Source: a virus
Virus record (IMG/VR): IMGVR_UViG_3300010885_049703
Coordinates: 1-64,000 of that record
Length of the DNA stretch: 64,000 nt
Direction: 5' to 3' (one strand)
Part shown: positions 1 through 64,000 of the stretch, piece by piece
Numbering within the stretch: position 1 is the first letter of the stretch
How the letters are laid out: each line of letters begins with the position of its first letter
Position numbers and translations under genes: made by a program
Notes under the pieces: generated by a model
Told to the model about the DNA's origin: nothing
What the model saw: only the letters and a program-made list of their open reading frames with translations
Database searches by the model: none

Positions 1-663
1 ACTGAGCTGCAATAGAGCTTGCCCACGCATCTCTTCGTTGTAGGTATAACCTCTCCAGTTACTGCGTGTGGCATAGCGTTCGCATAGTTTCATAAACATC
101 AAGGCCAGCTTCTTGGTCATTTGTCCGTGCTCTTTACAGAACTCGCCTGTGGCCAAATCACCTCGCCAGTGGCTCTTGCCCACAACGAATGGTTGTTTGT
201 TCTCATCAATCCTGTAATGCCAAAACGGAGGAAAGTTGACACGTATGTAGGCCATGTCCAGCACTGGTTCGTCTACCAGATCGTCAACTGTGGGCTCATC
301 AACAATTTCAAACAGTTCTTCTAAGCTGGCTTTCTTTGCTGCAGCCTTGGTGATTTTTTTGGGAGCCCTGGGCACATGTTCCCAGGTAGTGATTCTAAAA
401 ACCAAATCAGTGTTGGGTATTTTTTTGGGATCAACGACTACACCAGTTTCGCGTTTGATTCGATCTGCACGATTGCGTCGAGCCTCAGCCACAGTCTTTT
501 GATTGATTTTTGCAACACTGGGCAGGATCATATCAAACTGATGATCAGTCACTGGATCAACAAACGAGCAGTAAGTGTTTTTTGAAAAATGTATTTCTTT
601 GAGTATGTCGCGATTGTTTAGATAGTTGACGCGGGGCGCCGTGCGTGGGATGGTTACAGACAC
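1..663 (-). CDS. gp55: gp55-like late-transcription sigma factor (3' end outside the window)
   Basis: This is the first 221 codons of a gene that runs off the left edge. It reads from a GTG start with AGGAG seven bases upstream. The segment around residues 185-221 (YATRSNWRGYTYNEEMRGQA) resembles the sigma region 2-like core of T4 gp55 and its homologues in marine T4-like phages. In that family gp55 binds host RNA polymerase with the sliding clamp and directs it to late promoters of TATAAATA type. Motifs of that kind precede structural genes in this window, which supports the call. Residues about 90-145 hold a Lys/Ala and acidic linker. A sigma70-type promoter lies just upstream. Function is assigned from motif recognition only. 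Confidence 0.78.
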   Translation of the reverse strand, partial: MSVTIPRTAPRVNYLNNRDILKEIHFSKNTYCSFVDPVTDHQFDMILPSVAKINQKTVAEARRNRADRIKRETGVVVDPKKIPNTDLVFRITTWEHVPRAPKKITKAAAKKASLEELFEIVDEPTVDDLVDEPVLDMAYIRVNFPPFWHYRIDENKQPFVVGKSHWRGDLATGEFCKEHGQMTKKLALMFMKLCERYATRSNWRGYTYNEEMRGQALLQLS

Positions 664-687
664 AGATGTTCTCCTAATTGTGTACTT

Positions 688-715
688 ATTGTAGCATTTT
701 TACAACAAAAGTCAA
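688..715 (-). promoter_or_regulatory. sigma70-type promoter for the gp55-like gene
   Basis: On the minus strand the sequence reads TTGACT, 16 bases, TACAAT, placed about 25 bases before the GTG start. Spacing and hexamers are close to the bacterial housekeeping consensus, as expected for an early or middle phage gene. Confidence 0.6.
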
Positions 716-746
716 CCATTTCTTAAACATAGCCGTTTATTTTCTG

Positions 747-754
747 ATTAAATA
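747..754 (+). promoter_or_regulatory. candidate late promoter (ATTAAATA)
   Basis: ATTAAATA lies 17 bases before the first structural gene and resembles the T4-type late promoter TATAAATA. Similar motifs precede other structural genes in this window. The short motif could occur by chance, but its position at the head of the operon is right. Confidence 0.4.
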
Positions 755-771
755 CACAAACAGGAACAACT

Positions 772-2937
772 ATGCCTTATATCAGTGAAAACGGCCAAAC
801 TAGATTTGTAAGCCAAGCAGAATTTGAAGCTTTCAACACAGCGCAAGGAATACCAAATCCTCCGCGTCGTGGGAGATCAACGACGGACTCTACCACATCA
901 CCGGCTGGCGGCACGGTCACAGATGTATCAAGTCCCAACAACGGACTCACTGGCAAAGAACGTCGTGCGCTGGTAGCGCAGCAACAATCGCAAGTCTCAT
1001 CTGAACTTGCTTCAGTGGATGCGACCCTGGCCCAGGCTAGCACAGGAAAGATAAATCTCAGCCCTGGAGATATTGCCAAGTTAGAGGCCAGAAAAAATCA
1101 GCTTGGTGATAATTTTAACAAACTTGAAAGTGGGCAACCTGTCACCGATGGATCCCTGGAAGGTGGCCGTGCTGCGCAGAAGATTTTAAATCCCAATACT
1201 TCAAACACTTCGCCTGACCAGCCACTACCAGCAACGTCAGAAAAAACTGCCAACAACAGCAACGTAGATCCCAACGCCGGGTATGTTCCTCAGTCCAATC
1301 GCACCGGTGCTGTGCCCACACCTGAATTTGAAACAAGACCATTGGCACCCACCGAAGACGATGCCATCAATCAAGCAGTAAATGAAGCTCGGGCAAGACA
1401 ACAAGTGCCAGCAAGCGAGATAGCACGATCACCCACAGAACAATCTGCTCAGCAGGCACAACAAGGTGGCACACCAACCCCCACGCCACAGTTTGTTCCT
1501 TCTTATAATTTTTCTGACAATGCCCCACTTGAGCAAGCTCCGCAAGAACAGCAAGGTGCGGTGTTTGATGCCAATGGCCAAGTGGTTGGTTATAGATCTC
1601 GCGGCATAGTTGAAACTATCACACGTGATGCTGCTGATCAACCACTTAATGTGGATCCCGCTGCCGGTGCCACGGCATTATCCAATACACAAGGTAGAGT
1701 CAGTTACGAAGCACCTGAACCACAGATTGATGTACAATATTACAGGGCAGCAGGCCGAGCCAATGAATTTGACGGCGCTACTGGAACAAATCCGTTTGCA
1801 GAAACTGTGGGACCTGCTGATCCACTCAGCGGCATTGCTGGTGAAGCTGACCAACGGGACAAAGAAGGTGTAGTTGGAGGCGCAATTAGACGGGCAGCCA
1901 ACACCCAAGACAATCCTTTTGCCAATCCCTATGGTGACAGACCTGAACCCAGTGTTGATCAAATCAATACTGATCCAGCGGCTCCACCAGATTCACCAAA
2001 CAGCGGCACAGGTTATGTTCAAGGCTTTGGCACTAACCCAGAATTCATAAACACTGATCCCAACAATCCGTTTGCTGCCAATCAGCAACAGTTAAAAGAC
2101 GAGGCTCGTAACCAACAGGCCTTGCGTGAACAGAAGTCAGGATTCAACGACAAAGATTGGCGAGTCAGACTTGCATTGTCGCAGCAGGCGCAGTATCTGT
2201 ACAAAGTGGCAGCACCTGGAGATATACTATATCCCTTGAACATTACCAATGGAGTGATATTTCCTTATACTCCGGCAATACAGACCAGTTACCGAGCCAA
2301 CTATGAGATGTATGATCTTACTCACAGCAACATACGTGGATTGTTCTATAAAAATTCTAGTCCTGGTGAAATAGCAATTAATGGAACATTTACAGCACAA
2401 GACACCAACGAAGCCAGTTATCTGTTGGCGGTGATACATTTTTACAAAAGCGCCACAAAGATGTTTTATGGACAAGATGCACAGGCCGGTACCCCACCGC
2501 CAATCCTATACCTATCAGGCCACGGACAATATCAATATCATTTGCACCCCTGTGTTTTGGCTGGTTTTAATTACAACCTTCCGGCAGATGTTGACTACAT
2601 ACGAGCAGGCAGTGTAACTGTCACTAACACCAATTTGATTACTCGCAGAGATCGTCAAAGCAATGTGCCCACTAGCACATCACCAATTTATTCGGCGATA
2701 TCTAGATTAAAAACTGTTTTTACGCCCAAGGGCGCATTGCCGCAGGCCAAAGCAATGTCCTCATTTGACACTGCTGGAAATTCAACAGAGTTAGGCGGCA
2801 ACAATTCAACTTACGTACCAACACACATGGAAATACAATTGACATTGATACCAATACAGAGCCGTAGTCAGATGAGCAAACAATTCAGTCTAAAAGAATT
2901 TGCACAAGGTAATCTATTGCGCGGAGGATTCTGGTAA
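772..2937 (+). CDS. virion structural protein, probably tail-tube/baseplate junction (gp48/gp54-like)
   Basis: The 721-residue product has two parts. Residues about 1-450 are low-complexity and rich in Pro, Gln, Asn and Thr. Residues about 460-721 look folded and hold the recognisable stretch: an N-P-L-N-I-T segment, GTFTAQDTNEASYLLAVIHF and KSATKMFYGQ, then a GTPPP-containing loop and LPADVDYIRAG. That pattern recalls tail-tube-like baseplate proteins that cap or start the tube (T4 gp54/gp48), an identification made from memory and not secure. It heads the structural operon, and its stop overlaps the gp53 start by one base (TAATG). A hub or tube protein of another kind is possible. Confidence 0.5.
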   Translation: MPYISENGQTRFVSQAEFEAFNTAQGIPNPPRRGRSTTDSTTSPAGGTVTDVSSPNNGLTGKERRALVAQQQSQVSSELASVDATLAQASTGKINLSPGDIAKLEARKNQLGDNFNKLESGQPVTDGSLEGGRAAQKILNPNTSNTSPDQPLPATSEKTANNSNVDPNAGYVPQSNRTGAVPTPEFETRPLAPTEDDAINQAVNEARARQQVPASEIARSPTEQSAQQAQQGGTPTPTPQFVPSYNFSDNAPLEQAPQEQQGAVFDANGQVVGYRSRGIVETITRDAADQPLNVDPAAGATALSNTQGRVSYEAPEPQIDVQYYRAAGRANEFDGATGTNPFAETVGPADPLSGIAGEADQRDKEGVVGGAIRRAANTQDNPFANPYGDRPEPSVDQINTDPAAPPDSPNSGTGYVQGFGTNPEFINTDPNNPFAANQQQLKDEARNQQALREQKSGFNDKDWRVRLALSQQAQYLYKVAAPGDILYPLNITNGVIFPYTPAIQTSYRANYEMYDLTHSNIRGLFYKNSSPGEIAINGTFTAQDTNEASYLLAVIHFYKSATKMFYGQDAQAGTPPPILYLSGHGQYQYHLHPCVLAGFNYNLPADVDYIRAGSVTVTNTNLITRRDRQSNVPTSTSPIYSAISRLKTVFTPKGALPQAKAMSSFDTAGNSTELGGNNSTYVPTHMEIQLTLIPIQSRSQMSKQFSLKEFAQGNLLRGGFW

Positions 2938-3236
2938 TGTCAACATATTCAGCTACAAGCCCATATTACAACACAGGGTTTACCCAATACTATCTTGATC
3001 TCATGATCAATCGTCCCATACCCAAAGAGAGCGATGATTTGCTGATGAGGATCAACACAGTGTACGAATACAGGCCAGACCTGTTGGCCTATGACTTGTA
3101 TGAAACTCCTGCACTGTGGTGGGTGTTCTATCAACGCAACCCCAATACATTGACAGCACCGCCGCTAGATTTCAAAGTTGGTGTGGAAATTTATCTTCCA
3201 AAGATTACAACATTACGTGCAGTACTGGGATTCTAA
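2937..3236 (+). CDS. gp53: baseplate wedge subunit gp53
   Basis: The 99-residue protein carries the gp53 signature: Y-x-Y-R-P-D-L-L-A-Y-D-L-Y, then ALWWVFYQRNPN, and near the C-terminus DFKVGVEIYLP. T4 gp53 is a wedge protein with a LysM-like fold that joins neighbouring wedges around the hub. T4 gp53 is about 196 residues, so this is a short form as seen in other marine T4-like phages. It is translationally coupled to the gene before it (TAATG overlap), and the next gene starts two bases after its stop. Confidence 0.8.
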   Translation: MSTYSATSPYYNTGFTQYYLDLMINRPIPKESDDLLMRINTVYEYRPDLLAYDLYETPALWWVFYQRNPNTLTAPPLDFKVGVEIYLPKITTLRAVLGF

Positions 3237-3237
3237 G

Positions 3238-6090
3238 ATGGCAGTTACCCAAGAAGAACTTAAAAAACTACAGGCTGATGTTGCCGCCGCAAAAAAAGAG
3301 TACCAGGCCGCTGAAGCCGCATATAAGAAATTTGTTGCTGCCAATGGACCTAGTTTTAAAGTAGGTACTCCCCAGTATGAAGAACAGCTACGTCTAGACA
3401 AAGCAGTCGATAAAGCGGTTAGTCAAGTTCGAGTAGCTGAATCGGCTGTTCTTGATGCGCAACAACAAGAAACAAAACAACAAGCACAACAAGACGGACA
3501 ACGACAACAAAAAGAAATAGCACAACGAGCAACAGAGACAGCCCCCCAACAAGGTACTTTTGTTGTAAGTCGTCAAAGTACCACTGGACTTTTAATACTC
3601 ACTGATACTGCCACTGGAAAAATTGTAGCGCGAGCAGAAACCCCTTATGATCTTGTGAACTTAGCTGTTCAAAAAGGTGCGGTCTCTGAAAATCAACGAC
3701 AGGAATTGATTTCTCAAGGCCAGGCATTGGTGCAACAAGAGGACTTAAAACAAGCTCAACAAAACAACGCTCAAAGTGCCGGCCAAGAAGTCAAACAATC
3801 AGGTGAGGCAGGTGTCACAAATCCACCACAGCCCACACAAGTGCTGGAGCCCGACGGCAGAATCAATCGCAATGATCTCCCCAACTCAGGTAGCACTGCC
3901 GACAAACCTAAAACCTCAGATACGTCTGCTGATTCAGGCTTGGCCAATGAAACCAAGCCTATCACGGAAACACAGGCAGTCAACAACCCACCAGGGCAAG
4001 GATCTCAACTTCTGGATCCCAGTCGCCAGCAGGCCAATCAAGGCAATGATTCAAAACCAACGTCCAGTTACGGACCGGGTGTAGGACAAGGCAATGACGA
4101 TGCCAGTCCCACAAAAAATGCCACACGACAAGACATTGAACTCAGTTTCCAGGAAGATATTGTTCCGCAACCCAACGTGTTAGATAGCTATGCCAGTTAT
4201 ACCTATCAACTTAGTTGGTATTTGTTGAATAACGATGATTATCTAAAACTTATTCAAGGTGGCCGTAATGCTGATCTTGCCGCTGGCGAAGTTGGCATTG
4301 ATGGCGGCCAACTGTTGATGCAAAGCGGCGGTGCGCATGATAAAGGCAATCCTACCTCGTCGGCTAATAATCAAACTGCCACTACGCAAAGTAGAAATCC
4401 TTATTTTAAACTTGATTACTACATTGATAGCCTGACACTTAAAAATTTGTTACCCGGGCATGCCACTGGCACAGCCAGCACAGCCACTGATTTTAAAATG
4501 ACGGTGATTGAGCCTAATGGGATAAGTTTAGTTGACAATCTTAAAAAAGCAATAAAGAGCTATGCAGGATTAGACGTGTTTCCTTCGGCTCTGTATTGTT
4601 TGGTGATACGATTCCGTGGATATGATGAAAATGGAAATCCAGTGATAGTGGGCAACACTGATAGTGGTGGGGCAAAAACAGATCCGTACTCCATTGTGGT
4701 CAAATATATTCCTTTTGCCATAACAAAATTTGATTTTTCTGTTAGTAATCGATTAACTACCTATGATATAACAGCGGCCGTTGTGCAGAATGGGTTTCGA
4801 CTTAGACAGACAGTGCAATTTGACACTGAGTTGACTGGAAGAACCGTAAGTGAAATGCTGGGTGGACAAAAAATAACCACCAGTAACTCTGAAGGGGCCA
4901 GGACCAATACAACAAGTCAGGCCAGCGGTGGCAAAAAAACATCAATTAGTCCAAAGTCATCAGGATCAGGCGCCAGTGGCTTCCCGTTAAAAAGTGCTGA
5001 TCCCAGCAAAACAAATACCACGATCAAGGCCGCACCATCAGTGGATGCGCCAGGCACAGCAGCATCAGCACCGCAAGGGACCAATACCCCGGTGCGTGGA
5101 TTGATGCAGGCTATGAATGAATATCAACAAGATCTAGTCAAAAAAGGAATTTACGAAAAAGCCGACGAGTATGTTATTGAGTTTGCCAACAACAGTATTG
5201 CCAATGCCACGGTAAAGAAACCAGGAAATCTGGCAATCGATGCTACACCAATGAATTCTACTCCAGACGCTAGAAAAAGTCTTGACGAAACGAGTCAGAT
5301 GATTGCATCACAAAGAAATTTTGCTATACGTCCTGGCAGCAGTTTAGTGCAGGCCATTGAAATGATTGTGCGTAACAGCAGCTATATTACAGATCAACAG
5401 CTCAACATTGTTGATGAAGAAACCCAACAAGAAAAACCCAATGGTACACCTATAAACAGTTTTGCTTGGTTTAAGATATCGTTAAAAGCCGAGCCATTGG
5501 GAAGCACCATAGATCGTAAACGAGGAGATTATGCCTATAAATTTACTTTTTTAGTCAGCATATACGAATCAAAGTCCATGATTAGTCCTTGGTTCCCACG
5601 TACACAATTTCGTGGAGTACATAAAAGCTATCCTTATTGGTTCACCGGACAAAATACTGCGGTGTTAGATTATCAACAGAGTTTCAACCATTATTATTTT
5701 AATGTGCTAAGTGGTACCAGTGATACTATATTAAAAGATTTTACTAGTAACTATAACGACATGCCAAGGTTTGTTTATCAGCCCACCAGTGGGGAAAGTT
5801 CACAAGGTGCTGATGGCAGAACTAACGAACCAGCAGCCAATGCAGCAGACTATCTCTATAGCCCAAGTGATATTGGCAAAGTTAAAATAAAAATTCTTGG
5901 CGACCCTGCTTGGATAATGCAAGGTGAGATATATCGCGGCCTTGATCCGCGAACATTTAGTTTCAGTGCATTTAATCAAGACGGCACTATAAATTTTGAT
6001 TCACAAGAAATCTTATTTGAAATTGTATGGCAACGTCCTGTGGACTATGACGTTGAAACCACTGGGTTGATGAACCCTAATAAATTTTAA
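3238..6090 (+). CDS. large baseplate/hub structural protein
   Basis: I chose the ATG right after the gp53 stop, giving 950 residues that start MAVTQEELKK. An in-frame ATG lies further upstream inside gp53 and is less likely. Residues about 1-100 are Ala/Lys/Gln-rich and probably coiled coil. Residues about 150-330 are disordered and Gln/Asn/Ser-rich. From about 330 a folded region follows, with FKLDYYIDSLTLKNLL, ALYCLVIRFRGYDENG and a segment that starts RNFAIRPGSSLVQAIEM. The C-terminal third includes FRGVHKSYPYWFTGQNT. Such proteins sit in the baseplate gene cluster of marine T4-like phages, but I cannot assign a T4 equivalent. It shares a 26-residue linker with the next gene. Confidence 0.6.
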   Translation: MAVTQEELKKLQADVAAAKKEYQAAEAAYKKFVAANGPSFKVGTPQYEEQLRLDKAVDKAVSQVRVAESAVLDAQQQETKQQAQQDGQRQQKEIAQRATETAPQQGTFVVSRQSTTGLLILTDTATGKIVARAETPYDLVNLAVQKGAVSENQRQELISQGQALVQQEDLKQAQQNNAQSAGQEVKQSGEAGVTNPPQPTQVLEPDGRINRNDLPNSGSTADKPKTSDTSADSGLANETKPITETQAVNNPPGQGSQLLDPSRQQANQGNDSKPTSSYGPGVGQGNDDASPTKNATRQDIELSFQEDIVPQPNVLDSYASYTYQLSWYLLNNDDYLKLIQGGRNADLAAGEVGIDGGQLLMQSGGAHDKGNPTSSANNQTATTQSRNPYFKLDYYIDSLTLKNLLPGHATGTASTATDFKMTVIEPNGISLVDNLKKAIKSYAGLDVFPSALYCLVIRFRGYDENGNPVIVGNTDSGGAKTDPYSIVVKYIPFAITKFDFSVSNRLTTYDITAAVVQNGFRLRQTVQFDTELTGRTVSEMLGGQKITTSNSEGARTNTTSQASGGKKTSISPKSSGSGASGFPLKSADPSKTNTTIKAAPSVDAPGTAASAPQGTNTPVRGLMQAMNEYQQDLVKKGIYEKADEYVIEFANNSIANATVKKPGNLAIDATPMNSTPDARKSLDETSQMIASQRNFAIRPGSSLVQAIEMIVRNSSYITDQQLNIVDEETQQEKPNGTPINSFAWFKISLKAEPLGSTIDRKRGDYAYKFTFLVSIYESKSMISPWFPRTQFRGVHKSYPYWFTGQNTAVLDYQQSFNHYYFNVLSGTSDTILKDFTSNYNDMPRFVYQPTSGESSQGADGRTNEPAANAADYLYSPSDIGKVKIKILGDPAWIMQGEIYRGLDPRTFSFSAFNQDGTINFDSQEILFEIVWQRPVDYDVETTGLMNPNKF
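3763..3840 (+). repeat. 78-base linker repeat, copy A
   Basis: This in-frame segment encodes a 26-residue linker (NNAQSAGQEVKQSGEAGV and so on). It matches 21 of 26 residues of copy B in the next gene and most of its bases, so the two genes share a duplicated or recombined linker module. Confidence 0.85.
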
Positions 6091-6105
6091 TGGAATAAAC
6101 TAATC

Positions 6106-7164
6106 ATGGCGATAACTGAAAATCGAGCATTGAGAGATAAACGCAATGCCCTGGTAGACGAATTGGGCAAGATTAATGACCAATACAATACTTTGCGCGA
6201 AGATGTACTCAGCGGTGATCAACAACGAGCTGCTGCAGCCCTAGGCCCGCTTGAATCACTTGCCACACAATTGGCAGCACTTTCACTTCAGGTGCGCAAT
6301 GTTCAAGTGGCCAACAGTACAGGGAATAATTTTGATCCCAAGTTGGCTCAGAGCCTAGAGGAATTAATTAACAATGTAATTGATACACAAAATGGAACGT
6401 CCATTGCAACAAGTCTAGCAAACAAGGCCGTGAGAATTGGCGCCACACAAAACAACACTCAAAGTGCCGGTGAAGAAGTCAAACAATCAGGCGATGCTGG
6501 TGTTACAAATCCAGCACAGCCCGCACAGACTTTTACCAATCCAGACGCTGCCGCCGCCACTGCTACGCAACCTGATCCAGTGGTTGCTGTGTCTAACAAC
6601 GACACCCCCGCCATTGGTGCTAGTTCCAGCCCCAGTCCTGACGCCACTGCCACTACAACACAAACCAATTCTGAAGAGGCCATAAACCGTGGGGGAACAT
6701 TAGCTCATGGAGAAACAGTTGCAACCGCAGAAAATAAAACAGAACAAAGTTATGTGTTTAGTGCAGTGTCAGTGGTTAGTGAATTTCGGCAAGGTCGATT
6801 TGAACAAACTTTAGAAGGCGTCCTTTATTTCTTCCCAAGACCAAAAACTTCTCAACTTGTTGATCCCCCAGTCAAAGCCGCAGATCTTGGTAGTCAGAGT
6901 TTTGGATTAACTCCCAATAACAATACACCTCGGGTCAATGCAGGCAAGAAAAAGGTAGCTTCGGCACAGGATGTAAGAAAGGCCACTATAGGCAATCAGA
7001 CATTCCCTCTTAAAGGTGATGCGTCTGGCAGCCAGACATTTCCTCTGAAAAAAGATACGGCTGTGTACTGGGGACAAGGAAATTCGCCAGGCGGTGTCAG
7101 TATTAGTGGTAGTGTGCAAGGCCCGCAGCAAAGTGGCGATAACATTTTTGGCTGGGGCGGATAA
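6106..7164 (+). CDS. virion protein with shared linker (unknown)
   Basis: The 352-residue product is not recognised. Residues 1-110 are helical and Ala/Gln/Leu-rich (ALGPLESLATQLAALSLQV). Residues 116-142 are the linker shared with the preceding gene. Residues about 140-200 are Ala/Thr/Pro-rich and disordered. A short folded stretch around 220-245 reads SVVSEFRQGRFEQTLEGVLY, and a short direct repeat (NQTFPLK, then SQTFPLK) lies near residues 297-315. FPLK also occurs in the preceding protein. The position between large baseplate genes and the gp5-like spike gene suggests a virion component or assembly factor. The start has GGAAT upstream. Confidence 0.55.
   Translation: MAITENRALRDKRNALVDELGKINDQYNTLREDVLSGDQQRAAAALGPLESLATQLAALSLQVRNVQVANSTGNNFDPKLAQSLEELINNVIDTQNGTSIATSLANKAVRIGATQNNTQSAGEEVKQSGDAGVTNPAQPAQTFTNPDAAAATATQPDPVVAVSNNDTPAIGASSSPSPDATATTTQTNSEEAINRGGTLAHGETVATAENKTEQSYVFSAVSVVSEFRQGRFEQTLEGVLYFFPRPKTSQLVDPPVKAADLGSQSFGLTPNNNTPRVNAGKKKVASAQDVRKATIGNQTFPLKGDASGSQTFPLKKDTAVYWGQGNSPGGVSISGSVQGPQQSGDNIFGWGG
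6451..6528 (+). repeat. 78-base linker repeat, copy B
   Basis: This is the second copy of the linker module in the preceding gene. It encodes NNTQSAGEEVKQSGDAGV and continues with a Pro/Gln/Ala tail. Substitutions fall largely at third positions, which suggests that the protein sequence is maintained. Confidence 0.85.
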
Positions 7165-7190
7165 CTCGATATACAACTGAAAGAAGATAA

Positions 7191-8696
7191 ATGGCAGATA
7201 ATTATTACACCACACACGGCAGACCTTCGGGATATAAATTTGACCGCGGTGGGATTTCGGCGGAGATGGGGCCGTATGTTGGCGAGGTGATGAACAACGT
7301 TGACAGCATTCGTTCAGGACGCTTGCAAGTTTACATCGAACAGTTTTCTGGCGGCAACAAAACCAACAGCAAACTCTGGCGCACAGTTCGATACTTGCCC
7401 CCATTCTATGGAATAACACAAAAACCCAACGGTGGCGGCGCTGGTGATGGTACTTGGACCAGCAATCAACACACCTACGGCATGTGGTTCACCCCACCAG
7501 ACATTGGGGTAAGAGTGATGTGCTTTTTTGTGGCTGGTGATCCATCGCAAGGGTATTATCTTGGATGTATTCCTGAGCCAGGTGTTAATCACATGATACC
7601 TGCGATAGGTTCTGCTCCCAAGGGTCAATACATTCCTGGCAACAAAACACAGGCCAAATACACTGAAACATCGCCGCAGCAGCCAGTGACAGAAATCAAC
7701 GCCAAGAGCAATTCAATTGTCAGTAATCCTAGATTCTTTGATTCGCCAAAGCCTGTTCATGCTGTAGTAGCTGGCACATTTTTTCAACAAGGACTAGACA
7801 AAGATACCGAACGCGGTCCAGTCAACAGCAGCTCGCAGCGTGAAAGCCCCAGTGCAGTATATGGAATTTCAACACCAGGTCGCCCAGTATATCAAAGCGG
7901 AGTTGGTCCTAATGAAATTCGCAAAGCCTTGATGGAGAATAAACTCAGTCCGGCAGATGTGACTGTGATTGCACGGCAAGGTGGCCATACTGTTGTCATG
8001 GATGATGGTGATCTAGAAAATCAAAATGCCATGATTCGCCTGCGCACCAGCAAAGGTCATCAGATCACAATGAGTGACGACGGCAACTTCTTTTACATTG
8101 TGCATGCCAATGGGTTGACCTGGATTGAACTAGGCGTAGAAGGCACAGTGGATGTGTTTAGCACGAACTCTGTAAATATTAGAACACAGGGTACAATTAA
8201 CCTACATGCTGACAAAGACATCAATATGTTTGCCGGAGAGAAGATCAATATCAAAGCAAAAATAAATGTTGGATTGGAAAGCGATCAAACCATTACCACG
8301 TTCAGCCAGGGCAAAACTACCCTGTACAGCAAAGCTCAATTGGGCATACGAGCTGATGGCTCTTTGGCACTCAAAGGTGCAGGGGGAAGTTTTGATGGCG
8401 GCGGAGCATTGAAACTCAAAGGTGGTCGTATTGATCTCAACGGCGGCGGTGCAGACGATGTAGCACCGGTCAAAGTCATGACAAAGTACACCATGGACGA
8501 CACAAAGTTTGATGCGTCAACTGGTTGGCAAGTAGAAACCAATAAATTACAAAGTGTTGTGACACGAGCTCCTACGCACGAACCTTGGCCCTATCATAAC
8601 AAAGGAGTGGCAGTTGCAGTGACTATTGGCGAAGGCGCCAGTCCACCACCTGCTGCTGTGCCGGTGCCAGAAAACGTTTCTATTACAAAGAACTAA
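7191..8696 (+). CDS. gp5: gp5-like baseplate central spike protein, no lysozyme domain
   Basis: The 501-residue protein starts with an OB-fold-like region (about residues 20-140) holding MGPYVGEVMNNVDSIRSGRL, then W-F-T-P-P-D-I-G-V-R-V and DPSQGYYLGCIPEP. This is the N-terminal fold of T4 gp5 and VgrG. Residues about 255-430 hold repeating short strands of V-x-I-x-x-x-G-x-I-x-L type (TQGTINLHADKDINMFAGEK), typical of the triple-stranded beta-helix needle. T4 gp5 has a lysozyme domain between the two parts. Here the linker (about 150-250) shows no lysozyme motif, as in some marine T4-like phages. The product should form the membrane-piercing spike under the tail tube. Confidence 0.75.
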   Translation: MADNYYTTHGRPSGYKFDRGGISAEMGPYVGEVMNNVDSIRSGRLQVYIEQFSGGNKTNSKLWRTVRYLPPFYGITQKPNGGGAGDGTWTSNQHTYGMWFTPPDIGVRVMCFFVAGDPSQGYYLGCIPEPGVNHMIPAIGSAPKGQYIPGNKTQAKYTETSPQQPVTEINAKSNSIVSNPRFFDSPKPVHAVVAGTFFQQGLDKDTERGPVNSSSQRESPSAVYGISTPGRPVYQSGVGPNEIRKALMENKLSPADVTVIARQGGHTVVMDDGDLENQNAMIRLRTSKGHQITMSDDGNFFYIVHANGLTWIELGVEGTVDVFSTNSVNIRTQGTINLHADKDINMFAGEKINIKAKINVGLESDQTITTFSQGKTTLYSKAQLGIRADGSLALKGAGGSFDGGGALKLKGGRIDLNGGGADDVAPVKVMTKYTMDDTKFDASTGWQVETNKLQSVVTRAPTHEPWPYHNKGVAVAVTIGEGASPPPAAVPVPENVSITKN

Positions 8697-8698
8697 CC

Positions 8699-10333
8699 AT
8701 GGCAGACACAGCTGATAACAAATTAGTTTACACCGGACAAGACCCTATAGTCTGGAATCGGGTCAATAAGCTACGTCTAGAACAAGGATTACCTGGTCTG
8801 ACTGATATAGGTCTCCCAAGGCCCGTGGATGATGGTAAATCTTTTAACAGCCCTTATTCGCAGTATACTCCTGCAACCGGCGCAGCCACAGGATCAGGAT
8901 CTAAGTTTACTTTTAATTTTGGCGGAGAAAATTTTACAGTTAATGCACCCGCTGGTACCACCGAAGAACAGGCACGAGCAATTTTTGATCAGCAGGCCAG
9001 CACCGGAAGCCTTACCGGGCTAAAACCAGGACAAACGTTGGATGCTGCCAAACAATTTGCCGGGGGGTTGCTCACAGCAGCCAGCCAGCTCAATGTTTCA
9101 CAATTGGCCAGTGGCCTAAGTGGATTAACCAGTGGGATAGGCGGTGGCATAACCAGTGCATTAGGGGCTGTGACACGATTCACCGGAGGTACAACTGGAG
9201 GAATAACCAGTGCTCTAGGAGCTGCGTCAAGGCTCACTGGTGTACCCATCAAGAATCCCATGAATGTTGCTGACTTTGTCAAAGTTGGGGTTGGGGCTAC
9301 CAAAGAAATAGGAGCACTGAGCAGCACACAGGTGCAAGGCCTATTAGGGCAAGCCGCAGCCAGTACCGGGCAATCAGTCAATGCTTACAGCCTAGACAAA
9401 GGCATAGGGCAGTTTGGCATCAACCCAGCACAGTTAGAACAAACAGGATATTTGAAACCAGGAACCTTGGCACAGTACACCAAGAATGCTCAAGTCACAC
9501 AGGCCGACATTGACGAAGCTCAAAGAGTCAATGCATCAGGTGGCAGCACTACACCGGAAATCATAGCTTCAAATCGCAAAATCAAAGATGTATTAAATGT
9601 CAGCGGTGTTTGGACTGGCAAAGGAGGTGTTAGTAATTTGACTTCTCTAGTGGGCGATTCAACCAAACAACTGTCAGTGCAGTCCAACATAATGGAAACC
9701 GGATACAAATCGTTAGAGAAAGCCGGCGTCATCACTGCTGGCACTGCCAAAGATGCCATAGGTGGCTTGGTACAATCAGCTGGAAAGGTTGGAGCTGCAT
9801 TGACTGCTGCCTGGAGCAAAGGCACAGCACCAGCTGGCGCAGTTGATGCAATCAACAATTTGGCCAAGCAAGGGCTTACTGCAGTGAATTTTACAGATTT
9901 TAAATTGCCCGCTGGCGCATCAGGTGAACAAATAGCCACTGGTGTAACAAACACTGTGAATCGCAAAGTGTTGAATCAATCAGTGACGGCATTTATTGGT
10001 GATGCCAAGGTACCCTCAATAGATTACGGACAACCAGTCGCTGCAGCGGCGCCAACAGCAACTCCGTCTGTGGTCAGCACCGGAGCCCTTGATGAACCGT
10101 CGGCATCGGATCGAGCTGAATTTAAACGACTCACAGAAGAAAAAGCAACATTGGGCAGACAGGTTGACTTTGACGATCAAGAGTACAATCGCCTACGAAG
10201 CATATATGGGCGCGATGATCTACAGGTCATTGCTGCTAGAGACAAGTGGGAAGCAGATTTAAATAAGTATAGAGCAGTGATTAAAACGTTGAACGCATTG
10301 GTGGATAAGTATCCTGCTTTACTCTATTACTAA
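8699..10333 (+). CDS. Gly/Ala-rich virion protein of unknown function
   Basis: The 544-residue product is not recognised. Residues about 55-85 form a short folded stretch (SKFTFNFGGENFTVNAPAGT) that ends in EEQARAIFDQQ, a pattern seen in proteins with a hydrophobic hairpin and a short helix. Residues about 140-185 contain a tandem Gly-rich repeat (GITSALGA, twice). The middle contains VGVGATKEIGALSSTQVQGLL and a helical region. The C-terminus (about 475-530) is a charged coiled coil. It lies two bases after the spike gene, so it is probably part of the central spike/hub assembly or an injected protein. No catalytic motif was seen. Confidence 0.55.
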   Translation: MADTADNKLVYTGQDPIVWNRVNKLRLEQGLPGLTDIGLPRPVDDGKSFNSPYSQYTPATGAATGSGSKFTFNFGGENFTVNAPAGTTEEQARAIFDQQASTGSLTGLKPGQTLDAAKQFAGGLLTAASQLNVSQLASGLSGLTSGIGGGITSALGAVTRFTGGTTGGITSALGAASRLTGVPIKNPMNVADFVKVGVGATKEIGALSSTQVQGLLGQAAASTGQSVNAYSLDKGIGQFGINPAQLEQTGYLKPGTLAQYTKNAQVTQADIDEAQRVNASGGSTTPEIIASNRKIKDVLNVSGVWTGKGGVSNLTSLVGDSTKQLSVQSNIMETGYKSLEKAGVITAGTAKDAIGGLVQSAGKVGAALTAAWSKGTAPAGAVDAINNLAKQGLTAVNFTDFKLPAGASGEQIATGVTNTVNRKVLNQSVTAFIGDAKVPSIDYGQPVAAAAPTATPSVVSTGALDEPSASDRAEFKRLTEEKATLGRQVDFDDQEYNRLRSIYGRDDLQVIAARDKWEADLNKYRAVIKTLNALVDKYPALLYY

Positions 10334-10337
10334 AAAT

Positions 10338-10712
10338 ATGACAACATTTATTGGCTACAACACCATCAATCAATACAAGAAGTTTACACTGGTAGATCAG
10401 GATCTCATCAAGCGCGATCTTCTCAATGCCTTTAACATACGCCAGGGTGAGCTGGTGGGCAGGCCTGCATATGGTAGTGCAATCTGGGATTTCTTATTTG
10501 AGCCACAGACACTTGAAACTGAAATCGCCATGAAAAGTGAAATACAACGTGTGGCTGGCGGCGATCCCAGACTCACAATAGCCAACATCTACACCTATCC
10601 GCAAGAAAATGGTATCTTAATTGAACTGCAAATACAAATAGTGTCCAGCTCCAACGCTGAAATACTCTCTATATTCTTTGATCAAGAAACCCGTAGAGCC
10701 AGTTACATATAA
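10338..10712 (+). CDS. gp25: baseplate wedge subunit gp25
   Basis: The 124-residue protein matches the gp25/lysozyme-like wedge family in length and motif: a D-L-L-N-A-F-N-I-R-Q-G-E stretch, then GRPAYGSAIWDFLFEP. In T4-like tails gp25 binds the gp6-gp7 core bundle and nucleates sheath assembly. Despite the family name it has no lysozyme activity. It is followed by 43 bases containing a CATAAATA motif, then gp6, matching the usual gp25-gp6 order. Confidence 0.85.
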   Translation: MTTFIGYNTINQYKKFTLVDQDLIKRDLLNAFNIRQGELVGRPAYGSAIWDFLFEPQTLETEIAMKSEIQRVAGGDPRLTIANIYTYPQENGILIELQIQIVSSSNAEILSIFFDQETRRASYI

Positions 10713-10730
10713 CTGCGCGGTTTTCAGGGC

Positions 10731-10738
10731 CATAAATA
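10731..10738 (+). promoter_or_regulatory. candidate late promoter (CATAAATA)
   Basis: CATAAATA lies in the short gap between gp25 and gp6, 17 bases before the gp6 start. It matches the T4 late promoter TATAAATA at seven of eight positions. It may give gp6 and the giant gene their own late start. Confidence 0.55.
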
Positions 10739-10755
10739 CAAAATAATATATTACT

Positions 10756-13700
10756 ATGGCTAAAACTACCAGACAAACAGTTATTTTTGGGGTCGAAGAC
10801 TGGAAACAGATCTATCAGACCTATCGCGAAGCTGACTTTCAAAGCTACGATTTTGAGACTCTACGCAAGAGTTTTGTAGACTACTTGCGTTTATACTATC
10901 CTGAAACTTTTAATGATTACATTGAAAGTTCAGAGTTCATTGCACTGCTAGATGTCATTGCTTTCATGGGACAATCGTTGGCTTTTAGAGCTGACTTAAA
11001 TGCCCGTGAAAACTACATGGACACAGCCGAGCGGCGTGATTCTGTCAATCGACTAGCCAGTTTGGTCAGCTACACTGCCAAACGTAATGCTGCAGCTCAA
11101 GGCTTGGTCAAAGTCACTGCAGTGTCTACCACAGAAAACATCACAGATTACAACGGTGTAGACCTAGCCAATATCACTGTGAACTGGAATGATCCCACGA
11201 ACACAGACTGGTTTGAACAGTTTACTTCTATCATCAATGCAGCGTTGATCAACAGTCAACGCTACGGTAATCCCGGAAACAAACAAACAATTATTGATGT
11301 TAGAACAGAAGAATACACCTTGAATTTAGTGCAAGGATACTTGCCAGTGATTCCTTACACTGCCACAGTGGACGGGGTCAACATGCCGTTTGAAGCAGTC
11401 AATGCCACATCTTCAGGCCGCACATATTTGTATGAACCTGCCCCGTTGCCCAATGGTGCGTTTAATATTTTATATCGCAATGATCAGTTGGGATTTGGAT
11501 CAAACAACACTGGATTTTTCTTTTTGTTCAAACAAGGATCGTTGCAGTCTGCAGATTTTAACTTGGCAGAAAAAGTCAGTAATCGTGTGGTTGCCATCAA
11601 CATTGATGGTATCAACAATGAAGACCGTTGGTTATTCCAACTTGATGATGTTGGAACAGTTCAGTCTGAATGGCTATACACTGAATCAGTGTACACGGCT
11701 GCTGCTGAACAAAGCACCACCGGCTTGCGTAAAATTTATTCAACACAAAGTCGCAGCAATGATCAAATTTCTTTGACTTTTGGCGATGGAGTATTCTCTG
11801 CTATTCCAGTGGGACTATTTCGCGCCTATGTTAGATCATCAAACGGTCTTGAATACATCATCAATCCTGAAGAAATGCAGAGCATTGTTCTACCAATCAG
11901 CTATGTGAGTCGCACTGGTAGAATTGAAACACTGACATTTACTGTAAATCTACAAACGCCAGTGAGCAATGCACAGTCGCGAGAATCCATTGATGAGATC
12001 AAGCAACGTGCTCCTGCTCGCTATTACACACAGAATCGTATGGTCAACGGTGAAGATTACAATCTGTTTCCGTTTACCCTGTACAACTCAATTATCAAAT
12101 CCAAGGCATTGGCTCGTAGCGCGATCGGAACATCGCGGTATCTTGAACTAGTTGACACCACTAACAAGTATGCCAGTACCAATGTGTTTGGCAGTGATGG
12201 CGGCCTCTACAAAGATAATACACTGCCTACATTCCAGTTTTCATGGTTTACCACCAACGATATATCTGACGCAGTCACAAATAAAGTTCAGCCAATTCTG
12301 CTAGAACCTGGTATGCTACAATTTTACTATGCTAATTTCATAAGGCCAAATCTTGCCACGTTGAATATTTCATGGAATCAAAGTACATCACTGACAAATT
12401 TATGCACTGGATATTTTAAAAATATTGCATCTCCGTTTGCCCCTTATCCAGTGGGCTCGTTTTCCAGCAGCAATACAAAGTACGTTGTGCCCAATGCTCT
12501 AGTAAAATTCATCCCACCAGACGGATATTATTTTGATCAATTCAATCATTTAGTTGCAGGTATACCCACCGCAGACACTGACAAACTTTTTATCTGGGCC
12601 ACAGTAACCGGTGTTATATTAGATGGCACTAATCAAGGCAAAGGAAATCTCACAGATGGGTCTGGCCCAATCGCTCTCAACAATTTTGTGCCAACTGGGG
12701 CTATTGCCACACAAGTTATACCATTGTTTTTGACGGATTTGCCTTCAACTATAGTTCAAACTATGATTGAATCAATTCGGTTGTATCGTAATTTTGGTCT
12801 TGGTTATAACAATCTGACTTCAACCTGGTATATAATCACTCAAACAAACCTCAATGCTGATGGAGCATTTAGTTTAGTCAATCAACAGAGCACTGCTGGT
12901 GTTTACGGTGACGCAAGCTGGCTAATCAAATTCATAACTGATGGCACACAATATTCTGTTACAGCACGTGAGTTGACATATTATTTTGCGTCAGTGCTGC
13001 AGACCCGATTCTTTTTTGAATCAGGTGCCAGCATTTATGATTCTCGCACAGGCACTGTAATCAAAGACTTTATTCGTGTATTAAAAACCAACAGTCAGCC
13101 TGCCAGCAATTCGCCCTTGTCCGGTGACACCACTATGCAAATTATTGGTCAGCCTGAACAGAGCGATGGGTATGTTGACGATTTCCAGGTCATTGTGAGC
13201 TTTCAGGACTCAGACGCTGATGGTGCAGCTGATAATCCAGATTTCTTTGAAGAAATAGTGGGACCAAATCCCACAGTGGGTCAAAGTGGATCATTGGTAT
13301 TCTTAGAAGCCACAGTGGACTTTGATAATTTACAGCGATACCTGTTGACTGAAAAAGGATATGTGAATTACCAATACGGAACTCTGTCAGAAATTACAGC
13401 AAATTCTGATCAATATCTTGATGGCCAAGTGTTTTACGCCTATAATGATCTGGCATTTTATGTATTGACTATTGCATTTGACGGAACTCGTTCGCTCACA
13501 CAATCTACTGAATTTCTAGCAAGAACGGGCCGACAGGATTTGTACTATCAGTATCGTCACAACAGTTTGTTGACTAATAGAATTGATCCTTCAATTACAA
13601 ATATTATTGATGTGTATGTCGTCACACAGAGTTACTACACTGCCTATCAAAACTGGATCAAAGATTCAACTGGCACTGTGGTTAAACCCGTGGTGCCCAC

Positions 13701-14172
13701 AATTGACGAACTCACTACAGAATTTCAAAAGTTACAAGATTACAAAATGATTTCAGATAATTTGATTTTAAACTCTGTGGTGTTTAAACCTTTGTTTGGA
13801 GCCAAAGCTTCAACTGAACTTCGTGCCACTATCAAAGTAATTAGAGCATCCAACAGCACTGCCAGTGTCAGTGAAATCAAGAATCTTGTTGTGGCCAGTC
13901 TCAACACGTATTTTACCATCGACAAGTGGGACTTTGGTGATACATTCTACTTCTCTGAGCTTGCAGCATATATCCATTCGCAGATCGGAACTATTGTAAG
14001 TTCTGTGGTATTGGTCCCAGTAAACCCACAAAAGAGTTTTGGTGATTTGTATGAAATTAGATCAGCACCAAATGAAATTTTTGTCAATGCCGCCACAGTG
14101 GCAAACATCGAAGTTATTGATGCATTGACAAGTACCAATATTAGAACAGCACCTGGCAGCGGAGTGATTTAA
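10756..14172 (+). CDS. gp6: baseplate wedge subunit gp6
   Basis: The 1138-residue protein begins with the conserved gp6 region: Y-x-D-F-E-T-L-R-K-S-F-V-D-Y-L-R at about 30-50, SSEFIALLDVIAFMGQSLAF at about 58-77, then RADLNARENYMDTAERRDSV. gp6 belongs to the gpJ-like baseplate superfamily and forms the dimeric ring that links the wedges. T4 gp6 is 660 residues, so this one is much enlarged. The extra length lies in the middle (about 400-900) and is rich in Thr, Ser, Asn and aromatic residues. Its stop overlaps the next start by one base (TAATG). Confidence 0.82.
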   Translation: MAKTTRQTVIFGVEDWKQIYQTYREADFQSYDFETLRKSFVDYLRLYYPETFNDYIESSEFIALLDVIAFMGQSLAFRADLNARENYMDTAERRDSVNRLASLVSYTAKRNAAAQGLVKVTAVSTTENITDYNGVDLANITVNWNDPTNTDWFEQFTSIINAALINSQRYGNPGNKQTIIDVRTEEYTLNLVQGYLPVIPYTATVDGVNMPFEAVNATSSGRTYLYEPAPLPNGAFNILYRNDQLGFGSNNTGFFFLFKQGSLQSADFNLAEKVSNRVVAINIDGINNEDRWLFQLDDVGTVQSEWLYTESVYTAAAEQSTTGLRKIYSTQSRSNDQISLTFGDGVFSAIPVGLFRAYVRSSNGLEYIINPEEMQSIVLPISYVSRTGRIETLTFTVNLQTPVSNAQSRESIDEIKQRAPARYYTQNRMVNGEDYNLFPFTLYNSIIKSKALARSAIGTSRYLELVDTTNKYASTNVFGSDGGLYKDNTLPTFQFSWFTTNDISDAVTNKVQPILLEPGMLQFYYANFIRPNLATLNISWNQSTSLTNLCTGYFKNIASPFAPYPVGSFSSSNTKYVVPNALVKFIPPDGYYFDQFNHLVAGIPTADTDKLFIWATVTGVILDGTNQGKGNLTDGSGPIALNNFVPTGAIATQVIPLFLTDLPSTIVQTMIESIRLYRNFGLGYNNLTSTWYIITQTNLNADGAFSLVNQQSTAGVYGDASWLIKFITDGTQYSVTARELTYYFASVLQTRFFFESGASIYDSRTGTVIKDFIRVLKTNSQPASNSPLSGDTTMQIIGQPEQSDGYVDDFQVIVSFQDSDADGAADNPDFFEEIVGPNPTVGQSGSLVFLEATVDFDNLQRYLLTEKGYVNYQYGTLSEITANSDQYLDGQVFYAYNDLAFYVLTIAFDGTRSLTQSTEFLARTGRQDLYYQYRHNSLLTNRIDPSITNIIDVYVVTQSYYTAYQNWIKDSTGTVVKPVVPTIDELTTEFQKLQDYKMISDNLILNSVVFKPLFGAKASTELRATIKVIRASNSTASVSEIKNLVVASLNTYFTIDKWDFGDTFYFSELAAYIHSQIGTIVSSVVLVPVNPQKSFGDLYEIRSAPNEIFVNAATVANIEVIDALTSTNIRTAPGSGVI

Positions 14173-17100
14173 TGGCACGAGTACGCACAGTAGAGTTTTT
14201 ACCTGAGATTTTTCAAACCTCAACTAACAGACAGTTTTTGGCCAGTACTCTTGACCAACTGGTACAAGAACCTTCATTTAAAAAAACCCAGGGATATATT
14301 GGTCGCAAGATTGGCCCGGGAATAAACCCCACTGATGCTGACTATGTGGTTGAACCCACAGCCGAGCGTGCCAACTATCAATTAGAGCCATCGGTTGTTT
14401 TCAAGTTACCTGACACAGACACTGTGTACGATACCATCACTTATCCGGGTATTACAGATGCATTGAAATTACAAGGCGCTGATGTTACACGCAGTGATCG
14501 ATTGTATGGCAGCCAATATTATGCATGGGATCCTTTTGTTGCCTATGACAAGTTGGTTAACTTTTCTGAATACTACTGGTTACCGTCGGGTCCACTGAGC
14601 GTTGCTGTCACCGGTGGCGTTATTCCCATAAGAAACACAATTGAAGTAACTCGTAATCCAGGATTTTATAGTTTCAGTGACGCTCAAGGGCAGAATCCTG
14701 TTATCACGTTGGTTCGTGGTGGCTCATACCAATTCAGTATTGCACAAAACAAAAAGAACACAGTCAATTATCGTGTAACGAATCAAGGCAACAAAGCCTA
14801 CATTATTGACTACCAGGCCAATCCGGCTATTACACTGGTACGTGGCAACACCTACATCTTTACATTAAGTATTGATGGCAATTACCCATTCTGGATTAAA
14901 ACAATTGCCAGTACCGGAGTAGTTAATGTTTACAGCACCGGAGTAACCAATAACGGTGCTTTTGATGGCACAGTTACTTTTACAGTGCCACAAAATGCAC
15001 CCAACACTCTGTACTATAGCAGTCAAACCAGCAGTCAGATGCAGGGTGTATTCAATATCATCAGCGGAGAGCCAGGCACTGGTCCAGGATTTTATATACA
15101 GGCGCAGCCCGGGGTCGATGGCAGTATGCCCACTACTCCAAATATTTCCAGCAGAGATGTGTTGGGAGTTGTCAACAACGGTGAAGATCTTGGTACAGTA
15201 ACATTTAATGTTCCATCAAAAACTGCACAGAACTTTTATTATAATTTAACGTCAATTGATTCTGTTGACTTGTTGAGTCAAATTAAATTCAATGAAATCA
15301 ACAATATCTATGTTGATGATTTTCTTGCTGCGTATCCCGCAGGTATTGATGGAGTAACTGATCTTGAAAATCGTACATTGGTGTTTGATATTCCTTCGTT
15401 GGAAGGCACAGGAATAGATGTTGATACCGCAATTGCCGGCGGATGGTTGCGTACTACTTTTTACAGTCCAGACTATGCGGCCGACCCTACCCCAGGGTAC
15501 AACGAAGAACCCTATGATTTAACCACAAGTATTGTTAGCCTAAACGAACGTTACAGCGTCTGGCAAATACAGTTTAATACCGACGACGACGGTGGGCAGT
15601 ACATGACATTGGCAGTCAAACAAGAAGTCAATGAGTTTGAAAAATTTAGAATCGTATTTGGTGTCCAATGGTCAAGTACTCAATGGTATCGCAGCGACAA
15701 CAGTTATTTTGAAAAAATACCACTGTTGACCGCAGTGCTAGATACCGTGTTCTATCAAGACAGTCTTGATCCAACATTAGTAGGTGAAATTAGATTAATT
15801 GATCCAACTGTAGAAACAACGCTTGACCTTGACACTATTATTGGTAAAAAACAATACACCAGTCCCAACGGAGTAAAATTTACCAATGGATTAATAGTAC
15901 AATTCCGCGGCAATGTAACGCCAGAATCCTATGCCAACAATGAATATTTTGTTGAAGGGGTCGGCGAAGCCATTGTGTTGGTACCAGTTACAGAGCTGGT
16001 TACTCCGGAAACTTATACTCAAAGTTTGTCGGTGAGTTTTGATGTTGTGCCATATGACATTGGCAACTACGATGTCAGTAATAATCAACCAATTGAACAA
16101 GACTACATCACAATTAATCGAGCCAGTACTGATAGAAATGCCTGGTCACGCAGCAACCGGTGGTTCCATAGGCAAGTGCTTGAAGAATCAGCCTCGTACA
16201 ATAATACCACACCACTATTGGATCTTGCTGCAAGAGCTCGCAGACCTATTCTTGAATTTCAAGCCGGAACAAAACTCTTTAATTCTGGAACAGCCGGTAA
16301 AAATCCAGTCAACATCATTGACTTTACGACATTAGACGCATTCAGCGATATCAATGGAGTCCTTAACACTTACATTATCAATGGGTATACATTGGTCAAC
16401 GGGTCACGGGTTATTTTTGCAGCTGATACTGATCCCAATGTTCGAAATAAAATCTACACAGTTGAGTTAATATCACCTGACACTGTTCTTCCTCTAATCG
16501 CCGAGCCCATCATTAATCTCACTGTGGCTGATGATGGCGATGTCAGTTATAACAATCAGACCGTATGCTTAAATGGATCCACACTGCAAGGTAAAAGTTT
16601 TTGGTTTGATGGTGTGACTTGGCAAGAAGCCCAGGAAAAAACCAGCACCAACCAATCTCCGTTATTTGATGTGCTGGTCAACGGACATAGTCTATCCGAC
16701 ACTGTGTATTTTGGTAGCAGCACATTTCGCGGTAGTAAACTATTTTCTTATGCTGTTGATTCAGCCAGTGTAGCGGATCCAATTTTAGGATTCCCACTAA
16801 AGTATCTAACAATTAACAATGTTGGAGATATTGTTTTTGACAATAATTTTTACACTGATACTTTTGTTTACGTAGAAAATCGAATAAGTTTAACTGAGCC
16901 AATTAGCCAAGGTTTTGTTTACCGTTACCTTGACCAAGTGGCTTATACTAGAAAAATTGGGTGGGCTACTGCACCATATCAAAATGCAACCTACCAACAA
17001 TTTCAATTTACCTACACTGGTCAACCACTGTTGTTGGATGTTCGGGTTCGTGATCAAATAATTGATCCCTATGTTCCTCAAACTTATCCAGTAATAAAAT

Positions 17101-20100
17101 TATATGCAGGGTCTAAGTTTCGAGACCCCGGCACCTACACTTACACACAAACCGAATTTACTACAATAATCAACGTTGATTCAACTATAGCACCAGGTGA
17201 AACTATTATTGTGTTGGCACTCAGTGATCAAGTTAGTTCTGTGGCATTTTATCAAGTGCCATCAAATCTTGAAAACAATGCGTTGAATCAAAATCCAAAC
17301 ACAGTGACCTTGGGCACTGTGCGCACTCACTATCAGACCATCTGTGAAAATTTAATTACTATTCAAGGCACTATCAACGGGTCAAACAACAGCAGAGACC
17401 TTGGATATATTGCGCCATATGGGTTAAACATTCTGCAACAAAGTTCTCCCTTGACATTGGCCGGATATTTTTTACGTGATCAAAATTATGAATTGTTCAC
17501 GGCATTGGATTTCAACACCAGAGAGTATACCAAATACAAAACTCAGCTGTTGGATCTTGTTGCTGCTAGAGATTGGGGATCACAGACTTCTGCACAAATC
17601 TTAACCAATGCAGTGGCTATATTAACTGCTGGGCGCACAGAATCAAGTCCATTCTATTGGTCAGATATGTTGCCAGCCCGTACAGTATATGCATCAACAA
17701 CATATACTCATACGCCTATCAGCACCAATTCTTTCAACACTTCAAGAGTGTATGATTTTAATTCAAGTAACTATTATGCAGTATTGGTGTATGTCAATGG
17801 TCGGTTACTGACTTTAAATTTTGAATACACTGTTGCTGTAGATGCACCTATAATTATAATCACCGCACCGTTGGAAGTTGGTGATGTGATTATTATTCAG
17901 GAATTTGATACTACTGTGGGCAATTATGTGCCCAATACGCCCACTAAGATGGGTTTATATCCTGCGTTTCGTCCACAGATTTATTTAGATACTACTTACG
18001 TTACTCCCACCACAGTGATTCAAGGGCACGATGGTAGTATAACTGTGGCATTTGATGACATTCGTGATGAAATTTTATTGGATTTTGAAACACGAATCTA
18101 CAATAATTTAAAAATTCACAGTGTTCTCCCTATCAGTGCAACTGAAATCATTCCTGGACAATTCCGTGTCACTGAATATAGTCAGAGTGAAGTCACTGAT
18201 ATTCTCAGTGCTGATTTCTTGACCTGGGTAGGATCCAACAAGTTAGATTACTCGGCACAACAGTACATTGCAACCAATCCTTGGACTTACAACTACAGTC
18301 AGAGTTCAAACAAATTAACTGGCGCACCTTTGTTAGGAGGCTGGAGAGGTATTTACGAATATTTCTACGATACAGATCGTCCCAATGAAGCACCGTGGGA
18401 AATGTTGGGATTTACCGAACAACCCATTTGGTGGGAAGATCGATATGGCGTAGCACCCTACACTTCAGGTAACTTGGTGTTGTGGGATGATTTGAGCCTA
18501 GGGCGTGTGGCTGATCCAGCCGGCGCATATATCTTGCCTCAATATGTTCGCCCAGGACTGACACAGGTATTACCAGTAGACGGTGAAGGTGCATTGATAC
18601 CTCCGCTGGAAAGCGTAGTTGGATTGTACTCTCGTACAACATTTCAGCGCAGTTGGAAAATTGGCGATGATGGTCCGGTTGAAAATGCCTGGAGAACCAG
18701 TTCAAGCTATCCATTTGCAATCATGCGATTGTTTGCGTTGACCAAGCCTGCTAAATTCTTTTCATTGTTGGTTGATCGTGATCTGTACAAATACGACACC
18801 GCATTCAATCAATATCTCTATAATGGCCGCTACCGAGTTGATGCCAACGCCATTGAGTTATACGGCAATGGTGTCAGCAAAGCCAGTTATATAAACTGGA
18901 TTGTTGACTACAACACCTATCTAGGAAATACTTCCACAACTGCAGTACTCAAACAAAATCTCAAAGGACTAGGGGTACAGTTGGCATATCGCATGGCTTC
19001 TTTCTCAGACAAACTATACATCAAAGTCTATACTGAAAAGCCCAGCCCCAACAGTTTAAACACCAGTTTGTTGCTGCCTGATGACAGCTATGATTTGTTC
19101 TTGTACAAAAATCAACCATCAGATGACATTGTCTATAGTTCAATAATTGTTCAACGTGTGCCCGATGGCTACAATGTATTTGGCTACGGCATATTACATC
19201 CGTACTTTGAAATTTTAATCAGCAAACCAACTGGGCCACGAGTTACAATTTCTGCCGGTAATACCACAGCCACAGTGCCGGTGACCTACAGCAATGATAT
19301 TGTACAAGTACCTTACGGGTATGTATTCACCAATGAAACTGCAGTATGTGATTTTATTCTCAGCTACGGTGCATTGATGTCAGCACGTGGTATGATTTTT
19401 GATGATGTAGAAAATGGACTAACTCTAAACTGGGCTCAGATGGCCCAAGAATTTTTGTACTGGAGTAATCAAGGATGGGGGCCAGGTAGTATCATAAATC
19501 TCAATCCCACTGCACAAACGCTGATGGTCACACGACCTGGCCTTATTGTTGATAGTATTGTGGAGCGTGGTGTACAGACTGTTCTTCAGGATCAAAATCG
19601 TCAACGGTTGGCGGTGCGTGATCTGGTAGTTGATCGGTACGATAATACTTTCAAGGTGACCAGCCAAACCGAACAGACTATCAATTATATTGATCTCAAA
19701 TTTACTGCCTACGAACACATTGTTGTTCTTAAAAATGTCAGTGTGTTTGGGGACTTGATTTACGATCCGGTCACTGCTGCTCGTCAGGGACGATTGCTGT
19801 TGGTAGCGGCCACAACCACTGACTGGAACGGGCAGCTTGATGCACAAGGGTTCATTCTCAATCAGAACAATATCAAGGAATGGCTGCCAGATGTCAAGTA
19901 TACCAAAGGCCAAATTGTTACTTTTAAAAACAATTACTACAGCGCAGCAACTATTGTAGAACCAAAAAATGAATTTGATTTCAATGATTGGTTAATCAGC
20001 GATTATACCAAGATTCAGAAAGGGTTACTGCCCAACTTAGCCAACAAAGCCAATCAAATCCAGCAAAGTTATAACACCATCAGTGCTAATCTTGAAAGAG

Positions 20101-23100
20101 ATCAAGACTTGTTGAGTTATGGACTTATTGGATTCCGGCCAAGACAATACATGACTGCACTGAATCTTGACGATGTCAGTCAGCTCAACGTATACAAACA
20201 GTTCCTGGGATCCAAAGGTACAAAATTCGCCATAGATTTATTTGGCAATGCAAGTTTTGGCAAAGAAGCAGCACAGTATACTGTCTATGAAAATTGGGCA
20301 ATATTAAAAGGGGTATATGGTGCTCAGGCCAATCGCAGTTTCTTTGATATTAGACTCAATCAGGCATTGCTGACCTCTAATCCTAGTACGGTGCAAATAA
20401 TACAACCTTTTGAGTTTTCACAAGCAGATCAAACAGTTACCTTGGACACACTGTGGAGAGAAAGCTACAAAATCACCAGCCCCAATGTTTTACCAACCAT
20501 CACCAAACAAGTAACAGATGTCAACTTGCCTAGTTCTGGTTATGTAAATCTCAATGACATTGATATCACAGTGTTTGATATCAACAATCCAGATGCAATA
20601 AATGCAGCACTATCTACAATTGGGGTCGGAACAACAATTTGGTTCGCAAAAATCAATGACTATGATTGGGGAGTATATCGTTGTTCTCATGTTCCAGGTG
20701 CTATTGTTGAAGTTGCAGATAATCTTGATGGTACCTCAATTGTTTTGTTCAATGAACAACATAATCTGGCAGTCAACGATCTTATTATTATTAAATTTTT
20801 CTCCACTAATATCAATGGTGTTTACAAGGTTTTTTCAGTACCATCAATAAACACCATTACCATCATCTATGAATTTGTTAATACTCCAGAAACCACTGTA
20901 CTTGGTGCAGGGGTTGGTCTTAAATTAGAAACTGCCAGAGTGGCTCAGGCCAGTGATATTAATGAGTTACCATATGTCAATGAAATGCAATCCGCCAGCC
21001 AGGTCTGGGTCGACGACATTGGTGACGGTCTTTGGTCTGTGTTGGAAAAAGAAAATCCCTGGACGTTCTCACAGTATATTTTGCCTATTCGATCAGCAAA
21101 TTCTAAATGGGCGTATGCCATTGCGCAGACTCAAAATAATAATATTTCTCTCATCTCTGCGCCGTTTTTAAGCACTGGAATAGTGTATCAATACAGTGTT
21201 AATTCAATTGGACTCTTCTCTGAAGGCTCCTTGTTGAGTTTGAATGCACCAGCAGTGTCTGGATATGGCTCTTCAATTACCATTGGTAATAATAGTTGGG
21301 GGGCAACTGGTGCTCCGACTAGTAATGACATTGGATACGCCAGTGTTTTATATTACAACGGTGAAACACAGTCTTTTGTAAATTCTCAATTGTTGTTGGC
21401 TCTTGATCAGCCGGGACCGGCAGAGTTTGGTTACAGCATGGCCATGAGCAGAAATGAGCGTTGGCTGTATATTGGTGCACCGGCAGTCAACGCAGTGTAT
21501 GCATATGGACAAGTTCCGGTGCCCGTGCAATATCTGACCTACAAAACCACAAGTCTCACCACTAGATTCAGTACAGTTGGGATCCAATATGACTATCCAG
21601 AACAGTTAGATGTCTATCTCAATGATACACCGCAGCGGTTAGGATTAAACTACACTGCTAGTTCGACTTTTATAACATTTGTTGACATTGTCAATGCAGA
21701 TGAAACTGTGACCATTTATCGTCGCACCAGAACTCAGCTTGATTTTAACCAGTACAATGATATCTCTCCCAATACATCAACAGGGGTAGGAACCGGCGCT
21801 ACATTTAATATTGATGTCACTCGTGGAATATATTCGGCTACTATACACACCAATGGAATAGACTACAGCCCGGGCGATGTTTTAACTATTTACGGTACGC
21901 AATTAGGTGGAGGAGTACCATCTGACAACTGTATAATCACAGTGGATGACGTGACATTTGCAGGGAATATTGCTGATTTTACTATCACAGGGTCAAGATC
22001 AGCGGCTCAAACAATATTCCCCATCAGCCAATATCTTTTTACTGCGCAAAATATCAATTCATTCACCGTAACGGTAAATGGTATCATACAGCGTCCTAAG
22101 ATTGATTATGAATGGGAAAAATCAGACAGTAGCCTCCCAGACAGCACGCTCAATGATTACGATCTAGTGTTTGTGACATCACCGGCGGCGGGTGCAGAGA
22201 TCTTTGTTGATGCTGCGACATATTATGCCTATGCCGGAAAAATAGCAGTCAGCGGATTGAATACTGATGCAAGATTTGGTCATTCTGTGGCCACCAATGC
22301 TGATGGTTCAGAGATATTGATTGGATGTCCACAAGAAAATTACAATGGAACATATAGAGCAGGCACTGCTTATGTGTTTAACAGAAGTATCCAGAGGTTC
22401 CAGGTTGATAGTGTGTATGTTGAAAATCCCATATTCTCTGTGAATAGTAATTTAGATTTTCCACCAGCAGTGACAGTCAATGAAGTATTTTTAAATAACA
22501 CCGCTCAGTGGGGCACCAACAGCACCAATACATTTACAGTGAGTTACCTTGGCGGCGGCTATACTGCTTCCACAGTGACGATCAATCAACCATTGAATAT
22601 TGGCAACACGGTTGAGATTGATACAAATCAATTTCAGCAAGTACAAAAAATTACGCCCGAGCAACCTGTAGAACGTGCTTATTTTGGTAAGAGCGTAATA
22701 TATGGATTATTTGACTGTGCCGTTGTAGCCGGGGCACCAGAAGACAGCTCAATATTGCCCCAGGCAGGTAGTGTACAGACTGACGTTAATCAAGCACGAT
22801 TATATGGAACAATAACCAGTACCGTGGCTTCTCCTGCACTCACAGCTGGGGCAACATTGCGTATCAACAATTACGAAGTTGCTGTACCAGCGTCGCCAAA
22901 TGATAATGTAACAGGACTGGTGGCAGCAATCAACGCCGCTGGCATTCCAAATGTTATAGCGGCAGTATCATCAGGGCTAGTGACCATTGATTTGATCAAT
23001 AAGTTAGCAGCAGTGCCGTATCAAAAATTACTGGTGTCTCCGGGAATGATCGGAACAGGAGTCAACAGTGTTTACAACGATCTGGGATTCACCAACTACG

Positions 23101-26100
23101 TGTATGCGCAGACTCTGGTTAATCCCTACATCAAAGATGGATCAAATTTTGGTGCATCGTTGTCTACTCAAGGTGTTGATCTTCTAGTTGGAGCTCCTTA
23201 TGGAACTCCACATATTATTGACACCTTTGATGGTGGCACAACATTCTTTGATGCAGGCAGCACTGTATTTTACACTGATATTTCACAGTGTGGCGCTGTT
23301 TATCAATTTGATTATCTACCATCGGCAGCCGAATCTGCACTTAATCCTGGTGCGTTTGTTTACGGGCAACAATTGTATTATAATGCATCAGAAACCAATG
23401 ACATGTTTGGCACAAGCATTGATTATACCGGCACATCATTGATGATAGGTGCACCGGGTACTGCATTTGACACAGTGGTTGATAATGGTGCCTTGGTTGC
23501 TTATAGAAATGCCAATCAAACTCAGGCCTGGACAACAAAACATTATCAGGCACCAGCAGTTAATATCTATGCCATTAACTCAGTTACACTGTATGATCGT
23601 TTACAAAGTGCAAAAACAGAATTTTTAGATTTCTTTGACCCGCTGCAAGGAAAGATTTTAGGCGCTGCTCGACAGAACATTGATCTTATTGCTGCAATTG
23701 ATCCGGCAAATTACAATGTTGGATTGGTCAACAATCAAGGAAATACCTGGGGAGCATCGCGAGTAGGAAAAATATGGTGGGATACCAGCACAGTGCGATT
23801 TGTTGATCCCGGGCAAGATGACATTGTCTATGCAAGTCGTCGGTGGGGACAGATCTTTCCCGGCAGCAGAGTAGATGTATATCAGTGGACTCAAAGTGAT
23901 GTTCCTCCAGCTGATTACACTGGTCCAGGAACCCCATATTCAATTACGAGATATTCAGTGGGATCGTTACTCAATAGTTCAGGTGCCTTTATCACCGAAT
24001 ATTTTTACTGGGTACGCAACATTCCATCGGTGAACACCGCAGCCAATAAAACGCTCAGTGCTGAGGTAATTGCACAGTATATTGCATCGCCAATTGCCAG
24101 TGGTATTCCTTTCATGGCGCCAGTGTCGCCAAGTTGCATTGCAATCTATAACAGCAATAGCTATTTAAATTCATATGATACTATAATTCATGTTGAATTT
24201 GATAGACAAATCAACGATGACAATGTTCATACTGAGTTTCAATTATTAGCACAAGGAAGAGCTGCAAGTTTCTTAACTCCTGCATTGTATAGAAAATTAC
24301 AAGATAGTTTTTGTGGGGTTGACCCGCAAGGGGGTGCAGTTCCAGATGTGTCCTTGAGTCCGGCAGAACGGTATGGAGTACAGTTCCGCCCCAGACAGTC
24401 AATGTTTGTAAATCGGTACCTTGCACTACAGAATTACATACAACATACTAATCTTATTTTAGCACAGTATCCAATAGCCGAAAGCCGGTCATTGACTCTG
24501 CTAAACAGCGAAGAGCCGATCCCCGCACAAGCCGGCAACTGGAACGAAGTGTTGGCCAATCTTGAAGAATTGAGCTGGCAAAACATTCAAATTGTACCAT
24601 TGGGATACAAGTATCTAATATTGAGCGACAGTAACAACAACGGTCTTTGGACAATATACACAGTAGAACTTGCAGCAACACTGTTGCGCCGCTTGATATT
24701 GACAAAAGTTCAAAGTTATGATACCAAGACCTATTGGAGTTATATTGACTGGTATTCTCCAGGATTCAATCGCACCAGTATTCCAAGTCAAGAAGTTCCA
24801 AGTTATGCTGCGCTGGTGGCGTTGAATGTTCCAGTGGGCACAGTTGTTTTGGTTACCAGCAACGGCGAAGGTAAATTTGAAATCTATCAACTTGATACAA
24901 CTGGCTGGAATAGAGTTGGTTTACAAGATGGCACTATTCAAATATCTGATGGCATTTGGAATTATGCCGAAGGTAAACTGGGGTTTGATGGTGAAGTGTT
25001 TGATGCACAGTATTTTGATCAAACACCGCAGACTGAAACTCGAAAAATCATTCAGAGCATCAATGAAGAATTGTTCATTGACGAATTACTGATTGAAAGA
25101 AATGACATCACTGTCTTGATGTTGAATTACATCTTGACCGAGCAGCTGGCACCTGAGTGGTTGACAAAAACCAGTTTGATTGATGTGGAACACAACATTC
25201 GAGAACTGTTACCTTACCCAACTTATAGACGAGACAATCAAGATTTTGTGTTGGACTATCTCAACGAAGTCAAGCCATATCATGTTCAGATTAGAGAATT
25301 TAATTTAAAATACAACGGCTTTGATAATTTTGCTGGAGATTTGGCAGACTTTGATTTGCCGGCTTACTATGATGCGGATATATCACCACCGCAATATGTC
25401 AGTCCAATTCTCACTGACAGTGAAATCGGACCCAGCGACCGTGCCGGCAACAATATTATCTGGCAGACAACACCGTATGATCAATGGTTTGACAATTACA
25501 AATTGTCAATTGAAGAAATTGTCATTGTTGATGGCGGAGCTGGATATACTTCCATCCCTACAGTAACCATCACCGGAACAGCAACCACACCGGCGACTGC
25601 ATACGCTCGCATTAATTCCGCTGGAGAAGTTGTTGCTGTTGTTCTTGCTACCCCAGGACTGGGATATCTGACCACAGCTATAGTCACTATCACCGGCGGT
25701 GATGGCACAGGTGCAAGGGCTGTAGCTTACATGGGCAACGGTCTTGTACGTAGTATTTCTACTACGATTAAATTTGACCGCTGCGAATATCAAACCAATA
25801 TATCAGAGTGGGAACCTAACATTACCTTTGACAACGGTCAGCTGGTAAGATACGATGCTAAAATTTGGGCAGCAAACAGTCCAGACAGTACCGGAGTCAA
25901 CACACCAACGTTTGATATAGAAGATTGGATCTTAGTTCCGATTAACGATCTCAGTGGTGTTGACCGTACCATGGGTTACTATGTTGCTGGGGTTAATTCC
26001 CCCGGACGAGAATTACCACTGTTGATTGATGGAATTGATTACCCAGGAGTACAGGTCCTTGGACTACCGCTGGAATACGATACTGGATTTGATCATGGCC

Positions 26101-28409
26101 CGTTTGATGTTACTCCTTGGGATAACTTAGACTTTGGTCCAGAAGGTCGTCCCACCTACAGTGATACTATGTTAAATGCACAGTATCAAAGTAGTTTCCT
26201 TGACATATATCTTGGCACACGCCCAGATGATGTCAACATTGACGGTGGAGCATTTGTTGACACCTATTCAAGTCATGCTCCTCAAGAGTTAGTACCTGGC
26301 CAGGAATTTGATACACTTGATTTCCGTGTATATACTCGGCCTGGATCTGATTGGAATGATCTTGGTCATGGATTCAACATCCTGGCACTGCGCAGTGAGT
26401 ACGATCCAGCAGCCCCGGTCATTTATTGGGGAGATGTTGGTGTAACACAAAATGTCAATGAACTAAACCCTGTAGGCCTGGACCTAAGCAACATTACTCA
26501 ACAAAGAGATTTGACCCTGGGAATAAATTACACAATAGATTGGGTCGAACAAACGGTCACTATTTTAAGTGGTGCAGTATTGAATGATGTATTAATTGTA
26601 GATGTCTATCAAATGGGCGGTGGAAACCAGCTGCTTAGGGCCAACTATAACGGAGCCAGCGTTGGCACATTACTTGAGATTGCAGTTAACTTCGACGAAA
26701 TTTATGAATTAGTTATCTTGGTCAACGGTGCAGAATTGACTGATGGAGTTGATTACATCTATGAAGGCATAGGATCAATAACACAAATTACGTTTTACGT
26801 AATTCTCACTGGCAGTGATGGTATAAGTCTAACTGTCATGGGCACTGAAACTCCAGAGCAGTACAGTTGGAGTAAGCCAGTGACTGAGTATATTACAGTG
26901 TTAGAAACCCCATCACTGGCCACGGCTATACTAACTTATCCTTTGGCAAATCCCATGATAGGGTCAAACAGTGACAACGCCTATGTCACTGTCAATGGAT
27001 TTATGGCCAGACCATCGCAGGGAATTGAATGGTATGGCGATGGATCTAGTGCAGAGTTTCTCATGCCAGTTCGTGGTGGCTACAGTCAGGGTCTTATTGC
27101 TGACAATGAAGTTCACGTCTATGTCAATGATGTTGAACAAATATTAGGCAGTCAATTTACCGTGGTTCCTTGGGACGGGTTCAGTGACAGAACAATTATA
27201 TTAAGCTATGTTCCGGCAGTTGGCGATCGAGTATTAATTTGTGTTAACACCCGAGCTGATTATATAATTTCATATGATGGAACAGAGTGGAATATTACAT
27301 TTAGACCATCAGGTTTATTTGGTATATTCCCCGGGGATATTGTTGCAGTGACCAGCTGGAACGACACCAGCCAACAAAATATTGTACAAAAAGTTTGGGT
27401 AAGTCCTCTTTCTACAGGTGGTACCAATACTGAAACATATGATACATATCCTTTTGATTTTGGAACAGTATCTGGTGACCCAGGCAGCTATGATTTCAGC
27501 GAAGGTATCATTGTCAATTACAATGATTTTAATCTGGATAGGGTTCAGCAAAATGCCAATCGTATGATTGTGACTTACAATGGGCGCAGACTCTTCAATG
27601 GCGCTGGGTTTACTGTGCAATACGATGATACTACGTCATATTTAATATTGCCATTTGTCATCAATGTGACAGATGTTGTTGTAGCTACACTGTTTACCAA
27701 TGATATAGTACCCGAGGCAATGGCTTTCAGGATATTCCAAGATATGCGGGGAACCCAGGCCACTTATAGAATTTTACCTAGCAGCGAAACTACGCTGGCG
27801 GAGAGTGTGCTTTATGATGATGATGTTATATATGTCAACGATGCGGGAAATCTGGGTGTACCTGACCCTGCAAAAAATATCTGGGGTGTAGTGACTATTG
27901 GAGGCGAGCGTGTGATGTATCGTTATAGAGATACAGTAACCAACTCTATATCAGGGTTGCTCAGAGGAACAGCCGGCACAGCAGCAGCATCACATCCAAG
28001 TGGAATCAAAGCCATTGCCATGGGGCGTGAAAGCATTCTTGAGCAAGGGTATGAAGATCAATTTGTGCATACAAATATCATGGCCAATGGGCAACAAACT
28101 GTATTCTCTGCACCCAATGTTGATTTATTAAATGTTGACAGCACTGAATACAGTGATGCTTTGAGAGTTTTGGTTGGCGGTATTCCTGTACCCCCGACCC
28201 AATACGTGTTGACATCGCCTAGCCCTGCAACTGTGACTTTCTATGATCCACCACAAAAAGGCGTACAAGTCACATTGGGAGTGCTGCAATCACAATCTTG
28301 GTACGGTATAAGGCTCTTTCCACCGGCACCCAGCAACGGTGTTCCATTGCAAAACACCCAAACTGCAGCAGCCAAGTTCTTACGTGGAGTACGGACGCAA
28401 TTGTTCTAA
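14172..28409 (+). CDS. giant 4,745-residue baseplate/tail structural protein
   Basis: A single uninterrupted frame of 14.2 kb occupies the place of gp7/gp8 after gp6. The N-terminus (MARVRTVEFLPEIFQTSTNR) resembles large structural proteins of other marine T4-like phages. Residues about 185-298 look like a cupredoxin-fold domain (GVTNNGAFDGTVTFTVP, then TLYYSSQ), but the expected His and Cys metal ligands are absent. Residues about 2360-3115 contain six FG-GAP-like repeats. Residues about 3790-3860 hold two Gly-x-Gly-Tyr strand repeats around VTITG. The C-terminus is YGIRLFPPAPSNGVP followed by a basic tail. It probably forms the outer baseplate or fibre-attachment structure. Its T4 equivalent cannot be assigned by eye. 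Confidence 0.72.
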   Translation: MARVRTVEFLPEIFQTSTNRQFLASTLDQLVQEPSFKKTQGYIGRKIGPGINPTDADYVVEPTAERANYQLEPSVVFKLPDTDTVYDTITYPGITDALKLQGADVTRSDRLYGSQYYAWDPFVAYDKLVNFSEYYWLPSGPLSVAVTGGVIPIRNTIEVTRNPGFYSFSDAQGQNPVITLVRGGSYQFSIAQNKKNTVNYRVTNQGNKAYIIDYQANPAITLVRGNTYIFTLSIDGNYPFWIKTIASTGVVNVYSTGVTNNGAFDGTVTFTVPQNAPNTLYYSSQTSSQMQGVFNIISGEPGTGPGFYIQAQPGVDGSMPTTPNISSRDVLGVVNNGEDLGTVTFNVPSKTAQNFYYNLTSIDSVDLLSQIKFNEINNIYVDDFLAAYPAGIDGVTDLENRTLVFDIPSLEGTGIDVDTAIAGGWLRTTFYSPDYAADPTPGYNEEPYDLTTSIVSLNERYSVWQIQFNTDDDGGQYMTLAVKQEVNEFEKFRIVFGVQWSSTQWYRSDNSYFEKIPLLTAVLDTVFYQDSLDPTLVGEIRLIDPTVETTLDLDTIIGKKQYTSPNGVKFTNGLIVQFRGNVTPESYANNEYFVEGVGEAIVLVPVTELVTPETYTQSLSVSFDVVPYDIGNYDVSNNQPIEQDYITINRASTDRNAWSRSNRWFHRQVLEESASYNNTTPLLDLAARARRPILEFQAGTKLFNSGTAGKNPVNIIDFTTLDAFSDINGVLNTYIINGYTLVNGSRVIFAADTDPNVRNKIYTVELISPDTVLPLIAEPIINLTVADDGDVSYNNQTVCLNGSTLQGKSFWFDGVTWQEAQEKTSTNQSPLFDVLVNGHSLSDTVYFGSSTFRGSKLFSYAVDSASVADPILGFPLKYLTINNVGDIVFDNNFYTDTFVYVENRISLTEPISQGFVYRYLDQVAYTRKIGWATAPYQNATYQQFQFTYTGQPLLLDVRVRDQIIDPYVPQTYPVIKLYAGSKFRDPGTYTYTQTEFTTIINVDSTIAPGETIIVLALSDQVSSVAFYQVPSNLENNALNQNPNTVTLGTVRTHYQTICENLITIQGTINGSNNSRDLGYIAPYGLNILQQSSPLTLAGYFLRDQNYELFTALDFNTREYTKYKTQLLDLVAARDWGSQTSAQILTNAVAILTAGRTESSPFYWSDMLPARTVYASTTYTHTPISTNSFNTSRVYDFNSSNYYAVLVYVNGRLLTLNFEYTVAVDAPIIIITAPLEVGDVIIIQEFDTTVGNYVPNTPTKMGLYPAFRPQIYLDTTYVTPTTVIQGHDGSITVAFDDIRDEILLDFETRIYNNLKIHSVLPISATEIIPGQFRVTEYSQSEVTDILSADFLTWVGSNKLDYSAQQYIATNPWTYNYSQSSNKLTGAPLLGGWRGIYEYFYDTDRPNEAPWEMLGFTEQPIWWEDRYGVAPYTSGNLVLWDDLSLGRVADPAGAYILPQYVRPGLTQVLPVDGEGALIPPLESVVGLYSRTTFQRSWKIGDDGPVENAWRTSSSYPFAIMRLFALTKPAKFFSLLVDRDLYKYDTAFNQYLYNGRYRVDANAIELYGNGVSKASYINWIVDYNTYLGNTSTTAVLKQNLKGLGVQLAYRMASFSDKLYIKVYTEKPSPNSLNTSLLLPDDSYDLFLYKNQPSDDIVYSSIIVQRVPDGYNVFGYGILHPYFEILISKPTGPRVTISAGNTTATVPVTYSNDIVQVPYGYVFTNETAVCDFILSYGALMSARGMIFDDVENGLTLNWAQMAQEFLYWSNQGWGPGSIINLNPTAQTLMVTRPGLIVDSIVERGVQTVLQDQNRQRLAVRDLVVDRYDNTFKVTSQTEQTINYIDLKFTAYEHIVVLKNVSVFGDLIYDPVTAARQGRLLLVAATTTDWNGQLDAQGFILNQNNIKEWLPDVKYTKGQIVTFKNNYYSAATIVEPKNEFDFNDWLISDYTKIQKGLLPNLANKANQIQQSYNTISANLERDQDLLSYGLIGFRPRQYMTALNLDDVSQLNVYKQFLGSKGTKFAIDLFGNASFGKEAAQYTVYENWAILKGVYGAQANRSFFDIRLNQALLTSNPSTVQIIQPFEFSQADQTVTLDTLWRESYKITSPNVLPTITKQVTDVNLPSSGYVNLNDIDITVFDINNPDAINAALSTIGVGTTIWFAKINDYDWGVYRCSHVPGAIVEVADNLDGTSIVLFNEQHNLAVNDLIIIKFFSTNINGVYKVFSVPSINTITIIYEFVNTPETTVLGAGVGLKLETARVAQASDINELPYVNEMQSASQVWVDDIGDGLWSVLEKENPWTFSQYILPIRSANSKWAYAIAQTQNNNISLISAPFLSTGIVYQYSVNSIGLFSEGSLLSLNAPAVSGYGSSITIGNNSWGATGAPTSNDIGYASVLYYNGETQSFVNSQLLLALDQPGPAEFGYSMAMSRNERWLYIGAPAVNAVYAYGQVPVPVQYLTYKTTSLTTRFSTVGIQYDYPEQLDVYLNDTPQRLGLNYTASSTFITFVDIVNADETVTIYRRTRTQLDFNQYNDISPNTSTGVGTGATFNIDVTRGIYSATIHTNGIDYSPGDVLTIYGTQLGGGVPSDNCIITVDDVTFAGNIADFTITGSRSAAQTIFPISQYLFTAQNINSFTVTVNGIIQRPKIDYEWEKSDSSLPDSTLNDYDLVFVTSPAAGAEIFVDAATYYAYAGKIAVSGLNTDARFGHSVATNADGSEILIGCPQENYNGTYRAGTAYVFNRSIQRFQVDSVYVENPIFSVNSNLDFPPAVTVNEVFLNNTAQWGTNSTNTFTVSYLGGGYTASTVTINQPLNIGNTVEIDTNQFQQVQKITPEQPVERAYFGKSVIYGLFDCAVVAGAPEDSSILPQAGSVQTDVNQARLYGTITSTVASPALTAGATLRINNYEVAVPASPNDNVTGLVAAINAAGIPNVIAAVSSGLVTIDLINKLAAVPYQKLLVSPGMIGTGVNSVYNDLGFTNYVYAQTLVNPYIKDGSNFGASLSTQGVDLLVGAPYGTPHIIDTFDGGTTFFDAGSTVFYTDISQCGAVYQFDYLPSAAESALNPGAFVYGQQLYYNASETNDMFGTSIDYTGTSLMIGAPGTAFDTVVDNGALVAYRNANQTQAWTTKHYQAPAVNIYAINSVTLYDRLQSAKTEFLDFFDPLQGKILGAARQNIDLIAAIDPANYNVGLVNNQGNTWGASRVGKIWWDTSTVRFVDPGQDDIVYASRRWGQIFPGSRVDVYQWTQSDVPPADYTGPGTPYSITRYSVGSLLNSSGAFITEYFYWVRNIPSVNTAANKTLSAEVIAQYIASPIASGIPFMAPVSPSCIAIYNSNSYLNSYDTIIHVEFDRQINDDNVHTEFQLLAQGRAASFLTPALYRKLQDSFCGVDPQGGAVPDVSLSPAERYGVQFRPRQSMFVNRYLALQNYIQHTNLILAQYPIAESRSLTLLNSEEPIPAQAGNWNEVLANLEELSWQNIQIVPLGYKYLILSDSNNNGLWTIYTVELAATLLRRLILTKVQSYDTKTYWSYIDWYSPGFNRTSIPSQEVPSYAALVALNVPVGTVVLVTSNGEGKFEIYQLDTTGWNRVGLQDGTIQISDGIWNYAEGKLGFDGEVFDAQYFDQTPQTETRKIIQSINEELFIDELLIERNDITVLMLNYILTEQLAPEWLTKTSLIDVEHNIRELLPYPTYRRDNQDFVLDYLNEVKPYHVQIREFNLKYNGFDNFAGDLADFDLPAYYDADISPPQYVSPILTDSEIGPSDRAGNNIIWQTTPYDQWFDNYKLSIEEIVIVDGGAGYTSIPTVTITGTATTPATAYARINSAGEVVAVVLATPGLGYLTTAIVTITGGDGTGARAVAYMGNGLVRSISTTIKFDRCEYQTNISEWEPNITFDNGQLVRYDAKIWAANSPDSTGVNTPTFDIEDWILVPINDLSGVDRTMGYYVAGVNSPGRELPLLIDGIDYPGVQVLGLPLEYDTGFDHGPFDVTPWDNLDFGPEGRPTYSDTMLNAQYQSSFLDIYLGTRPDDVNIDGGAFVDTYSSHAPQELVPGQEFDTLDFRVYTRPGSDWNDLGHGFNILALRSEYDPAAPVIYWGDVGVTQNVNELNPVGLDLSNITQQRDLTLGINYTIDWVEQTVTILSGAVLNDVLIVDVYQMGGGNQLLRANYNGASVGTLLEIAVNFDEIYELVILVNGAELTDGVDYIYEGIGSITQITFYVILTGSDGISLTVMGTETPEQYSWSKPVTEYITVLETPSLATAILTYPLANPMIGSNSDNAYVTVNGFMARPSQGIEWYGDGSSAEFLMPVRGGYSQGLIADNEVHVYVNDVEQILGSQFTVVPWDGFSDRTIILSYVPAVGDRVLICVNTRADYIISYDGTEWNITFRPSGLFGIFPGDIVAVTSWNDTSQQNIVQKVWVSPLSTGGTNTETYDTYPFDFGTVSGDPGSYDFSEGIIVNYNDFNLDRVQQNANRMIVTYNGRRLFNGAGFTVQYDDTTSYLILPFVINVTDVVVATLFTNDIVPEAMAFRIFQDMRGTQATYRILPSSETTLAESVLYDDDVIYVNDAGNLGVPDPAKNIWGVVTIGGERVMYRYRDTVTNSISGLLRGTAGTAAASHPSGIKAIAMGRESILEQGYEDQFVHTNIMANGQQTVFSAPNVDLLNVDSTEYSDALRVLVGGIPVPPTQYVLTSPSPATVTFYDPPQKGVQVTLGVLQSQSWYGIRLFPPAPSNGVPLQNTQTAAAKFLRGVRTQLF
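21258..23508 (+). repeat. FG-GAP-like (beta-propeller) repeat region inside the giant gene
   Basis: Six in-frame blocks share the pattern F-G-x-S-(x)n-(L/I)-x-I-G-A-P. Examples are FGYSMAMSRNERWLYIGAP, FGHSVATNADGSEILIGCP, FGASLSTQGVDLLVGAP and FGTSIDYTGTSLMIGAP, with a fifth block reading YFGKSV and AGAP. A degenerate first block is GYGSSITIG with TGAP. Such repeats form the blades of integrin-alpha-type beta-propellers, so this part may be a ligand-binding propeller on the baseplate. Confidence 0.65.
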
Positions 28410-28427
28410 ATCATGCTCAACATACTA

Positions 28428-28435
28428 GGTAAATA
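28428..28435 (+). promoter_or_regulatory. possible late promoter (GGTAAATA)
   Basis: GGTAAATA lies just after the giant gene and seven bases before a small start codon. It shares the TAAATA core with the other candidate late promoters. The very short distance would leave almost no leader for the first gene, so this is a weak call. Confidence 0.3.
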
Positions 28436-28442
28436 ATACATC

Positions 28443-28586
28443 ATGGAAAAACCAATCAACCCCGAACACAAAGTTGACCCGCAACCAGAACGCCGTCCCA
28501 ACGAGAACGGCAATGTACATGTCGAGGCTTTTATGCGTATTTTTGACCCAAAAAATAAAGAAGTATTTGTAGAAGGACGAGCATAA
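28443..28586 (+). CDS. 47-residue protein related to the N-terminus of the next gene
   Basis: This short frame starts ATG and ends in TAA that overlaps the next ATG (TAATG), so it is translationally coupled. Residues 1-25 are polar and Pro/Asn-rich. Residues 26-47 (VHVEAFMRIFDPKNKEVFVE) mirror the start of the next protein (VKIEGFIKIFNPLTNEVFVD). It therefore looks like a truncated or single-motif paralogue of its neighbour. A role in the virion is inferred from position only. Confidence 0.65.
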   Translation: MEKPINPEHKVDPQPERRPNENGNVHVEAFMRIFDPKNKEVFVEGRA

Positions 28587-29188
28587 TGCAAGTGCCTGTG
28601 AAGATTGAAGGATTTATTAAAATTTTTAATCCGTTGACCAACGAAGTATTTGTGGACAAAAAGAACGCGATTCACTATGAAAATATATCTGTTAGCATGG
28701 CGCAAACGCTGGCAGATCGCAACACTGGATATATCTATCAGATGGCGTTTGGCAATGGTGGCAGCTCGGTTGACCCAACCGGGGTCATCACATATTTGCC
28801 CCCAAATACAGTGGGGCAAAACGCCACTTTATACAATCAAACATATCAAAAAGTTGTTGATGACAACAGTGTGGACAACACTGATCCCATCAACAACAAG
28901 ATGACAGTGTTACATACTCCAGGCAAATTTTATACTGATATTCTGGTAACTTGTTTACTGGATTATGGAGAACCAGCGGGACAAGCTGCATTTGACAACA
29001 GCACCAATTTTAGTGGTGAATATGTGTTTGACGAACTTGGACTCAAAACCTGGAATGGATCTGCCACTGATTTACGCTTGATCACGCATGTAATTTTTCA
29101 CCCGGTGCAAAAGAGCTTGAATAGGCAGATACAAATTGATTATACCTTACGCATACAAACGCTGACTACCCTCAGCAGCAATGCATAA
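28586..29188 (+). CDS. conserved structural protein of unknown function
   Basis: The 200-residue product starts MQVPVKIEGFIKIFNPLTNE, followed by a helix-like AIHYENISVSMAQTLADRN and the YQMAFGNGG stretch that recurs in T4-like marine phage structural proteins. The C-terminal half is beta-rich and ends IDYTLRIQTLTTL. It lies between the giant protein and the fibre-like genes, so an adaptor or baseplate decoration role is possible. No enzyme motif is visible. A candidate late promoter overlaps its stop codon. Confidence 0.6.
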   Translation: MQVPVKIEGFIKIFNPLTNEVFVDKKNAIHYENISVSMAQTLADRNTGYIYQMAFGNGGSSVDPTGVITYLPPNTVGQNATLYNQTYQKVVDDNSVDNTDPINNKMTVLHTPGKFYTDILVTCLLDYGEPAGQAAFDNSTNFSGEYVFDELGLKTWNGSATDLRLITHVIFHPVQKSLNRQIQIDYTLRIQTLTTLSSNA

Positions 29189-29216
29189 ATATGGGTAGAT
29201 TTAATACAAATAAATA
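29184..29216 (+). promoter_or_regulatory. two candidate late promoters (CATAAATA and AATAAATA)
   Basis: CATAAATA overlaps the stop of the preceding gene and AATAAATA follows 17 bases later. Both lie within 60 bases of the next start. CATAAATA is identical to the motif before gp6. They could raise transcription of the fibre-like genes. Confidence 0.5.
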
Positions 29217-29240
29217 ACTGACAAGGACAGGTTATAAAAA

Positions 29241-30632
29241 ATGGCTTATCAGATTAACTTAACTGACGGTACCCCGTTTGCAACCATTGCAGATGGTACT
29301 ATCAATACATCAACCAACATGATACTTGTTGGTAAAAACTACGCAGGTTACGGTGAGTTTCTTGACGGCAACTTCATTCACTTGCTGGAAAATGCTTCCA
29401 GTGTCACTGCTCCGGGAAACCCACTCACTGGGCAACTGTGGTGGGACAAAGGCAGTAATCTATTAAAAGTCTATAACGGAACTAGTTTTAAAACTATTTC
29501 AGCTGCCACTGCTTCAAGTACCGCACCTACCAGCAACGTTACCGGTGACTTATGGTATGATATTCCCAATCAGCAATTAAATGTTTACAATGGTACAGCA
29601 TTTATTCTAGTTGGCCCTCAAAGCAGTGCAGGTACAGGCACAACTGGTGCTATTCCGGCATTGGTCACTGATACTCCAGCTGGTATCACGCATACAATTA
29701 TTAAACTCACAGTTGCTGACACAGTTGTTGGTACAGTATCACAAGATGCTGAGTTTACGCCATCTGGTGCTGGAATTCCAGGATTCACAACAATTAAACC
29801 TGGTATTACATTGGCCAGCACTGTTGGTGGACAAGTGCCATTATTTCAAGGTACTGCTGCTAGTGCAGTATTACTAAACGGGGTTGCTTCTACAGGATTT
29901 ATACGTACAAGTGGGGTGGGACAGACTATGTCTGTGTCGTTGGGAATTCTGAACAACACCGGACTGACAGTTGGATCTAACAGCGATTTAAAAGCCTCAG
30001 TTGTTGGTACAACGGCCACAATACAAAATCAAACCCAAGACGGTAATGTCAATTTCGCAGTCAATGATGGTGGCGTGACTACTACTGTCATGACTCTTGA
30101 TGGTGCCAATGGTTCAGTTAATTTTGGCGCCACAACATCAGTGACACTGGCAGGCATTACCAAAAGTGGAGCAAATGCCAACGGTAATATTGGATCAACT
30201 TCAAATTATTTTAATCGTGTGTTTGCCACTGCTACCACAGCATTGTATGCTGACGTTGCAGAACGCTTTGCAGCTGATACAGAATATGCACCAGGCACAG
30301 TGGTTGAGCTAGGTGGCATCAATGAAATTACCTGTGCGCTGAATGATCTGTCAGATAATGTGTTTGGTGTGATAAGTACCCGAGCAGCATTCTTAATGAA
30401 TGGTGGCGCAGGAGAAGACGATACTCACCCCCCAGTGGCAATGACAGGGCGTGTTCCAGTGCGGTGTGTTGGCGCAGTCAAAAAAGGCGATCGTCTAGTT
30501 TCAGCAGGTAATGGACTGGCACGATCAGCACTGCCAGGCGAAGCAACTGCCTTCAATGTTATTGGCCGGTCCCTTGTAGATAAAACAGATTTAAATGAAG
30601 ATATGGTAGAAGCCATAGTAACTATTAAGTAA
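29241..30632 (+). CDS. tail-fibre-like structural protein
   Basis: The 463-residue product has repeated LWWDKGSNLLKVYNGTSFK and LWYDIPNQQLNVYNGTAF units at about residues 70-130. That pattern is common in phage fibres and collar proteins. A beta-rich middle (150-310) follows. The C-terminal domain (about 320-463) starts TTALYADVAERFAADTEYAP and contains FGVISTRAAFLMNGG and GRVPVRCVGAVKKGDRL. Similar C-terminal domains end many fibre proteins and may fold, chaperone or process the trimer. It is probably a host-recognition or baseplate-edge fibre. The start has AAGGACAGG upstream and candidate late promoters. Confidence 0.62.
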   Translation: MAYQINLTDGTPFATIADGTINTSTNMILVGKNYAGYGEFLDGNFIHLLENASSVTAPGNPLTGQLWWDKGSNLLKVYNGTSFKTISAATASSTAPTSNVTGDLWYDIPNQQLNVYNGTAFILVGPQSSAGTGTTGAIPALVTDTPAGITHTIIKLTVADTVVGTVSQDAEFTPSGAGIPGFTTIKPGITLASTVGGQVPLFQGTAASAVLLNGVASTGFIRTSGVGQTMSVSLGILNNTGLTVGSNSDLKASVVGTTATIQNQTQDGNVNFAVNDGGVTTTVMTLDGANGSVNFGATTSVTLAGITKSGANANGNIGSTSNYFNRVFATATTALYADVAERFAADTEYAPGTVVELGGINEITCALNDLSDNVFGVISTRAAFLMNGGAGEDDTHPPVAMTGRVPVRCVGAVKKGDRLVSAGNGLARSALPGEATAFNVIGRSLVDKTDLNEDMVEAIVTIK

Positions 30633-30642
30633 GGATAAAGTA

Positions 30643-31614
30643 ATGACATATTCATCAGGCGGATTGATTGAAGCTACAGATTACAATGGCTTTGTTTCAA
30701 CAAATGTAGCCAATATTAATGCAATTTGGTCAACCGGAAGCAGTGATTTTGGCTGGGGTGAAACTGCACTGAGCACAGTCTCATCGGCAGCAACAATCAC
30801 AGCCACTCAGTGGGCCACATTAGTAAATCAAATCTCTACATTGGGCAGCCAGACAGGAACAACTATCACCAGCAGAGCAGCGCCAACCGCAGGTGATACA
30901 ATTTCTGTTTTAGCTGCAGTTGGCACAGATATGACAAATATTGCTGCCAATCGTGGAAATGCAGTGGGAGCAGGCTCGCAGTATACATCTTGGACTGGCA
31001 CCAGTGGATGGACTACTAACATTGGCGGACCTGGCTCATTCCTTACATTCACTCACAATGTGACATTTCCATCAGCCACGGCAGCTCGTTATTTTTGGAA
31101 CGCAGGCGGTCGAGTATTGATTCGATTTGGTAAAAGTTCTACTGGGGAGCGCGGCGATCCAGAATGGAATGACTTGGCGCAAACCTTGTGTGGTGCCATT
31201 TCAATTACCGGAAGAATTAACAGTACCACTCAATCAATCGCTGGCGTTTCATATACAGGCACAACTAAAACAGGCGGCACAGGTACTCCAGGTACATTAA
31301 CAACCACAACTGGGTGGTATCAACTCCTAACAACAAATACTATAGTTTACAAGCAATTTGCCGACACTGCGCCGTATACCGCCAATTATATTCAGGTGCA
31401 GGCCAAAACTGGCAACACAGGTACAACATTGGACTTGACCACAACTTGGTACAATGGCGAAGGTGATGCCACCACTGGTGGTAGTCTTCCTACCGGCGCC
31501 ACTTTTGGCACAGGACCGGCAACACTGGTGACATATTATCCACCTAGTGCAACTTATCTTACCACAGCAGCATGGGGCACACCCACTGTGGTGGCCGGAG
31601 TCACAGCCGGCTAA
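30643..31614 (+). CDS. fibre-like structural protein, last gene of the late operon
   Basis: The 323-residue product is rich in Thr, Gly and Ser and depleted in charged residues, as in fibre and receptor-binding proteins. Residues 1-25 (SGGLIEATDYNGFVSTNVAN) and the later ATQWATLVNQISTLGSQTGT recall phage neck/tail structural proteins that begin with a short helical register. The middle holds AARYFWNAGGRVLIRFGKSS, a feature of a family of marine phage structural proteins. It starts 10 bases after the preceding stop, with GGATAAAG upstream, and ends 19 bases before a strong terminator. The function is inferred from composition and place. Confidence 0.58.
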   Translation: MTYSSGGLIEATDYNGFVSTNVANINAIWSTGSSDFGWGETALSTVSSAATITATQWATLVNQISTLGSQTGTTITSRAAPTAGDTISVLAAVGTDMTNIAANRGNAVGAGSQYTSWTGTSGWTTNIGGPGSFLTFTHNVTFPSATAARYFWNAGGRVLIRFGKSSTGERGDPEWNDLAQTLCGAISITGRINSTTQSIAGVSYTGTTKTGGTGTPGTLTTTTGWYQLLTTNTIVYKQFADTAPYTANYIQVQAKTGNTGTTLDLTTTWYNGEGDATTGGSLPTGATFGTGPATLVTYYPPSATYLTTAAWGTPTVVAGVTAG

Positions 31615-31633
31615 TACGCCATTTTGGCAACAC

Positions 31634-31659
31634 AAAGGGCCCTTGGGCCCTTTACTTTT
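31634..31659 (+). terminator. Rho-independent terminator of the late operon
   Basis: The sequence AAAGGGCCC, two bases, GGGCCCTTT forms a near-perfect GC-rich hairpin and is followed by ACTTTT on the plus strand. It lies right after the last structural gene. The stem is palindromic, so it might also act on the other strand. Confidence 0.8.
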
Positions 31660-31679
31660 ATCTAATCTTCCTGTATAAT
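31651..31679 (+). promoter_or_regulatory. candidate sigma70 promoter for the accessory operon
   Basis: TTTACT, 17 bases, TATAAT overlaps the distal arm of the terminator and ends six bases before the next ATG. A start here would give a nearly leaderless message, and no Shine-Dalgarno sequence is visible before that ATG. The -10 is a perfect match and the -35 is weak. Confidence 0.4.
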
Positions 31680-31685
31680 AACACG

Positions 31686-31991
31686 ATGGAAACTGACTTA
31701 TTATCACATAGCCGCGCCCGTTTTAATCACGAGGCAGCCCGGCGTATACTTCGTGAAAAGTACGAAGCCAAAATGCTTTTTGCCTATCGTGGCGGCATGT
31801 GGCGTGCTGGCCCGGAACTTAATAATATGATATTCACCTGTGGTCGTATGGGAGAAGTTGTATTGCCAGACTTATATGGCAATCCTGTTAAGATCAACAC
31901 ACAAGAATTAATGCCATTAAGTCAGGAACGTTGGAACGAACAGATGACAGCCTGGTTGGTGGAATTTGAAGAATTGAGCCAACTGCGATGA
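31686..31991 (+). CDS. small conserved phage protein of unknown function
   Basis: I chose the ATG giving 101 residues (METDLLSHSRARFNHEAARR), as the longer frame runs back into the terminator. The sequence contains LREKYEAKMLFAYRGGMWRA, then a hydrophobic stretch (VVLPDLYGNPVKI) and WNEQMTAWLVEFEELSQ. Short proteins of this kind occur next to structural genes in marine T4-like phages. Its stop overlaps the next start (ATGA), which ties it to the glycosyltransferase-like gene that follows. No function can be assigned. Confidence 0.65.
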   Translation: METDLLSHSRARFNHEAARRILREKYEAKMLFAYRGGMWRAGPELNNMIFTCGRMGEVVLPDLYGNPVKINTQELMPLSQERWNEQMTAWLVEFEELSQLR

Positions 31992-32803
31992 CCACAGGTG
32001 CATTGATATTTGCATTTAACAATGCCGAAATCAATTATGTGAGCATGGCTGCATGGAATGCCGGCAATATCCAGCGGCATCTTGGAATACCAACGTCGTT
32101 GGTCACTGACTGTATTGATCCCAGCTGCAATGATGTTTACGATAAATTTGATCGCGTTATCGTAGTAGAAAAACCCCGAGCAGGTACGCGACATTTCAGC
32201 GATATTGGCACAACAGTAGATTGGTACAACACCAATCGTATGGATGCCTACTCATTGACACCATATGATCAAACCCTGGTGATTGATGCTGATTATGTTG
32301 TATGTAGCAGTGTCTTGAATGTAGCATTGACACGTGACCAGGATTTTCAGTGCTTTCAAGAAGCATTTGATATCACTGGCACCAATGACTTCAATAGCCT
32401 CAATACATTTGGTGAACACAGTTTTCCCATGTGGTGGGCCACAGTGATGATTTTTAAAAAAAGCACAGCAGCTCAATATATTTTTGACTCCATGCAGATG
32501 GTACGCGATAACTGGCAGCACTATCGCGATCTTTATAAAATACAGCGTCCCACATATCGCAATGACTTTGCCTTGAGCATTGCCTTGGGAATTTACAGTG
32601 GCCATACTTTGAAAGTAGATTCAATTCAACATCAGTTGGCCACTGTACTTCCTGAACATCGGCTACAGCAAATGTCTAAAGATGATTATCGGATCGAATA
32701 CAGCACTAGCACAGGTACCTTAAAATACATAACTTTGCGAGGAGTTAGTTTCCACGCCATGTGTAAACGAGATCTAGGAGCCATAGTTGCCAATCCTCTC
32801 TGA
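31988..32803 (+). CDS. putative glycosyltransferase (GT-A-like)
   Basis: The 271-residue product begins with a nucleotide-sugar-transferase-like strand (GALIFAFNNAEINYVSMAAW). It has an Asp-Ala-Asp motif near residue 100 in TLVIDADYVV, placed as the metal-binding DxD of GT-A enzymes such as family 8. The end is HAMCKRDLG. It overlaps its upstream neighbour by four bases and the next gene by 17. The neighbour is also GT-like with a DxD-like position, and further glycosyltransferase candidates follow. A sugar-transfer role is inferred from the motif and context. The acceptor is unknown. Confidence 0.55.
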   Translation: MTTGALIFAFNNAEINYVSMAAWNAGNIQRHLGIPTSLVTDCIDPSCNDVYDKFDRVIVVEKPRAGTRHFSDIGTTVDWYNTNRMDAYSLTPYDQTLVIDADYVVCSSVLNVALTRDQDFQCFQEAFDITGTNDFNSLNTFGEHSFPMWWATVMIFKKSTAAQYIFDSMQMVRDNWQHYRDLYKIQRPTYRNDFALSIALGIYSGHTLKVDSIQHQLATVLPEHRLQQMSKDDYRIEYSTSTGTLKYITLRGVSFHAMCKRDLGAIVANPL

Positions 32804-33563
32804 ACGTGGGTATCTAATACCGGCGCTTGACAACGAATCTACTGACTATGTGCGCTGTGCGCAACAACTGGCACACAGCATAAGACAGTTTGAGCCTGAG
32901 GCAAAAATCGCTGTGGTGACATTACGGCGTTGTGCAGATTCAGTGTTTGATTACGTGATTCCGTTGCCGCATGGTGATTGCAGCACTGGAGATAACAAAC
33001 AGTGTAATGATTGGCAAATGTTTTCAGCATCACCGTTTCGTCAGACTATAAAACTTGAAGCTGACATGATCATTGCATCGTCGATTGATCATTGGTGGGC
33101 AATGATGCAACATCGTGATGTGTGTATTAGCACAGGGTGCAGAGACTATTATGATCAACCTGCACAATCAAGATTCTATAGAAAGTTGTTTGACACCAAC
33201 AACTTACCTGATGTCTACAATGCCATAACGTATTGGCGAGTCAGCGACACCGCCAAAGAATTCTTTAAATTAGTACGTGCAATATTTGAAAACTGGACAG
33301 AGTATCGTAAACTATTGAAATTCGCCGATGAAGAAGCCAGCACTGATGTAGTGTATGCAATGGCTGCAAAGATAGTTGGAGTAGAACAGTGCACCATGCC
33401 GTTTGCTAGTTACCCACAAATAGTTCACATGAAAAAACATATCATTAACACTCGCACTAACGACTGGACACGTGAACTGGTCTGGGAAACTGATCCCTTG
33501 CGTATTCAAACTGTGGCGCAGTGGGGAGCATTTCACTATCACATCAAGGACTGGCAACCATGA
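32787..33563 (+). CDS. putative glycosyltransferase-like protein (TTG start)
   Basis: The 258-residue product reads from TTG, with AGGAG placed seven bases before it inside the preceding gene. No better ATG is near. The order resembles the preceding GT-like protein: an N-terminal strand (YVRCAQQLAHSIRQFEPEAK), a QTIKLEADMIIASSID stretch with Glu-Ala-Asp in the place of DxD, a Trp-rich middle, and a final FHYHIKDWQP. The stop overlaps the next start (ATGA). It probably acts with the neighbouring glycosyltransferase, but activity is not proven. Confidence 0.5.
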   Translation: MPILSERGYLIPALDNESTDYVRCAQQLAHSIRQFEPEAKIAVVTLRRCADSVFDYVIPLPHGDCSTGDNKQCNDWQMFSASPFRQTIKLEADMIIASSIDHWWAMMQHRDVCISTGCRDYYDQPAQSRFYRKLFDTNNLPDVYNAITYWRVSDTAKEFFKLVRAIFENWTEYRKLLKFADEEASTDVVYAMAAKIVGVEQCTMPFASYPQIVHMKKHIINTRTNDWTRELVWETDPLRIQTVAQWGAFHYHIKDWQP

Positions 33564-33892
33564 CACCTGAAGAATTTTGGAATATTTTACATGCTGTGCC
33601 TGAACCGCACCCAATATTCTATAGACTGTATTACGATGATCAAGGGTCGCCCTTATTCTACAGCATGGAGGATTTACCAGGTAATTACATTGACATTGAC
33701 AAAGAAACTTATTTTCAATCCAGCAGTTATGTAAGAGTGCGTGACGGTCAATTAATTCGCACCAGCATAAACACCAGTCGCAAATTAGTGCCCAGCAGCA
33801 TTGGATTTGCGTGTGATCCCAATGACGTTGCTGTAGTCAGCGACTCTTCCTCTAACCGATGGGCAGTAAAAAACTATGATTCAGAAAATTGA
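33560..33892 (+). CDS. small conserved protein of unknown function
   Basis: The ATG overlapping the previous stop (ATGA) gives 110 residues starting MTPEEFWNILHAVPEPHP, followed by YRLYYDDQGSPLFYSMEDLP. This is a compact protein without signal peptide or membrane segment. It recurs in this kind of marine phage sugar locus in my memory, but I cannot name a function. Its C-terminus overlaps the next gene by 17 bases. It could be an accessory subunit for the adjacent transferases. Confidence 0.6.
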   Translation: MTPEEFWNILHAVPEPHPIFYRLYYDDQGSPLFYSMEDLPGNYIDIDKETYFQSSSYVRVRDGQLIRTSINTSRKLVPSSIGFACDPNDVAVVSDSSSNRWAVKNYDSEN

Positions 33893-34802
33893 TATTGCAG
33901 ACTTAGATTGTATATTTTTAACTTATGATGAACCAAATGCTGAGACAAATTGGGTGCATGTTAGGAACATGGTGCCCTGGGCACGACGAGTGGATGGCGT
34001 TAAAGGGTCAGACGCTGCCCACAAAGCGGCAGCCATGGCTTCTGTTACCGATCGGTTTGTGCTCATTGATGGTGATAACATCCCTGATATTGGCTTTTTT
34101 TCATGTACACTGGAGTTGGATGATACCAATCGCGATTGTGTATTTCGCTGGCGTGCCAGGAATAACGTTAACGGACTAATGTATGGTAACGGTGGTATAA
34201 GTTGCTGGACAAAGGATTATGTACTAAACATGCTGACACACGAAGCGTCGGATGGCTCTGATGAGACTGCTGTAGAGTTTTGTTTTCACCCCCGGTACTG
34301 GGCAATGCATGATTGTTATAGTACCACACATATCAATGCCACTGACTTTCAGGCCTGGCGTGCTGGCTTCCGCGAAGGTGTTAAGATGTGTTTGGATCGT
34401 GGTCGCCGTCCTAGCATCAGTGAATTCCAACACCGTGTGGCACAACGTAACTTGGACAACCTAACTATCTGGCACAACATTGGCCGTGATATAGAAAACG
34501 GGGAGTGGGCTATTGCAGGATCACGACAAGGCACTTACATGACAATGCTCACAGAGTGGGACTACGCCAAGGTACAAAATTTTGATGAGTTGGCAGATCT
34601 TTGGAAGTCAGTGCAATCACAAGAACCCAACACGCTTGCTGGCAGAATGGCCGAAGAGTTGCACACACAATTAAACTTACCAATGCATTATACACAAGCA
34701 GGAGAAAGTGAATTTTTCAAGCATCATTATCAAGCCAACTGGCGTAATCGTGGCACGATGGTGCAAGAAATTGATGTCATTAGACAACAAGGAGTCTGGT
34801 AA
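33876..34802 (+). CDS. putative glycosyltransferase with DGD motif
   Basis: The 308-residue product has FLTYDEPNAETNWVHVRN at the start, WARRVDGVKGSDAAHKAAAM in the middle of the N-terminal domain, and LIDGDNIP at about 63-70. The Asp-Gly-Asp at 65-67 fits the metal-binding DxD of a GT-A fold. Then follow VFRWRARNNVNGLMYGNGG and AWRAGFREGVKMCL. The whole core is paralogous to the C-terminal half of the gene at 51149-52819, in which DGD has become Phe-Ala-Lys. This copy looks active and that one not. It stops one base before the start of an amidinotransferase. Confidence 0.55.
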   Translation: MIQKIDIADLDCIFLTYDEPNAETNWVHVRNMVPWARRVDGVKGSDAAHKAAAMASVTDRFVLIDGDNIPDIGFFSCTLELDDTNRDCVFRWRARNNVNGLMYGNGGISCWTKDYVLNMLTHEASDGSDETAVEFCFHPRYWAMHDCYSTTHINATDFQAWRAGFREGVKMCLDRGRRPSISEFQHRVAQRNLDNLTIWHNIGRDIENGEWAIAGSRQGTYMTMLTEWDYAKVQNFDELADLWKSVQSQEPNTLAGRMAEELHTQLNLPMHYTQAGESEFFKHHYQANWRNRGTMVQEIDVIRQQGVW

Positions 34803-34803
34803 T

Positions 34804-35850
34804 ATGAGTTTAATTAACAGCCATTGCGGGTTTGCACCACTGCAAGAAGTCTGGCTAGGTGATGTATATCCAACACACTTTTATGATCATTTGTCTGCAC
34901 CAGTACGCGATGCATTTCATACCATTACTGAATGGACCAAGGAAGACCTAGGCAAAATACATGCTAAACTAACTGAGCTGGGCGTAATTGTACGTAGACC
35001 TGAATACCATAGCATAGACGATTGTTTAAATCATAACGACAACTTGTTGAAACCTGTGGTTGCAGCCCGAGATGACACATTAGTGTTAGGATCAACTATG
35101 TATCATCTACGTAATCAATTTCGTCAAAACCCTTGGCAACAAGCACTGGATGATTACAGGGCCAGTGGCGCCACAGTATTAGAATATCAAGAAGGTGAGC
35201 CTTGGGCATGTATAAGTCCCCCGTGCATGGTACGTATTGGCCGCGACTTATATATAGATTGGATATACCACAACCATGTTTGGGGAATAGTAACAGAACC
35301 GTTAGTAGAACTAGCTAAAAATTATCGTGTACATGTAAGTATGATTGATGGACACAGCGATTGTGTATTTTGTCCAGTGCGAGAAGGGTTGATTCTAACT
35401 ACTGATTACAAGCAGTCTTACGACAAAACATTCCCTGGATGGCAAATACACAATATCAATCACAAGAAACGTAAAGGATCTCTAAACATGAGTGGTGGGT
35501 TTCATCAATGGCATGTACCTGATGTTAAAATAGGTGCCAACAAAGAGTTCCAGCAACATGTACAAACGAAAGCACAAGATTGGATAGGTAGTTACCAGGA
35601 AACTGTATTTGATGTAAATTTGCTAATAGTTGATGACAAAAATATTCTTAGCATAGGAGACGATGACGAAACATTTGAGTTCTTACACCATCAGGGTTAT
35701 AATGTGCATGCCTTTGATTTTCGTTGTAGAAATTTTTGGGACGGCGGCATGCATTGTTTAACAAATGACATTCGTAGGACTGGCGATTGCAAGGACTATT
35801 TCCCACACCGTGGTGGCGCAGCATTGGATTGGTTAATTGATGGAAGTTGA
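34804..35850 (+). CDS. amidinotransferase-family enzyme (copy 1)
   Basis: The ATG one base after the preceding stop gives 348 residues (MSLINSHCGFAPLQEVWLGD). The core signature of the pentein-fold glycine amidinotransferase family is present: FHTITEWTKEDLGKI, a His-Ser-Asp pair in DGHSDCVF (His184, Asp186) and the nucleophile in FWDGGMHCLTNDIRR (Cys318). The family transfers the amidino group from arginine to an amine through a covalent Cys-amidino intermediate. Deiminase or related chemistry is also possible. Two paralogues occur at 47855 and 60572. The gene sits within the sugar-modification operon, so an amino-sugar or cyclitol acceptor is my inference. Confidence 0.75.
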   Translation: MSLINSHCGFAPLQEVWLGDVYPTHFYDHLSAPVRDAFHTITEWTKEDLGKIHAKLTELGVIVRRPEYHSIDDCLNHNDNLLKPVVAARDDTLVLGSTMYHLRNQFRQNPWQQALDDYRASGATVLEYQEGEPWACISPPCMVRIGRDLYIDWIYHNHVWGIVTEPLVELAKNYRVHVSMIDGHSDCVFCPVREGLILTTDYKQSYDKTFPGWQIHNINHKKRKGSLNMSGGFHQWHVPDVKIGANKEFQQHVQTKAQDWIGSYQETVFDVNLLIVDDKNILSIGDDDETFEFLHHQGYNVHAFDFRCRNFWDGGMHCLTNDIRRTGDCKDYFPHRGGAALDWLIDGS

Positions 35851-36808
35851 TGTAGTTACTAGCGATTCGCTGATTTGGAACAAACAACAATTTATATTTG
35901 ATCTGATTGTTGCAGCGCAATCAGGCCAAGTCGTTGTGAATTTACTGCACGAAGGCCCTGACTGCATCGCTGCAGGTATAGATTTGGTACTAGATCAAAT
36001 TTGCGAATTAATGAGTCTGCCACGGGAGCATTTTTTAATACAGACTAGCAATCAACTAAGTTCTAGCGCATATCCTGAACAAAGAACATCGTTTGTTGAG
36101 TTAGCGTTAGCAAAGACGTTGGCAACGCAGAGGTTACCACAAACAAGCACATTGCAGCATAAATTTGGTATATTCATAGGTCGTAGTAACTGGCAAAGAT
36201 TGGGACTAGCAGCATATTTGAGCTCACAGTATCCTGAGCAAACCACAATGACTTTTCACTACGATAATCAAATTGATTATCATCGCAATAATTTTGGGAT
36301 CGAAGAATTTGTACAACGTAATTGGGAACGTGCTCCACAGATACTGGAGTTTTTGAAACGTTTGCCTATTACAAACGATCATCAAACTTATCCTATTTTA
36401 TGGAACAAACAAGGATTTGATTTACAAGAGCAATATAAATCCTTGTTTGTTGAAATAGTATGCGAAACTTACTTTACTGGTCGCACATTTTTTATAACTG
36501 AAAAAACTCTACGGTGTATTGTAAATCGTAGGCCATTTTTAGTGCAAGGTCCTAGATGCTATCTAAAAAATTTGCATGCACTGGGATTTAAAACATTTGA
36601 TCAGTGGTGGGACGAAGGGTATGATTTAGATCATTCAGATGCTAGATATCAAACACTATGCAATGGTATAGATTGGATCGCACAACAATCATCAAATACA
36701 ATACAGCAATGGTATCAAGACATGCAACCAGTATTGGAACACAATATAGAATGTTTAAAACAACTAAGCACAAAAAAGATACTTACAACAGATTTTTCTT
36801 ATGAATAA
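35840..36808 (+). CDS. putative glycosyltransferase of the TEK-type family (copy 1)
   Basis: I start at the ATG (322 residues), three bases after an alternative TTG. The C-terminal half holds the conserved pattern found in three other genes here: FFITEKTLRCIVNRRPFLVQ, L-x-x-L-x-x-L-G-F-K-T-F, and WWDEGYD. This resembles the C-terminal nucleotide-sugar-binding part of GT-B enzymes such as family 10 fucosyltransferases (xTEKxxxPL). The N-terminus is variable. It overlaps the amidinotransferase before it by 11 bases and the first radical SAM gene by eight, so one operon is likely. The assignment is by motif only. Confidence 0.5.
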   Translation: MEVDVVTSDSLIWNKQQFIFDLIVAAQSGQVVVNLLHEGPDCIAAGIDLVLDQICELMSLPREHFLIQTSNQLSSSAYPEQRTSFVELALAKTLATQRLPQTSTLQHKFGIFIGRSNWQRLGLAAYLSSQYPEQTTMTFHYDNQIDYHRNNFGIEEFVQRNWERAPQILEFLKRLPITNDHQTYPILWNKQGFDLQEQYKSLFVEIVCETYFTGRTFFITEKTLRCIVNRRPFLVQGPRCYLKNLHALGFKTFDQWWDEGYDLDHSDARYQTLCNGIDWIAQQSSNTIQQWYQDMQPVLEHNIECLKQLSTKKILTTDFSYE

Positions 36809-38192
36809 AGGTGATGAATTAGTAGGAACCAAAAGCAAGTTTTTAACTTCTGCTGAGCAAATGAAAGAACAACTGGGACCTGCACGTTGCTATGCCAAGT
36901 GGCAGCAGGTTAGTCTGCATTTAACTACGGGCATGACCAACAGTTGCTATCATCCACCACTGCATGAAATAGATGCCACTTTACTGGCAGATAACCCTGG
37001 TGCATTACATAACACGCCGTATAAGAAAGAACAGCGTAAGATTATGTTGCGCAATGAACGTCCGGAGGAATGTAGTTATTGCTGGACACAAGAAGACATG
37101 GGCAACTTGTCAGACCGGCATTATCGTAGTGGAGAGCCTTGGGCTGATATAGATCTAACAAACTTAACCGGAGATGAAGATGTCATACCTACCTATGTGG
37201 AAGTTAATTTTAGTAATGTTTGCAATCTCAAGTGTAGCTATTGCAGCCCACAGTATAGTTCAACGTGGGCTGACGAAACTAACCGACATGGGGCCTATCC
37301 TACTAGAGTCCCTCATAATGAGCCGAGTCATTTTAACGGGCGTCGTAAGCCTATACCTGTTCGCGAAGATAACCCTTATGTAGAAGCATTCTGGCGTTGG
37401 TGGCCGCAGTTATATCCCAGACTAAAGCATTTTCGTATGACCGGTGGTGAACCATTGCTGGATAAAAACACATACCGGGTATTTGACTATGTGTTGGCAT
37501 TGCCCAAGATGGATCTGCACCTAAACGTTACATCAAATTTCAGTGTTGATTATCATGTGTTTTCACGGTATCTTGATTACGTCAAGAGATTATGCAATAC
37601 ACAAATTGAACATTTTATGCAGTATGTCAGCGTTGACACCGGTGATTGGATGCAAGCTGAATACATTAGACATGGCCTTGATATGAATTTGATGTTGAGT
37701 CATGTCAACAATTATCTTGATGAAGTGCCCAATCGCAGCAGCCTTACATTTATCATCACACTAAACAATCTCAGTGTAACAGGACTGGATCAACTGTTAG
37801 ATTATATTTTAGAACTACGTGCTAGATACAGTAAGACTTATCAACGTGTGTGGTTTGATACACCATTGCTGAGACAACCACGCTGGCAGAGTTTACAGAT
37901 ACTTCCTGTTGCATATCAACGACGCATAGAGCAACACATAGAATTCATGCGGCAGAATCTTATGCCTGAGGGTAGTTTTGTAGGATTCAAAGATTATGAA
38001 GTACAACGTATGCAACGTGCCTTGGATTGGATGCGCGAGCCACAGGATGCTGTAGAAGTAAACACCGCACGAGCAGACTTCTATCGCTTTTTTGGCGAAC
38101 ATGATCGCCGCCGTGGTACTAACTTCGTAGAAACTTTTCCAGAGATGACGACTTTTTGGCAGGAATGTGAATCACATGCTCGGCAATCGTAA
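36801..38192 (+). CDS. radical SAM enzyme with N-terminal twitch-like domain (1 of 5)
   Basis: The 463-residue product has a Cys-rich N-terminal region (SCYHPPLHEI, ALHNTPYKKEQRK, ERPEECSYCW) and then the radical SAM core. The [4Fe-4S] cluster motif is Cys141-x3-Cys145-x2-Cys148 in NVCNLKCSYC, followed by SSTW. RMTGGEPLLDK matches the SAM-contacting GGEP motif, and LNVTSNFS and YVSVDTG are later core elements. The layout fits the N-terminal-twitch radical SAM family found in large phages. The reaction and substrate are unknown. The N-terminal Cys residues may bind a second cluster. Its sequence is closest to the second copy. Confidence 0.8.
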   Translation: MNKGDELVGTKSKFLTSAEQMKEQLGPARCYAKWQQVSLHLTTGMTNSCYHPPLHEIDATLLADNPGALHNTPYKKEQRKIMLRNERPEECSYCWTQEDMGNLSDRHYRSGEPWADIDLTNLTGDEDVIPTYVEVNFSNVCNLKCSYCSPQYSSTWADETNRHGAYPTRVPHNEPSHFNGRRKPIPVREDNPYVEAFWRWWPQLYPRLKHFRMTGGEPLLDKNTYRVFDYVLALPKMDLHLNVTSNFSVDYHVFSRYLDYVKRLCNTQIEHFMQYVSVDTGDWMQAEYIRHGLDMNLMLSHVNNYLDEVPNRSSLTFIITLNNLSVTGLDQLLDYILELRARYSKTYQRVWFDTPLLRQPRWQSLQILPVAYQRRIEQHIEFMRQNLMPEGSFVGFKDYEVQRMQRALDWMREPQDAVEVNTARADFYRFFGEHDRRRGTNFVETFPEMTTFWQECESHARQS

Positions 38193-39333
38193 ATTAATCT
38201 TAGACACATTCTGTGAAGTCTACGACTTACTTCGGCCCTGGATGGATGGCGATTTTTATGATTTTTCTCAATTAACTATAGAGCCTGGCTCCATTTATAT
38301 GGTGGGCCGGGCACAGTTTAATTTGAATGTACAAAAAGTACGTGACATAGTTGACAGCAAACAAGCCATTGTAGTAATCAGTAATCCAGCCGAAGGCAGT
38401 GAAACACTCAAACATCATATGCAACGTGCCGGGGTTAATGAGTATGTGCAAGATGGAAGATTACTATTGTTAGGCGGTGGCGACATGGAGTCTGAGTATC
38501 AATATCTGCAATACGACTCTTTCTTACCAAAAGTTTACGACTATCCAGAAAACTTAATTGAATGTCAGCGAACCCCTGAGATCTATACTCAACTTGATAA
38601 ACCTTATAAGTTTTTATTCTTAAATGGTCGCGCTCGCCCGCATAGAAAATTTTTGATACAAAGTTTTAGTCAATTAGGAATGTTGGACCAAGCAATCTGG
38701 ACTAATCTTGATTTGCACACAGGCAGTACTCAAGAAATAACAATGATGCGCCAAGGGAAAGATCTGATTGCAGAGACCATTCCAATTAAATTACTTGATT
38801 CAAAGTATGAAGTGAGTAGATATCATCGTAATCTCACTCGGGGATCACCAGAAAAATTTGTCAAAAATTCTCTGTTTGATATTGGAACCGGACAACCTGA
38901 ATGGGGAGAAATTTATCTCAAAGCCGATCTCTATATTGATACCTATTTTAGTGTAGTCACTGAAACAATATTCACTTATCCATATAGTTTCCGAACAGAG
39001 AAAATTTGGAAACCAGTTGCAATTGGGCATCCTTGGATAGCAGTTGCCAATGCAGGATTTTATCGCGATATCAAAAATTTGGGATTCCGTACATTTGATA
39101 AACTTATTGATGAAAGTTTTGATGACATTTCTAATAATTCAGATCGACTACATCGTGTGAAAGATGTTATAATTGATCTATATAATAGTGACTTGCCTAG
39201 TTTTATGTTAGCAGCGCAGGAAATTTGCGAATACAACCAACAACATCTCCAAGACATGCGTGTCAAAATACGTGCAGAGTTTCCAGAGAGATATCGTAAA
39301 TTTATGATTGAACAGGGAATTATCAATGAATGA
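38176..39333 (+). CDS. putative glycosyltransferase of the TEK-type family (copy 2)
   Basis: The 385-residue product starts at ATG inside the preceding gene. A GTG nine bases upstream (AGGA is close to it) is an alternative. The N-terminal half contains VGRAQFNLNVQKVRD and KFLFLNGRARPHRKFLIQSF. The C-terminal half has SFRTEKIWKPVAIGHPWIAV and LGFRTFDKLIDESFD, matching the TEK and G-F-x-T-F blocks of the other copies. It lies between the first and second radical SAM genes and overlaps both, which suggests a shared function. Donor and acceptor are unknown. Similarity to GT-B enzymes is inferred from the TEK-x-x-x-P block. Confidence 0.55.
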   Translation: MLGNRKLILDTFCEVYDLLRPWMDGDFYDFSQLTIEPGSIYMVGRAQFNLNVQKVRDIVDSKQAIVVISNPAEGSETLKHHMQRAGVNEYVQDGRLLLLGGGDMESEYQYLQYDSFLPKVYDYPENLIECQRTPEIYTQLDKPYKFLFLNGRARPHRKFLIQSFSQLGMLDQAIWTNLDLHTGSTQEITMMRQGKDLIAETIPIKLLDSKYEVSRYHRNLTRGSPEKFVKNSLFDIGTGQPEWGEIYLKADLYIDTYFSVVTETIFTYPYSFRTEKIWKPVAIGHPWIAVANAGFYRDIKNLGFRTFDKLIDESFDDISNNSDRLHRVKDVIIDLYNSDLPSFMLAAQEICEYNQQHLQDMRVKIRAEFPERYRKFMIEQGIINE

Positions 39334-40663
39334 TTTAGAATTCCGACAACAAGTGCTTGATACTAAAAGCGCAAGTTTCTGTGCAGCCAAGTGGTACAAT
39401 GCCACTATTTGGTTAGGCTCGGGCATGACTACAAGTTGTCATCATCCATTGCCGCACAAAGTCAGTGTTGATGAAGTACAAATTAATCCTCGAGCATTGC
39501 ACAATACCCCAAAGAAAAAAGCAGAACGTCAAATGATGCAGCAAGGCGAACGTCCAGCTGGCTGCGAATACTGCTGGAAAATAGAAGACATGGGTCGTGA
39601 TGCTATAAGCGATCGTGTTTACAAAAGTAAAATTTATCCCATAGAGGATTTAAATCGTGCAATCAATACGCCACCAAATGAAGATATTAATCTTCGCACT
39701 CTTGAAATTAGTTTTGACCGTACTTGTCAATTCGCTTGCTCTTACTGCAATCCTGCTTTCAGTTCAACATGGGTTAAAGATATCAGAGACAATGGACCCT
39801 ATACTAATTTACTGTCAGACGGTAGGAATCACTTTACTCACGCTCATGACAGTAGTCAACTTTATAGATTTGGCGAGAGTAATCCGTATGTGGAAGCGTT
39901 TTTTAAGTGGTGGGAATCGGACCTACATCAAACATTAGACGAATTACGCATCACCGGTGGTGAACCATTGATGTCAGGATATACTTGGCAGCTACTGGAT
40001 TGGTTCAAAGAGAATAAAGGCAAGAGTAAAACACGTCTTGCGATCAACAGTAATCTTGGCACACAAGTTGACATAGATAGATTGTTTACCAGTGTTGATG
40101 AGCCTATTGATTTGTACACCAGCAACGAGTCTGTGGGCTTACAAGCAGAGTACATACGTGATGGTCTTGTCTGGGATGATTGGGCCAATACAGTAGAACT
40201 TATATTAGACAATCAAATTGGTCACAAACTACGTGGGTTGCATATTATGTGTACTGTCAACACATTGTGTTTGGATAGTCTAGTGGATTTTTTAGATTGC
40301 ATAGTCAATTGGAAACTAAGTTATGGCACAGACGCAGTGAGTTTTACATTAAATATACTACGCTTCCCTAGCTTCCAAAGCCCCTTGGTATTGCCCGAAC
40401 ACTTGCGTACACAGTACAAAGATCAACTTGCTGATTTTATGGCCAGACACAAAGATAACAGTTGCTTGCATGAACATGAATGGAATCACATGCAACGACT
40501 TGTGGATTATCTTGATGTAGTCAAAACTCCTCACAGTGACTCAGCAGAGTTAGAAGTGTTACAACGAGATTTTAAGCAATTCTATCAACAATATGATCAA
40601 CGTCGAGGGAAAGACTTTGCTACAGCATTTCCAAATTTAATGGAGTGGTATGACCAAATTTGA
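39326..40663 (+). CDS. radical SAM enzyme with N-terminal twitch-like domain (2 of 5)
   Basis: The 445-residue product starts at the ATG inside the end of the preceding gene. An upstream TTG frame is unlikely. It has TTSCHHPLPHKV, ALHNTPKKKAERQ and ERPAGCEYCW at the N-terminus, like copy 1. The cluster motif is Cys134-x3-Cys138-x2-Cys141 in RTCQFACSYC. RITGGEPLMSG and LAINSNLG are core elements. It and copy 1 share SDR-x-Y and NPYVEAF-x-WW, which the other three lack, so they form one subgroup. Function is unknown. Like its siblings it overlaps the next gene, here by 14 bases. Confidence 0.8.
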   Translation: MNDLEFRQQVLDTKSASFCAAKWYNATIWLGSGMTTSCHHPLPHKVSVDEVQINPRALHNTPKKKAERQMMQQGERPAGCEYCWKIEDMGRDAISDRVYKSKIYPIEDLNRAINTPPNEDINLRTLEISFDRTCQFACSYCNPAFSSTWVKDIRDNGPYTNLLSDGRNHFTHAHDSSQLYRFGESNPYVEAFFKWWESDLHQTLDELRITGGEPLMSGYTWQLLDWFKENKGKSKTRLAINSNLGTQVDIDRLFTSVDEPIDLYTSNESVGLQAEYIRDGLVWDDWANTVELILDNQIGHKLRGLHIMCTVNTLCLDSLVDFLDCIVNWKLSYGTDAVSFTLNILRFPSFQSPLVLPEHLRTQYKDQLADFMARHKDNSCLHEHEWNHMQRLVDYLDVVKTPHSDSAELEVLQRDFKQFYQQYDQRRGKDFATAFPNLMEWYDQI

Positions 40664-41951
40664 TTACAACAGTTCTGATCCAGTTAATATTTCGCTTGAT
40701 GACCTTGATGAACATAAACAGTTTCTGTTAACTGAATCAAAAACATTTTGCATTTACCCCTGGATGCACTTACACGCCTATCCTACCGGAGAAGCCTATC
40801 CTTGTTGCTATAGTGAAATGTGGGCGCCAGTGGGATCATGCAAGAAAAATAGCTTAGAAGAAATTTGGAATGATGCACCAATCCGAAAAATACGACAGAA
40901 CATGCTTTCAGAAAATCGTAGTCCAGCTTGCACACGTTGCTACGAACAAGAGTCTGCAGGGTTTCGCAGTGGACGCCAAGGTGCCAATAAGCATCATGGA
41001 CATCATATTCATAAAATTGACGGCACTGCCAGTGATGGCCATCTTGACAAATTTGAAATGTCATACTGGGATATTCGATTTAGTAACTTATGCAACTTAA
41101 AATGTCGTAGTTGCGGACATATCTTTTCAAGTCAATGGTATCAGGATCAAGCTAAACTAGCCGGACCCGACTGGGCGAAGAATCATAAAGTTTTAAACAT
41201 ATCCGGTCGCGCAGAAGATGACATGTGGAATCAATTACTTCCACATATTGATTATGTAGAACAAATTTACTTTGCTGGCGGCGAACCTCTTCTCATGGAA
41301 GAACACTATAATATTCTTGAGGAACTTGTGCGTCGTAAAATGTTTCATGTAAAATTAATTTACAACACTAACTTTACACATACCAAGCTCAAAGATAAGA
41401 GTGTGTTTGAGTATTGGAAATTGTTCAACAGTATCAGCGTTGGCGCAAGCCTTGACGGTGCTGACCACTATGCTGAGTATATTCGCAAAGGTACAAACTG
41501 GCAGCAAGTAGAACAGAATCGCCTTGATATGATACGAATCTGCCCCGAGGTTGACTTTTACATTAGTCCCACGCTGAGTATTATGAATGCCTGGCACCTG
41601 CCAGATTTTCATCGCGATTGGGTTGAACGTGGCTTTATACGTCACCAAGATTTAAATGTCAACATTCTTCAGGATCCAAATTTTTATAGGATTGACATTG
41701 CCGGTGCAGCATACAAACAAGAGCTCAAAGATAAATTTGAAAGGCATTTAGACTGGTTGCGCCCACATGACCCTCTGCAACGAGCCACGGTAGGATTTGA
41801 GTCAGCTATAAATTTCATGATGGCCAAAGACAACAGTGAGTTGCAGGTAAAGTTTTTTGAACGCACTCAGCAACTTGATGACATACGCGGAGAAAGTATT
41901 TTCAAAGTCATACCAGAACTAGCAAGAATAAATGCAAATACCACACAATAA
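40650..41951 (+). CDS. radical SAM enzyme with N-terminal twitch-like domain (3 of 5)
   Basis: The 433-residue product has an N-terminal Cys region of the second subgroup: FCIYPWMHLHAYPTGEAYPC followed by CY, then PACTRCYEQESAGFRSGRQG. The cluster motif is Cys148-x3-Cys152-x2-Cys155 in NLCNLKCRSCG, followed by SSQW. YFAGGEPLLMEE is the GGEP motif, and LIYNTNFT and GASLDG are core elements. It overlaps both neighbours and is transcribed with them. The N-terminal pattern C-x-x-P-W...P-C-C...C-x-x-C is like a SPASM/twitch arrangement moved to the front. Substrate is unknown. Confidence 0.8.
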   Translation: MTKFDYNSSDPVNISLDDLDEHKQFLLTESKTFCIYPWMHLHAYPTGEAYPCCYSEMWAPVGSCKKNSLEEIWNDAPIRKIRQNMLSENRSPACTRCYEQESAGFRSGRQGANKHHGHHIHKIDGTASDGHLDKFEMSYWDIRFSNLCNLKCRSCGHIFSSQWYQDQAKLAGPDWAKNHKVLNISGRAEDDMWNQLLPHIDYVEQIYFAGGEPLLMEEHYNILEELVRRKMFHVKLIYNTNFTHTKLKDKSVFEYWKLFNSISVGASLDGADHYAEYIRKGTNWQQVEQNRLDMIRICPEVDFYISPTLSIMNAWHLPDFHRDWVERGFIRHQDLNVNILQDPNFYRIDIAGAAYKQELKDKFERHLDWLRPHDPLQRATVGFESAINFMMAKDNSELQVKFFERTQQLDDIRGESIFKVIPELARINANTTQ

Positions 41952-43161
41952 ATTTTGTATCCTTCCATGGGTAAGTTTGGAAACTAGTCCCGTGGGAACA
42001 GTACGACCCTGTTGTTTAGCCAAGGATGAAATACACAATGACGGTAATAAATTCCACCTTACGACCTCAACCTTTGATCAAATACGAAATAGCAGTTACA
42101 TGCAAGGCCTCCGACAGGAATTTCTTGCAGGTCAACTTCCATCAACATGTGAGCGTTGTTGGGCAATTGAAGATTCAGGAGGAACCTCCAAGCGACAGCA
42201 TACCCTTAACAGACTTAAACACATAGTTGTTGATACAGAGTGGACTGATGATTCTAAAGATTTAATATTCTTGGATCTTAAACTAGGCAACATCTGTAAT
42301 CTCAAATGTCGTATATGTGGACCTTGGAGTTCGAGTACCTATGCCTCGGAAGAAATAGGTACCGTGATGACATTGGAACGCAAGCAAACCTATGCTTATC
42401 AGATGTTGCGCGAAGGACGCTGGCCAAGAGAGAGCCCAGACTTCTGGCAGCAACTCAGTGATATTGCTGGTCAAATACGTTATCTTGAATTTACCGGTGG
42501 CGAACCATTTATGATTGCCGAACACTTTGATTTTCTACAGACACTTGTGGATCGCGGTGTTGCCGGCAATGTTGAAATACATTATAACACCAATGGCACA
42601 CAGTATCCTGAACGTGGTATTGAGTTATGGCCACATTTTAAAACAGTTGAAATCGCCATTAGCATTGATGACTTGGGTGAACGATTTGAATATCAGCGCA
42701 CGGGTGCCCGGTGGACGGAAGTACAAGACAATATATATAAATTTAGAAAACTGCGACGCAACAGCAAAAACATTCAATTACAATTGTGTTGTACAATAAG
42801 CATTTGGAATGTTGTTTACTTCAGCGAGATTGCAGCCTGGGCTAGTTTATTTCCCTGGGACTTTGTTTACTGGAACTACCTACATGATTCCCCAACGTGG
42901 TGCATTGCCAACATGGTTGAGCCAGTCAAAGACAATATAGCAAAGCATTTACAAAGTCAACTCATAGTTGATCAACATGCTGATGAACGAGATAAAATAA
43001 TCGACTTTATGTATTCAAGAGAAGGATACATGGGGTGCGGGCGAGGTGGCGCATTAACTGATGAAATTGAACGATTTGATAAACTACGCAATCAACGTCT
43101 AGGAGATGTTGCACCGCTATTGGCAACAATGTTATACTATGACGGACCTTATGACGACTAA
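41932..43161 (+). CDS. radical SAM enzyme with N-terminal twitch-like domain (4 of 5)
   Basis: The 409-residue product is the shortest of the set. The N-terminal region reads FCILPWVSLETSPVGTVRPC, then CLAKDE and STCERCWAIEDSGG. The cluster motif is Cys122-x3-Cys126-x2-Cys129 in NICNLKCRICG, followed by SSST. FTGGEPFMIAEH is the GGEP motif, and IHYNTNGT and AISIDD are core elements. The ATG lies 20 bases inside the preceding gene, and no strong ribosome site is visible. The product differs from the other copies mainly in a shorter C-terminus. The reaction is unknown. Confidence 0.8.
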   Translation: MQIPHNKFCILPWVSLETSPVGTVRPCCLAKDEIHNDGNKFHLTTSTFDQIRNSSYMQGLRQEFLAGQLPSTCERCWAIEDSGGTSKRQHTLNRLKHIVVDTEWTDDSKDLIFLDLKLGNICNLKCRICGPWSSSTYASEEIGTVMTLERKQTYAYQMLREGRWPRESPDFWQQLSDIAGQIRYLEFTGGEPFMIAEHFDFLQTLVDRGVAGNVEIHYNTNGTQYPERGIELWPHFKTVEIAISIDDLGERFEYQRTGARWTEVQDNIYKFRKLRRNSKNIQLQLCCTISIWNVVYFSEIAAWASLFPWDFVYWNYLHDSPTWCIANMVEPVKDNIAKHLQSQLIVDQHADERDKIIDFMYSREGYMGCGRGGALTDEIERFDKLRNQRLGDVAPLLATMLYYDGPYDD

Positions 43162-44449
43162 GCCCAAAACACTGTGCATGGCGCCATGGGTTCATACCTA
43201 TCTTTCACCGCAAACTGAACGTCGCATGTGTTGTGCCAGCAGAGAACCTGCGCAAAACTTTCAACAGTATATTGATACCCAGGCCGGTAGTGGCGAGTAT
43301 ATCCCTATTACATTAGAACAACATTGGAATGGTGATCATATGCGAGATGTACGCAGACGTATGATGGCCGGTGAATCTGTGCCTGAGTGTGACGTTTGCA
43401 ACAACAAATTATTGAATACTGACGTTTATAGAGATTATTTCTGGCAATTATTTAAACACCAGTATGACGAAATTTGGGCAACCACTGCCAGCGATGGGTC
43501 AACCACTATGCAGCCCATAAGTTGGGATTATCGTTTCAGCAATCTTTGTAATTTCAAATGTCGTACGTGTGGTGATATGTTGTCAAGCTCTTGGGAAAGT
43601 GAACAGCGCCAGTATCAGATGGTTAACTGGTCAAACCCCAAAAATAATTGGATGAAATCTGATATTCGACAACAGATTACCCAATTTCAAGACACGCAAA
43701 TTGAACAAGAGTTTGCCAAAGCAGTGGAAGAACACCGAGTAGAAGAAATATATTGGGCAGGTGGTGAACCGTTGATGTATGAACAACATTGGCGGTACAT
43801 GAAAAGAATTATTGAACTAGGAGATGGAAAACGTGTTTATGCAAGATATAACAGTAATCTTAGTCGCATCAGCTATGGCGGTGTTAATTTGTTTGATGAT
43901 ATTCTTGTTCATCTTCGCGATTGGCAGATGTGCGCGAGCCTTGACGGTACCGGCTCCACAGGAGAATACATCAGGACAGGACTTGATTACCAAAAATGGC
44001 TCAAAAATTTCCGGCACGGACTAACAGTACAGACTAATCCCAGGCAAATGCGTGTTGACTTTACATTGACATTGCCTGGCATGACCGAAGTTCTTCGCAT
44101 TGAAGAACTGTGTCATGAACTGCATGTGGCACTGTTGGCCAAAGTTATATTCAGTTTTTCCCCAGACATTGTTATGTCACCGTTGGCCTTGCCTCGGCAG
44201 CTGTTGGATCCTTGGCTAGACGATCTAATTAAACAGAGTTCAATCCCCACAATGCGTAGATTGTTAGAAGAACTAAAAACAAGACCTTGTTTTGAAGAAC
44301 AATACACTGCAAAAGAATATCGTGATGGGCTTGCTCGTGGTAAACAACGTATGTTAAAATTAGAATCAATACGTGCATGTAATACTAGCTTGGATAAAAT
44401 TTTAAAAGAAAGACCCGAAGTTTATGAATGGTGGCAATCAATTGATTAA
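43139..44449 (+). CDS. radical SAM enzyme with N-terminal twitch-like domain (5 of 5)
   Basis: Starting at MTDLMTTKPKTLCMAPW (436 residues) gives an overlap of 23 bases. A second ATG 12 bases later is also possible. The N-terminal region has MAPWVHTYLSPQTERRMCC and VPECDVCNNK. The cluster motif is Cys137-x3-Cys141-x2-Cys144 in NLCNFKCRTCG, followed by SSSW. WAGGEPLMYEQHW is the GGEP motif, and ARYNSNLS and CASLDG are core elements. This is the last radical SAM gene. Its end overlaps a conserved gene of unknown function by 26 bases. Confidence 0.8.
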   Translation: MTDLMTTKPKTLCMAPWVHTYLSPQTERRMCCASREPAQNFQQYIDTQAGSGEYIPITLEQHWNGDHMRDVRRRMMAGESVPECDVCNNKLLNTDVYRDYFWQLFKHQYDEIWATTASDGSTTMQPISWDYRFSNLCNFKCRTCGDMLSSSWESEQRQYQMVNWSNPKNNWMKSDIRQQITQFQDTQIEQEFAKAVEEHRVEEIYWAGGEPLMYEQHWRYMKRIIELGDGKRVYARYNSNLSRISYGGVNLFDDILVHLRDWQMCASLDGTGSTGEYIRTGLDYQKWLKNFRHGLTVQTNPRQMRVDFTLTLPGMTEVLRIEELCHELHVALLAKVIFSFSPDIVMSPLALPRQLLDPWLDDLIKQSSIPTMRRLLEELKTRPCFEEQYTAKEYRDGLARGKQRMLKLESIRACNTSLDKILKERPEVYEWWQSID

Positions 44450-45506
44450 AGTTACATTGCGTAACCCTTTAAAAAAGTCTCAACAATTATCTTATTACAT
44501 CCAACCCTTGGATAATCAATTAGCCAAAGATTGGGTCCGGGCGTTAGAGAATGTCATTGATCAAAATTTAATGCTAGAGAAAAACTTTTGCTTTCTAGGG
44601 TTTCCGCATGCCTTGCGTTCACTGGACTATTTGTGCAATGGTCTCAATCAATCTGTTGGTCAAATCAACGACTTCTTTGGCGGACACTATCAAATCACAG
44701 AAACATATACACCTGAAAGTTGCGTGGCCGAGGACCTAGGGCCAAATCATGAAACATTTAATACATTGCACAATCACTTTGAAAGATTACAAGGCACTGT
44801 GGAGAATCTCAGTACTTTCTATCGTAGTGCCAATGATCCCACAAAGTTTGCTATTAGACAACTCAACAATATCTGTCATGAGCTTGAGAGTTTAATTTTA
44901 AGTCAGCGTAAACTTCGTCTTGATCCTGACTGGGTTAGGCCCAGCCAAATTACAACTTGGCTCAATGCCCCCAGGCATACACTAACTGATGAGCATCGTC
45001 GAGGATTCGTTGACAATGGATATCAGCGCAATTTTGGCACAGTGTATATGCATTGGTGTCAAATTGGCAAAACGTACTTTGAAGTCTGGCGAGATGAACA
45101 TGCCCCTAAACTGACAGATACAGTGTGTGAAGCCATAACACACTTACAATATTACTCAGGGGAGTTTGACATTGAATGGGGACGCACAGTTGATAATCGT
45201 GAACAGTGGTGGCTTGAAGATATAGCACCGTTCTATCAATGGCTAGACGACAATGGACTTGACAAGAATGATACATCGCTGAGTCTTGGACATTTGCCAA
45301 TCGGCACGGTATTGCTGAAAGAAAGTTTTGGTACTGAAAATTGGGAAGAAATTTGGCCAATGCTGGAGCAGCATCTAGATATATATTCAGTAGAAGTCAA
45401 CGGACATACAGCCACGTATGATTATGTCTGGAGCGACAGTGATTACAATCAATTGCAAATTGACATGTTGCGCCCAGGTTACAAACACAGTTCAAGGAAC
45501 TCGTAA
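44424..45506 (+). CDS. conserved protein of unknown function linked to the radical SAM genes
   Basis: The 360-residue product is not recognised as a known enzyme. It has a His-containing segment (NHETFNTLHNHFERLQGTVE) and helical stretches (AIRQLNNICHELESLILSQR), followed by GTVYMHWCQIGKTYFEVWRD. I recall proteins of this kind next to similar genes in marine phages, without a known role. The 26-base overlap with the last radical SAM gene and the one-base overlap with the next microprotein (TAATG) make it part of the same operon. It could be an accessory or substrate-binding partner. No signal peptide or membrane segment is visible. Confidence 0.6.
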   Translation: MNGGNQLIKVTLRNPLKKSQQLSYYIQPLDNQLAKDWVRALENVIDQNLMLEKNFCFLGFPHALRSLDYLCNGLNQSVGQINDFFGGHYQITETYTPESCVAEDLGPNHETFNTLHNHFERLQGTVENLSTFYRSANDPTKFAIRQLNNICHELESLILSQRKLRLDPDWVRPSQITTWLNAPRHTLTDEHRRGFVDNGYQRNFGTVYMHWCQIGKTYFEVWRDEHAPKLTDTVCEAITHLQYYSGEFDIEWGRTVDNREQWWLEDIAPFYQWLDDNGLDKNDTSLSLGHLPIGTVLLKESFGTENWEEIWPMLEQHLDIYSVEVNGHTATYDYVWSDSDYNQLQIDMLRPGYKHSSRNS

Positions 45507-45607
45507 TGAATTTTTTTAAAAAATGGTGGGATTGGATTCGTTTAGAAATCCGTTACCGCCGCAAACTGCGCGAACTTCGTAAAAGAGATCCGTTCATATA
45601 CAAATGA
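45506..45607 (+). CDS. 33-residue basic microprotein
   Basis: This short frame starts in TAATG and ends in ATGA, so it overlaps genes on both sides and is coupled to both. The product is Trp- and Arg-rich (MNFFKKWWDWIRLEIRYRRK and then LRELRKRDPFIYK) and probably forms an amphipathic helix. Similar short peptides ending in DPFIYK occur, in my memory, in other marine phages. It may be a structural or regulatory microprotein, or less likely a peptide substrate for the radical SAM enzymes. The double overlap makes it a real gene rather than a chance frame. Confidence 0.6.
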   Translation: MNFFKKWWDWIRLEIRYRRKLRELRKRDPFIYK

Positions 45608-47085
45608 ATATCCTAGGTATCTCAGCCGGGTTTCACGATGCTGCAATAAGTCTAGTGGATCATCACGGTGATATACTATTTGCCGGGCACAGTGAACGAT
45701 ACAGTAAAGTAAAGAACGATTCGGACATTTGTCAAGCATTGTTGTCTGAGATTCGTGACTACCAAATTGATACCATAGCATACTATGAACGTCCATTAGC
45801 AAAGCAATTACGACAATGGTACAGTGGGCAAGGCATTGAATGGAACAAGTTGTTGGCCAAGAGTATTGTACGTGATCAATGTGCACCGTGGCTACCCAAC
45901 AACCCCCGACAAATAAAGTCGTTCAATCATCATTTGAGCCATGCAGCAGCAGGATTTCAAACCAGTACTTTTGATCGTGCCACAGTGGTAGTGATAGACG
46001 CTATTGGTGAATGGGACACGGTTAGTATCTGGGGAGCTGAATATGTCAACGGTCGGGCAAAGTATACAAAACTATGGGGACAACGATATCCACATAGCAT
46101 AGGATTGTTTTATAGTGCTATGACTCAACGTGTAGGCCTTAAACCCAACGAAGATGAATACATCTTAATGGGCATGAGTGCATATGGTAAACGTGATCTT
46201 GGGGATGTGATTAGTCATCGTTTCGTACACGATGAAGTTGATATTCTGTTTAAAGAAAACTTACATACCGGCATTGTGGCTGATTATCTTGGATACGCAC
46301 AGGATACAGATATTGCTGCCGGTACACAGGATCTAGCAGAAACGTTGATATACAATGTAATGCGTCGTGCAAGAGAGTTTAACTGGAGCACGAATCTTGT
46401 TTATATGGGCGGTGTTGCCCTTAACTGTTTAGCGAATAGGAACCTTGGTGAATACTTTGAACATATATGGATTATGCCTAATCCTGGTGATGCTGGTAGT
46501 AGCCTTGGTGCTGCGGCACTTGCCTATGGTGGTCGTCTCAACTGGCGCAATGCTTATCTTGGGCATAATATACCTGGGCCATATCCTGTTGATTCCCTTC
46601 TTGATAGCCTACTGGCTGATGGGATTGTTGGTGTTGCTAACGGTCGTGCAGAGTTTGGGCCAAGAGCATTAGGCAATCGTAGTTTGCTGGCAGACCCACG
46701 TGGCGCAGATATAAAGGACAGAGTGAATGAAATTAAGCGACGTCAAAAATTTAGACCATTCGCCCCTGTTGTACTGGAGGAGATGGCTGATCAGTACTTT
46801 GATTTCCACCCTGGGTGGTGTAATAGCCGTTATATGCAGTCAGTCGCTCGTTGTCGCTTTCCTAGTGATTATCCTGCTATCTGTCATCATGATGGGACCA
46901 GTAGAGTACAGACGGTTCCAAAGGACGGTTCAGGAATCAGAGAACTGTTAGAAAAGTGGTTTATACTGACTGATTGCCCTATGCTACTCAACACAAGTTT
47001 AAACATTCGAGGTGAACCAATGGTCAATGATCGCAGCGATGCAGATAGGTTTGAAAATTTATATAAAGTAAAGGTACTAAGTTAA
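45604..47085 (+). CDS. carbamoyltransferase of the NodU/CmcH family
   Basis: The 493-residue product begins MNILGISAGFHDAAISLVDH, the start of the Kae1-like N-terminal domain. It holds FNHHLSHAAAGF with the conserved His residues for metal binding, ALNC in GGVALNCLANRNLG, and AEFGPRALGNRSLLADPRG in the C-terminal (carbamoyltrans_C) domain. The family uses carbamoyl phosphate and ATP to form carbamoyl-AMP, then carbamoylates a hydroxyl group, usually on a sugar or an antibiotic. It is a little shorter than NodU (about 560 residues) but keeps both domains. It lies next to a methyltransferase and several transferases, so a modified-sugar pathway is likely. Confidence 0.85.
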   Translation: MNILGISAGFHDAAISLVDHHGDILFAGHSERYSKVKNDSDICQALLSEIRDYQIDTIAYYERPLAKQLRQWYSGQGIEWNKLLAKSIVRDQCAPWLPNNPRQIKSFNHHLSHAAAGFQTSTFDRATVVVIDAIGEWDTVSIWGAEYVNGRAKYTKLWGQRYPHSIGLFYSAMTQRVGLKPNEDEYILMGMSAYGKRDLGDVISHRFVHDEVDILFKENLHTGIVADYLGYAQDTDIAAGTQDLAETLIYNVMRRAREFNWSTNLVYMGGVALNCLANRNLGEYFEHIWIMPNPGDAGSSLGAAALAYGGRLNWRNAYLGHNIPGPYPVDSLLDSLLADGIVGVANGRAEFGPRALGNRSLLADPRGADIKDRVNEIKRRQKFRPFAPVVLEEMADQYFDFHPGWCNSRYMQSVARCRFPSDYPAICHHDGTSRVQTVPKDGSGIRELLEKWFILTDCPMLLNTSLNIRGEPMVNDRSDADRFENLYKVKVLS

Positions 47086-47864
47086 TGATTTCCTCCACTA
47101 CAACTCGCTACAGAGATAATTTTTATTATTACAACAATGATGAAGTCATAGGTCGTAGTTTACAAAAGTACGGTGAGTATGGTCAAACTGAACTTGATTT
47201 TTTACTTTGGATTGTTGATCAACGTTATACAGTGTATGATGTAGGCGCCAACATAGGAGTATATTCCACAGCATTTGCATCTCGTGGTGCTCAAGTCTAT
47301 GCGTTTGAACCAAACCCCCACAATTATTCTTTGTTGAAACGAAATACCGAAGGATTAACTAATGTACATTGTCGACAAAATGCTATTGGCAATGGGCTTG
47401 GAAAAATCTCTATTGAAGATTTTAATCCTGAAGAATCTGGCAACTATGGAACAATGTCAACCAAACATAATCGCGGTGTTGAAGTAGACTTAATGGCATT
47501 AGACTATCTTGATATCCCTATACCTAACTTGCTAAAAATTGATGTAGAGGGAGCCGAGCTCGATGTGTTGTTGGGCTGCGAGAAAAAAATTGCTGAATCA
47601 GTGCCATGCATTGTGTATGAAGCACACGAAACCGAACAGTTTAGTGAGATTTGGCATTTCTTAAAACAATTTGATTATCGTTTGTATTGGTTGCAATGCA
47701 TGAATTACAATCCCAAGAACTTCAATGAGAATTCAGAAAACATATTTGAAAACACTGCATTGTTTAGTGTAGTGGCTTGGCCTCCAGGTTGGCCACTGTC
47801 ATTGACTGCTCAAGAAGTCACTGGCCCCAATGACGACTGGCACAAATTTGAAACTTACAGATAA
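47085..47864 (+). CDS. FkbM-family methyltransferase
   Basis: The 259-residue product has the SAM-binding motif YDVGANIGVYSTAFA and QVYAFEPNPHNYSLL, then the FkbM signature LLKIDVEGAELDVLLG. The family methylates oxygen atoms on sugars or polyketides. Its start overlaps the carbamoyltransferase stop by one base (TAATG). Its C-terminus overlaps the convergent amidinotransferase by 10 bases. Its SAM demand fits the SAH hydrolase at the right end of the window. The acceptor is unknown. Confidence 0.8.
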   Translation: MISSTTTRYRDNFYYYNNDEVIGRSLQKYGEYGQTELDFLLWIVDQRYTVYDVGANIGVYSTAFASRGAQVYAFEPNPHNYSLLKRNTEGLTNVHCRQNAIGNGLGKISIEDFNPEESGNYGTMSTKHNRGVEVDLMALDYLDIPIPNLLKIDVEGAELDVLLGCEKKIAESVPCIVYEAHETEQFSEIWHFLKQFDYRLYWLQCMNYNPKNFNENSENIFENTALFSVVAWPPGWPLSLTAQEVTGPNDDWHKFETYR

Positions 47865-48895
47865 GTCTCAAGACCGCCGCGACGTCTGATGTCTTGTGTG
47901 CAGCAACTAATACCTCCGTCCCAGAAGTAACTGTGACGGAGTTCGCTTATTATGGGATTGATTTGATGTCGCTCGCAAAAATCAAATACAGTTTTATTGT
48001 AGGCACTGAAAATTACATTTGATTCATCTAGTACCAGGCAGTTGACATCAAACACTGTCTCGGCAACAAACCCAGTCCACTTTGCCAAATAGGTATTGAC
48101 ATACTCTGTAAATTCAGCAGTGGGTGTTTGTCCTTGTACATACCAAGCACCAGGTGATTCCTCATAACGGAATTTTCCTATTTCCATGGCAGCATGTATA
48201 CTTGAATCCCAAATTTTACATACTTCCCATCCAGGAAAGTCTTGATCAAAATGTAAGTTTACATCGTGTTTACTTGACAGTATCACACCTGGTTTAAGTA
48301 TGGCAAACACAGCATCACCGTGCCCATCTGTTACAGCTTCATGTATTCTATACTCAGCACCTAGTACATTATCAACTATCCAACGACTTTGATCCGGGCG
48401 CAAGAAGTCACTGTTGTCAAAAAATACATCACGGCCCACACGCACAATGCAACTAGCCGACGCACCGTTTAGTATACAGTTTGGATCCCAGTTAGCACCA
48501 TGTGGATTAATGATGCACCCTGGTTGCCCTTGATTATACTCAGAACAAATATCGTTTAATTCAATCATAGGCAATACACGTAACAATTTATTACCTAGTG
48601 TTATTTGCCAATCTCTTGGAGTCAACGGCGGTAAAGGAACACCTTCGTTTCTGATTTGACTTTTTTGAAACCAATTAATATCAGGCAATTTAGGTCTGCG
48701 TACCTTGGCCCCAAAGGTTTCAATGGTGCGTTGAAGATTGTCAAGATCTTCGGCAGTTTCTAACAGTATTTGTTGTAACTGACTACGAACCTGCGGGCTG
48801 TCAATGAAGTCAAAGTATTCAGGATTGTAAGCACGACCCACGATAACTTCTTCTAATGGTTGCCAGCTGGTAAATGAATTAATTAATGGAGTCAT
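47855..48895 (-). CDS. amidinotransferase-family enzyme (copy 2)
   Basis: The 346-residue product resembles copy 1 in order: SFTSWQPLEEVIVGRAYNPE at the start, SASCIVRVGRDVFFDNSDF in the middle, DGHGDAVF with His192 and Asp194, and FWDGGISCCTQDIRRRG with the nucleophile at Cys331. An extra Cys332 follows and Ser replaces the His before it. The catalytic triad is thus retained. It overlaps the next minus gene by 17 bases and the FkbM gene by 10 bases at its 3' end, where the two genes converge. Amidino transfer to an unknown amine is the most likely reaction. Confidence 0.75.
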   Translation of the reverse strand: MTPLINSFTSWQPLEEVIVGRAYNPEYFDFIDSPQVRSQLQQILLETAEDLDNLQRTIETFGAKVRRPKLPDINWFQKSQIRNEGVPLPPLTPRDWQITLGNKLLRVLPMIELNDICSEYNQGQPGCIINPHGANWDPNCILNGASASCIVRVGRDVFFDNSDFLRPDQSRWIVDNVLGAEYRIHEAVTDGHGDAVFAILKPGVILSSKHDVNLHFDQDFPGWEVCKIWDSSIHAAMEIGKFRYEESPGAWYVQGQTPTAEFTEYVNTYLAKWTGFVAETVFDVNCLVLDESNVIFSAYNKTVFDFCERHQINPIISELRHSYFWDGGISCCTQDIRRRGGLETYL

Positions 48896-50069
48896 TGAGT
48901 TGTTTGGTTAGGGTATTTAAGCGGTTGTATTTTGACGACCAAAATAACTGTTGATTATGTCTAGCATCATCTTCGCACTGTTGAATCCATAGATCTAGAT
49001 TTTGAATCAATATACTAGAGATCGCAGCACGAATATTGATCCAACGATATGTACTATCTTCAATTTGATCATAACCATTGATTATACAATGATCAAATGT
49101 TCGGTATCCCAATGATTTTAATGTAGCCAGGCTGTTTGGCGGTGCCACTAGGATAAAAGGTTGTGTATGTTTAATTGGCTTAAAAGTTTTTTCTGTTAAA
49201 AAAGTACCACCACTTTGGTCAGCATCAAACATTGTTTCCAACACAACATGAAAATAACTATCTTGAAAATGTTCAGGAACAAGTGTATGATGTTGATTTT
49301 GAGAAGTTGTATCTAAGTCATCGCATCTATATGGAGCACCAGTAAGAAATTGATCAATATAAAGTGGTAATTTAGGAAACCAATTAAGATCTATAGGGTT
49401 GTCATTGGAGTTTTCATTGATGCTCACTGTATTGTAACTCCAGTAGGCATTATCAAGCATGTGCGATCTATGCAAATCAGCAACAACAGCAGCACGCCAC
49501 CATTTGTGTGTACGGCTCAACATGGTAAATGTTTTACTACGTGCTGTATGTTGCCAAGTTAATGGTTTATGTTTTTTATTAGCTCGCCAATAAAATAATT
49601 CATGATCGGCAAAATAAAAAAATCCTGGTATATTAGAGGATGCAGTATTGCCACTAACAAACCTATAACATTCTGTACTAAGATTGTGCTGCAAACACAA
49701 TTCATCAAGTCTTGTTTTTTCATGTGCAGGGTTATCACCTTCGTGGTAATAAAATAATACATGTAACTGTCCTTGATGTACAAGTTTTAAAGTACTGGCC
49801 GGAATTAGATTAAAATAATCAACATCAAAATTAAAAAATCCCAAGCCTATGGGATAAAAACATTGTGCGGGAATATGATCGTCAACTGCGTAAAGTTCAA
49901 TAGGAAAATTGTGATCTTGGCCATAATACAGCAAACGCAAAGGAACTACAAACGGGTATTGACTGCCCAAGTGACTATATCCTTCGCCAAGATCTTGCAA
50001 GGGTACTAAATTGGGATAAGGTTCCCCATTGACAAAGTGATCAAATACTAAGTTTAGTTTGTAAGTCAT
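48879..50069 (-). CDS. putative glycosyltransferase of the TEK-type family (copy 3)
   Basis: I use the ATG at MTYKLNLVFDHFVNGEPYPN (396 residues). A longer frame would reach further into the upstream gene. The N-terminal half is unlike the other copies and rich in Phe, Tyr and His. The C-terminal half has FLTEKTFKPIKHTQPFILVA and SLGYRTFDHC, matching the TEK and G-x-x-T-F blocks. The Asp-Glu before Tyr-Asp in the other copies is replaced by Asn-Gly here. It overlaps the gene before it by 29 bases, so both are in one operon. Confidence 0.5.
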   Translation of the reverse strand: MTYKLNLVFDHFVNGEPYPNLVPLQDLGEGYSHLGSQYPFVVPLRLLYYGQDHNFPIELYAVDDHIPAQCFYPIGLGFFNFDVDYFNLIPASTLKLVHQGQLHVLFYYHEGDNPAHEKTRLDELCLQHNLSTECYRFVSGNTASSNIPGFFYFADHELFYWRANKKHKPLTWQHTARSKTFTMLSRTHKWWRAAVVADLHRSHMLDNAYWSYNTVSINENSNDNPIDLNWFPKLPLYIDQFLTGAPYRCDDLDTTSQNQHHTLVPEHFQDSYFHVVLETMFDADQSGGTFLTEKTFKPIKHTQPFILVAPPNSLATLKSLGYRTFDHCIINGYDQIEDSTYRWINIRAAISSILIQNLDLWIQQCEDDARHNQQLFWSSKYNRLNTLTKQLNDSIN

Positions 50070-51150
50070 CAAGCATCTCTTGCATTTCTTTCCATAATAC
50101 AGATTCAAAACTACCACTATAAAAATGATTGTAGTTGTGATTGATCACAGGTAAAATACTGTGAAACAATGTTGTTTTATCATCAGGGGTTAAACTATCA
50201 AGATGTTTCAACAGTTGTCCAATGAGTTCTATTCTCTTTTGGTCATCGGGCTCGTCGTCGTAACTTTCGTCCCAGAAATCACCAAAGGTTTGGAATCCAT
50301 AACTTCGCAAATATGCCAAGCTACCACACGTTCCTACTAATACAAACGGCATTTGTAGACAAATAGGTTTGAATACTTTTTCAGTTAGGTGTTGTCTAGC
50401 TCCTGTGGCAATAGTTTCGGTTACAAGATATAACAAACATTGACTTGACTCATTAAACAAATCTAGTTTTGAACTTTGACTTGCGGAAACTTCGCCTTCG
50501 TTTTCAAACTGTAGTGGTAATGTCTGTTGTGAAAATACAGATTGTATATCAGGGTACCACTGTAGCAGTGGTTCAACCGCATCAACAACAGATATGTTTT
50601 CGGCTGGGCAGATATCTGGACAACTAATCAGATTGTTAGTTAATTGATTTTTAAAAATATGATACAACATCAACAACCGATGATGTCGTTGCCCGGCTAC
50701 AATACGATTTGGAGCAATAAATGTGTGAGTAATTTTTCTTTGACTGGGATCAGTTACTAGATAGGTATAATTGTAACCCCGAAACCAATCCAATGCAGCC
50801 CATCCGTTATAAAAATAATAGAATTGGAGCCAATCATAGGTTTGACAAATTCTATCTACTGTGCTACTATTGTATTCGCTAGTGATAATAACACCATGTC
50901 CGGGGCATTTCAACACATTGTCTTGACTGGCAAAAATATGCTGTAACACCGGGCGCAACCGAGAGAAGTCTAACGGCTCTTGGTCAAATACGAATATATA
51001 ATTGAACTCGTTGCCCGGCGGTGCATAGTTTTTGAGATCAGCCAGCCGCGTGTGACCAGGTGGATCACAGAACCACATACGTGTTCTGGGAATGTTTCTT
51101 TTTATGAATGGCCAAAATGTATGATTGTAAATCTCGTCAATTCTAATCAT
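50041..51150 (-). CDS. putative glycosyltransferase of the TEK-type family (copy 4)
   Basis: The 369-residue product has WFCDPPGHTRLADL and EFNYIFVFDQEPLDF at the N-terminus, HGVIITSEYNSSTVDRI next, and the shared C-terminal block: HLTEKVFKPICLQMPFVLVG and GFQTFGDFWDESYDDE. Its ATG is read from CATG, whose complement is also the ATG of the divergent plus-strand gene at 51149. There is no space for a separate ribosome site between the two genes. The start of this family is variable, but the frame is intact. Confidence 0.52.
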   Translation of the reverse strand: MIRIDEIYNHTFWPFIKRNIPRTRMWFCDPPGHTRLADLKNYAPPGNEFNYIFVFDQEPLDFSRLRPVLQHIFASQDNVLKCPGHGVIITSEYNSSTVDRICQTYDWLQFYYFYNGWAALDWFRGYNYTYLVTDPSQRKITHTFIAPNRIVAGQRHHRLLMLYHIFKNQLTNNLISCPDICPAENISVVDAVEPLLQWYPDIQSVFSQQTLPLQFENEGEVSASQSSKLDLFNESSQCLLYLVTETIATGARQHLTEKVFKPICLQMPFVLVGTCGSLAYLRSYGFQTFGDFWDESYDDEPDDQKRIELIGQLLKHLDSLTPDDKTTLFHSILPVINHNYNHFYSGSFESVLWKEMQEMLDDLQTKLSI

Positions 51151-52819
51151 GTTTGATGTATTTTATTTTGATCGCAAGCCCAACTTATTCCCACATGAAC
51201 GTTGGGCAAAGAATTTAGAAGATGCAAAAACTCAAAGTCGTACTAGATTTTTCTGGGTAGTCAACTACTTATCGGACTATACAGACTTTGATTTTCTTTG
51301 GGAACCAACTCCCTGGGAAGCGCACCAACGACATGTTTGGCCCAGTCAATGGCAACGAGATGGTGGCACACAGTTAGTGCCCAAACAAGGATTTACGGAT
51401 ACCAATTACGATCACACTACAGTGCCAAGAAAAGCCGGCGTTGATATTGTGTATGTTGACCATGGCAACCCAGAATCTCCCACAGTTAAACTCACACAAC
51501 GTGTGAGATACGTCGACAATTACCTTGACACATTAAAACGCATTGCCGCAGCAGAAACCAATGAATGGATATGGATCACCAGCAGCATCTGCGACTACAC
51601 TGACTTTGATTTTTCATGGCATCCTGAACCTTGGCAAGCGGACATGCTGCATGTATTTGCCAGCGGTCAACAACGCTTTGGTGATACGTTTTACATGCAT
51701 GTACCCAGTGCCCGGCAACGTCTTGGTGATGTGGAATTATTAGATTGGTATGCATTGAACTTTGTTACAGATATTGTAGTACCGCGGCATCATATTCCAG
51801 TTAACTGGCATCGCAAGGACACACACATTGATGCAATAAAGCAGCACGAGTTTCGGGCACCTTTGGAAATATTCACTTGCACTAATGTTGATGTTCCGTT
51901 GCCTGAAGTTAACCTATGGCGTAGCAAGACTAAAACTATCGTATCATTAAGTGCAGGTGCATCGGCTGTGATAGTTCCGCAAGTGGCAGCACCCACAATT
52001 AAAACACAACTCTATGATTATCCTTACATAGATAAGACCTATAACAATTGTGTGGAAGATCGTTTACAAGATGTAATCTTTATCAGCAACGGCGAGCCCA
52101 TGGCCGAAGCGAATTGGAACAATCTACAAGAACTGTGTCCCAGAGCACGTCGTAGCGATGGAGTTACCGGCCGTGAAGCAGCATACAAAGCAGCAGCCGC
52201 TATGAGTGACACACCTTGGTTCTTTGCTGTGTTTGCCAAAACAGAAGTGTTACCTGAATTCAAATTTGATTTCCAACCTGATCGTATGCAACAGCCCAAG
52301 CACTATATTTTTCACAGTCGCAATCCAGTTAATGGATTAGAGTATGGTGCCATGAATATTAACTTGTACAATCGCCAACTCACCTTAGATACACGACCCG
52401 GCTTAGACTTCACATTGAGTTCGGCACATGAAGTAGTACCCATCGTAGCCAGTATCTCAAGATTCAACACTGATCCTTGGATCAGTTGGCGCAGTGCATT
52501 TAGAGAAGTGTTGAAACTAAAGCGTGAAGTTGACTTTGGTGCTGACGTAGAAATACAATATCGTCTAGACACATGGTGTACTCGTGCTGAAGGAGAAAAT
52601 GCTGAATGGGTGTTGCAAGGTGCACAGGATGCCTTGGCATATTATGCGGAAGTCAACGGGCGACTATCACAGTTACAGTTGAGCTTTGACTGGGCTTGGT
52701 TAAAACAATGGTTTGAAAGCCGGCATGGATACCAGCTATGGGCTAAAACTGATCAACAAACTCCTGAGTCACAAACCAATTTAGATATTGCTCAACTCCT
52801 AATTCAAGGGATATTGTAG
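51149..52819 (+). CDS. two-part glycosyltransferase-like protein with degenerate DxD
   Basis: The 556-residue product has an N-terminal part with an internal duplication: YTDFDFLWEPTPWEAHQRHV and YTDFDFSWHPEPWQADMLHV are two copies of one unit of about 45 residues. The C-terminal half is paralogous to the protein at 33876 (ANWNNLQELCPRARRSDGVT, then EAAYKAAAAM). The DGD of that protein is Phe-Ala-Lys here (residues 362-364), so the metal site of a glycosyltransferase is lost. It may bind sugar or act as a partner of the active copy. Its start overlaps a divergent start, and its 3' end overlaps the convergent epimerase gene by 77 bases. Confidence 0.55.
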   Translation: MFDVFYFDRKPNLFPHERWAKNLEDAKTQSRTRFFWVVNYLSDYTDFDFLWEPTPWEAHQRHVWPSQWQRDGGTQLVPKQGFTDTNYDHTTVPRKAGVDIVYVDHGNPESPTVKLTQRVRYVDNYLDTLKRIAAAETNEWIWITSSICDYTDFDFSWHPEPWQADMLHVFASGQQRFGDTFYMHVPSARQRLGDVELLDWYALNFVTDIVVPRHHIPVNWHRKDTHIDAIKQHEFRAPLEIFTCTNVDVPLPEVNLWRSKTKTIVSLSAGASAVIVPQVAAPTIKTQLYDYPYIDKTYNNCVEDRLQDVIFISNGEPMAEANWNNLQELCPRARRSDGVTGREAAYKAAAAMSDTPWFFAVFAKTEVLPEFKFDFQPDRMQQPKHYIFHSRNPVNGLEYGAMNINLYNRQLTLDTRPGLDFTLSSAHEVVPIVASISRFNTDPWISWRSAFREVLKLKREVDFGADVEIQYRLDTWCTRAEGENAEWVLQGAQDALAYYAEVNGRLSQLQLSFDWAWLKQWFESRHGYQLWAKTDQQTPESQTNLDIAQLLIQGIL

Positions 52820-53705
52820 GATTCCAGTCAGTTACAGTTTTTAGTTTGTCACTGTCAAGAGTATCTCTATTGGGATAAAATGCATCGTGTGGTTGAGTGA
52901 TAATCTCAGCCGGAAGCCTTGCTGCAATTAGTTCTGCCGCTTCGATAATCTTTCTTCCCTGTCCTCTTGTGCAATTAAAAATTTCATTGGCTGCAGCAGG
53001 GTGTACAGCCGCAGTGACAAAAGCAGCAGCAACATCAGTGACATAACTAAAGTCTAATCGATTGTCAGGACCGTTCACATGTATCCGGCCAGTCTTGATG
53101 GCACCCACAGTCATCTTACTGATCACACGTACTACCATATCACGCACACCATACAATGCACTGGGGCGTAGAATACTGTATTCTAAGCCATGCTCGTGCT
53201 GCCAAATCTTACACATACGTTCGCATTGTAGTTTATAACTTCCGTACAATGTCAATGGATTACATTCAGCAGTTTCATTGGGAATATTACCACCAAAGTC
53301 TCCATATACCATTGACGAACTGGCCAATACAAAACGTTGAACTTTAAACTCCACACATAGATCCAATGCAATGGCAGTGGCTGCAATCATGTTAGTTGTG
53401 GCATCAACTACATTCTTCTTCACCATCTTGGCATTGGGGTATGTGGCAAGATCAATCACAACATCAGGGCCAACCTCAGAAAATACTTGTCGCAATTTTT
53501 CAGAGTTGCAGACATCAACATTCCATGCTGAATGGAATCCTATAAAGGCAGTGCGTTGGTCAAGCACAGGATTATATTCCCAATCCTTATACTCGCCGTA
53601 TTGATGATGTATGTCAACAACGTTGACTTGATGACCAAGATCAATGAGCTGGCGTGCAACATTGTGTCCGATAAATCCATGTCCACCTAGTATTAATATT
53701 TTCAT
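52743..53705 (-). CDS. NAD-dependent epimerase/dehydratase (copy 1)
   Basis: The 320-residue product is an extended short-chain dehydrogenase. It has the NAD(P)-binding motif GGHGFIGHN at residues 7-15, VVDIHHQYGEYKDW next, SSSMVYGDF with the catalytic Ser, and YGSYKLQCE with the Tyr-x-x-x-Lys pair. The C-terminal SDR domain ends in WNPTISLELGVEQYLNW, typical of nucleotide-sugar 4-epimerases. Its natural substrate would be an NDP-sugar. The 3' end overlaps the convergent plus-strand gene by 77 bases. A second epimerase lies at 55731. Confidence 0.8.
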   Translation of the reverse strand: MKILILGGHGFIGHNVARQLIDLGHQVNVVDIHHQYGEYKDWEYNPVLDQRTAFIGFHSAWNVDVCNSEKLRQVFSEVGPDVVIDLATYPNAKMVKKNVVDATTNMIAATAIALDLCVEFKVQRFVLASSSMVYGDFGGNIPNETAECNPLTLYGSYKLQCERMCKIWQHEHGLEYSILRPSALYGVRDMVVRVISKMTVGAIKTGRIHVNGPDNRLDFSYVTDVAAAFVTAAVHPAAANEIFNCTRGQGRKIIEAAELIAARLPAEIITQPHDAFYPNRDTLDSDKLKTVTDWNPTISLELGVEQYLNWFVTQEFVDQF

Positions 53706-54739
53706 TGCAATACCTTGGCTATTTGTTCTACTTCACTGTCAGTTAGTGTGTGTTGGTTAGGCACAGTGAAACTTTGTCGTGCCAATTCATCGGCTCGTGG
53801 ACAATTGGCAGTATACAGCGTTTCCCGATGAACTGGCCTTGAATAGTGTACGGCTATGTCAATCGCTTGTTGTTGAAACTGTTTGATAACGATGTCTCGT
53901 TGCAACGATTTAAAAACTAGTTTACTGTAATCGTGTGCCCTTAGATTGGTATCTAACACACACTGGTGTTGACTTTGTGCAATAAGAAATTGCGCTATCT
54001 CATGCCTTCTGCGCTGCCATTGTGTAGCCAGTTCCAACCCAACGCTAATACACGCTGCTTCAAAACTACTGATCATACTGTTCATTCCTGGTGCAATACT
54101 TGCATCGGTATTTTTCTTCTTGCCGTGTAATCGCAGCAGTTGAGCCATGGCAGCAATGTCATCATCATCAGTGAGTACGGCTCCGCCACTGCCCCAGCTA
54201 CTGATAGGTTTACTGGGTGAAAAACTAACACAGGCAACCGTGCCTTGGTTGGCACTCCAAGTTGTACCGTTGTGACTCATTAAACTTTGAGCAGCATCAC
54301 AAATCACAGGTATGCCTAGTTGATCTAATGCGGCCCAGTTGCTCATGTTGCCAAATATATCCACTGCCACCACAGCAGCGCAGTCTTTGATTTGACTTAC
54401 ATCAATACAATAATTGTCAACAACATCAACCGCAATTGGTATATGACCGGCTCTGACAATAGCATGTGCCGTGGCAGTGAATGTGTAGGTGCTTACGGCA
54501 ATTCTACTTTGTGGGGGAAGATTCAAACACCATATGGCAATGATCAGTGCATCAGTGCAACTGGCAGTTGTGACACAATGTTTTCTATGAAACGTTGTGG
54601 CTAGCCTTGTTTCTAATCGTTGTACCAGTGCTGAGTTTTGAGCTAGGCCCTGTTGATGATCTTCGTTGAGCATTGTCCAGACTTGATCACGTATCTGAGT
54701 CCAGTTGCGAGCATTTTGGAATAGTGCGATGTTACTCAT
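53702..54739 (-). CDS. DegT/DnrJ/EryC1/StrS aminotransferase
   Basis: The 345-residue product shows the family pattern: GLAQNSALVQRLETRLATTF at the start, TASCTDALIIAIWCLNLPP, CDAAQS with Asp148, and SFSPSKPISSWGSGGAVLT with Lys177 as the predicted PLP lysine. Such enzymes form amino sugars or aminocyclitols from keto sugars and a glutamate donor. It overlaps the epimerase by four bases and the deacetylase gene by eight. The pair of epimerase and aminotransferase suggests that a keto sugar is reshaped and then aminated. Confidence 0.8.
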   Translation of the reverse strand: MSNIALFQNARNWTQIRDQVWTMLNEDHQQGLAQNSALVQRLETRLATTFHRKHCVTTASCTDALIIAIWCLNLPPQSRIAVSTYTFTATAHAIVRAGHIPIAVDVVDNYCIDVSQIKDCAAVVAVDIFGNMSNWAALDQLGIPVICDAAQSLMSHNGTTWSANQGTVACVSFSPSKPISSWGSGGAVLTDDDDIAAMAQLLRLHGKKKNTDASIAPGMNSMISSFEAACISVGLELATQWQRRRHEIAQFLIAQSQHQCVLDTNLRAHDYSKLVFKSLQRDIVIKQFQQQAIDIAVHYSRPVHRETLYTANCPRADELARQSFTVPNQHTLTDSEVEQIAKVLQ

Positions 54740-55352
54740 AAGAATTCACTATTGTAAAACATTCAGCAAGCGTTTGCCTATTCTTCTGCGCCCAATATTG
54801 ATTGGCAGTGTAGATATACGCAATATCTGACTGGGATAGATAACTGCCGTAACATTCCAGCAATTGACGTTTGAATGTCCAATGATCAGCAATACCAACG
54901 TAATAGTTGGCAGTGCGTTGATAGTCATGGCAATAAGGCCAACTATGCATTAACCAAGTCTGACGGGCATGCTTCTTTACATAAGGCCAAGCCAGTTCAT
55001 AGGTGGCTCTGTGGTCTTGATGACTGTCTTCAGGATTGGGGATAATTGCAATGTCACATGACTCCAACAGATCGTGTAGTTGAGTCATGATTACATTATT
55101 GACTACAAGATTTGGCCTGCCGCCGGTGTGCAAGGGAGTGGGCAATACTCTAAGATCCCAGCCACTCAATTTATAACTGGCCGCAAGTTCATTGGTTACA
55201 ATGGCTGTGGTTCGGGTGGGATTGACTTCAGTGCTGGGTTGTACAGCAACCACACTGATGATTTCTGCACCCTGCTCTTGATAACGTCTGAGAGTACCGG
55301 CACAGGCAATCTCTACATCATCGGGGTGAGCACTGACAACGAGTATTTTCAT
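54732..55352 (-). CDS. PIG-L family deacetylase
   Basis: The ATG is preceded by GAGGTGG, giving 206 residues that start MKILVVSAHPDDVEIACAGT. The HPDD motif at 9-12 and NPEDSHQDHRATY are the two zinc-binding and catalytic blocks of the PIG-L/LmbE-like family. Known members remove N-acetyl groups from GlcNAc-type substrates. The gene overlaps the aminotransferase downstream and a 51-residue frame upstream (ATGA). Deacetylation of an acetamido sugar in the pathway is likely but inferred. Confidence 0.8.
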   Translation of the reverse strand: MKILVVSAHPDDVEIACAGTLRRYQEQGAEIISVVAVQPSTEVNPTRTTAIVTNELAASYKLSGWDLRVLPTPLHTGGRPNLVVNNVIMTQLHDLLESCDIAIIPNPEDSHQDHRATYELAWPYVKKHARQTWLMHSWPYCHDYQRTANYYVGIADHWTFKRQLLECYGSYLSQSDIAYIYTANQYWAQKNRQTLAECFTIVNSYE

Positions 55353-55504
55353 GACCACCTCAACAAATATAACATGTAGTCCGCCTCATTGCGAAAGTAT
55401 AGATAGCCTCGATCACGACACCAACGAATATCTTGATCACCAAATGTTTGTTCACACCATTGCATTCTTGCCCATGCTTCTGGTATCTTTGCTCGATAGG
55501 TCAT
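55349..55504 (-). CDS. 51-residue microprotein (LRWS type)
   Basis: This frame starts in ATGA overlapping the previous stop and ends in ATGA overlapping the deacetylase start. It reads MTYRAKIPEAWARMQWCEQT, then RWCRDRGYLYFRNEADYMLY and ends LLRWS. The ending and the aromatic-rich end (YFRNEADYMLYLLRWS) resemble those of the small proteins at 55501 and 56687. The protein is well placed for translational coupling between genes. The function is unknown. Confidence 0.6.
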   Translation of the reverse strand: MTYRAKIPEAWARMQWCEQTFGDQDIRWCRDRGYLYFRNEADYMLYLLRWS

Positions 55505-55734
55505 GACCATTTTAATTTAAACCACACTGCTGGTTTTTCGTCTTTAAAGTAGTAACACCAGGAACTCATTATATAATCTACCTTGGATCTATAACCTCGT
55601 TCACGTAGCCATGAATTTAAATCATCTAACGTATAAGGCTCAATGCTAGGACGCAACTCTACCTTGTATATGAATCCTTGTTCAGCTAATCTGACACTGT
55701 AAGGTCTGCTCAACGGGTTACTGTGATCTTTCAT
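55501..55734 (-). CDS. 77-residue microprotein (FKLKWS type)
   Basis: The product starts MKDHSNPLSRPYSVRLAEQG and ends WCYYFKDEKPAVWFKLKWS. The C-terminus matches the small proteins at 55349 and 56687 in sequence and place. It overlaps the epimerase gene upstream by four bases and the 51-residue frame downstream by four bases. It has no signal peptide or membrane segment. The pattern Y-(F)-x-D-E-x-x-A-x-x-F-K-L-K-W is a recurrent feature of small T4-like phage proteins, in my memory. Function is unknown. Confidence 0.6.
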   Translation of the reverse strand: MKDHSNPLSRPYSVRLAEQGFIYKVELRPSIEPYTLDDLNSWLRERGYRSKVDYIMSSWCYYFKDEKPAVWFKLKWS

Positions 55735-56690
55735 TGCCAGTGTGTGCTAGTAGTCAGCCAATTGTAATAAGATAAGAATCCTTCAGCAACATCAACTTTG
55801 GGATCATACCCAAAGTCTTGACGAGCAGCATCAATGTTCAGTGATCCACGACTGGGGAAGTCTAGATCACGATCCCCGACTTGAATAGATCCTTGCCCCA
55901 CTATGCTGACAATCATTTCAGCTGCCTGCAACAATGTCACGGAATGACTTTTTGTTATATTATACGTGCGATTCTTTGTTTGGTCAATCAAACTGGCATT
56001 AGCGATACCTTCGGCGGCATCATCAACATAGGTAAAGTCCAAAGTTTCCGCGGCACCATTTACGTTTAACCAGCCGCCACGCAATGCCTGCATCATGAAT
56101 CGTGATATAACACGGTCTTCAACATCCAACGGTCCATATACCGCACTGGGACGAATGATGGTGTAATCAAAACAGCCGCGTCGCTGGTAATCTTTTACTA
56201 GAGCCTCGCCGGCAAGTTTCATTATACCATATTGTCCTTGTGGGCGACATATAGCATCTTCACGCACATCATCTCGGAAATCACCGTAGACCATTGAGCT
56301 TGATATGTACACAAAACGTTTGACACTGTGTGCATTCGCGCTTTCCAGCATGTTGATCAGTCCTTCAATCATCACCTTTGCTCCCAATCCAGGATTGGCA
56401 TTTACTACTTTTTGTCGGGGAAAGCTGGCCATGTGTATTACAACATCAGGCTGTTCGCCCGCAATGATGCTGTTGACTGCAGCCGCATCTGCAATGTCGT
56501 TGGTATAGCAACGTACTGATAGTGGAAATTTTACTCGACGCTGTTGTATCAAGTAGTCAAGTTCTTGTTGTGGGATGACACCATAGTTGGTGAGATTGTC
56601 AATAACTGCTACATCGTGCCCAAGGCGTGTTAGATGAAGCACGGTATTGTGCCCAATTAATCCAAGCCCACCTGTGATCAATACTTTCAT
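55731..56690 (-). CDS. NAD-dependent epimerase/dehydratase (copy 2)
   Basis: I start at the ATG overlapping the stop of the preceding small gene (ATGA), giving 319 residues. It has MKVLITGGLGLIGHNTVLHL as the NAD(P)-binding motif, VYISSSMVYGDFRDD with the catalytic Ser, and YGIMKLAGEALVKDY with Tyr-x-x-x-Lys. The C-terminus ends FGYDPKVDVAEGFLSYYNW, typical of nucleotide-sugar epimerases. It is distantly related to the epimerase at 52743, and both may act on the same sugar or in series. Confidence 0.8.
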   Translation of the reverse strand: MKVLITGGLGLIGHNTVLHLTRLGHDVAVIDNLTNYGVIPQQELDYLIQQRRVKFPLSVRCYTNDIADAAAVNSIIAGEQPDVVIHMASFPRQKVVNANPGLGAKVMIEGLINMLESANAHSVKRFVYISSSMVYGDFRDDVREDAICRPQGQYGIMKLAGEALVKDYQRRGCFDYTIIRPSAVYGPLDVEDRVISRFMMQALRGGWLNVNGAAETLDFTYVDDAAEGIANASLIDQTKNRTYNITKSHSVTLLQAAEMIVSIVGQGSIQVGDRDLDFPSRGSLNIDAARQDFGYDPKVDVAEGFLSYYNWLTTSTHWQ

Positions 56691-57013
56691 TGCGACCACT
56701 TTAATTTAAAGAATGTATAGTTTTGTTCACTCATCTCGCCTTCCAAGGCAATTTTGTATCCAAGTGATATTGGATCAGCCAAAGTATGAAAGTAGATGTC
56801 GCCTTCGCAGTGTTCCGTACACCACTGACCTTTTTCCGTCTGTTGCCATTCTTGAATTGTGAATGATGCATAAAGCATGGGATCTTCAACATCACCGACT
56901 GTAAAATTATGCAACATAACTTTTTGTGTCTGCATGTATGACCTGGGATTGTTATGAAATTTAAATCGTTCCGGAAGCTGGCCAGGCCAAGTTTTACTAA
57001 AAGTGATTGCCAT
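56687..57013 (-). CDS. 108-residue small protein (FKLKWSQ type)
   Basis: The product starts MAITFSKTWPGQLPERFKFH and ends QNYTFFKLKWSQ, sharing its end with the two microproteins downstream. It has a Trp- and Glu-rich middle (FTIQEWQQTEKGQWCTEH). It overlaps the ThyX gene by 17 bases at its start and the epimerase by four bases at its end. It is a compact soluble protein of unknown function. Its size is closest to a single small domain. Confidence 0.6.
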   Translation of the reverse strand: MAITFSKTWPGQLPERFKFHNNPRSYMQTQKVMLHNFTVGDVEDPMLYASFTIQEWQQTEKGQWCTEHCEGDIYFHTLADPISLGYKIALEGEMSEQNYTFFKLKWSQ

Positions 57014-57674
57014 TAACTAACTCCGCAGCCATTGGAAATATTTTTGCAATTACATTGGCGCAGGCCACAGCAACTTCTTGATGTTCTTTTTGTGTGCCGT
57101 TGCCACTGCGCAGTTCAATAAAATGTATCCAACTACGCAAAGTGCCATTCATGTACAGTCGACTTTCCATGATACCTTCGGGCAACACTGCACGAGCTTG
57201 TTCTTTGGCAATGCCATTGTCAACTGCCCACTTATACGCTTCGCGACTGGCAGCTATCACATTCATTTGACGAATCTTCCATTCGTGTTCAAGTTCTTGG
57301 TCATCAGTTTCAATGCTGTTTTGACGATTCTTGGTATCTTGCAGTCGTGCATCACGCAACACAAAGTTTAGATCCTTTGTGGGATCGGCGTAACGTTGCG
57401 AGAACTCTTGGAAACTAAAACTACGATGACGTAAGATCTGTCGAGCAATGTCTCTTGTAGTGGTAATTTCTATACAAGCACTGACCATCTCAAGTGGACT
57501 CCAGTGTTGGTGCTTGATCAAATAGCGTATGAGTTTTTCGCTTGACTCAGTGTTGAGTTGATTACTGGGGTTACTGACACGAGCGCAATAGGCAATAAGT
57601 TCTTGAGCATCACCTATACCTAGCCCAGTTAGTTCAGCCGTGGGCTCGCTAGAAGAAATCAGTCTGACGTTCAT
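56997..57674 (-). CDS. thyX: flavin-dependent thymidylate synthase
   Basis: The 225-residue product has the ThyX signature: RHRSFSFQEFSQR at residues 82-94 (R-H-R-x7-S-x-R), and RAVLPEGIMESRLYMNG and RSWIHFIELRSGNGTQKEHQE near the C-terminus. ThyX makes dTMP from dUMP with FAD, NADPH and methylene-tetrahydrofolate, and many large phages carry it to supply DNA synthesis. Length is normal for the family. The gene ends within the sugar-related minus operon but is a standard replication-related gene, so it may mark the border between accessory and core genes. Confidence 0.88.
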   Translation of the reverse strand: MNVRLISSSEPTAELTGLGIGDAQELIAYCARVSNPSNQLNTESSEKLIRYLIKHQHWSPLEMVSACIEITTTRDIARQILRHRSFSFQEFSQRYADPTKDLNFVLRDARLQDTKNRQNSIETDDQELEHEWKIRQMNVIAASREAYKWAVDNGIAKEQARAVLPEGIMESRLYMNGTLRSWIHFIELRSGNGTQKEHQEVAVACANVIAKIFPMAAELVNGNHF

Positions 57675-57980
57675 TTATAGGCCGCTTAAAATTTTGTTGG
57701 TTTCGGGTTGCACCAGCTCGGCCACAGCATTGACGTCAAGCACAAATTCAATATCTTGTACTTCGTCGCCAAGCTCGGCTAGTTGGCGGGTTATGAGAAT
57801 TTCAATTTCTTCTAACTCAAGGCCTTGTTTCTTCAGCGTGTGAAAGTTAATAGTTTTCTGACGCCGGCCTTCTATTTTGATTATAACTTTTTTGATACAT
57901 TCAAGGGGAACAGCAGTTTTTTCATCAATACCTGAAATTATGTGTTCCCACTTCTCGAGAAAATCATCACTGAGCTTCAT
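57675..57980 (-). CDS. conserved small protein of unknown function
   Basis: I chose MKLSDDFLEKWEHIISGIDE as the start (101 residues), since the longer frame reads through the preceding gene. It has PLECIKKVIIKIEGRRQKTI, FHTLKKQGLELEEIEILITR and DIEFVLDVNAVAELVQPETN. It is all-helical in character and has no catalytic motif. I recall close relatives in marine T4-like phages, without a known function. It overlaps the gene upstream by 14 bases and lies directly before ThyX. Confidence 0.65.
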   Translation of the reverse strand: MKLSDDFLEKWEHIISGIDEKTAVPLECIKKVIIKIEGRRQKTINFHTLKKQGLELEEIEILITRQLAELGDEVQDIEFVLDVNAVAELVQPETNKILSGL

Positions 57981-58698
57981 GTGCGGCGGTTGCTTTCTTT
58001 GGACGACCACGTGTCTTGGCTGCCGCAGTTGACACGGGTGCGGTTGATTCACGAACAACAGCCTTGGGATTTGCTTTTGGGTTCATACGTGCAGCTTCTT
58101 TTTTCATGCGAGCTGCTTCAGCAATCAATCCTTTGGCTTCAATTTCCATGCGCTTGGCCTGTACCAACATATTGTCGGCAATGTCATTGTCATTAAGATA
58201 TGAACTGGTACTGGCTTGAGAACTAGGCGGAGGTGGTGCTCCTAACTCTCGACCAGCTTTGTATTCTGCTTCGGCTGCACGTTTAGTCGGAGCATCTACC
58301 ATTCCGCGATTGGCATCTACCTCGGCTAGTTTTCTACTAGCACCTTCGCCAAGCTTCATTTCGGCTAAAATCTTGTTGAGTTCGTCAAGTCTGATTGTAT
58401 TGCCAGTGCTGGGAGTCATAATCACTTGCCCAGTATTGACTTTTTTCATCATGCTTTCACGATGCAACGTCTCAAGAATGTTTCTACCATCGGGCAAAAG
58501 ATTACGATGTAATGCATCAGCAAATTCTTCGGCTTGTTGACCTACATCACTTTCCAATACTTTCATGATAGAATCATGCCAGTGTGCTGGCAATGTGTCG
58601 GGATAAATGACCAAACACATATGATCCATTCCCGGAATGGTTCTAAATATCACAGCGACCTTGCGATCGTTGTGTTTTCCAATATGCTTTAAAAACAT
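57967..58698 (-). CDS. conserved phage protein with C-terminal AT-hook-like motif
   Basis: The 243-residue product begins MFLKHIGKHNDRKVAVIFRT. Its first 110 residues are compact, with GMDHMCLVIYPDTLPAHWHD and ALHRNLLPDGRNILETLHRE. Residues about 120-190 are Ala/Glu-rich and helical. The C-terminus is Ala/Lys-rich and holds KTRGRPKK, an AT-hook-like motif that could bind DNA in the minor groove. The family occurs in T4-like phages in my memory, with no known role. It overlaps the next gene by 14 bases. Strong AGGAGAAT precedes its start. Confidence 0.6.
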   Translation of the reverse strand: MFLKHIGKHNDRKVAVIFRTIPGMDHMCLVIYPDTLPAHWHDSIMKVLESDVGQQAEEFADALHRNLLPDGRNILETLHRESMMKKVNTGQVIMTPSTGNTIRLDELNKILAEMKLGEGASRKLAEVDANRGMVDAPTKRAAEAEYKAGRELGAPPPPSSQASTSSYLNDNDIADNMLVQAKRMEIEAKGLIAEAARMKKEAARMNPKANPKAVVRESTAPVSTAAAKTRGRPKKATAAHEAQ

Positions 58699-58699
58699 A

Positions 58700-58942
58700 T
58701 TATTCTCCTTGAAGGGCCGTTTCGGGCTCTGGCGGTAGTTCTGTTTGAGTGCTTTCTTGAACTTGTTGCGCTTGTTCTTCGATTGCTTTCAAAAATACAG
58801 AGAGACGATCAAAAACTTCGCCCACTGATTTCATTTCTTCTGCTCGATAAGCGCCACGGCTGCAAGCAACTTCAATGCAGGTCTTCAAACCTACAAGGTC
58901 CGTTACGGTTAAATTGTTGTTGGGGGTAGTAGTAGTATCCAT
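58700..58942 (-). CDS. small conserved protein of unknown function
   Basis: The 80-residue product has NNNLTVTDLVGLKTCIEVAC and RGAYRAEEMKSVGEVFDRLS and ends in a Gln/Glu/Pro-rich tail. It looks like a helical DNA- or protein-binding module but shows no motif. It lies directly before the AT-hook-like gene and after a hairpin terminator. A possible promoter-like ATTAAATA motif lies five bases before the ATG on its strand. It is probably conserved in related phages, in my memory. Confidence 0.6.
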   Translation of the reverse strand: MDTTTTPNNNLTVTDLVGLKTCIEVACSRGAYRAEEMKSVGEVFDRLSVFLKAIEEQAQQVQESTQTELPPEPETALQGE

Positions 58943-58947
58943 GCAAA

Positions 58948-58955
58948 TATTTAAT
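58948..58955 (-). promoter_or_regulatory. possible late-type promoter motif (ATTAAATA)
   Basis: On the minus strand ATTAAATA lies five bases before the ATG of the 80-residue gene. It has the same core as the motif before the structural operon, but the distance to the start is very short. It is a weak call. Confidence 0.25.
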
Positions 58956-58960
58956 CAATA

Positions 58961-58992
58961 AAACACCGCAGATTTTATTTTCTGCGGTGTTT
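58961..58992 (-). terminator. hairpin terminator between the VWA gene and the small gene
   Basis: AAACACCGCAGA and its exact complement form a 12-bp stem with an eight-base AT-rich loop. On the minus strand the stem is followed by TTATT and an A/T-rich tail. It follows the VWA-like gene and could work on both strands. Confidence 0.75.
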
Positions 58993-59004
58993 TGGCAAAA
59001 TTGA

Positions 59005-60285
59005 TCAATGTACTTCGTTTTCTTCGTAATAAGCAAATTGACCCCAGGGTGGGACAATAGTCTTGGTACCGTGTAAAATCCACAGTGTGTCGGCGTAGTT
59101 CTCATCACCCCACGAACCGAATGGATAGCCATCTGTAAACACAATCAAACGTTTGGGTTCAATGTTATTCTCTTTGAGATAACTGAAGATACAGTCAAAG
59201 TCTGTACCACCACCGCCGGATACTTCATAATCTAGCATGGTTTCCATGTTTTCGCTATCATATGTTCTTGAATTGTATACTTCTGTGTCAAACGTAGCAA
59301 TATGAATACGAAACTGTCCAAACTGATTCATGATACCCTGTACCTCGCTGAGAAAATCTTTGAGCATGGATTCGTCAATTGAACCTGAAGCATCTAACAT
59401 CACACAGATATCAATCATCTCATCATTCTTTAATCCGGGCATTACAGCGTCCATGTGCCAGCCCTTGCGACTTGCCCGCATCCAAGTGTAGTCAGATTTA
59501 ATAGTTGATTCCATCTGCATACGCAACAACTCACGCCAGTCCATTTTAGGTTCAGTGAGATTTTGGATAATGCGTTTGACCCCTGCTGGAATGTTGCCGG
59601 CGTCTGATGCCTGTGCTGCGCTCAATACAGCTTCCTTGATTTCGTCGCGAATCTGTTGACGCTCTTCGTCAGTGAGTTTGGGGCGACCCTTGCCATCTTT
59701 GTCGCCTTCGCCTTCGCCTTCGCCTTCGCCTTCACCGTCTAAGTGATCATCAAGCAGTCGATCAATCAGTTGATTGATGTTGATTTTTTCGGCGTTTTCG
59801 TAGAGATGATTGTAGATCTCTTCTGAGCTCATACCATCGTATTTGGTGTCAAACAAACATGGCACTGAAGTAATCTTTTCACCAACACGATGTCGCACAA
59901 GATCGCCATTGACAGCATAGTCATTGGCTACATTCCACAATTGTGCATCTCGGCTCATGCGACGACCAAAGTGATCATACACCACATGCAATACTTCATG
60001 TCCAAACAAGAATTCAAGTTCTTTGGGCTGCAGCATTTTAACAAAACGACTATTGTAATAAAAGTTTCTGCCGTCTGTGGCTGCAGTTGAACACCACTCG
60101 TCGGCATTGACAAGTTTCAATCGTGTTGCAAGATTGCCAAAGAAACTAGACTTCAACAATAGTCCAACACGAGCAGTGATCAATTGCTCTCTCACCTCTC
60201 GATCAATCTTAGGATCCGTGGGACCAATTAAGTCAGCGAATTTCTTTGCTAACTCTTTTGTGTTTTCTGTTGTGCCTTTACTCAT
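59005..60285 (-). CDS. VWA-like protein with zinc-metallopeptidase motif
   Basis: The 426-residue product has HEVLHVVYDH at 96-105 (HExxH type) in its N-terminal half. Its C-terminal half holds VWA-like MIDAS residues in LDASGSIDES (297-301) and SGGGGTDFD further on. A Gly-Glu repeat and a charged linker lie at 183-200. This order matches the DUF2201/VWA-like partner proteins of MoxR-type AAA ATPases. An ATPase of that type lies at 61456. Such pairs remodel or mature protein complexes. The upstream promoter TTGACC-17-TATAAT and ribosome site AAGGAG are strong. Whether it is a true peptidase is unknown. Confidence 0.72.
   Translation of the reverse strand: MSKGTTENTKELAKKFADLIGPTDPKIDREVREQLITARVGLLLKSSFFGNLATRLKLVNADEWCSTAATDGRNFYYNSRFVKMLQPKELEFLFGHEVLHVVYDHFGRRMSRDAQLWNVANDYAVNGDLVRHRVGEKITSVPCLFDTKYDGMSSEEIYNHLYENAEKININQLIDRLLDDHLDGEGEGEGEGEGDKDGKGRPKLTDEERQQIRDEIKEAVLSAAQASDAGNIPAGVKRIIQNLTEPKMDWRELLRMQMESTIKSDYTWMRASRKGWHMDAVMPGLKNDEMIDICVMLDASGSIDESMLKDFLSEVQGIMNQFGQFRIHIATFDTEVYNSRTYDSENMETMLDYEVSGGGGTDFDCIFSYLKENNIEPKRLIVFTDGYPFGSWGDENYADTLWILHGTKTIVPPWGQFAYYEENEVH
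59704..59733 (-). repeat. five GAAGGC hexamer repeats coding for Gly-Glu
   Basis: Five tandem copies of the hexamer lie inside the VWA gene and encode alternating Gly and Glu. Slippage here would change the linker length by two residues per unit and keep the reading frame. Confidence 0.85.
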
Positions 60286-60308
60286 AGTTTCTCCTTCATT
60301 GTTTTATT

Positions 60309-60337
60309 ATTATAACGCAAGTGAGATTATTGGTCAA
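60309..60337 (-). promoter_or_regulatory. sigma70 promoter for the VWA gene
   Basis: On the minus strand TTGACC, 17 bases, TATAAT lies about 24 bases before the ATG and AAGGAG. It shares TTTGACCAATAAT with the promoter at 62985. The -35 overlaps the stop of the small gene before it. Confidence 0.75.
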
Positions 60338-60573
60338 ACGGATTCCAAGTGTTTGAGAGCAAAAATCAACGCATCATTGGGGTCTTTGAACCAATATTCT
60401 AGTGTCCAAGCATCAACGTCGGCATTGTCAGGATTGGCATGCGCAAACCCCCAACGAACACCATATCTACCAAATTCCTGATTACACAGAGCATTGATCC
60501 GCATTACTTCAGTTGAAGTATATGGATTGAATTTCCGTTTGACTTTGGTAGTTTTCACAGTAAATAACTCCAT
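60334..60573 (-). CDS. 79-residue small protein (WFKDP type)
   Basis: The product starts MELFTVKTTKVKRKFNPYTS and ends EYWFKDPNDALIFALKHLESV. The end resembles the aromatic-charged ends of the small proteins at 55349-57013. Its ATG is read from CATG, shared with the divergent amidinotransferase at 60572. The stop overlaps the -35 element of the VWA promoter. No function is known. The frame could be a chance one, but the arrangement and the family-like end support it. Confidence 0.5.
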   Translation of the reverse strand: MELFTVKTTKVKRKFNPYTSTEVMRINALCNQEFGRYGVRWGFAHANPDNADVDAWTLEYWFKDPNDALIFALKHLESV

Positions 60574-61459
60574 GTATTCAATAACAGATCCCTGGGCAAG
60601 ATTGCAACAAGTAATGGTTGGAACTTGTCATACACATCTTAATTTACCTTGGATCATAGATTCTTCCGCTCGTACTGCATTGGAAAAAATTTTACTTGAA
60701 ACTCAAGAAGATCTTGACAGTCTTGCCAATTGGTTAACTCAACAAGGTTGTACGGTTTCAAGACCAAAGGTAGATTCTACTAAGTTAACCAAGCGACCCA
60801 CAATCTCTCCCAGGGATGACATTTTAGTTGTCGACAATCGATTGTTTGTTGATGTTGACACTATCAATGGCAGCAATATTCATTATTTTGGTGACCGTTT
60901 GTGCGTAAGTCGCGATGTTGATCCGGCTGTGGCTGCACGATTGTTTCCTGATTATAAAATTATTAGATTTTATCAAACCGGGCATGTTGATGGTTGGTTC
61001 ACTATTCCAACACCTGGATTGATTGTCAGCGGGATTGATCATCAACGTCCGGACCTTATGAAAATGTTTTATAAAACATACTTTGCCGATCACGAAGTTG
61101 TCTATGTAAGTGAAACATTGGCCAAAGCAGATTGGGGATTGAATCGCACACATCAAACCTGGACCAGTCACGCAGACTCAGCACTGTCAAATTTCTTAGA
61201 TCAATATCTTTCAAGTTGGACCGGAACTCCCGAAGAAACTATATTTGAAATCAATATGTTGATACTAGATCGCCACAATGTGGCGGTGAACTGTATTGAT
61301 GACACAGTGCTCACAGCCTTGCAACGATACAGCGTCACGGCTCACATAGTTCCTTTTAGACATGCTGCGTTTTGGGACTGCGGGATTCACTGTGCCACAG
61401 CAGATCTACAAAGAAAAAGCGAGAGTCCGGAGACCCTCGCATCAACGCACCGCAATTAA
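60572..61459 (+). CDS. amidinotransferase-family enzyme (copy 3)
   Basis: Starting at MYSITDPWARLQQVMVGTCH gives 295 residues. It keeps the family core: DSLANWLTQQGCTVSRPKVD, TGHVDGWF with His138 and Asp140, and DCGIHCATADLQRK with Cys274. It is shorter than the other copies and lacks part of the middle segment (the RVGRD region). It lies alone on the plus strand between the VWA and AAA genes, which otherwise look like a pair. The ATG overlaps the divergent 79-residue gene and the stop overlaps the ATPase stop (TTAA). Amidino transfer is likely. Confidence 0.72.
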   Translation: MYSITDPWARLQQVMVGTCHTHLNLPWIIDSSARTALEKILLETQEDLDSLANWLTQQGCTVSRPKVDSTKLTKRPTISPRDDILVVDNRLFVDVDTINGSNIHYFGDRLCVSRDVDPAVAARLFPDYKIIRFYQTGHVDGWFTIPTPGLIVSGIDHQRPDLMKMFYKTYFADHEVVYVSETLAKADWGLNRTHQTWTSHADSALSNFLDQYLSSWTGTPEETIFEINMLILDRHNVAVNCIDDTVLTALQRYSVTAHIVPFRHAAFWDCGIHCATADLQRKSESPETLASTHRN

Positions 61460-62544
61460 CTGGCACTGGCTTGTAGAATGTACTTGCCGTAACGATTGTG
61501 GAACTCGTCAAAGTGAGTAAGTTTAGTGGGTTGGAACGGTAGATTGTACGTAGTCAATGCAATACGTGCGCCCATGACAACCAACTCAGTTTCAAAATTA
61601 TCCATCATGTAGCGGAAGAAGCAATCAGCCATGGCATGGAATTTCTTATCTTCGGCTTTGTTTTCAACTGCATCCTTGAGCTCGTAACACATTGAAATCA
61701 CCAAGGAATACATTGCCGACACTTCTTTGACATCAAGTGTAGTGACCTTGCCACTAAGGATATCTTCGGGCTTGGGCATGCGACCTGCAATTTTGCGGTG
61801 TGCTGCAAATTTAACAGCAAGGCCTTCGCCAATGGTGCCAGAAATCAAATTGGTCAAAGTTTCAACGTCAGTGTCGTCGTCGTGTAACAGTTCGCTAACA
61901 AAGGTCCAAGTACGTGGTGTAGCAAAGGCACGTGAGCTAGACTTGGCATCAAAGTCATACAAGTCTTGTTTGGCAAAACTCAAATAACCCACAACATCTT
62001 TGTGAATCTTGTTGTTGGTGGCCCACTCTTGCCAATTAGAAAAGTCAACTTTGATCTCTTGGTGAATAAAACGATTGGCAAGCGGAGTAGGCATACGGAA
62101 TGTAACACCTTTGTCCGACTCACGGTTACCTGCAGCAACCATAACAACATTGTCTGGCAATACATACTTGCCCACACGACGATTGAGAATCAACTGATAG
62201 GCTGCGGCTTGTACTGCTGGCGCTGCGGAGTTGAGTTCGTCCAGGAACAAAACCACCACAGGATATTGATCTGCTAGTTCTTGACTGGGTAAGTCAATGG
62301 GCGGTGCCCAATCCATCACACCTTTTTCTTTGTTGTAAAACGGAATGCCTCGTATGTCTGTGGGCTCCATCTGCCCCAAACGAAGATCAATCATGAAACC
62401 GTTGAGGTCTTGAGAGATTTCTGCAACTACATCACTCTTGCCAACACCCGGAGGCCCCCAGAGAAAGATGGGACGTTTAACATTGAAGGCTTTGGTGATA
62501 CACTTGCGAACTTGCTTGATTGTTACTGTGCGGGATTCTGACAC
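61456..62544 (-). CDS. MoxR-type AAA+ ATPase
   Basis: The 362-residue product starts at GTG with AAGGAG upstream. Walker A is GPPGVGKS at 30-37 and Walker B is VVLFLDELNSA at about 97-107. Sensor-like NVVMVAAGNRESD and arginine-finger-like segments follow. MoxR-type ATPases act with VWA proteins to assemble or remodel complexes, and a VWA-like protein lies at 59005. The partner is separated by an inserted amidinotransferase. The promoter TTGACA-17-TATAAT is strong. The complex it serves is unknown. Confidence 0.82.
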   Translation of the reverse strand: MSESRTVTIKQVRKCITKAFNVKRPIFLWGPPGVGKSDVVAEISQDLNGFMIDLRLGQMEPTDIRGIPFYNKEKGVMDWAPPIDLPSQELADQYPVVVLFLDELNSAAPAVQAAAYQLILNRRVGKYVLPDNVVMVAAGNRESDKGVTFRMPTPLANRFIHQEIKVDFSNWQEWATNNKIHKDVVGYLSFAKQDLYDFDAKSSSRAFATPRTWTFVSELLHDDDTDVETLTNLISGTIGEGLAVKFAAHRKIAGRMPKPEDILSGKVTTLDVKEVSAMYSLVISMCYELKDAVENKAEDKKFHAMADCFFRYMMDNFETELVVMGARIALTTYNLPFQPTKLTHFDEFHNRYGKYILQASAS

Positions 62545-62575
62545 GAATGTTCTCCTTTTTAACTATTGAACACAT

Positions 62576-62604
62576 ATTATACTAGTTGACGAATTTTGTG
62601 TCAA
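62576..62604 (-). promoter_or_regulatory. consensus sigma70 promoter for the AAA ATPase gene
   Basis: On the minus strand TTGACA, 17 bases, TATAAT is a perfect match to the bacterial housekeeping consensus, about 30 bases before the GTG start. It suggests strong early transcription by host RNA polymerase. Confidence 0.8.
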
Positions 62605-62610
62605 ACAAAA

Positions 62611-62952
62611 TCACATGCCTTCGGGATAATGCAACTCCCATGCCGCGTCGCCTACAACTGAAATCCAATGTTTCTTAGGCAACTTATCAATTATGTCAAA
62701 CGCAACATTCTCTGCGTAAAAATCGTATTCATGAATCACTTTTTTAGCCAGCAATCTAGCGATGGCTGCATCAAACTTTTCGCGAACTACAGAATCCGCA
62801 ACAGTACGAGCAATTGCATCTTTTTTAACAATACCCACTGCTCTCCATTCTGCAGTAGTAAAGTCGCCTTCGCGTCCACTCCACATTTCGCGGCATACTG
62901 ATTCAAATTTTGGGATACGCACATTTACGGTTACAGTTTTAGCAATACGCAT
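62611..62952 (-). CDS. 113-residue protein of unknown function
   Basis: The product begins MRIAKTVTVNVRIPKFESVC and has WRAVGIVKKDAIARTVADSV and FDAAIARLLAKKVIHEYDFY. It is alpha/beta in character with no known motif. The start has AAGGAG upstream and a strong sigma70-like promoter. It lies between terminators and promoters in its own unit, so it is probably an early gene. Function is unknown. Confidence 0.6.
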   Translation of the reverse strand: MRIAKTVTVNVRIPKFESVCREMWSGREGDFTTAEWRAVGIVKKDAIARTVADSVVREKFDAAIARLLAKKVIHEYDFYAENVAFDIIDKLPKKHWISVVGDAAWELHYPEGM

Positions 62953-62984
62953 TTGATTCGCTCCTTATTAACTACTATACATCT

Positions 62985-63013
62985 ATTATAGCAAATGGAG
63001 TATTATTGGTCAA
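62985..63013 (-). promoter_or_regulatory. sigma70 promoter for the 113-residue gene
   Basis: On the minus strand TTGACC, 17 bases, TATAAT lies about 32 bases before the ATG. It shares the 13-base start TTTGACCAATAAT with the VWA promoter, so the two may have a common origin. Confidence 0.78.
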
Positions 63014-63018
63014 ATAGA

Positions 63019-63047
63019 AAAAAGCCCTTGATTTACAAGGGCTTTTT
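63019..63047 (-). terminator. hairpin terminator
   Basis: AAAAAGCCCTTG and its complement form a 12-bp stem with a five-base loop, with T-rich ends on both strands. On the minus strand it follows the 79-residue gene and precedes the promoter of the 113-residue gene. Confidence 0.8.
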
Positions 63048-63072
63048 GGTTGCTGCTTTGCTAACAATGTTG

Positions 63073-63312
63073 CTAATCTGTTAGTGCCAGGGATTTACTG
63101 CGCTTTCGTAAGAACTCTTGCCCCACATAATAATCCACTAGTTTACGCTGAATCATTGTGACTAAGTCGCCTGAATCATCGTCAACAAAGAATCGCACAG
63201 GACACCTGCCCCAAGTACTATAACGCACGAAGTCTGCGTAATACTTGCGATGATTCTTGTCCGTGGGATCAAACACTACCCAGGGTCTATGCAAAAGTTG
63301 GAGTCTGCTCAT
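63073..63312 (-). CDS. small conserved protein of unknown function
   Basis: I chose the ATG nearest the SAH hydrolase stop (MSRLQLLHRPWVVFDPTDKN), giving 79 residues. A longer frame would overlap the upstream gene by more than 30 bases. It contains YYADFVRYSTWGRCPVRFFV, DDDSGDLVTMI and QRKLVDYYVGQEF. Similar proteins occur in T4-like phages in my memory. It ends just before a strong hairpin, as the last gene of a unit that includes the SAH hydrolase. Confidence 0.6.
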   Translation of the reverse strand: MSRLQLLHRPWVVFDPTDKNHRKYYADFVRYSTWGRCPVRFFVDDDSGDLVTMIQRKLVDYYVGQEFLRKRSKSLALTD

Positions 63313-63313
63313 A

Positions 63314-64000
63314 TTAATAACGATATGTCTCTGGTTTGAAAGGTCCATTAAGGTCTACACCAATGTAGTCGGCTTGTCGTTGTGTTAGTGTAGTTAGTGT
63401 AGCACCAACGTGAGCTAAATGCAACCTAGCAACCTCCTCATCTATGTGTTTTGGCAACAGATAAATGTCTACTTTGCTGTATTTTGATGAATTGGTCCAC
63501 AGCTCAAGTTGAGCCAACACCTGATTGGTGAAACTAGTTGACATCACGTAACTTGGGTGCCCCGTGGCGCAGCCCAGGTTTACCAGTCGACCTCGGGCCA
63601 ACACAATAATTTTACGACCATCGGGCCATACCACATGGTCTACCAGAGGCTTGATTTCTTCCCAGACCAAGTCTTGTAAGCCGGCAATGTCAATTTCACT
63701 ATCAAAGTGACCAATGTTACACACAATGGCATTACGTTTCATGCGATCCATGTGATGACGAGTGATCACATCAACATTGCCTGTGGCAGTGACAAAGATG
63801 TCGGCTATCTCAGCCGCGTAGTCCATGGTCACAACTTCATACCCGTCCATGGCTGCCTGCAATGCACAGATAGGATCAATCTCAGTAATCCATACCCTGG
63901 CGTTTAATGCACGTAAGGCTTGAGCTGACCCTTTGCCTACATCGCCATAACCAGCAACCACAGCAGTTTTACCTGCGATCATAACATCTGTAGCACGTTT
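63314..64000 (-). CDS. ahcY: S-adenosylhomocysteine hydrolase, C-terminal part (5' end outside the window)
   Basis: The 228 residues in the window begin [20 protein letters not shown] and cover the NAD-binding domain ([20 protein letters not shown]), [49 protein letters not shown] and the closing [11 protein letters not shown]. The catalytic Lys, Asp, Asn and Cys lie further upstream outside the window. SAHH splits SAH, the product and inhibitor of methyltransferases, into adenosine and homocysteine. Its C-terminal tail is intact. It would help keep methylation running, for example by the FkbM enzyme here. The gene is unusual for a phage genome. Confidence 0.88.

Follow-up and report, generated by a model that had tools for sequence, protein, structure and literature searches.

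A giant protein of a phage baseplate-wedge operon combines a conserved scaffold with clade-specific modules

The giant gene and its operon

The window studied here (the whole stretch of DNA that was analyzed, 64,000 nucleotides, positions 1 to 64,000 of IMG/VR record IMGVR_UViG_3300010885_049703) sits in a 114-kb viral record that is probably incomplete. It carries a baseplate-wedge operon with the gene order gp53-like, gp5-like (hub), gp25-like, gp6-like, and giant, the last three of which are as follows.

10338..10712, + strand: gp25-like baseplate wedge gene (phrog_43, E 1.6e-11)
10756..14172, + strand: gp6-like baseplate wedge gene, directly upstream of the giant (phrog_10646, E 1e-284; phrog_219, E 1e-22)
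14172..28409, + strand: giant gene, 4745 aa (ORF call; phrog_10938, E 9e-299)

The gp6-like product matches the T4 gp6 profile over 312 columns in a profile-profile comparison (E 1.7e-5), and the last base of its stop codon overlaps the ATG of the giant. The placement after gp6 that the earlier note had claimed is therefore borne out. A Pfam search of the window's record returned no match to a tail sheath, a result that says no more than that the record is incomplete or the sheath diverged.

From its ATG, the giant frame (14.2 kb) runs without a single internal stop and encodes a protein of 524 kDa; the probability of so long a frame at the composition of the window is about -127 in log10 units. 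Compared with near relatives, the whole chain has a dN/dS of 0.07 (L003) and 0.08 (L008), and values range from 0.02 to 0.16 in each part tested, inserts included. The single 14.2-kb frame described in the earlier note is thus a real, selected protein-coding gene under strong purifying selection. Its size is, as stated there, very great for a tail protein of a phage; the family, however, is already known, though unstudied, as profile search places the giant in PHROG_10938.

The same arrangement, a gp6-like wedge gene and then a giant, occurs in PA5oct (giant of 3857 aa), RaK2 (3326 aa), CBB (3340 aa), Atu_ph07 (4449 aa), and Phosso (4555 aa). A large unnamed gene occupies the gp6 slot before the giant in Munch (3342), Vibrio 2.275 (3771), and SCTP-2 (3807). 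In Salicola phage SCTP-2 (L017 4633-13923), the gene in this slot is itself a giant of 3096 aa, so the neighbor of the giant family can be enlarged too.

Members of this family have been found in virions. PA5oct gp355 is annotated as detected in the virion by ESI-MS/MS. Virion mass spectrometry (MS) of phAPEC6 recovered 17 unique peptides of gp245 (381.9 kDa; 7.6% coverage) and 21 peptides of gp244, the wedge protein beside it (24.2% coverage) (PMC7247149). A DNA search confirms that the phAPEC6 genome carries a giant homologue, which we take to be gp245, judging by size and by position behind the wedge gene. CBB_236, which adjoins the wedge protein CBB_237, was detected with 21 peptides (7.7% coverage) (PMC5259590). 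Both papers name the giant only as a structural or hypothetical protein (PMC7247149, PMC5259590). The giant gives fewer peptides per kDa than the gp6-like protein, which would be consistent with a lower copy number, such counts not being quantitative. The detection of same-slot homologues in virions and the location beside gp6 in a wedge operon support the earlier assignment as a tail or baseplate protein.

Other genes of the window are of separate interest. A 463-aa protein encoded at 29241-30632 (+) has a weak match to Peptidase_G2 (autoproteolytic chaperone) and a tail-fiber PHROG match, and is perhaps a tail fiber or spike whose C-terminal chaperone is self-cleaving. Beside the baseplate genes, a cluster at 36801-43161 (+) and 45604-47085 (+) encodes two or more radical-SAM proteins, of which one carries a SPASM domain, as well as a Nol-like carbamoyltransferase. 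On the other strand, at 59005-60285 (-), lies a gene for a protein with DUF2201 putative metallopeptidase and VWA-like domains.

Conserved scaffold and inserted modules

We aligned 16 giant proteins, eight of them from distant isolates. A family-wide scaffold comprises residues 1-150, 600-1880, 1950-2175, and 3150-3790, with weaker conservation to about residue 4300; over residues 1-150, identity to the distant isolates is 27 to 35%.

14172..14621, + strand: N-terminal scaffold, residues 1-150 (in 15/15 compared homologues; phrog_10938)
15969..19811, + strand: scaffold core, residues 600-1880 (alignment; AlphaFold2 model of 1000-2195)
20019..20696, + strand: scaffold, residues 1950-2175, region of the KGT...E.WA motif (alignment)
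23619..25541, + strand: C-terminal scaffold, residues 3150-3790 (alignment; AlphaFold2 model of 3120-4310)

The AlphaFold2 model of residues 1000-2195 has a mean pLDDT of 75 (about 90 over roughly 1100-1550) and a pTM of 0.65. It has no PDB fold match at E <= 0.001, and its significant matches in a viral structure library are large uncharacterized or structural phage proteins, including the Atu_ph07 homologue. Residues 3120-4310 were modeled with a pLDDT of 72 and a pTM of 0.36, so that the domains are usable and their arrangement is not; the one PDB fold match at E <= 0.001 is CBA120 TSP4-N (E 1.4e-4). Searching the PDB with the whole giant sequence gave no match, and profiles of two conserved stretches gave, apart from one weak match to a tailspike, CBM-like matches at chance level only.

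Into this scaffold, modules specific to the clade have been inserted. The following features were mapped along the chain.

14664..14759, + strand: outer cupredoxin-like domain, first part, residues about 165-196 (continuous in relatives without the nested copy)
14760..15062, + strand: nested cupredoxin-like domain, residues about 197-297 (49% identity to PSSM2_028; degenerate copper site)
15063..15287, + strand: outer cupredoxin-like domain, second part, residues about 298-372 (sequence comparison with relatives)
17781..17900, + strand: putative beta docking module 1, residues 1204-1243 (HMM E 3e-13)
19878..20051, + strand: CBM5/12-like insert, residues about 1903-1960 (Pfam CBM_5_12 E 0.011, below cut-off)
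21093..23507, + strand: putative seven-bladed FG-GAP propeller, residues 2308-3112 (Pfam FG-GAP_2 E 4e-15 on the region; repeat HMM)
21603..21719, + strand: putative beta docking module 2, between blades 3 and 4 (HMM E 2e-8)
22059..22208, + strand: putative beta docking module 3, between blades 3 and 4 (HMM E 2e-11)
25503..25727, + strand: Gly-rich strand repeat, residues 3778-3852 (phrog_460 and phrog_1922 matches)
26511..26606, + strand: putative beta docking module 4, residues 4114-4145 (HMM E 6e-4)
26706..26837, + strand: putative beta docking module 5, residues 4179-4222 (HMM E 3e-6)
27108..27245, + strand: putative beta docking module 6, residues 4313-4358 (HMM E 3e-13)
27561..27689, + strand: putative beta docking module 7, residues 4464-4506 (HMM E 4e-6)
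28161..28277, + strand: putative beta docking module 8, residues 4664-4702 (HMM E 2e-5)

Residues 165-372 hold a cupredoxin-like domain that harbors a second one at 197-297. The outer domain occurs alone in relatives such as L125, whose outer domain the inner copy resembles (E 7e-13). The nested copy is present in 36 family members, with one gain and one loss on the tree, read by eye. At the ligand positions, P-SSM2 PSSM2_028 has His, Cys, His, and Met, whereas the window has Tyr, Ser, Ser, and Met (GHPF...YICQYHSAM versus GNYPF...SSQTSSQM, with His, Cys, and His lost); none of the 36 nested copies has the full copper ligand set. Since the ligands are lost, an enzymatic or redox role is unlikely, and we read the pair as structural. 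The cupredoxin-like domain without visible metal ligands of the earlier note is thus confirmed in kind, but it consists of two domains, one nested in the other.

Judging from the repeats, residues 2308-3112 probably fold as a seven-bladed propeller, with blades near residues 2315, 2363, 2417, 2700, 2836, 2991, and 3077 (repeat HMM). The propeller first described was credited with six repeats; the propeller stands (FG-GAP_2 E 4e-13 in the initial search of the giant), but the repeats number seven, two of them degenerate. These two, the first of the series, score E 0.9 and 0.3 in the window and are clear in L006, L083, and L119. With the repeat HMM, four to eight FG-GAP units were found in all examined environmental relatives and none in the eight isolates. 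Atu_ph07 and Phosso seemed to align over the propeller, but this was dismissed because the same HMM found zero units there. The CBM5/12-like stretch, which is a gap in the isolates' part of the alignment, matches chitin-binding domains and Milano phage baseplate chains locally in the fold search. Strand-rich Gly repeats, also claimed previously, are recovered around residues 3778-3852 by PHROG matches. The functions attached to these PHROGs ("head closure Hc2" and "tail lysozyme") were rejected, as the matches covered the short Gly-rich repeat only.

The eight small "VNG...DYT" beta modules detected by HMM are absent from the earlier note. Their profile matches seven PDB sequences at E < 1e-3, all of them phage tail or tail-fiber proteins, and it matches residues 295-329 of CBA120 TSP4 (PDB 7REJ) at E 2e-4; module 7 aligns weakly with T4 gp10 337-391 (hhalign, E about 0.001). 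In CBA120 TSP4, other spikes are docked by XD2 and XD3, whose fold recurs in XD2/XD3 of T4 gp10, which bind gp11 and gp12 (PMC8825819). The profile matches suggest that the modules of the giant are related to docking modules of phage tail-fiber proteins (CBA120 TSP4 and, weakly, T4 gp10), the resemblance to gp10 being at the level of the module only. Such modules are common in tail fibers, which counts against the wedge-scaffold reading given below. The module HMM did not find them in PA5oct, RaK2, or Atu_ph07, and docking through them would therefore be clade specific.

This inventory bears on whether the giant is instead a fiber or whisker adhesin, a flexible chain on the baseplate or tail with domains that bind host surface polymers. 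Propellers, CBM5/12-like domains, and tail-fiber beta modules all occur in adhesins and fibers, the close homologues of the cupredoxin-like domain are cyanophage tail-fiber-like proteins, and RaK2-type phages bear fibers and whiskers (PMC5259590). However, about 2,500 scaffold residues are conserved across clades with very different hosts, unlike fast-changing receptor binders, and the model of the core is confident, mixed alpha/beta, and nonfibrous. Moreover, the long fibers of RaK2 are gp526-gp534, which are encoded elsewhere, as determined by immunogold (PMC10253068). We consider an adhesin unlikely.

Family distribution and gene fission

The first third of the giant matches up to 97 phage isolate records, among which cyanophage records are similar through the cupredoxin-like domain only. 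In IMG/VR, we examined 88 loci (9 close loci and 79 more from about 600 matching stretches). The giant is one complete ORF of 4199 to 5337 aa in 64 of the 88, and nearly all of the remaining loci are cut by a contig end. Wherever the contig extends far enough, a gp6-like ORF lies directly upstream, with the sole exception of L064.

Two of the examined loci, L112 and L127, have a split giant. In L127/L130-L132, the gene is in two parts, of 3652 aa and 1014 aa, with the border at residue ~3615 of the window's protein.

25014..25016, + strand: position of the split in relatives L127/L130-L132, residue about 3615 (conserved stop/RBS/ATG)

The stop, a purine-rich ribosome-binding site, and the second ATG are kept in L127, L131, and the 76%-identical L132. 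The fission looks derived, because L127 groups with unsplit relatives on the tree. The three-piece split of L112 (7824-18980), in which residues are missing at the joints, was discounted as probably due to damage in assembly or sequencing, or as a decayed copy. A split of the gene in relatives had been named in the earlier note as a point against its reading. One lineage does have such a split, a clean fission late in the chain, but the 64 intact ORFs show fusion to be the norm.

The natural fission at residue ~3615 is also what might favor a polyprotein, or separate cleaved or split products acting as several ordinary baseplate subunits. The coverage of homologues by MS (7.6 to 7.7%) is too low for those data to speak against processing. 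However, the intact single ORFs span the family and nothing was found that points to a cleavage site, and we regard this scenario as highly improbable.

Relationship to T4 wedge proteins and inferred role

Many segments of the giant were compared by hhalign with profiles of T4 gp53, gp6, gp7, gp8, gp9, gp10, and gp11, and only the weak gp10 module matches resulted; for gp8, there was no profile-profile match. The Pfam gp8 profile (PF09215) recognized the T4 control (E 2e-199) but none of 16 records with a giant. For the gp9/gp10 N-terminal domain (PF07880), there was no match in the window's record, PA5oct, RaK2, or Atu_ph07, and four IMG/VR records matched marginally. Matches to gp53, an established component of the wedge, are themselves only marginal in giant-bearing records, and the gp8 and gp9/10 profiles are narrow, so these Pfam negatives carry limited weight.

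The giant could in principle be a true descendant of T4 gp7 whose core was split by huge inserts. It has the same position after gp6, and its N-terminal helix marginally matches the gp6 N terminus (E 0.013). The KGT...E.WA region also recalls gp7/gpI-type wedge motifs, which is a lead only. However, the best profile-profile match to gp7 (24 T4-like sequences) has an E of 0.06, compared to 1.7e-5 for the gp6 control, and gp7 is not named among the best 50 PDB fold matches of the folded parts (1000-2195 and 3120-4310). Descent from gp7 is quite improbable, and homology to gp7 or gp8, which the earlier note had named among the genes possibly replaced, was not borne out. Its further suggestion, that the giant replaces gp10-like network genes, gains partial backing from the TSP4-type modules, the weak gp10 match, and the lack of a recognizable gp8 in the 16 records and of a gp9/10 N-terminal match in the window's record.

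We consider it probable that the giant is a peripheral baseplate-wedge scaffold and fiber-docking platform of a jumbo myophage of the RaK2/PA5oct/Atu_ph07 type. Against a baseplate protein counts the filing of phrog_10938 by PHROG under "head and packaging." As a wedge scaffold, the giant, probably in one copy per wedge, would pack its conserved N-terminal and core parts against the inner wedge ring of gp6 and gp25. The propeller, the cupredoxin-like pair, the CBM-like patch, and the beta modules, as outer parts, would form the rim of the baseplate, anchoring tail fibers or spikes there and perhaps contacting host glycans. When fibers bind, the rim could move and pass this movement inward to gp6, triggering sheath contraction. 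In this way, the giant would do work that is shared in T4 among gp7, gp8, and gp10, descent from gp7 or gp8 being undetectable.

A possible but doubtful extension is that the core (about 1090-1890) represents a novel wedge architecture that unites the work of T4 gp7, gp8, and gp10 in a single chain. The core is predicted confidently, has no significant match among solved structures, and in viral predicted structures matches mainly its own family. Under such an architecture, baseplate complexity would grow by nesting domains within one gene, not by adding genes.

Neither size nor position is novel by itself, given an established family with proven virion members. The novelty lies in how the window's clade has enlarged and nested its domains and in the steps of that history, together with the natural split point and the connection to spike-docking modules; an open-access keyword search found no published description of any of these. 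We likewise found no solved structure of the wedge in jumbo-phage baseplates of the RaK2/PA5oct/Atu_ph07 type, and the largest protein of their wedge operon is listed as hypothetical or assigned to "head and packaging." The comparison yields a testable domain map, with stepwise, nested domain insertion traceable on the tree, and the split point at residue ~3615 is useful for expression. If one chain does replace several T4 wedge genes, this would reveal a second way to a complex contractile-tail baseplate.

Among known systems, T4 gp7 and gp8 share with the giant a neighboring operon position, whereas sequence or fold homology to them was not detected. CBA120 TSP4-N and, by a weak match only, T4 gp10 XD2/XD3 appear to carry the same kind of small beta module as the giant, which differs in having eight copies along one chain, no sign of a trimer, no spike domain, and no full-length relation to either protein. 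The cyanophage tail-fiber-like protein PSSM2_028 of P-SSM2 contains a cupredoxin-like domain 49% identical to the nested copy and keeps the His, Cys, His, Met set that the family's nested copies lack. The isolate giants are without the nested cupredoxin-like pair, and their sequences gave no FG-GAP repeats or beta modules with the HMMs built here. The closest counterparts are RaK2 ORF070, PA5oct gp355, CBB_236, and Atu_ph07 gp180, which occupy the same slot after gp6 and are homologous to the giant over its N terminus, core, and C-terminal scaffold, those of RaK2, CBB, and PA5oct being 900 to 1,400 aa shorter.
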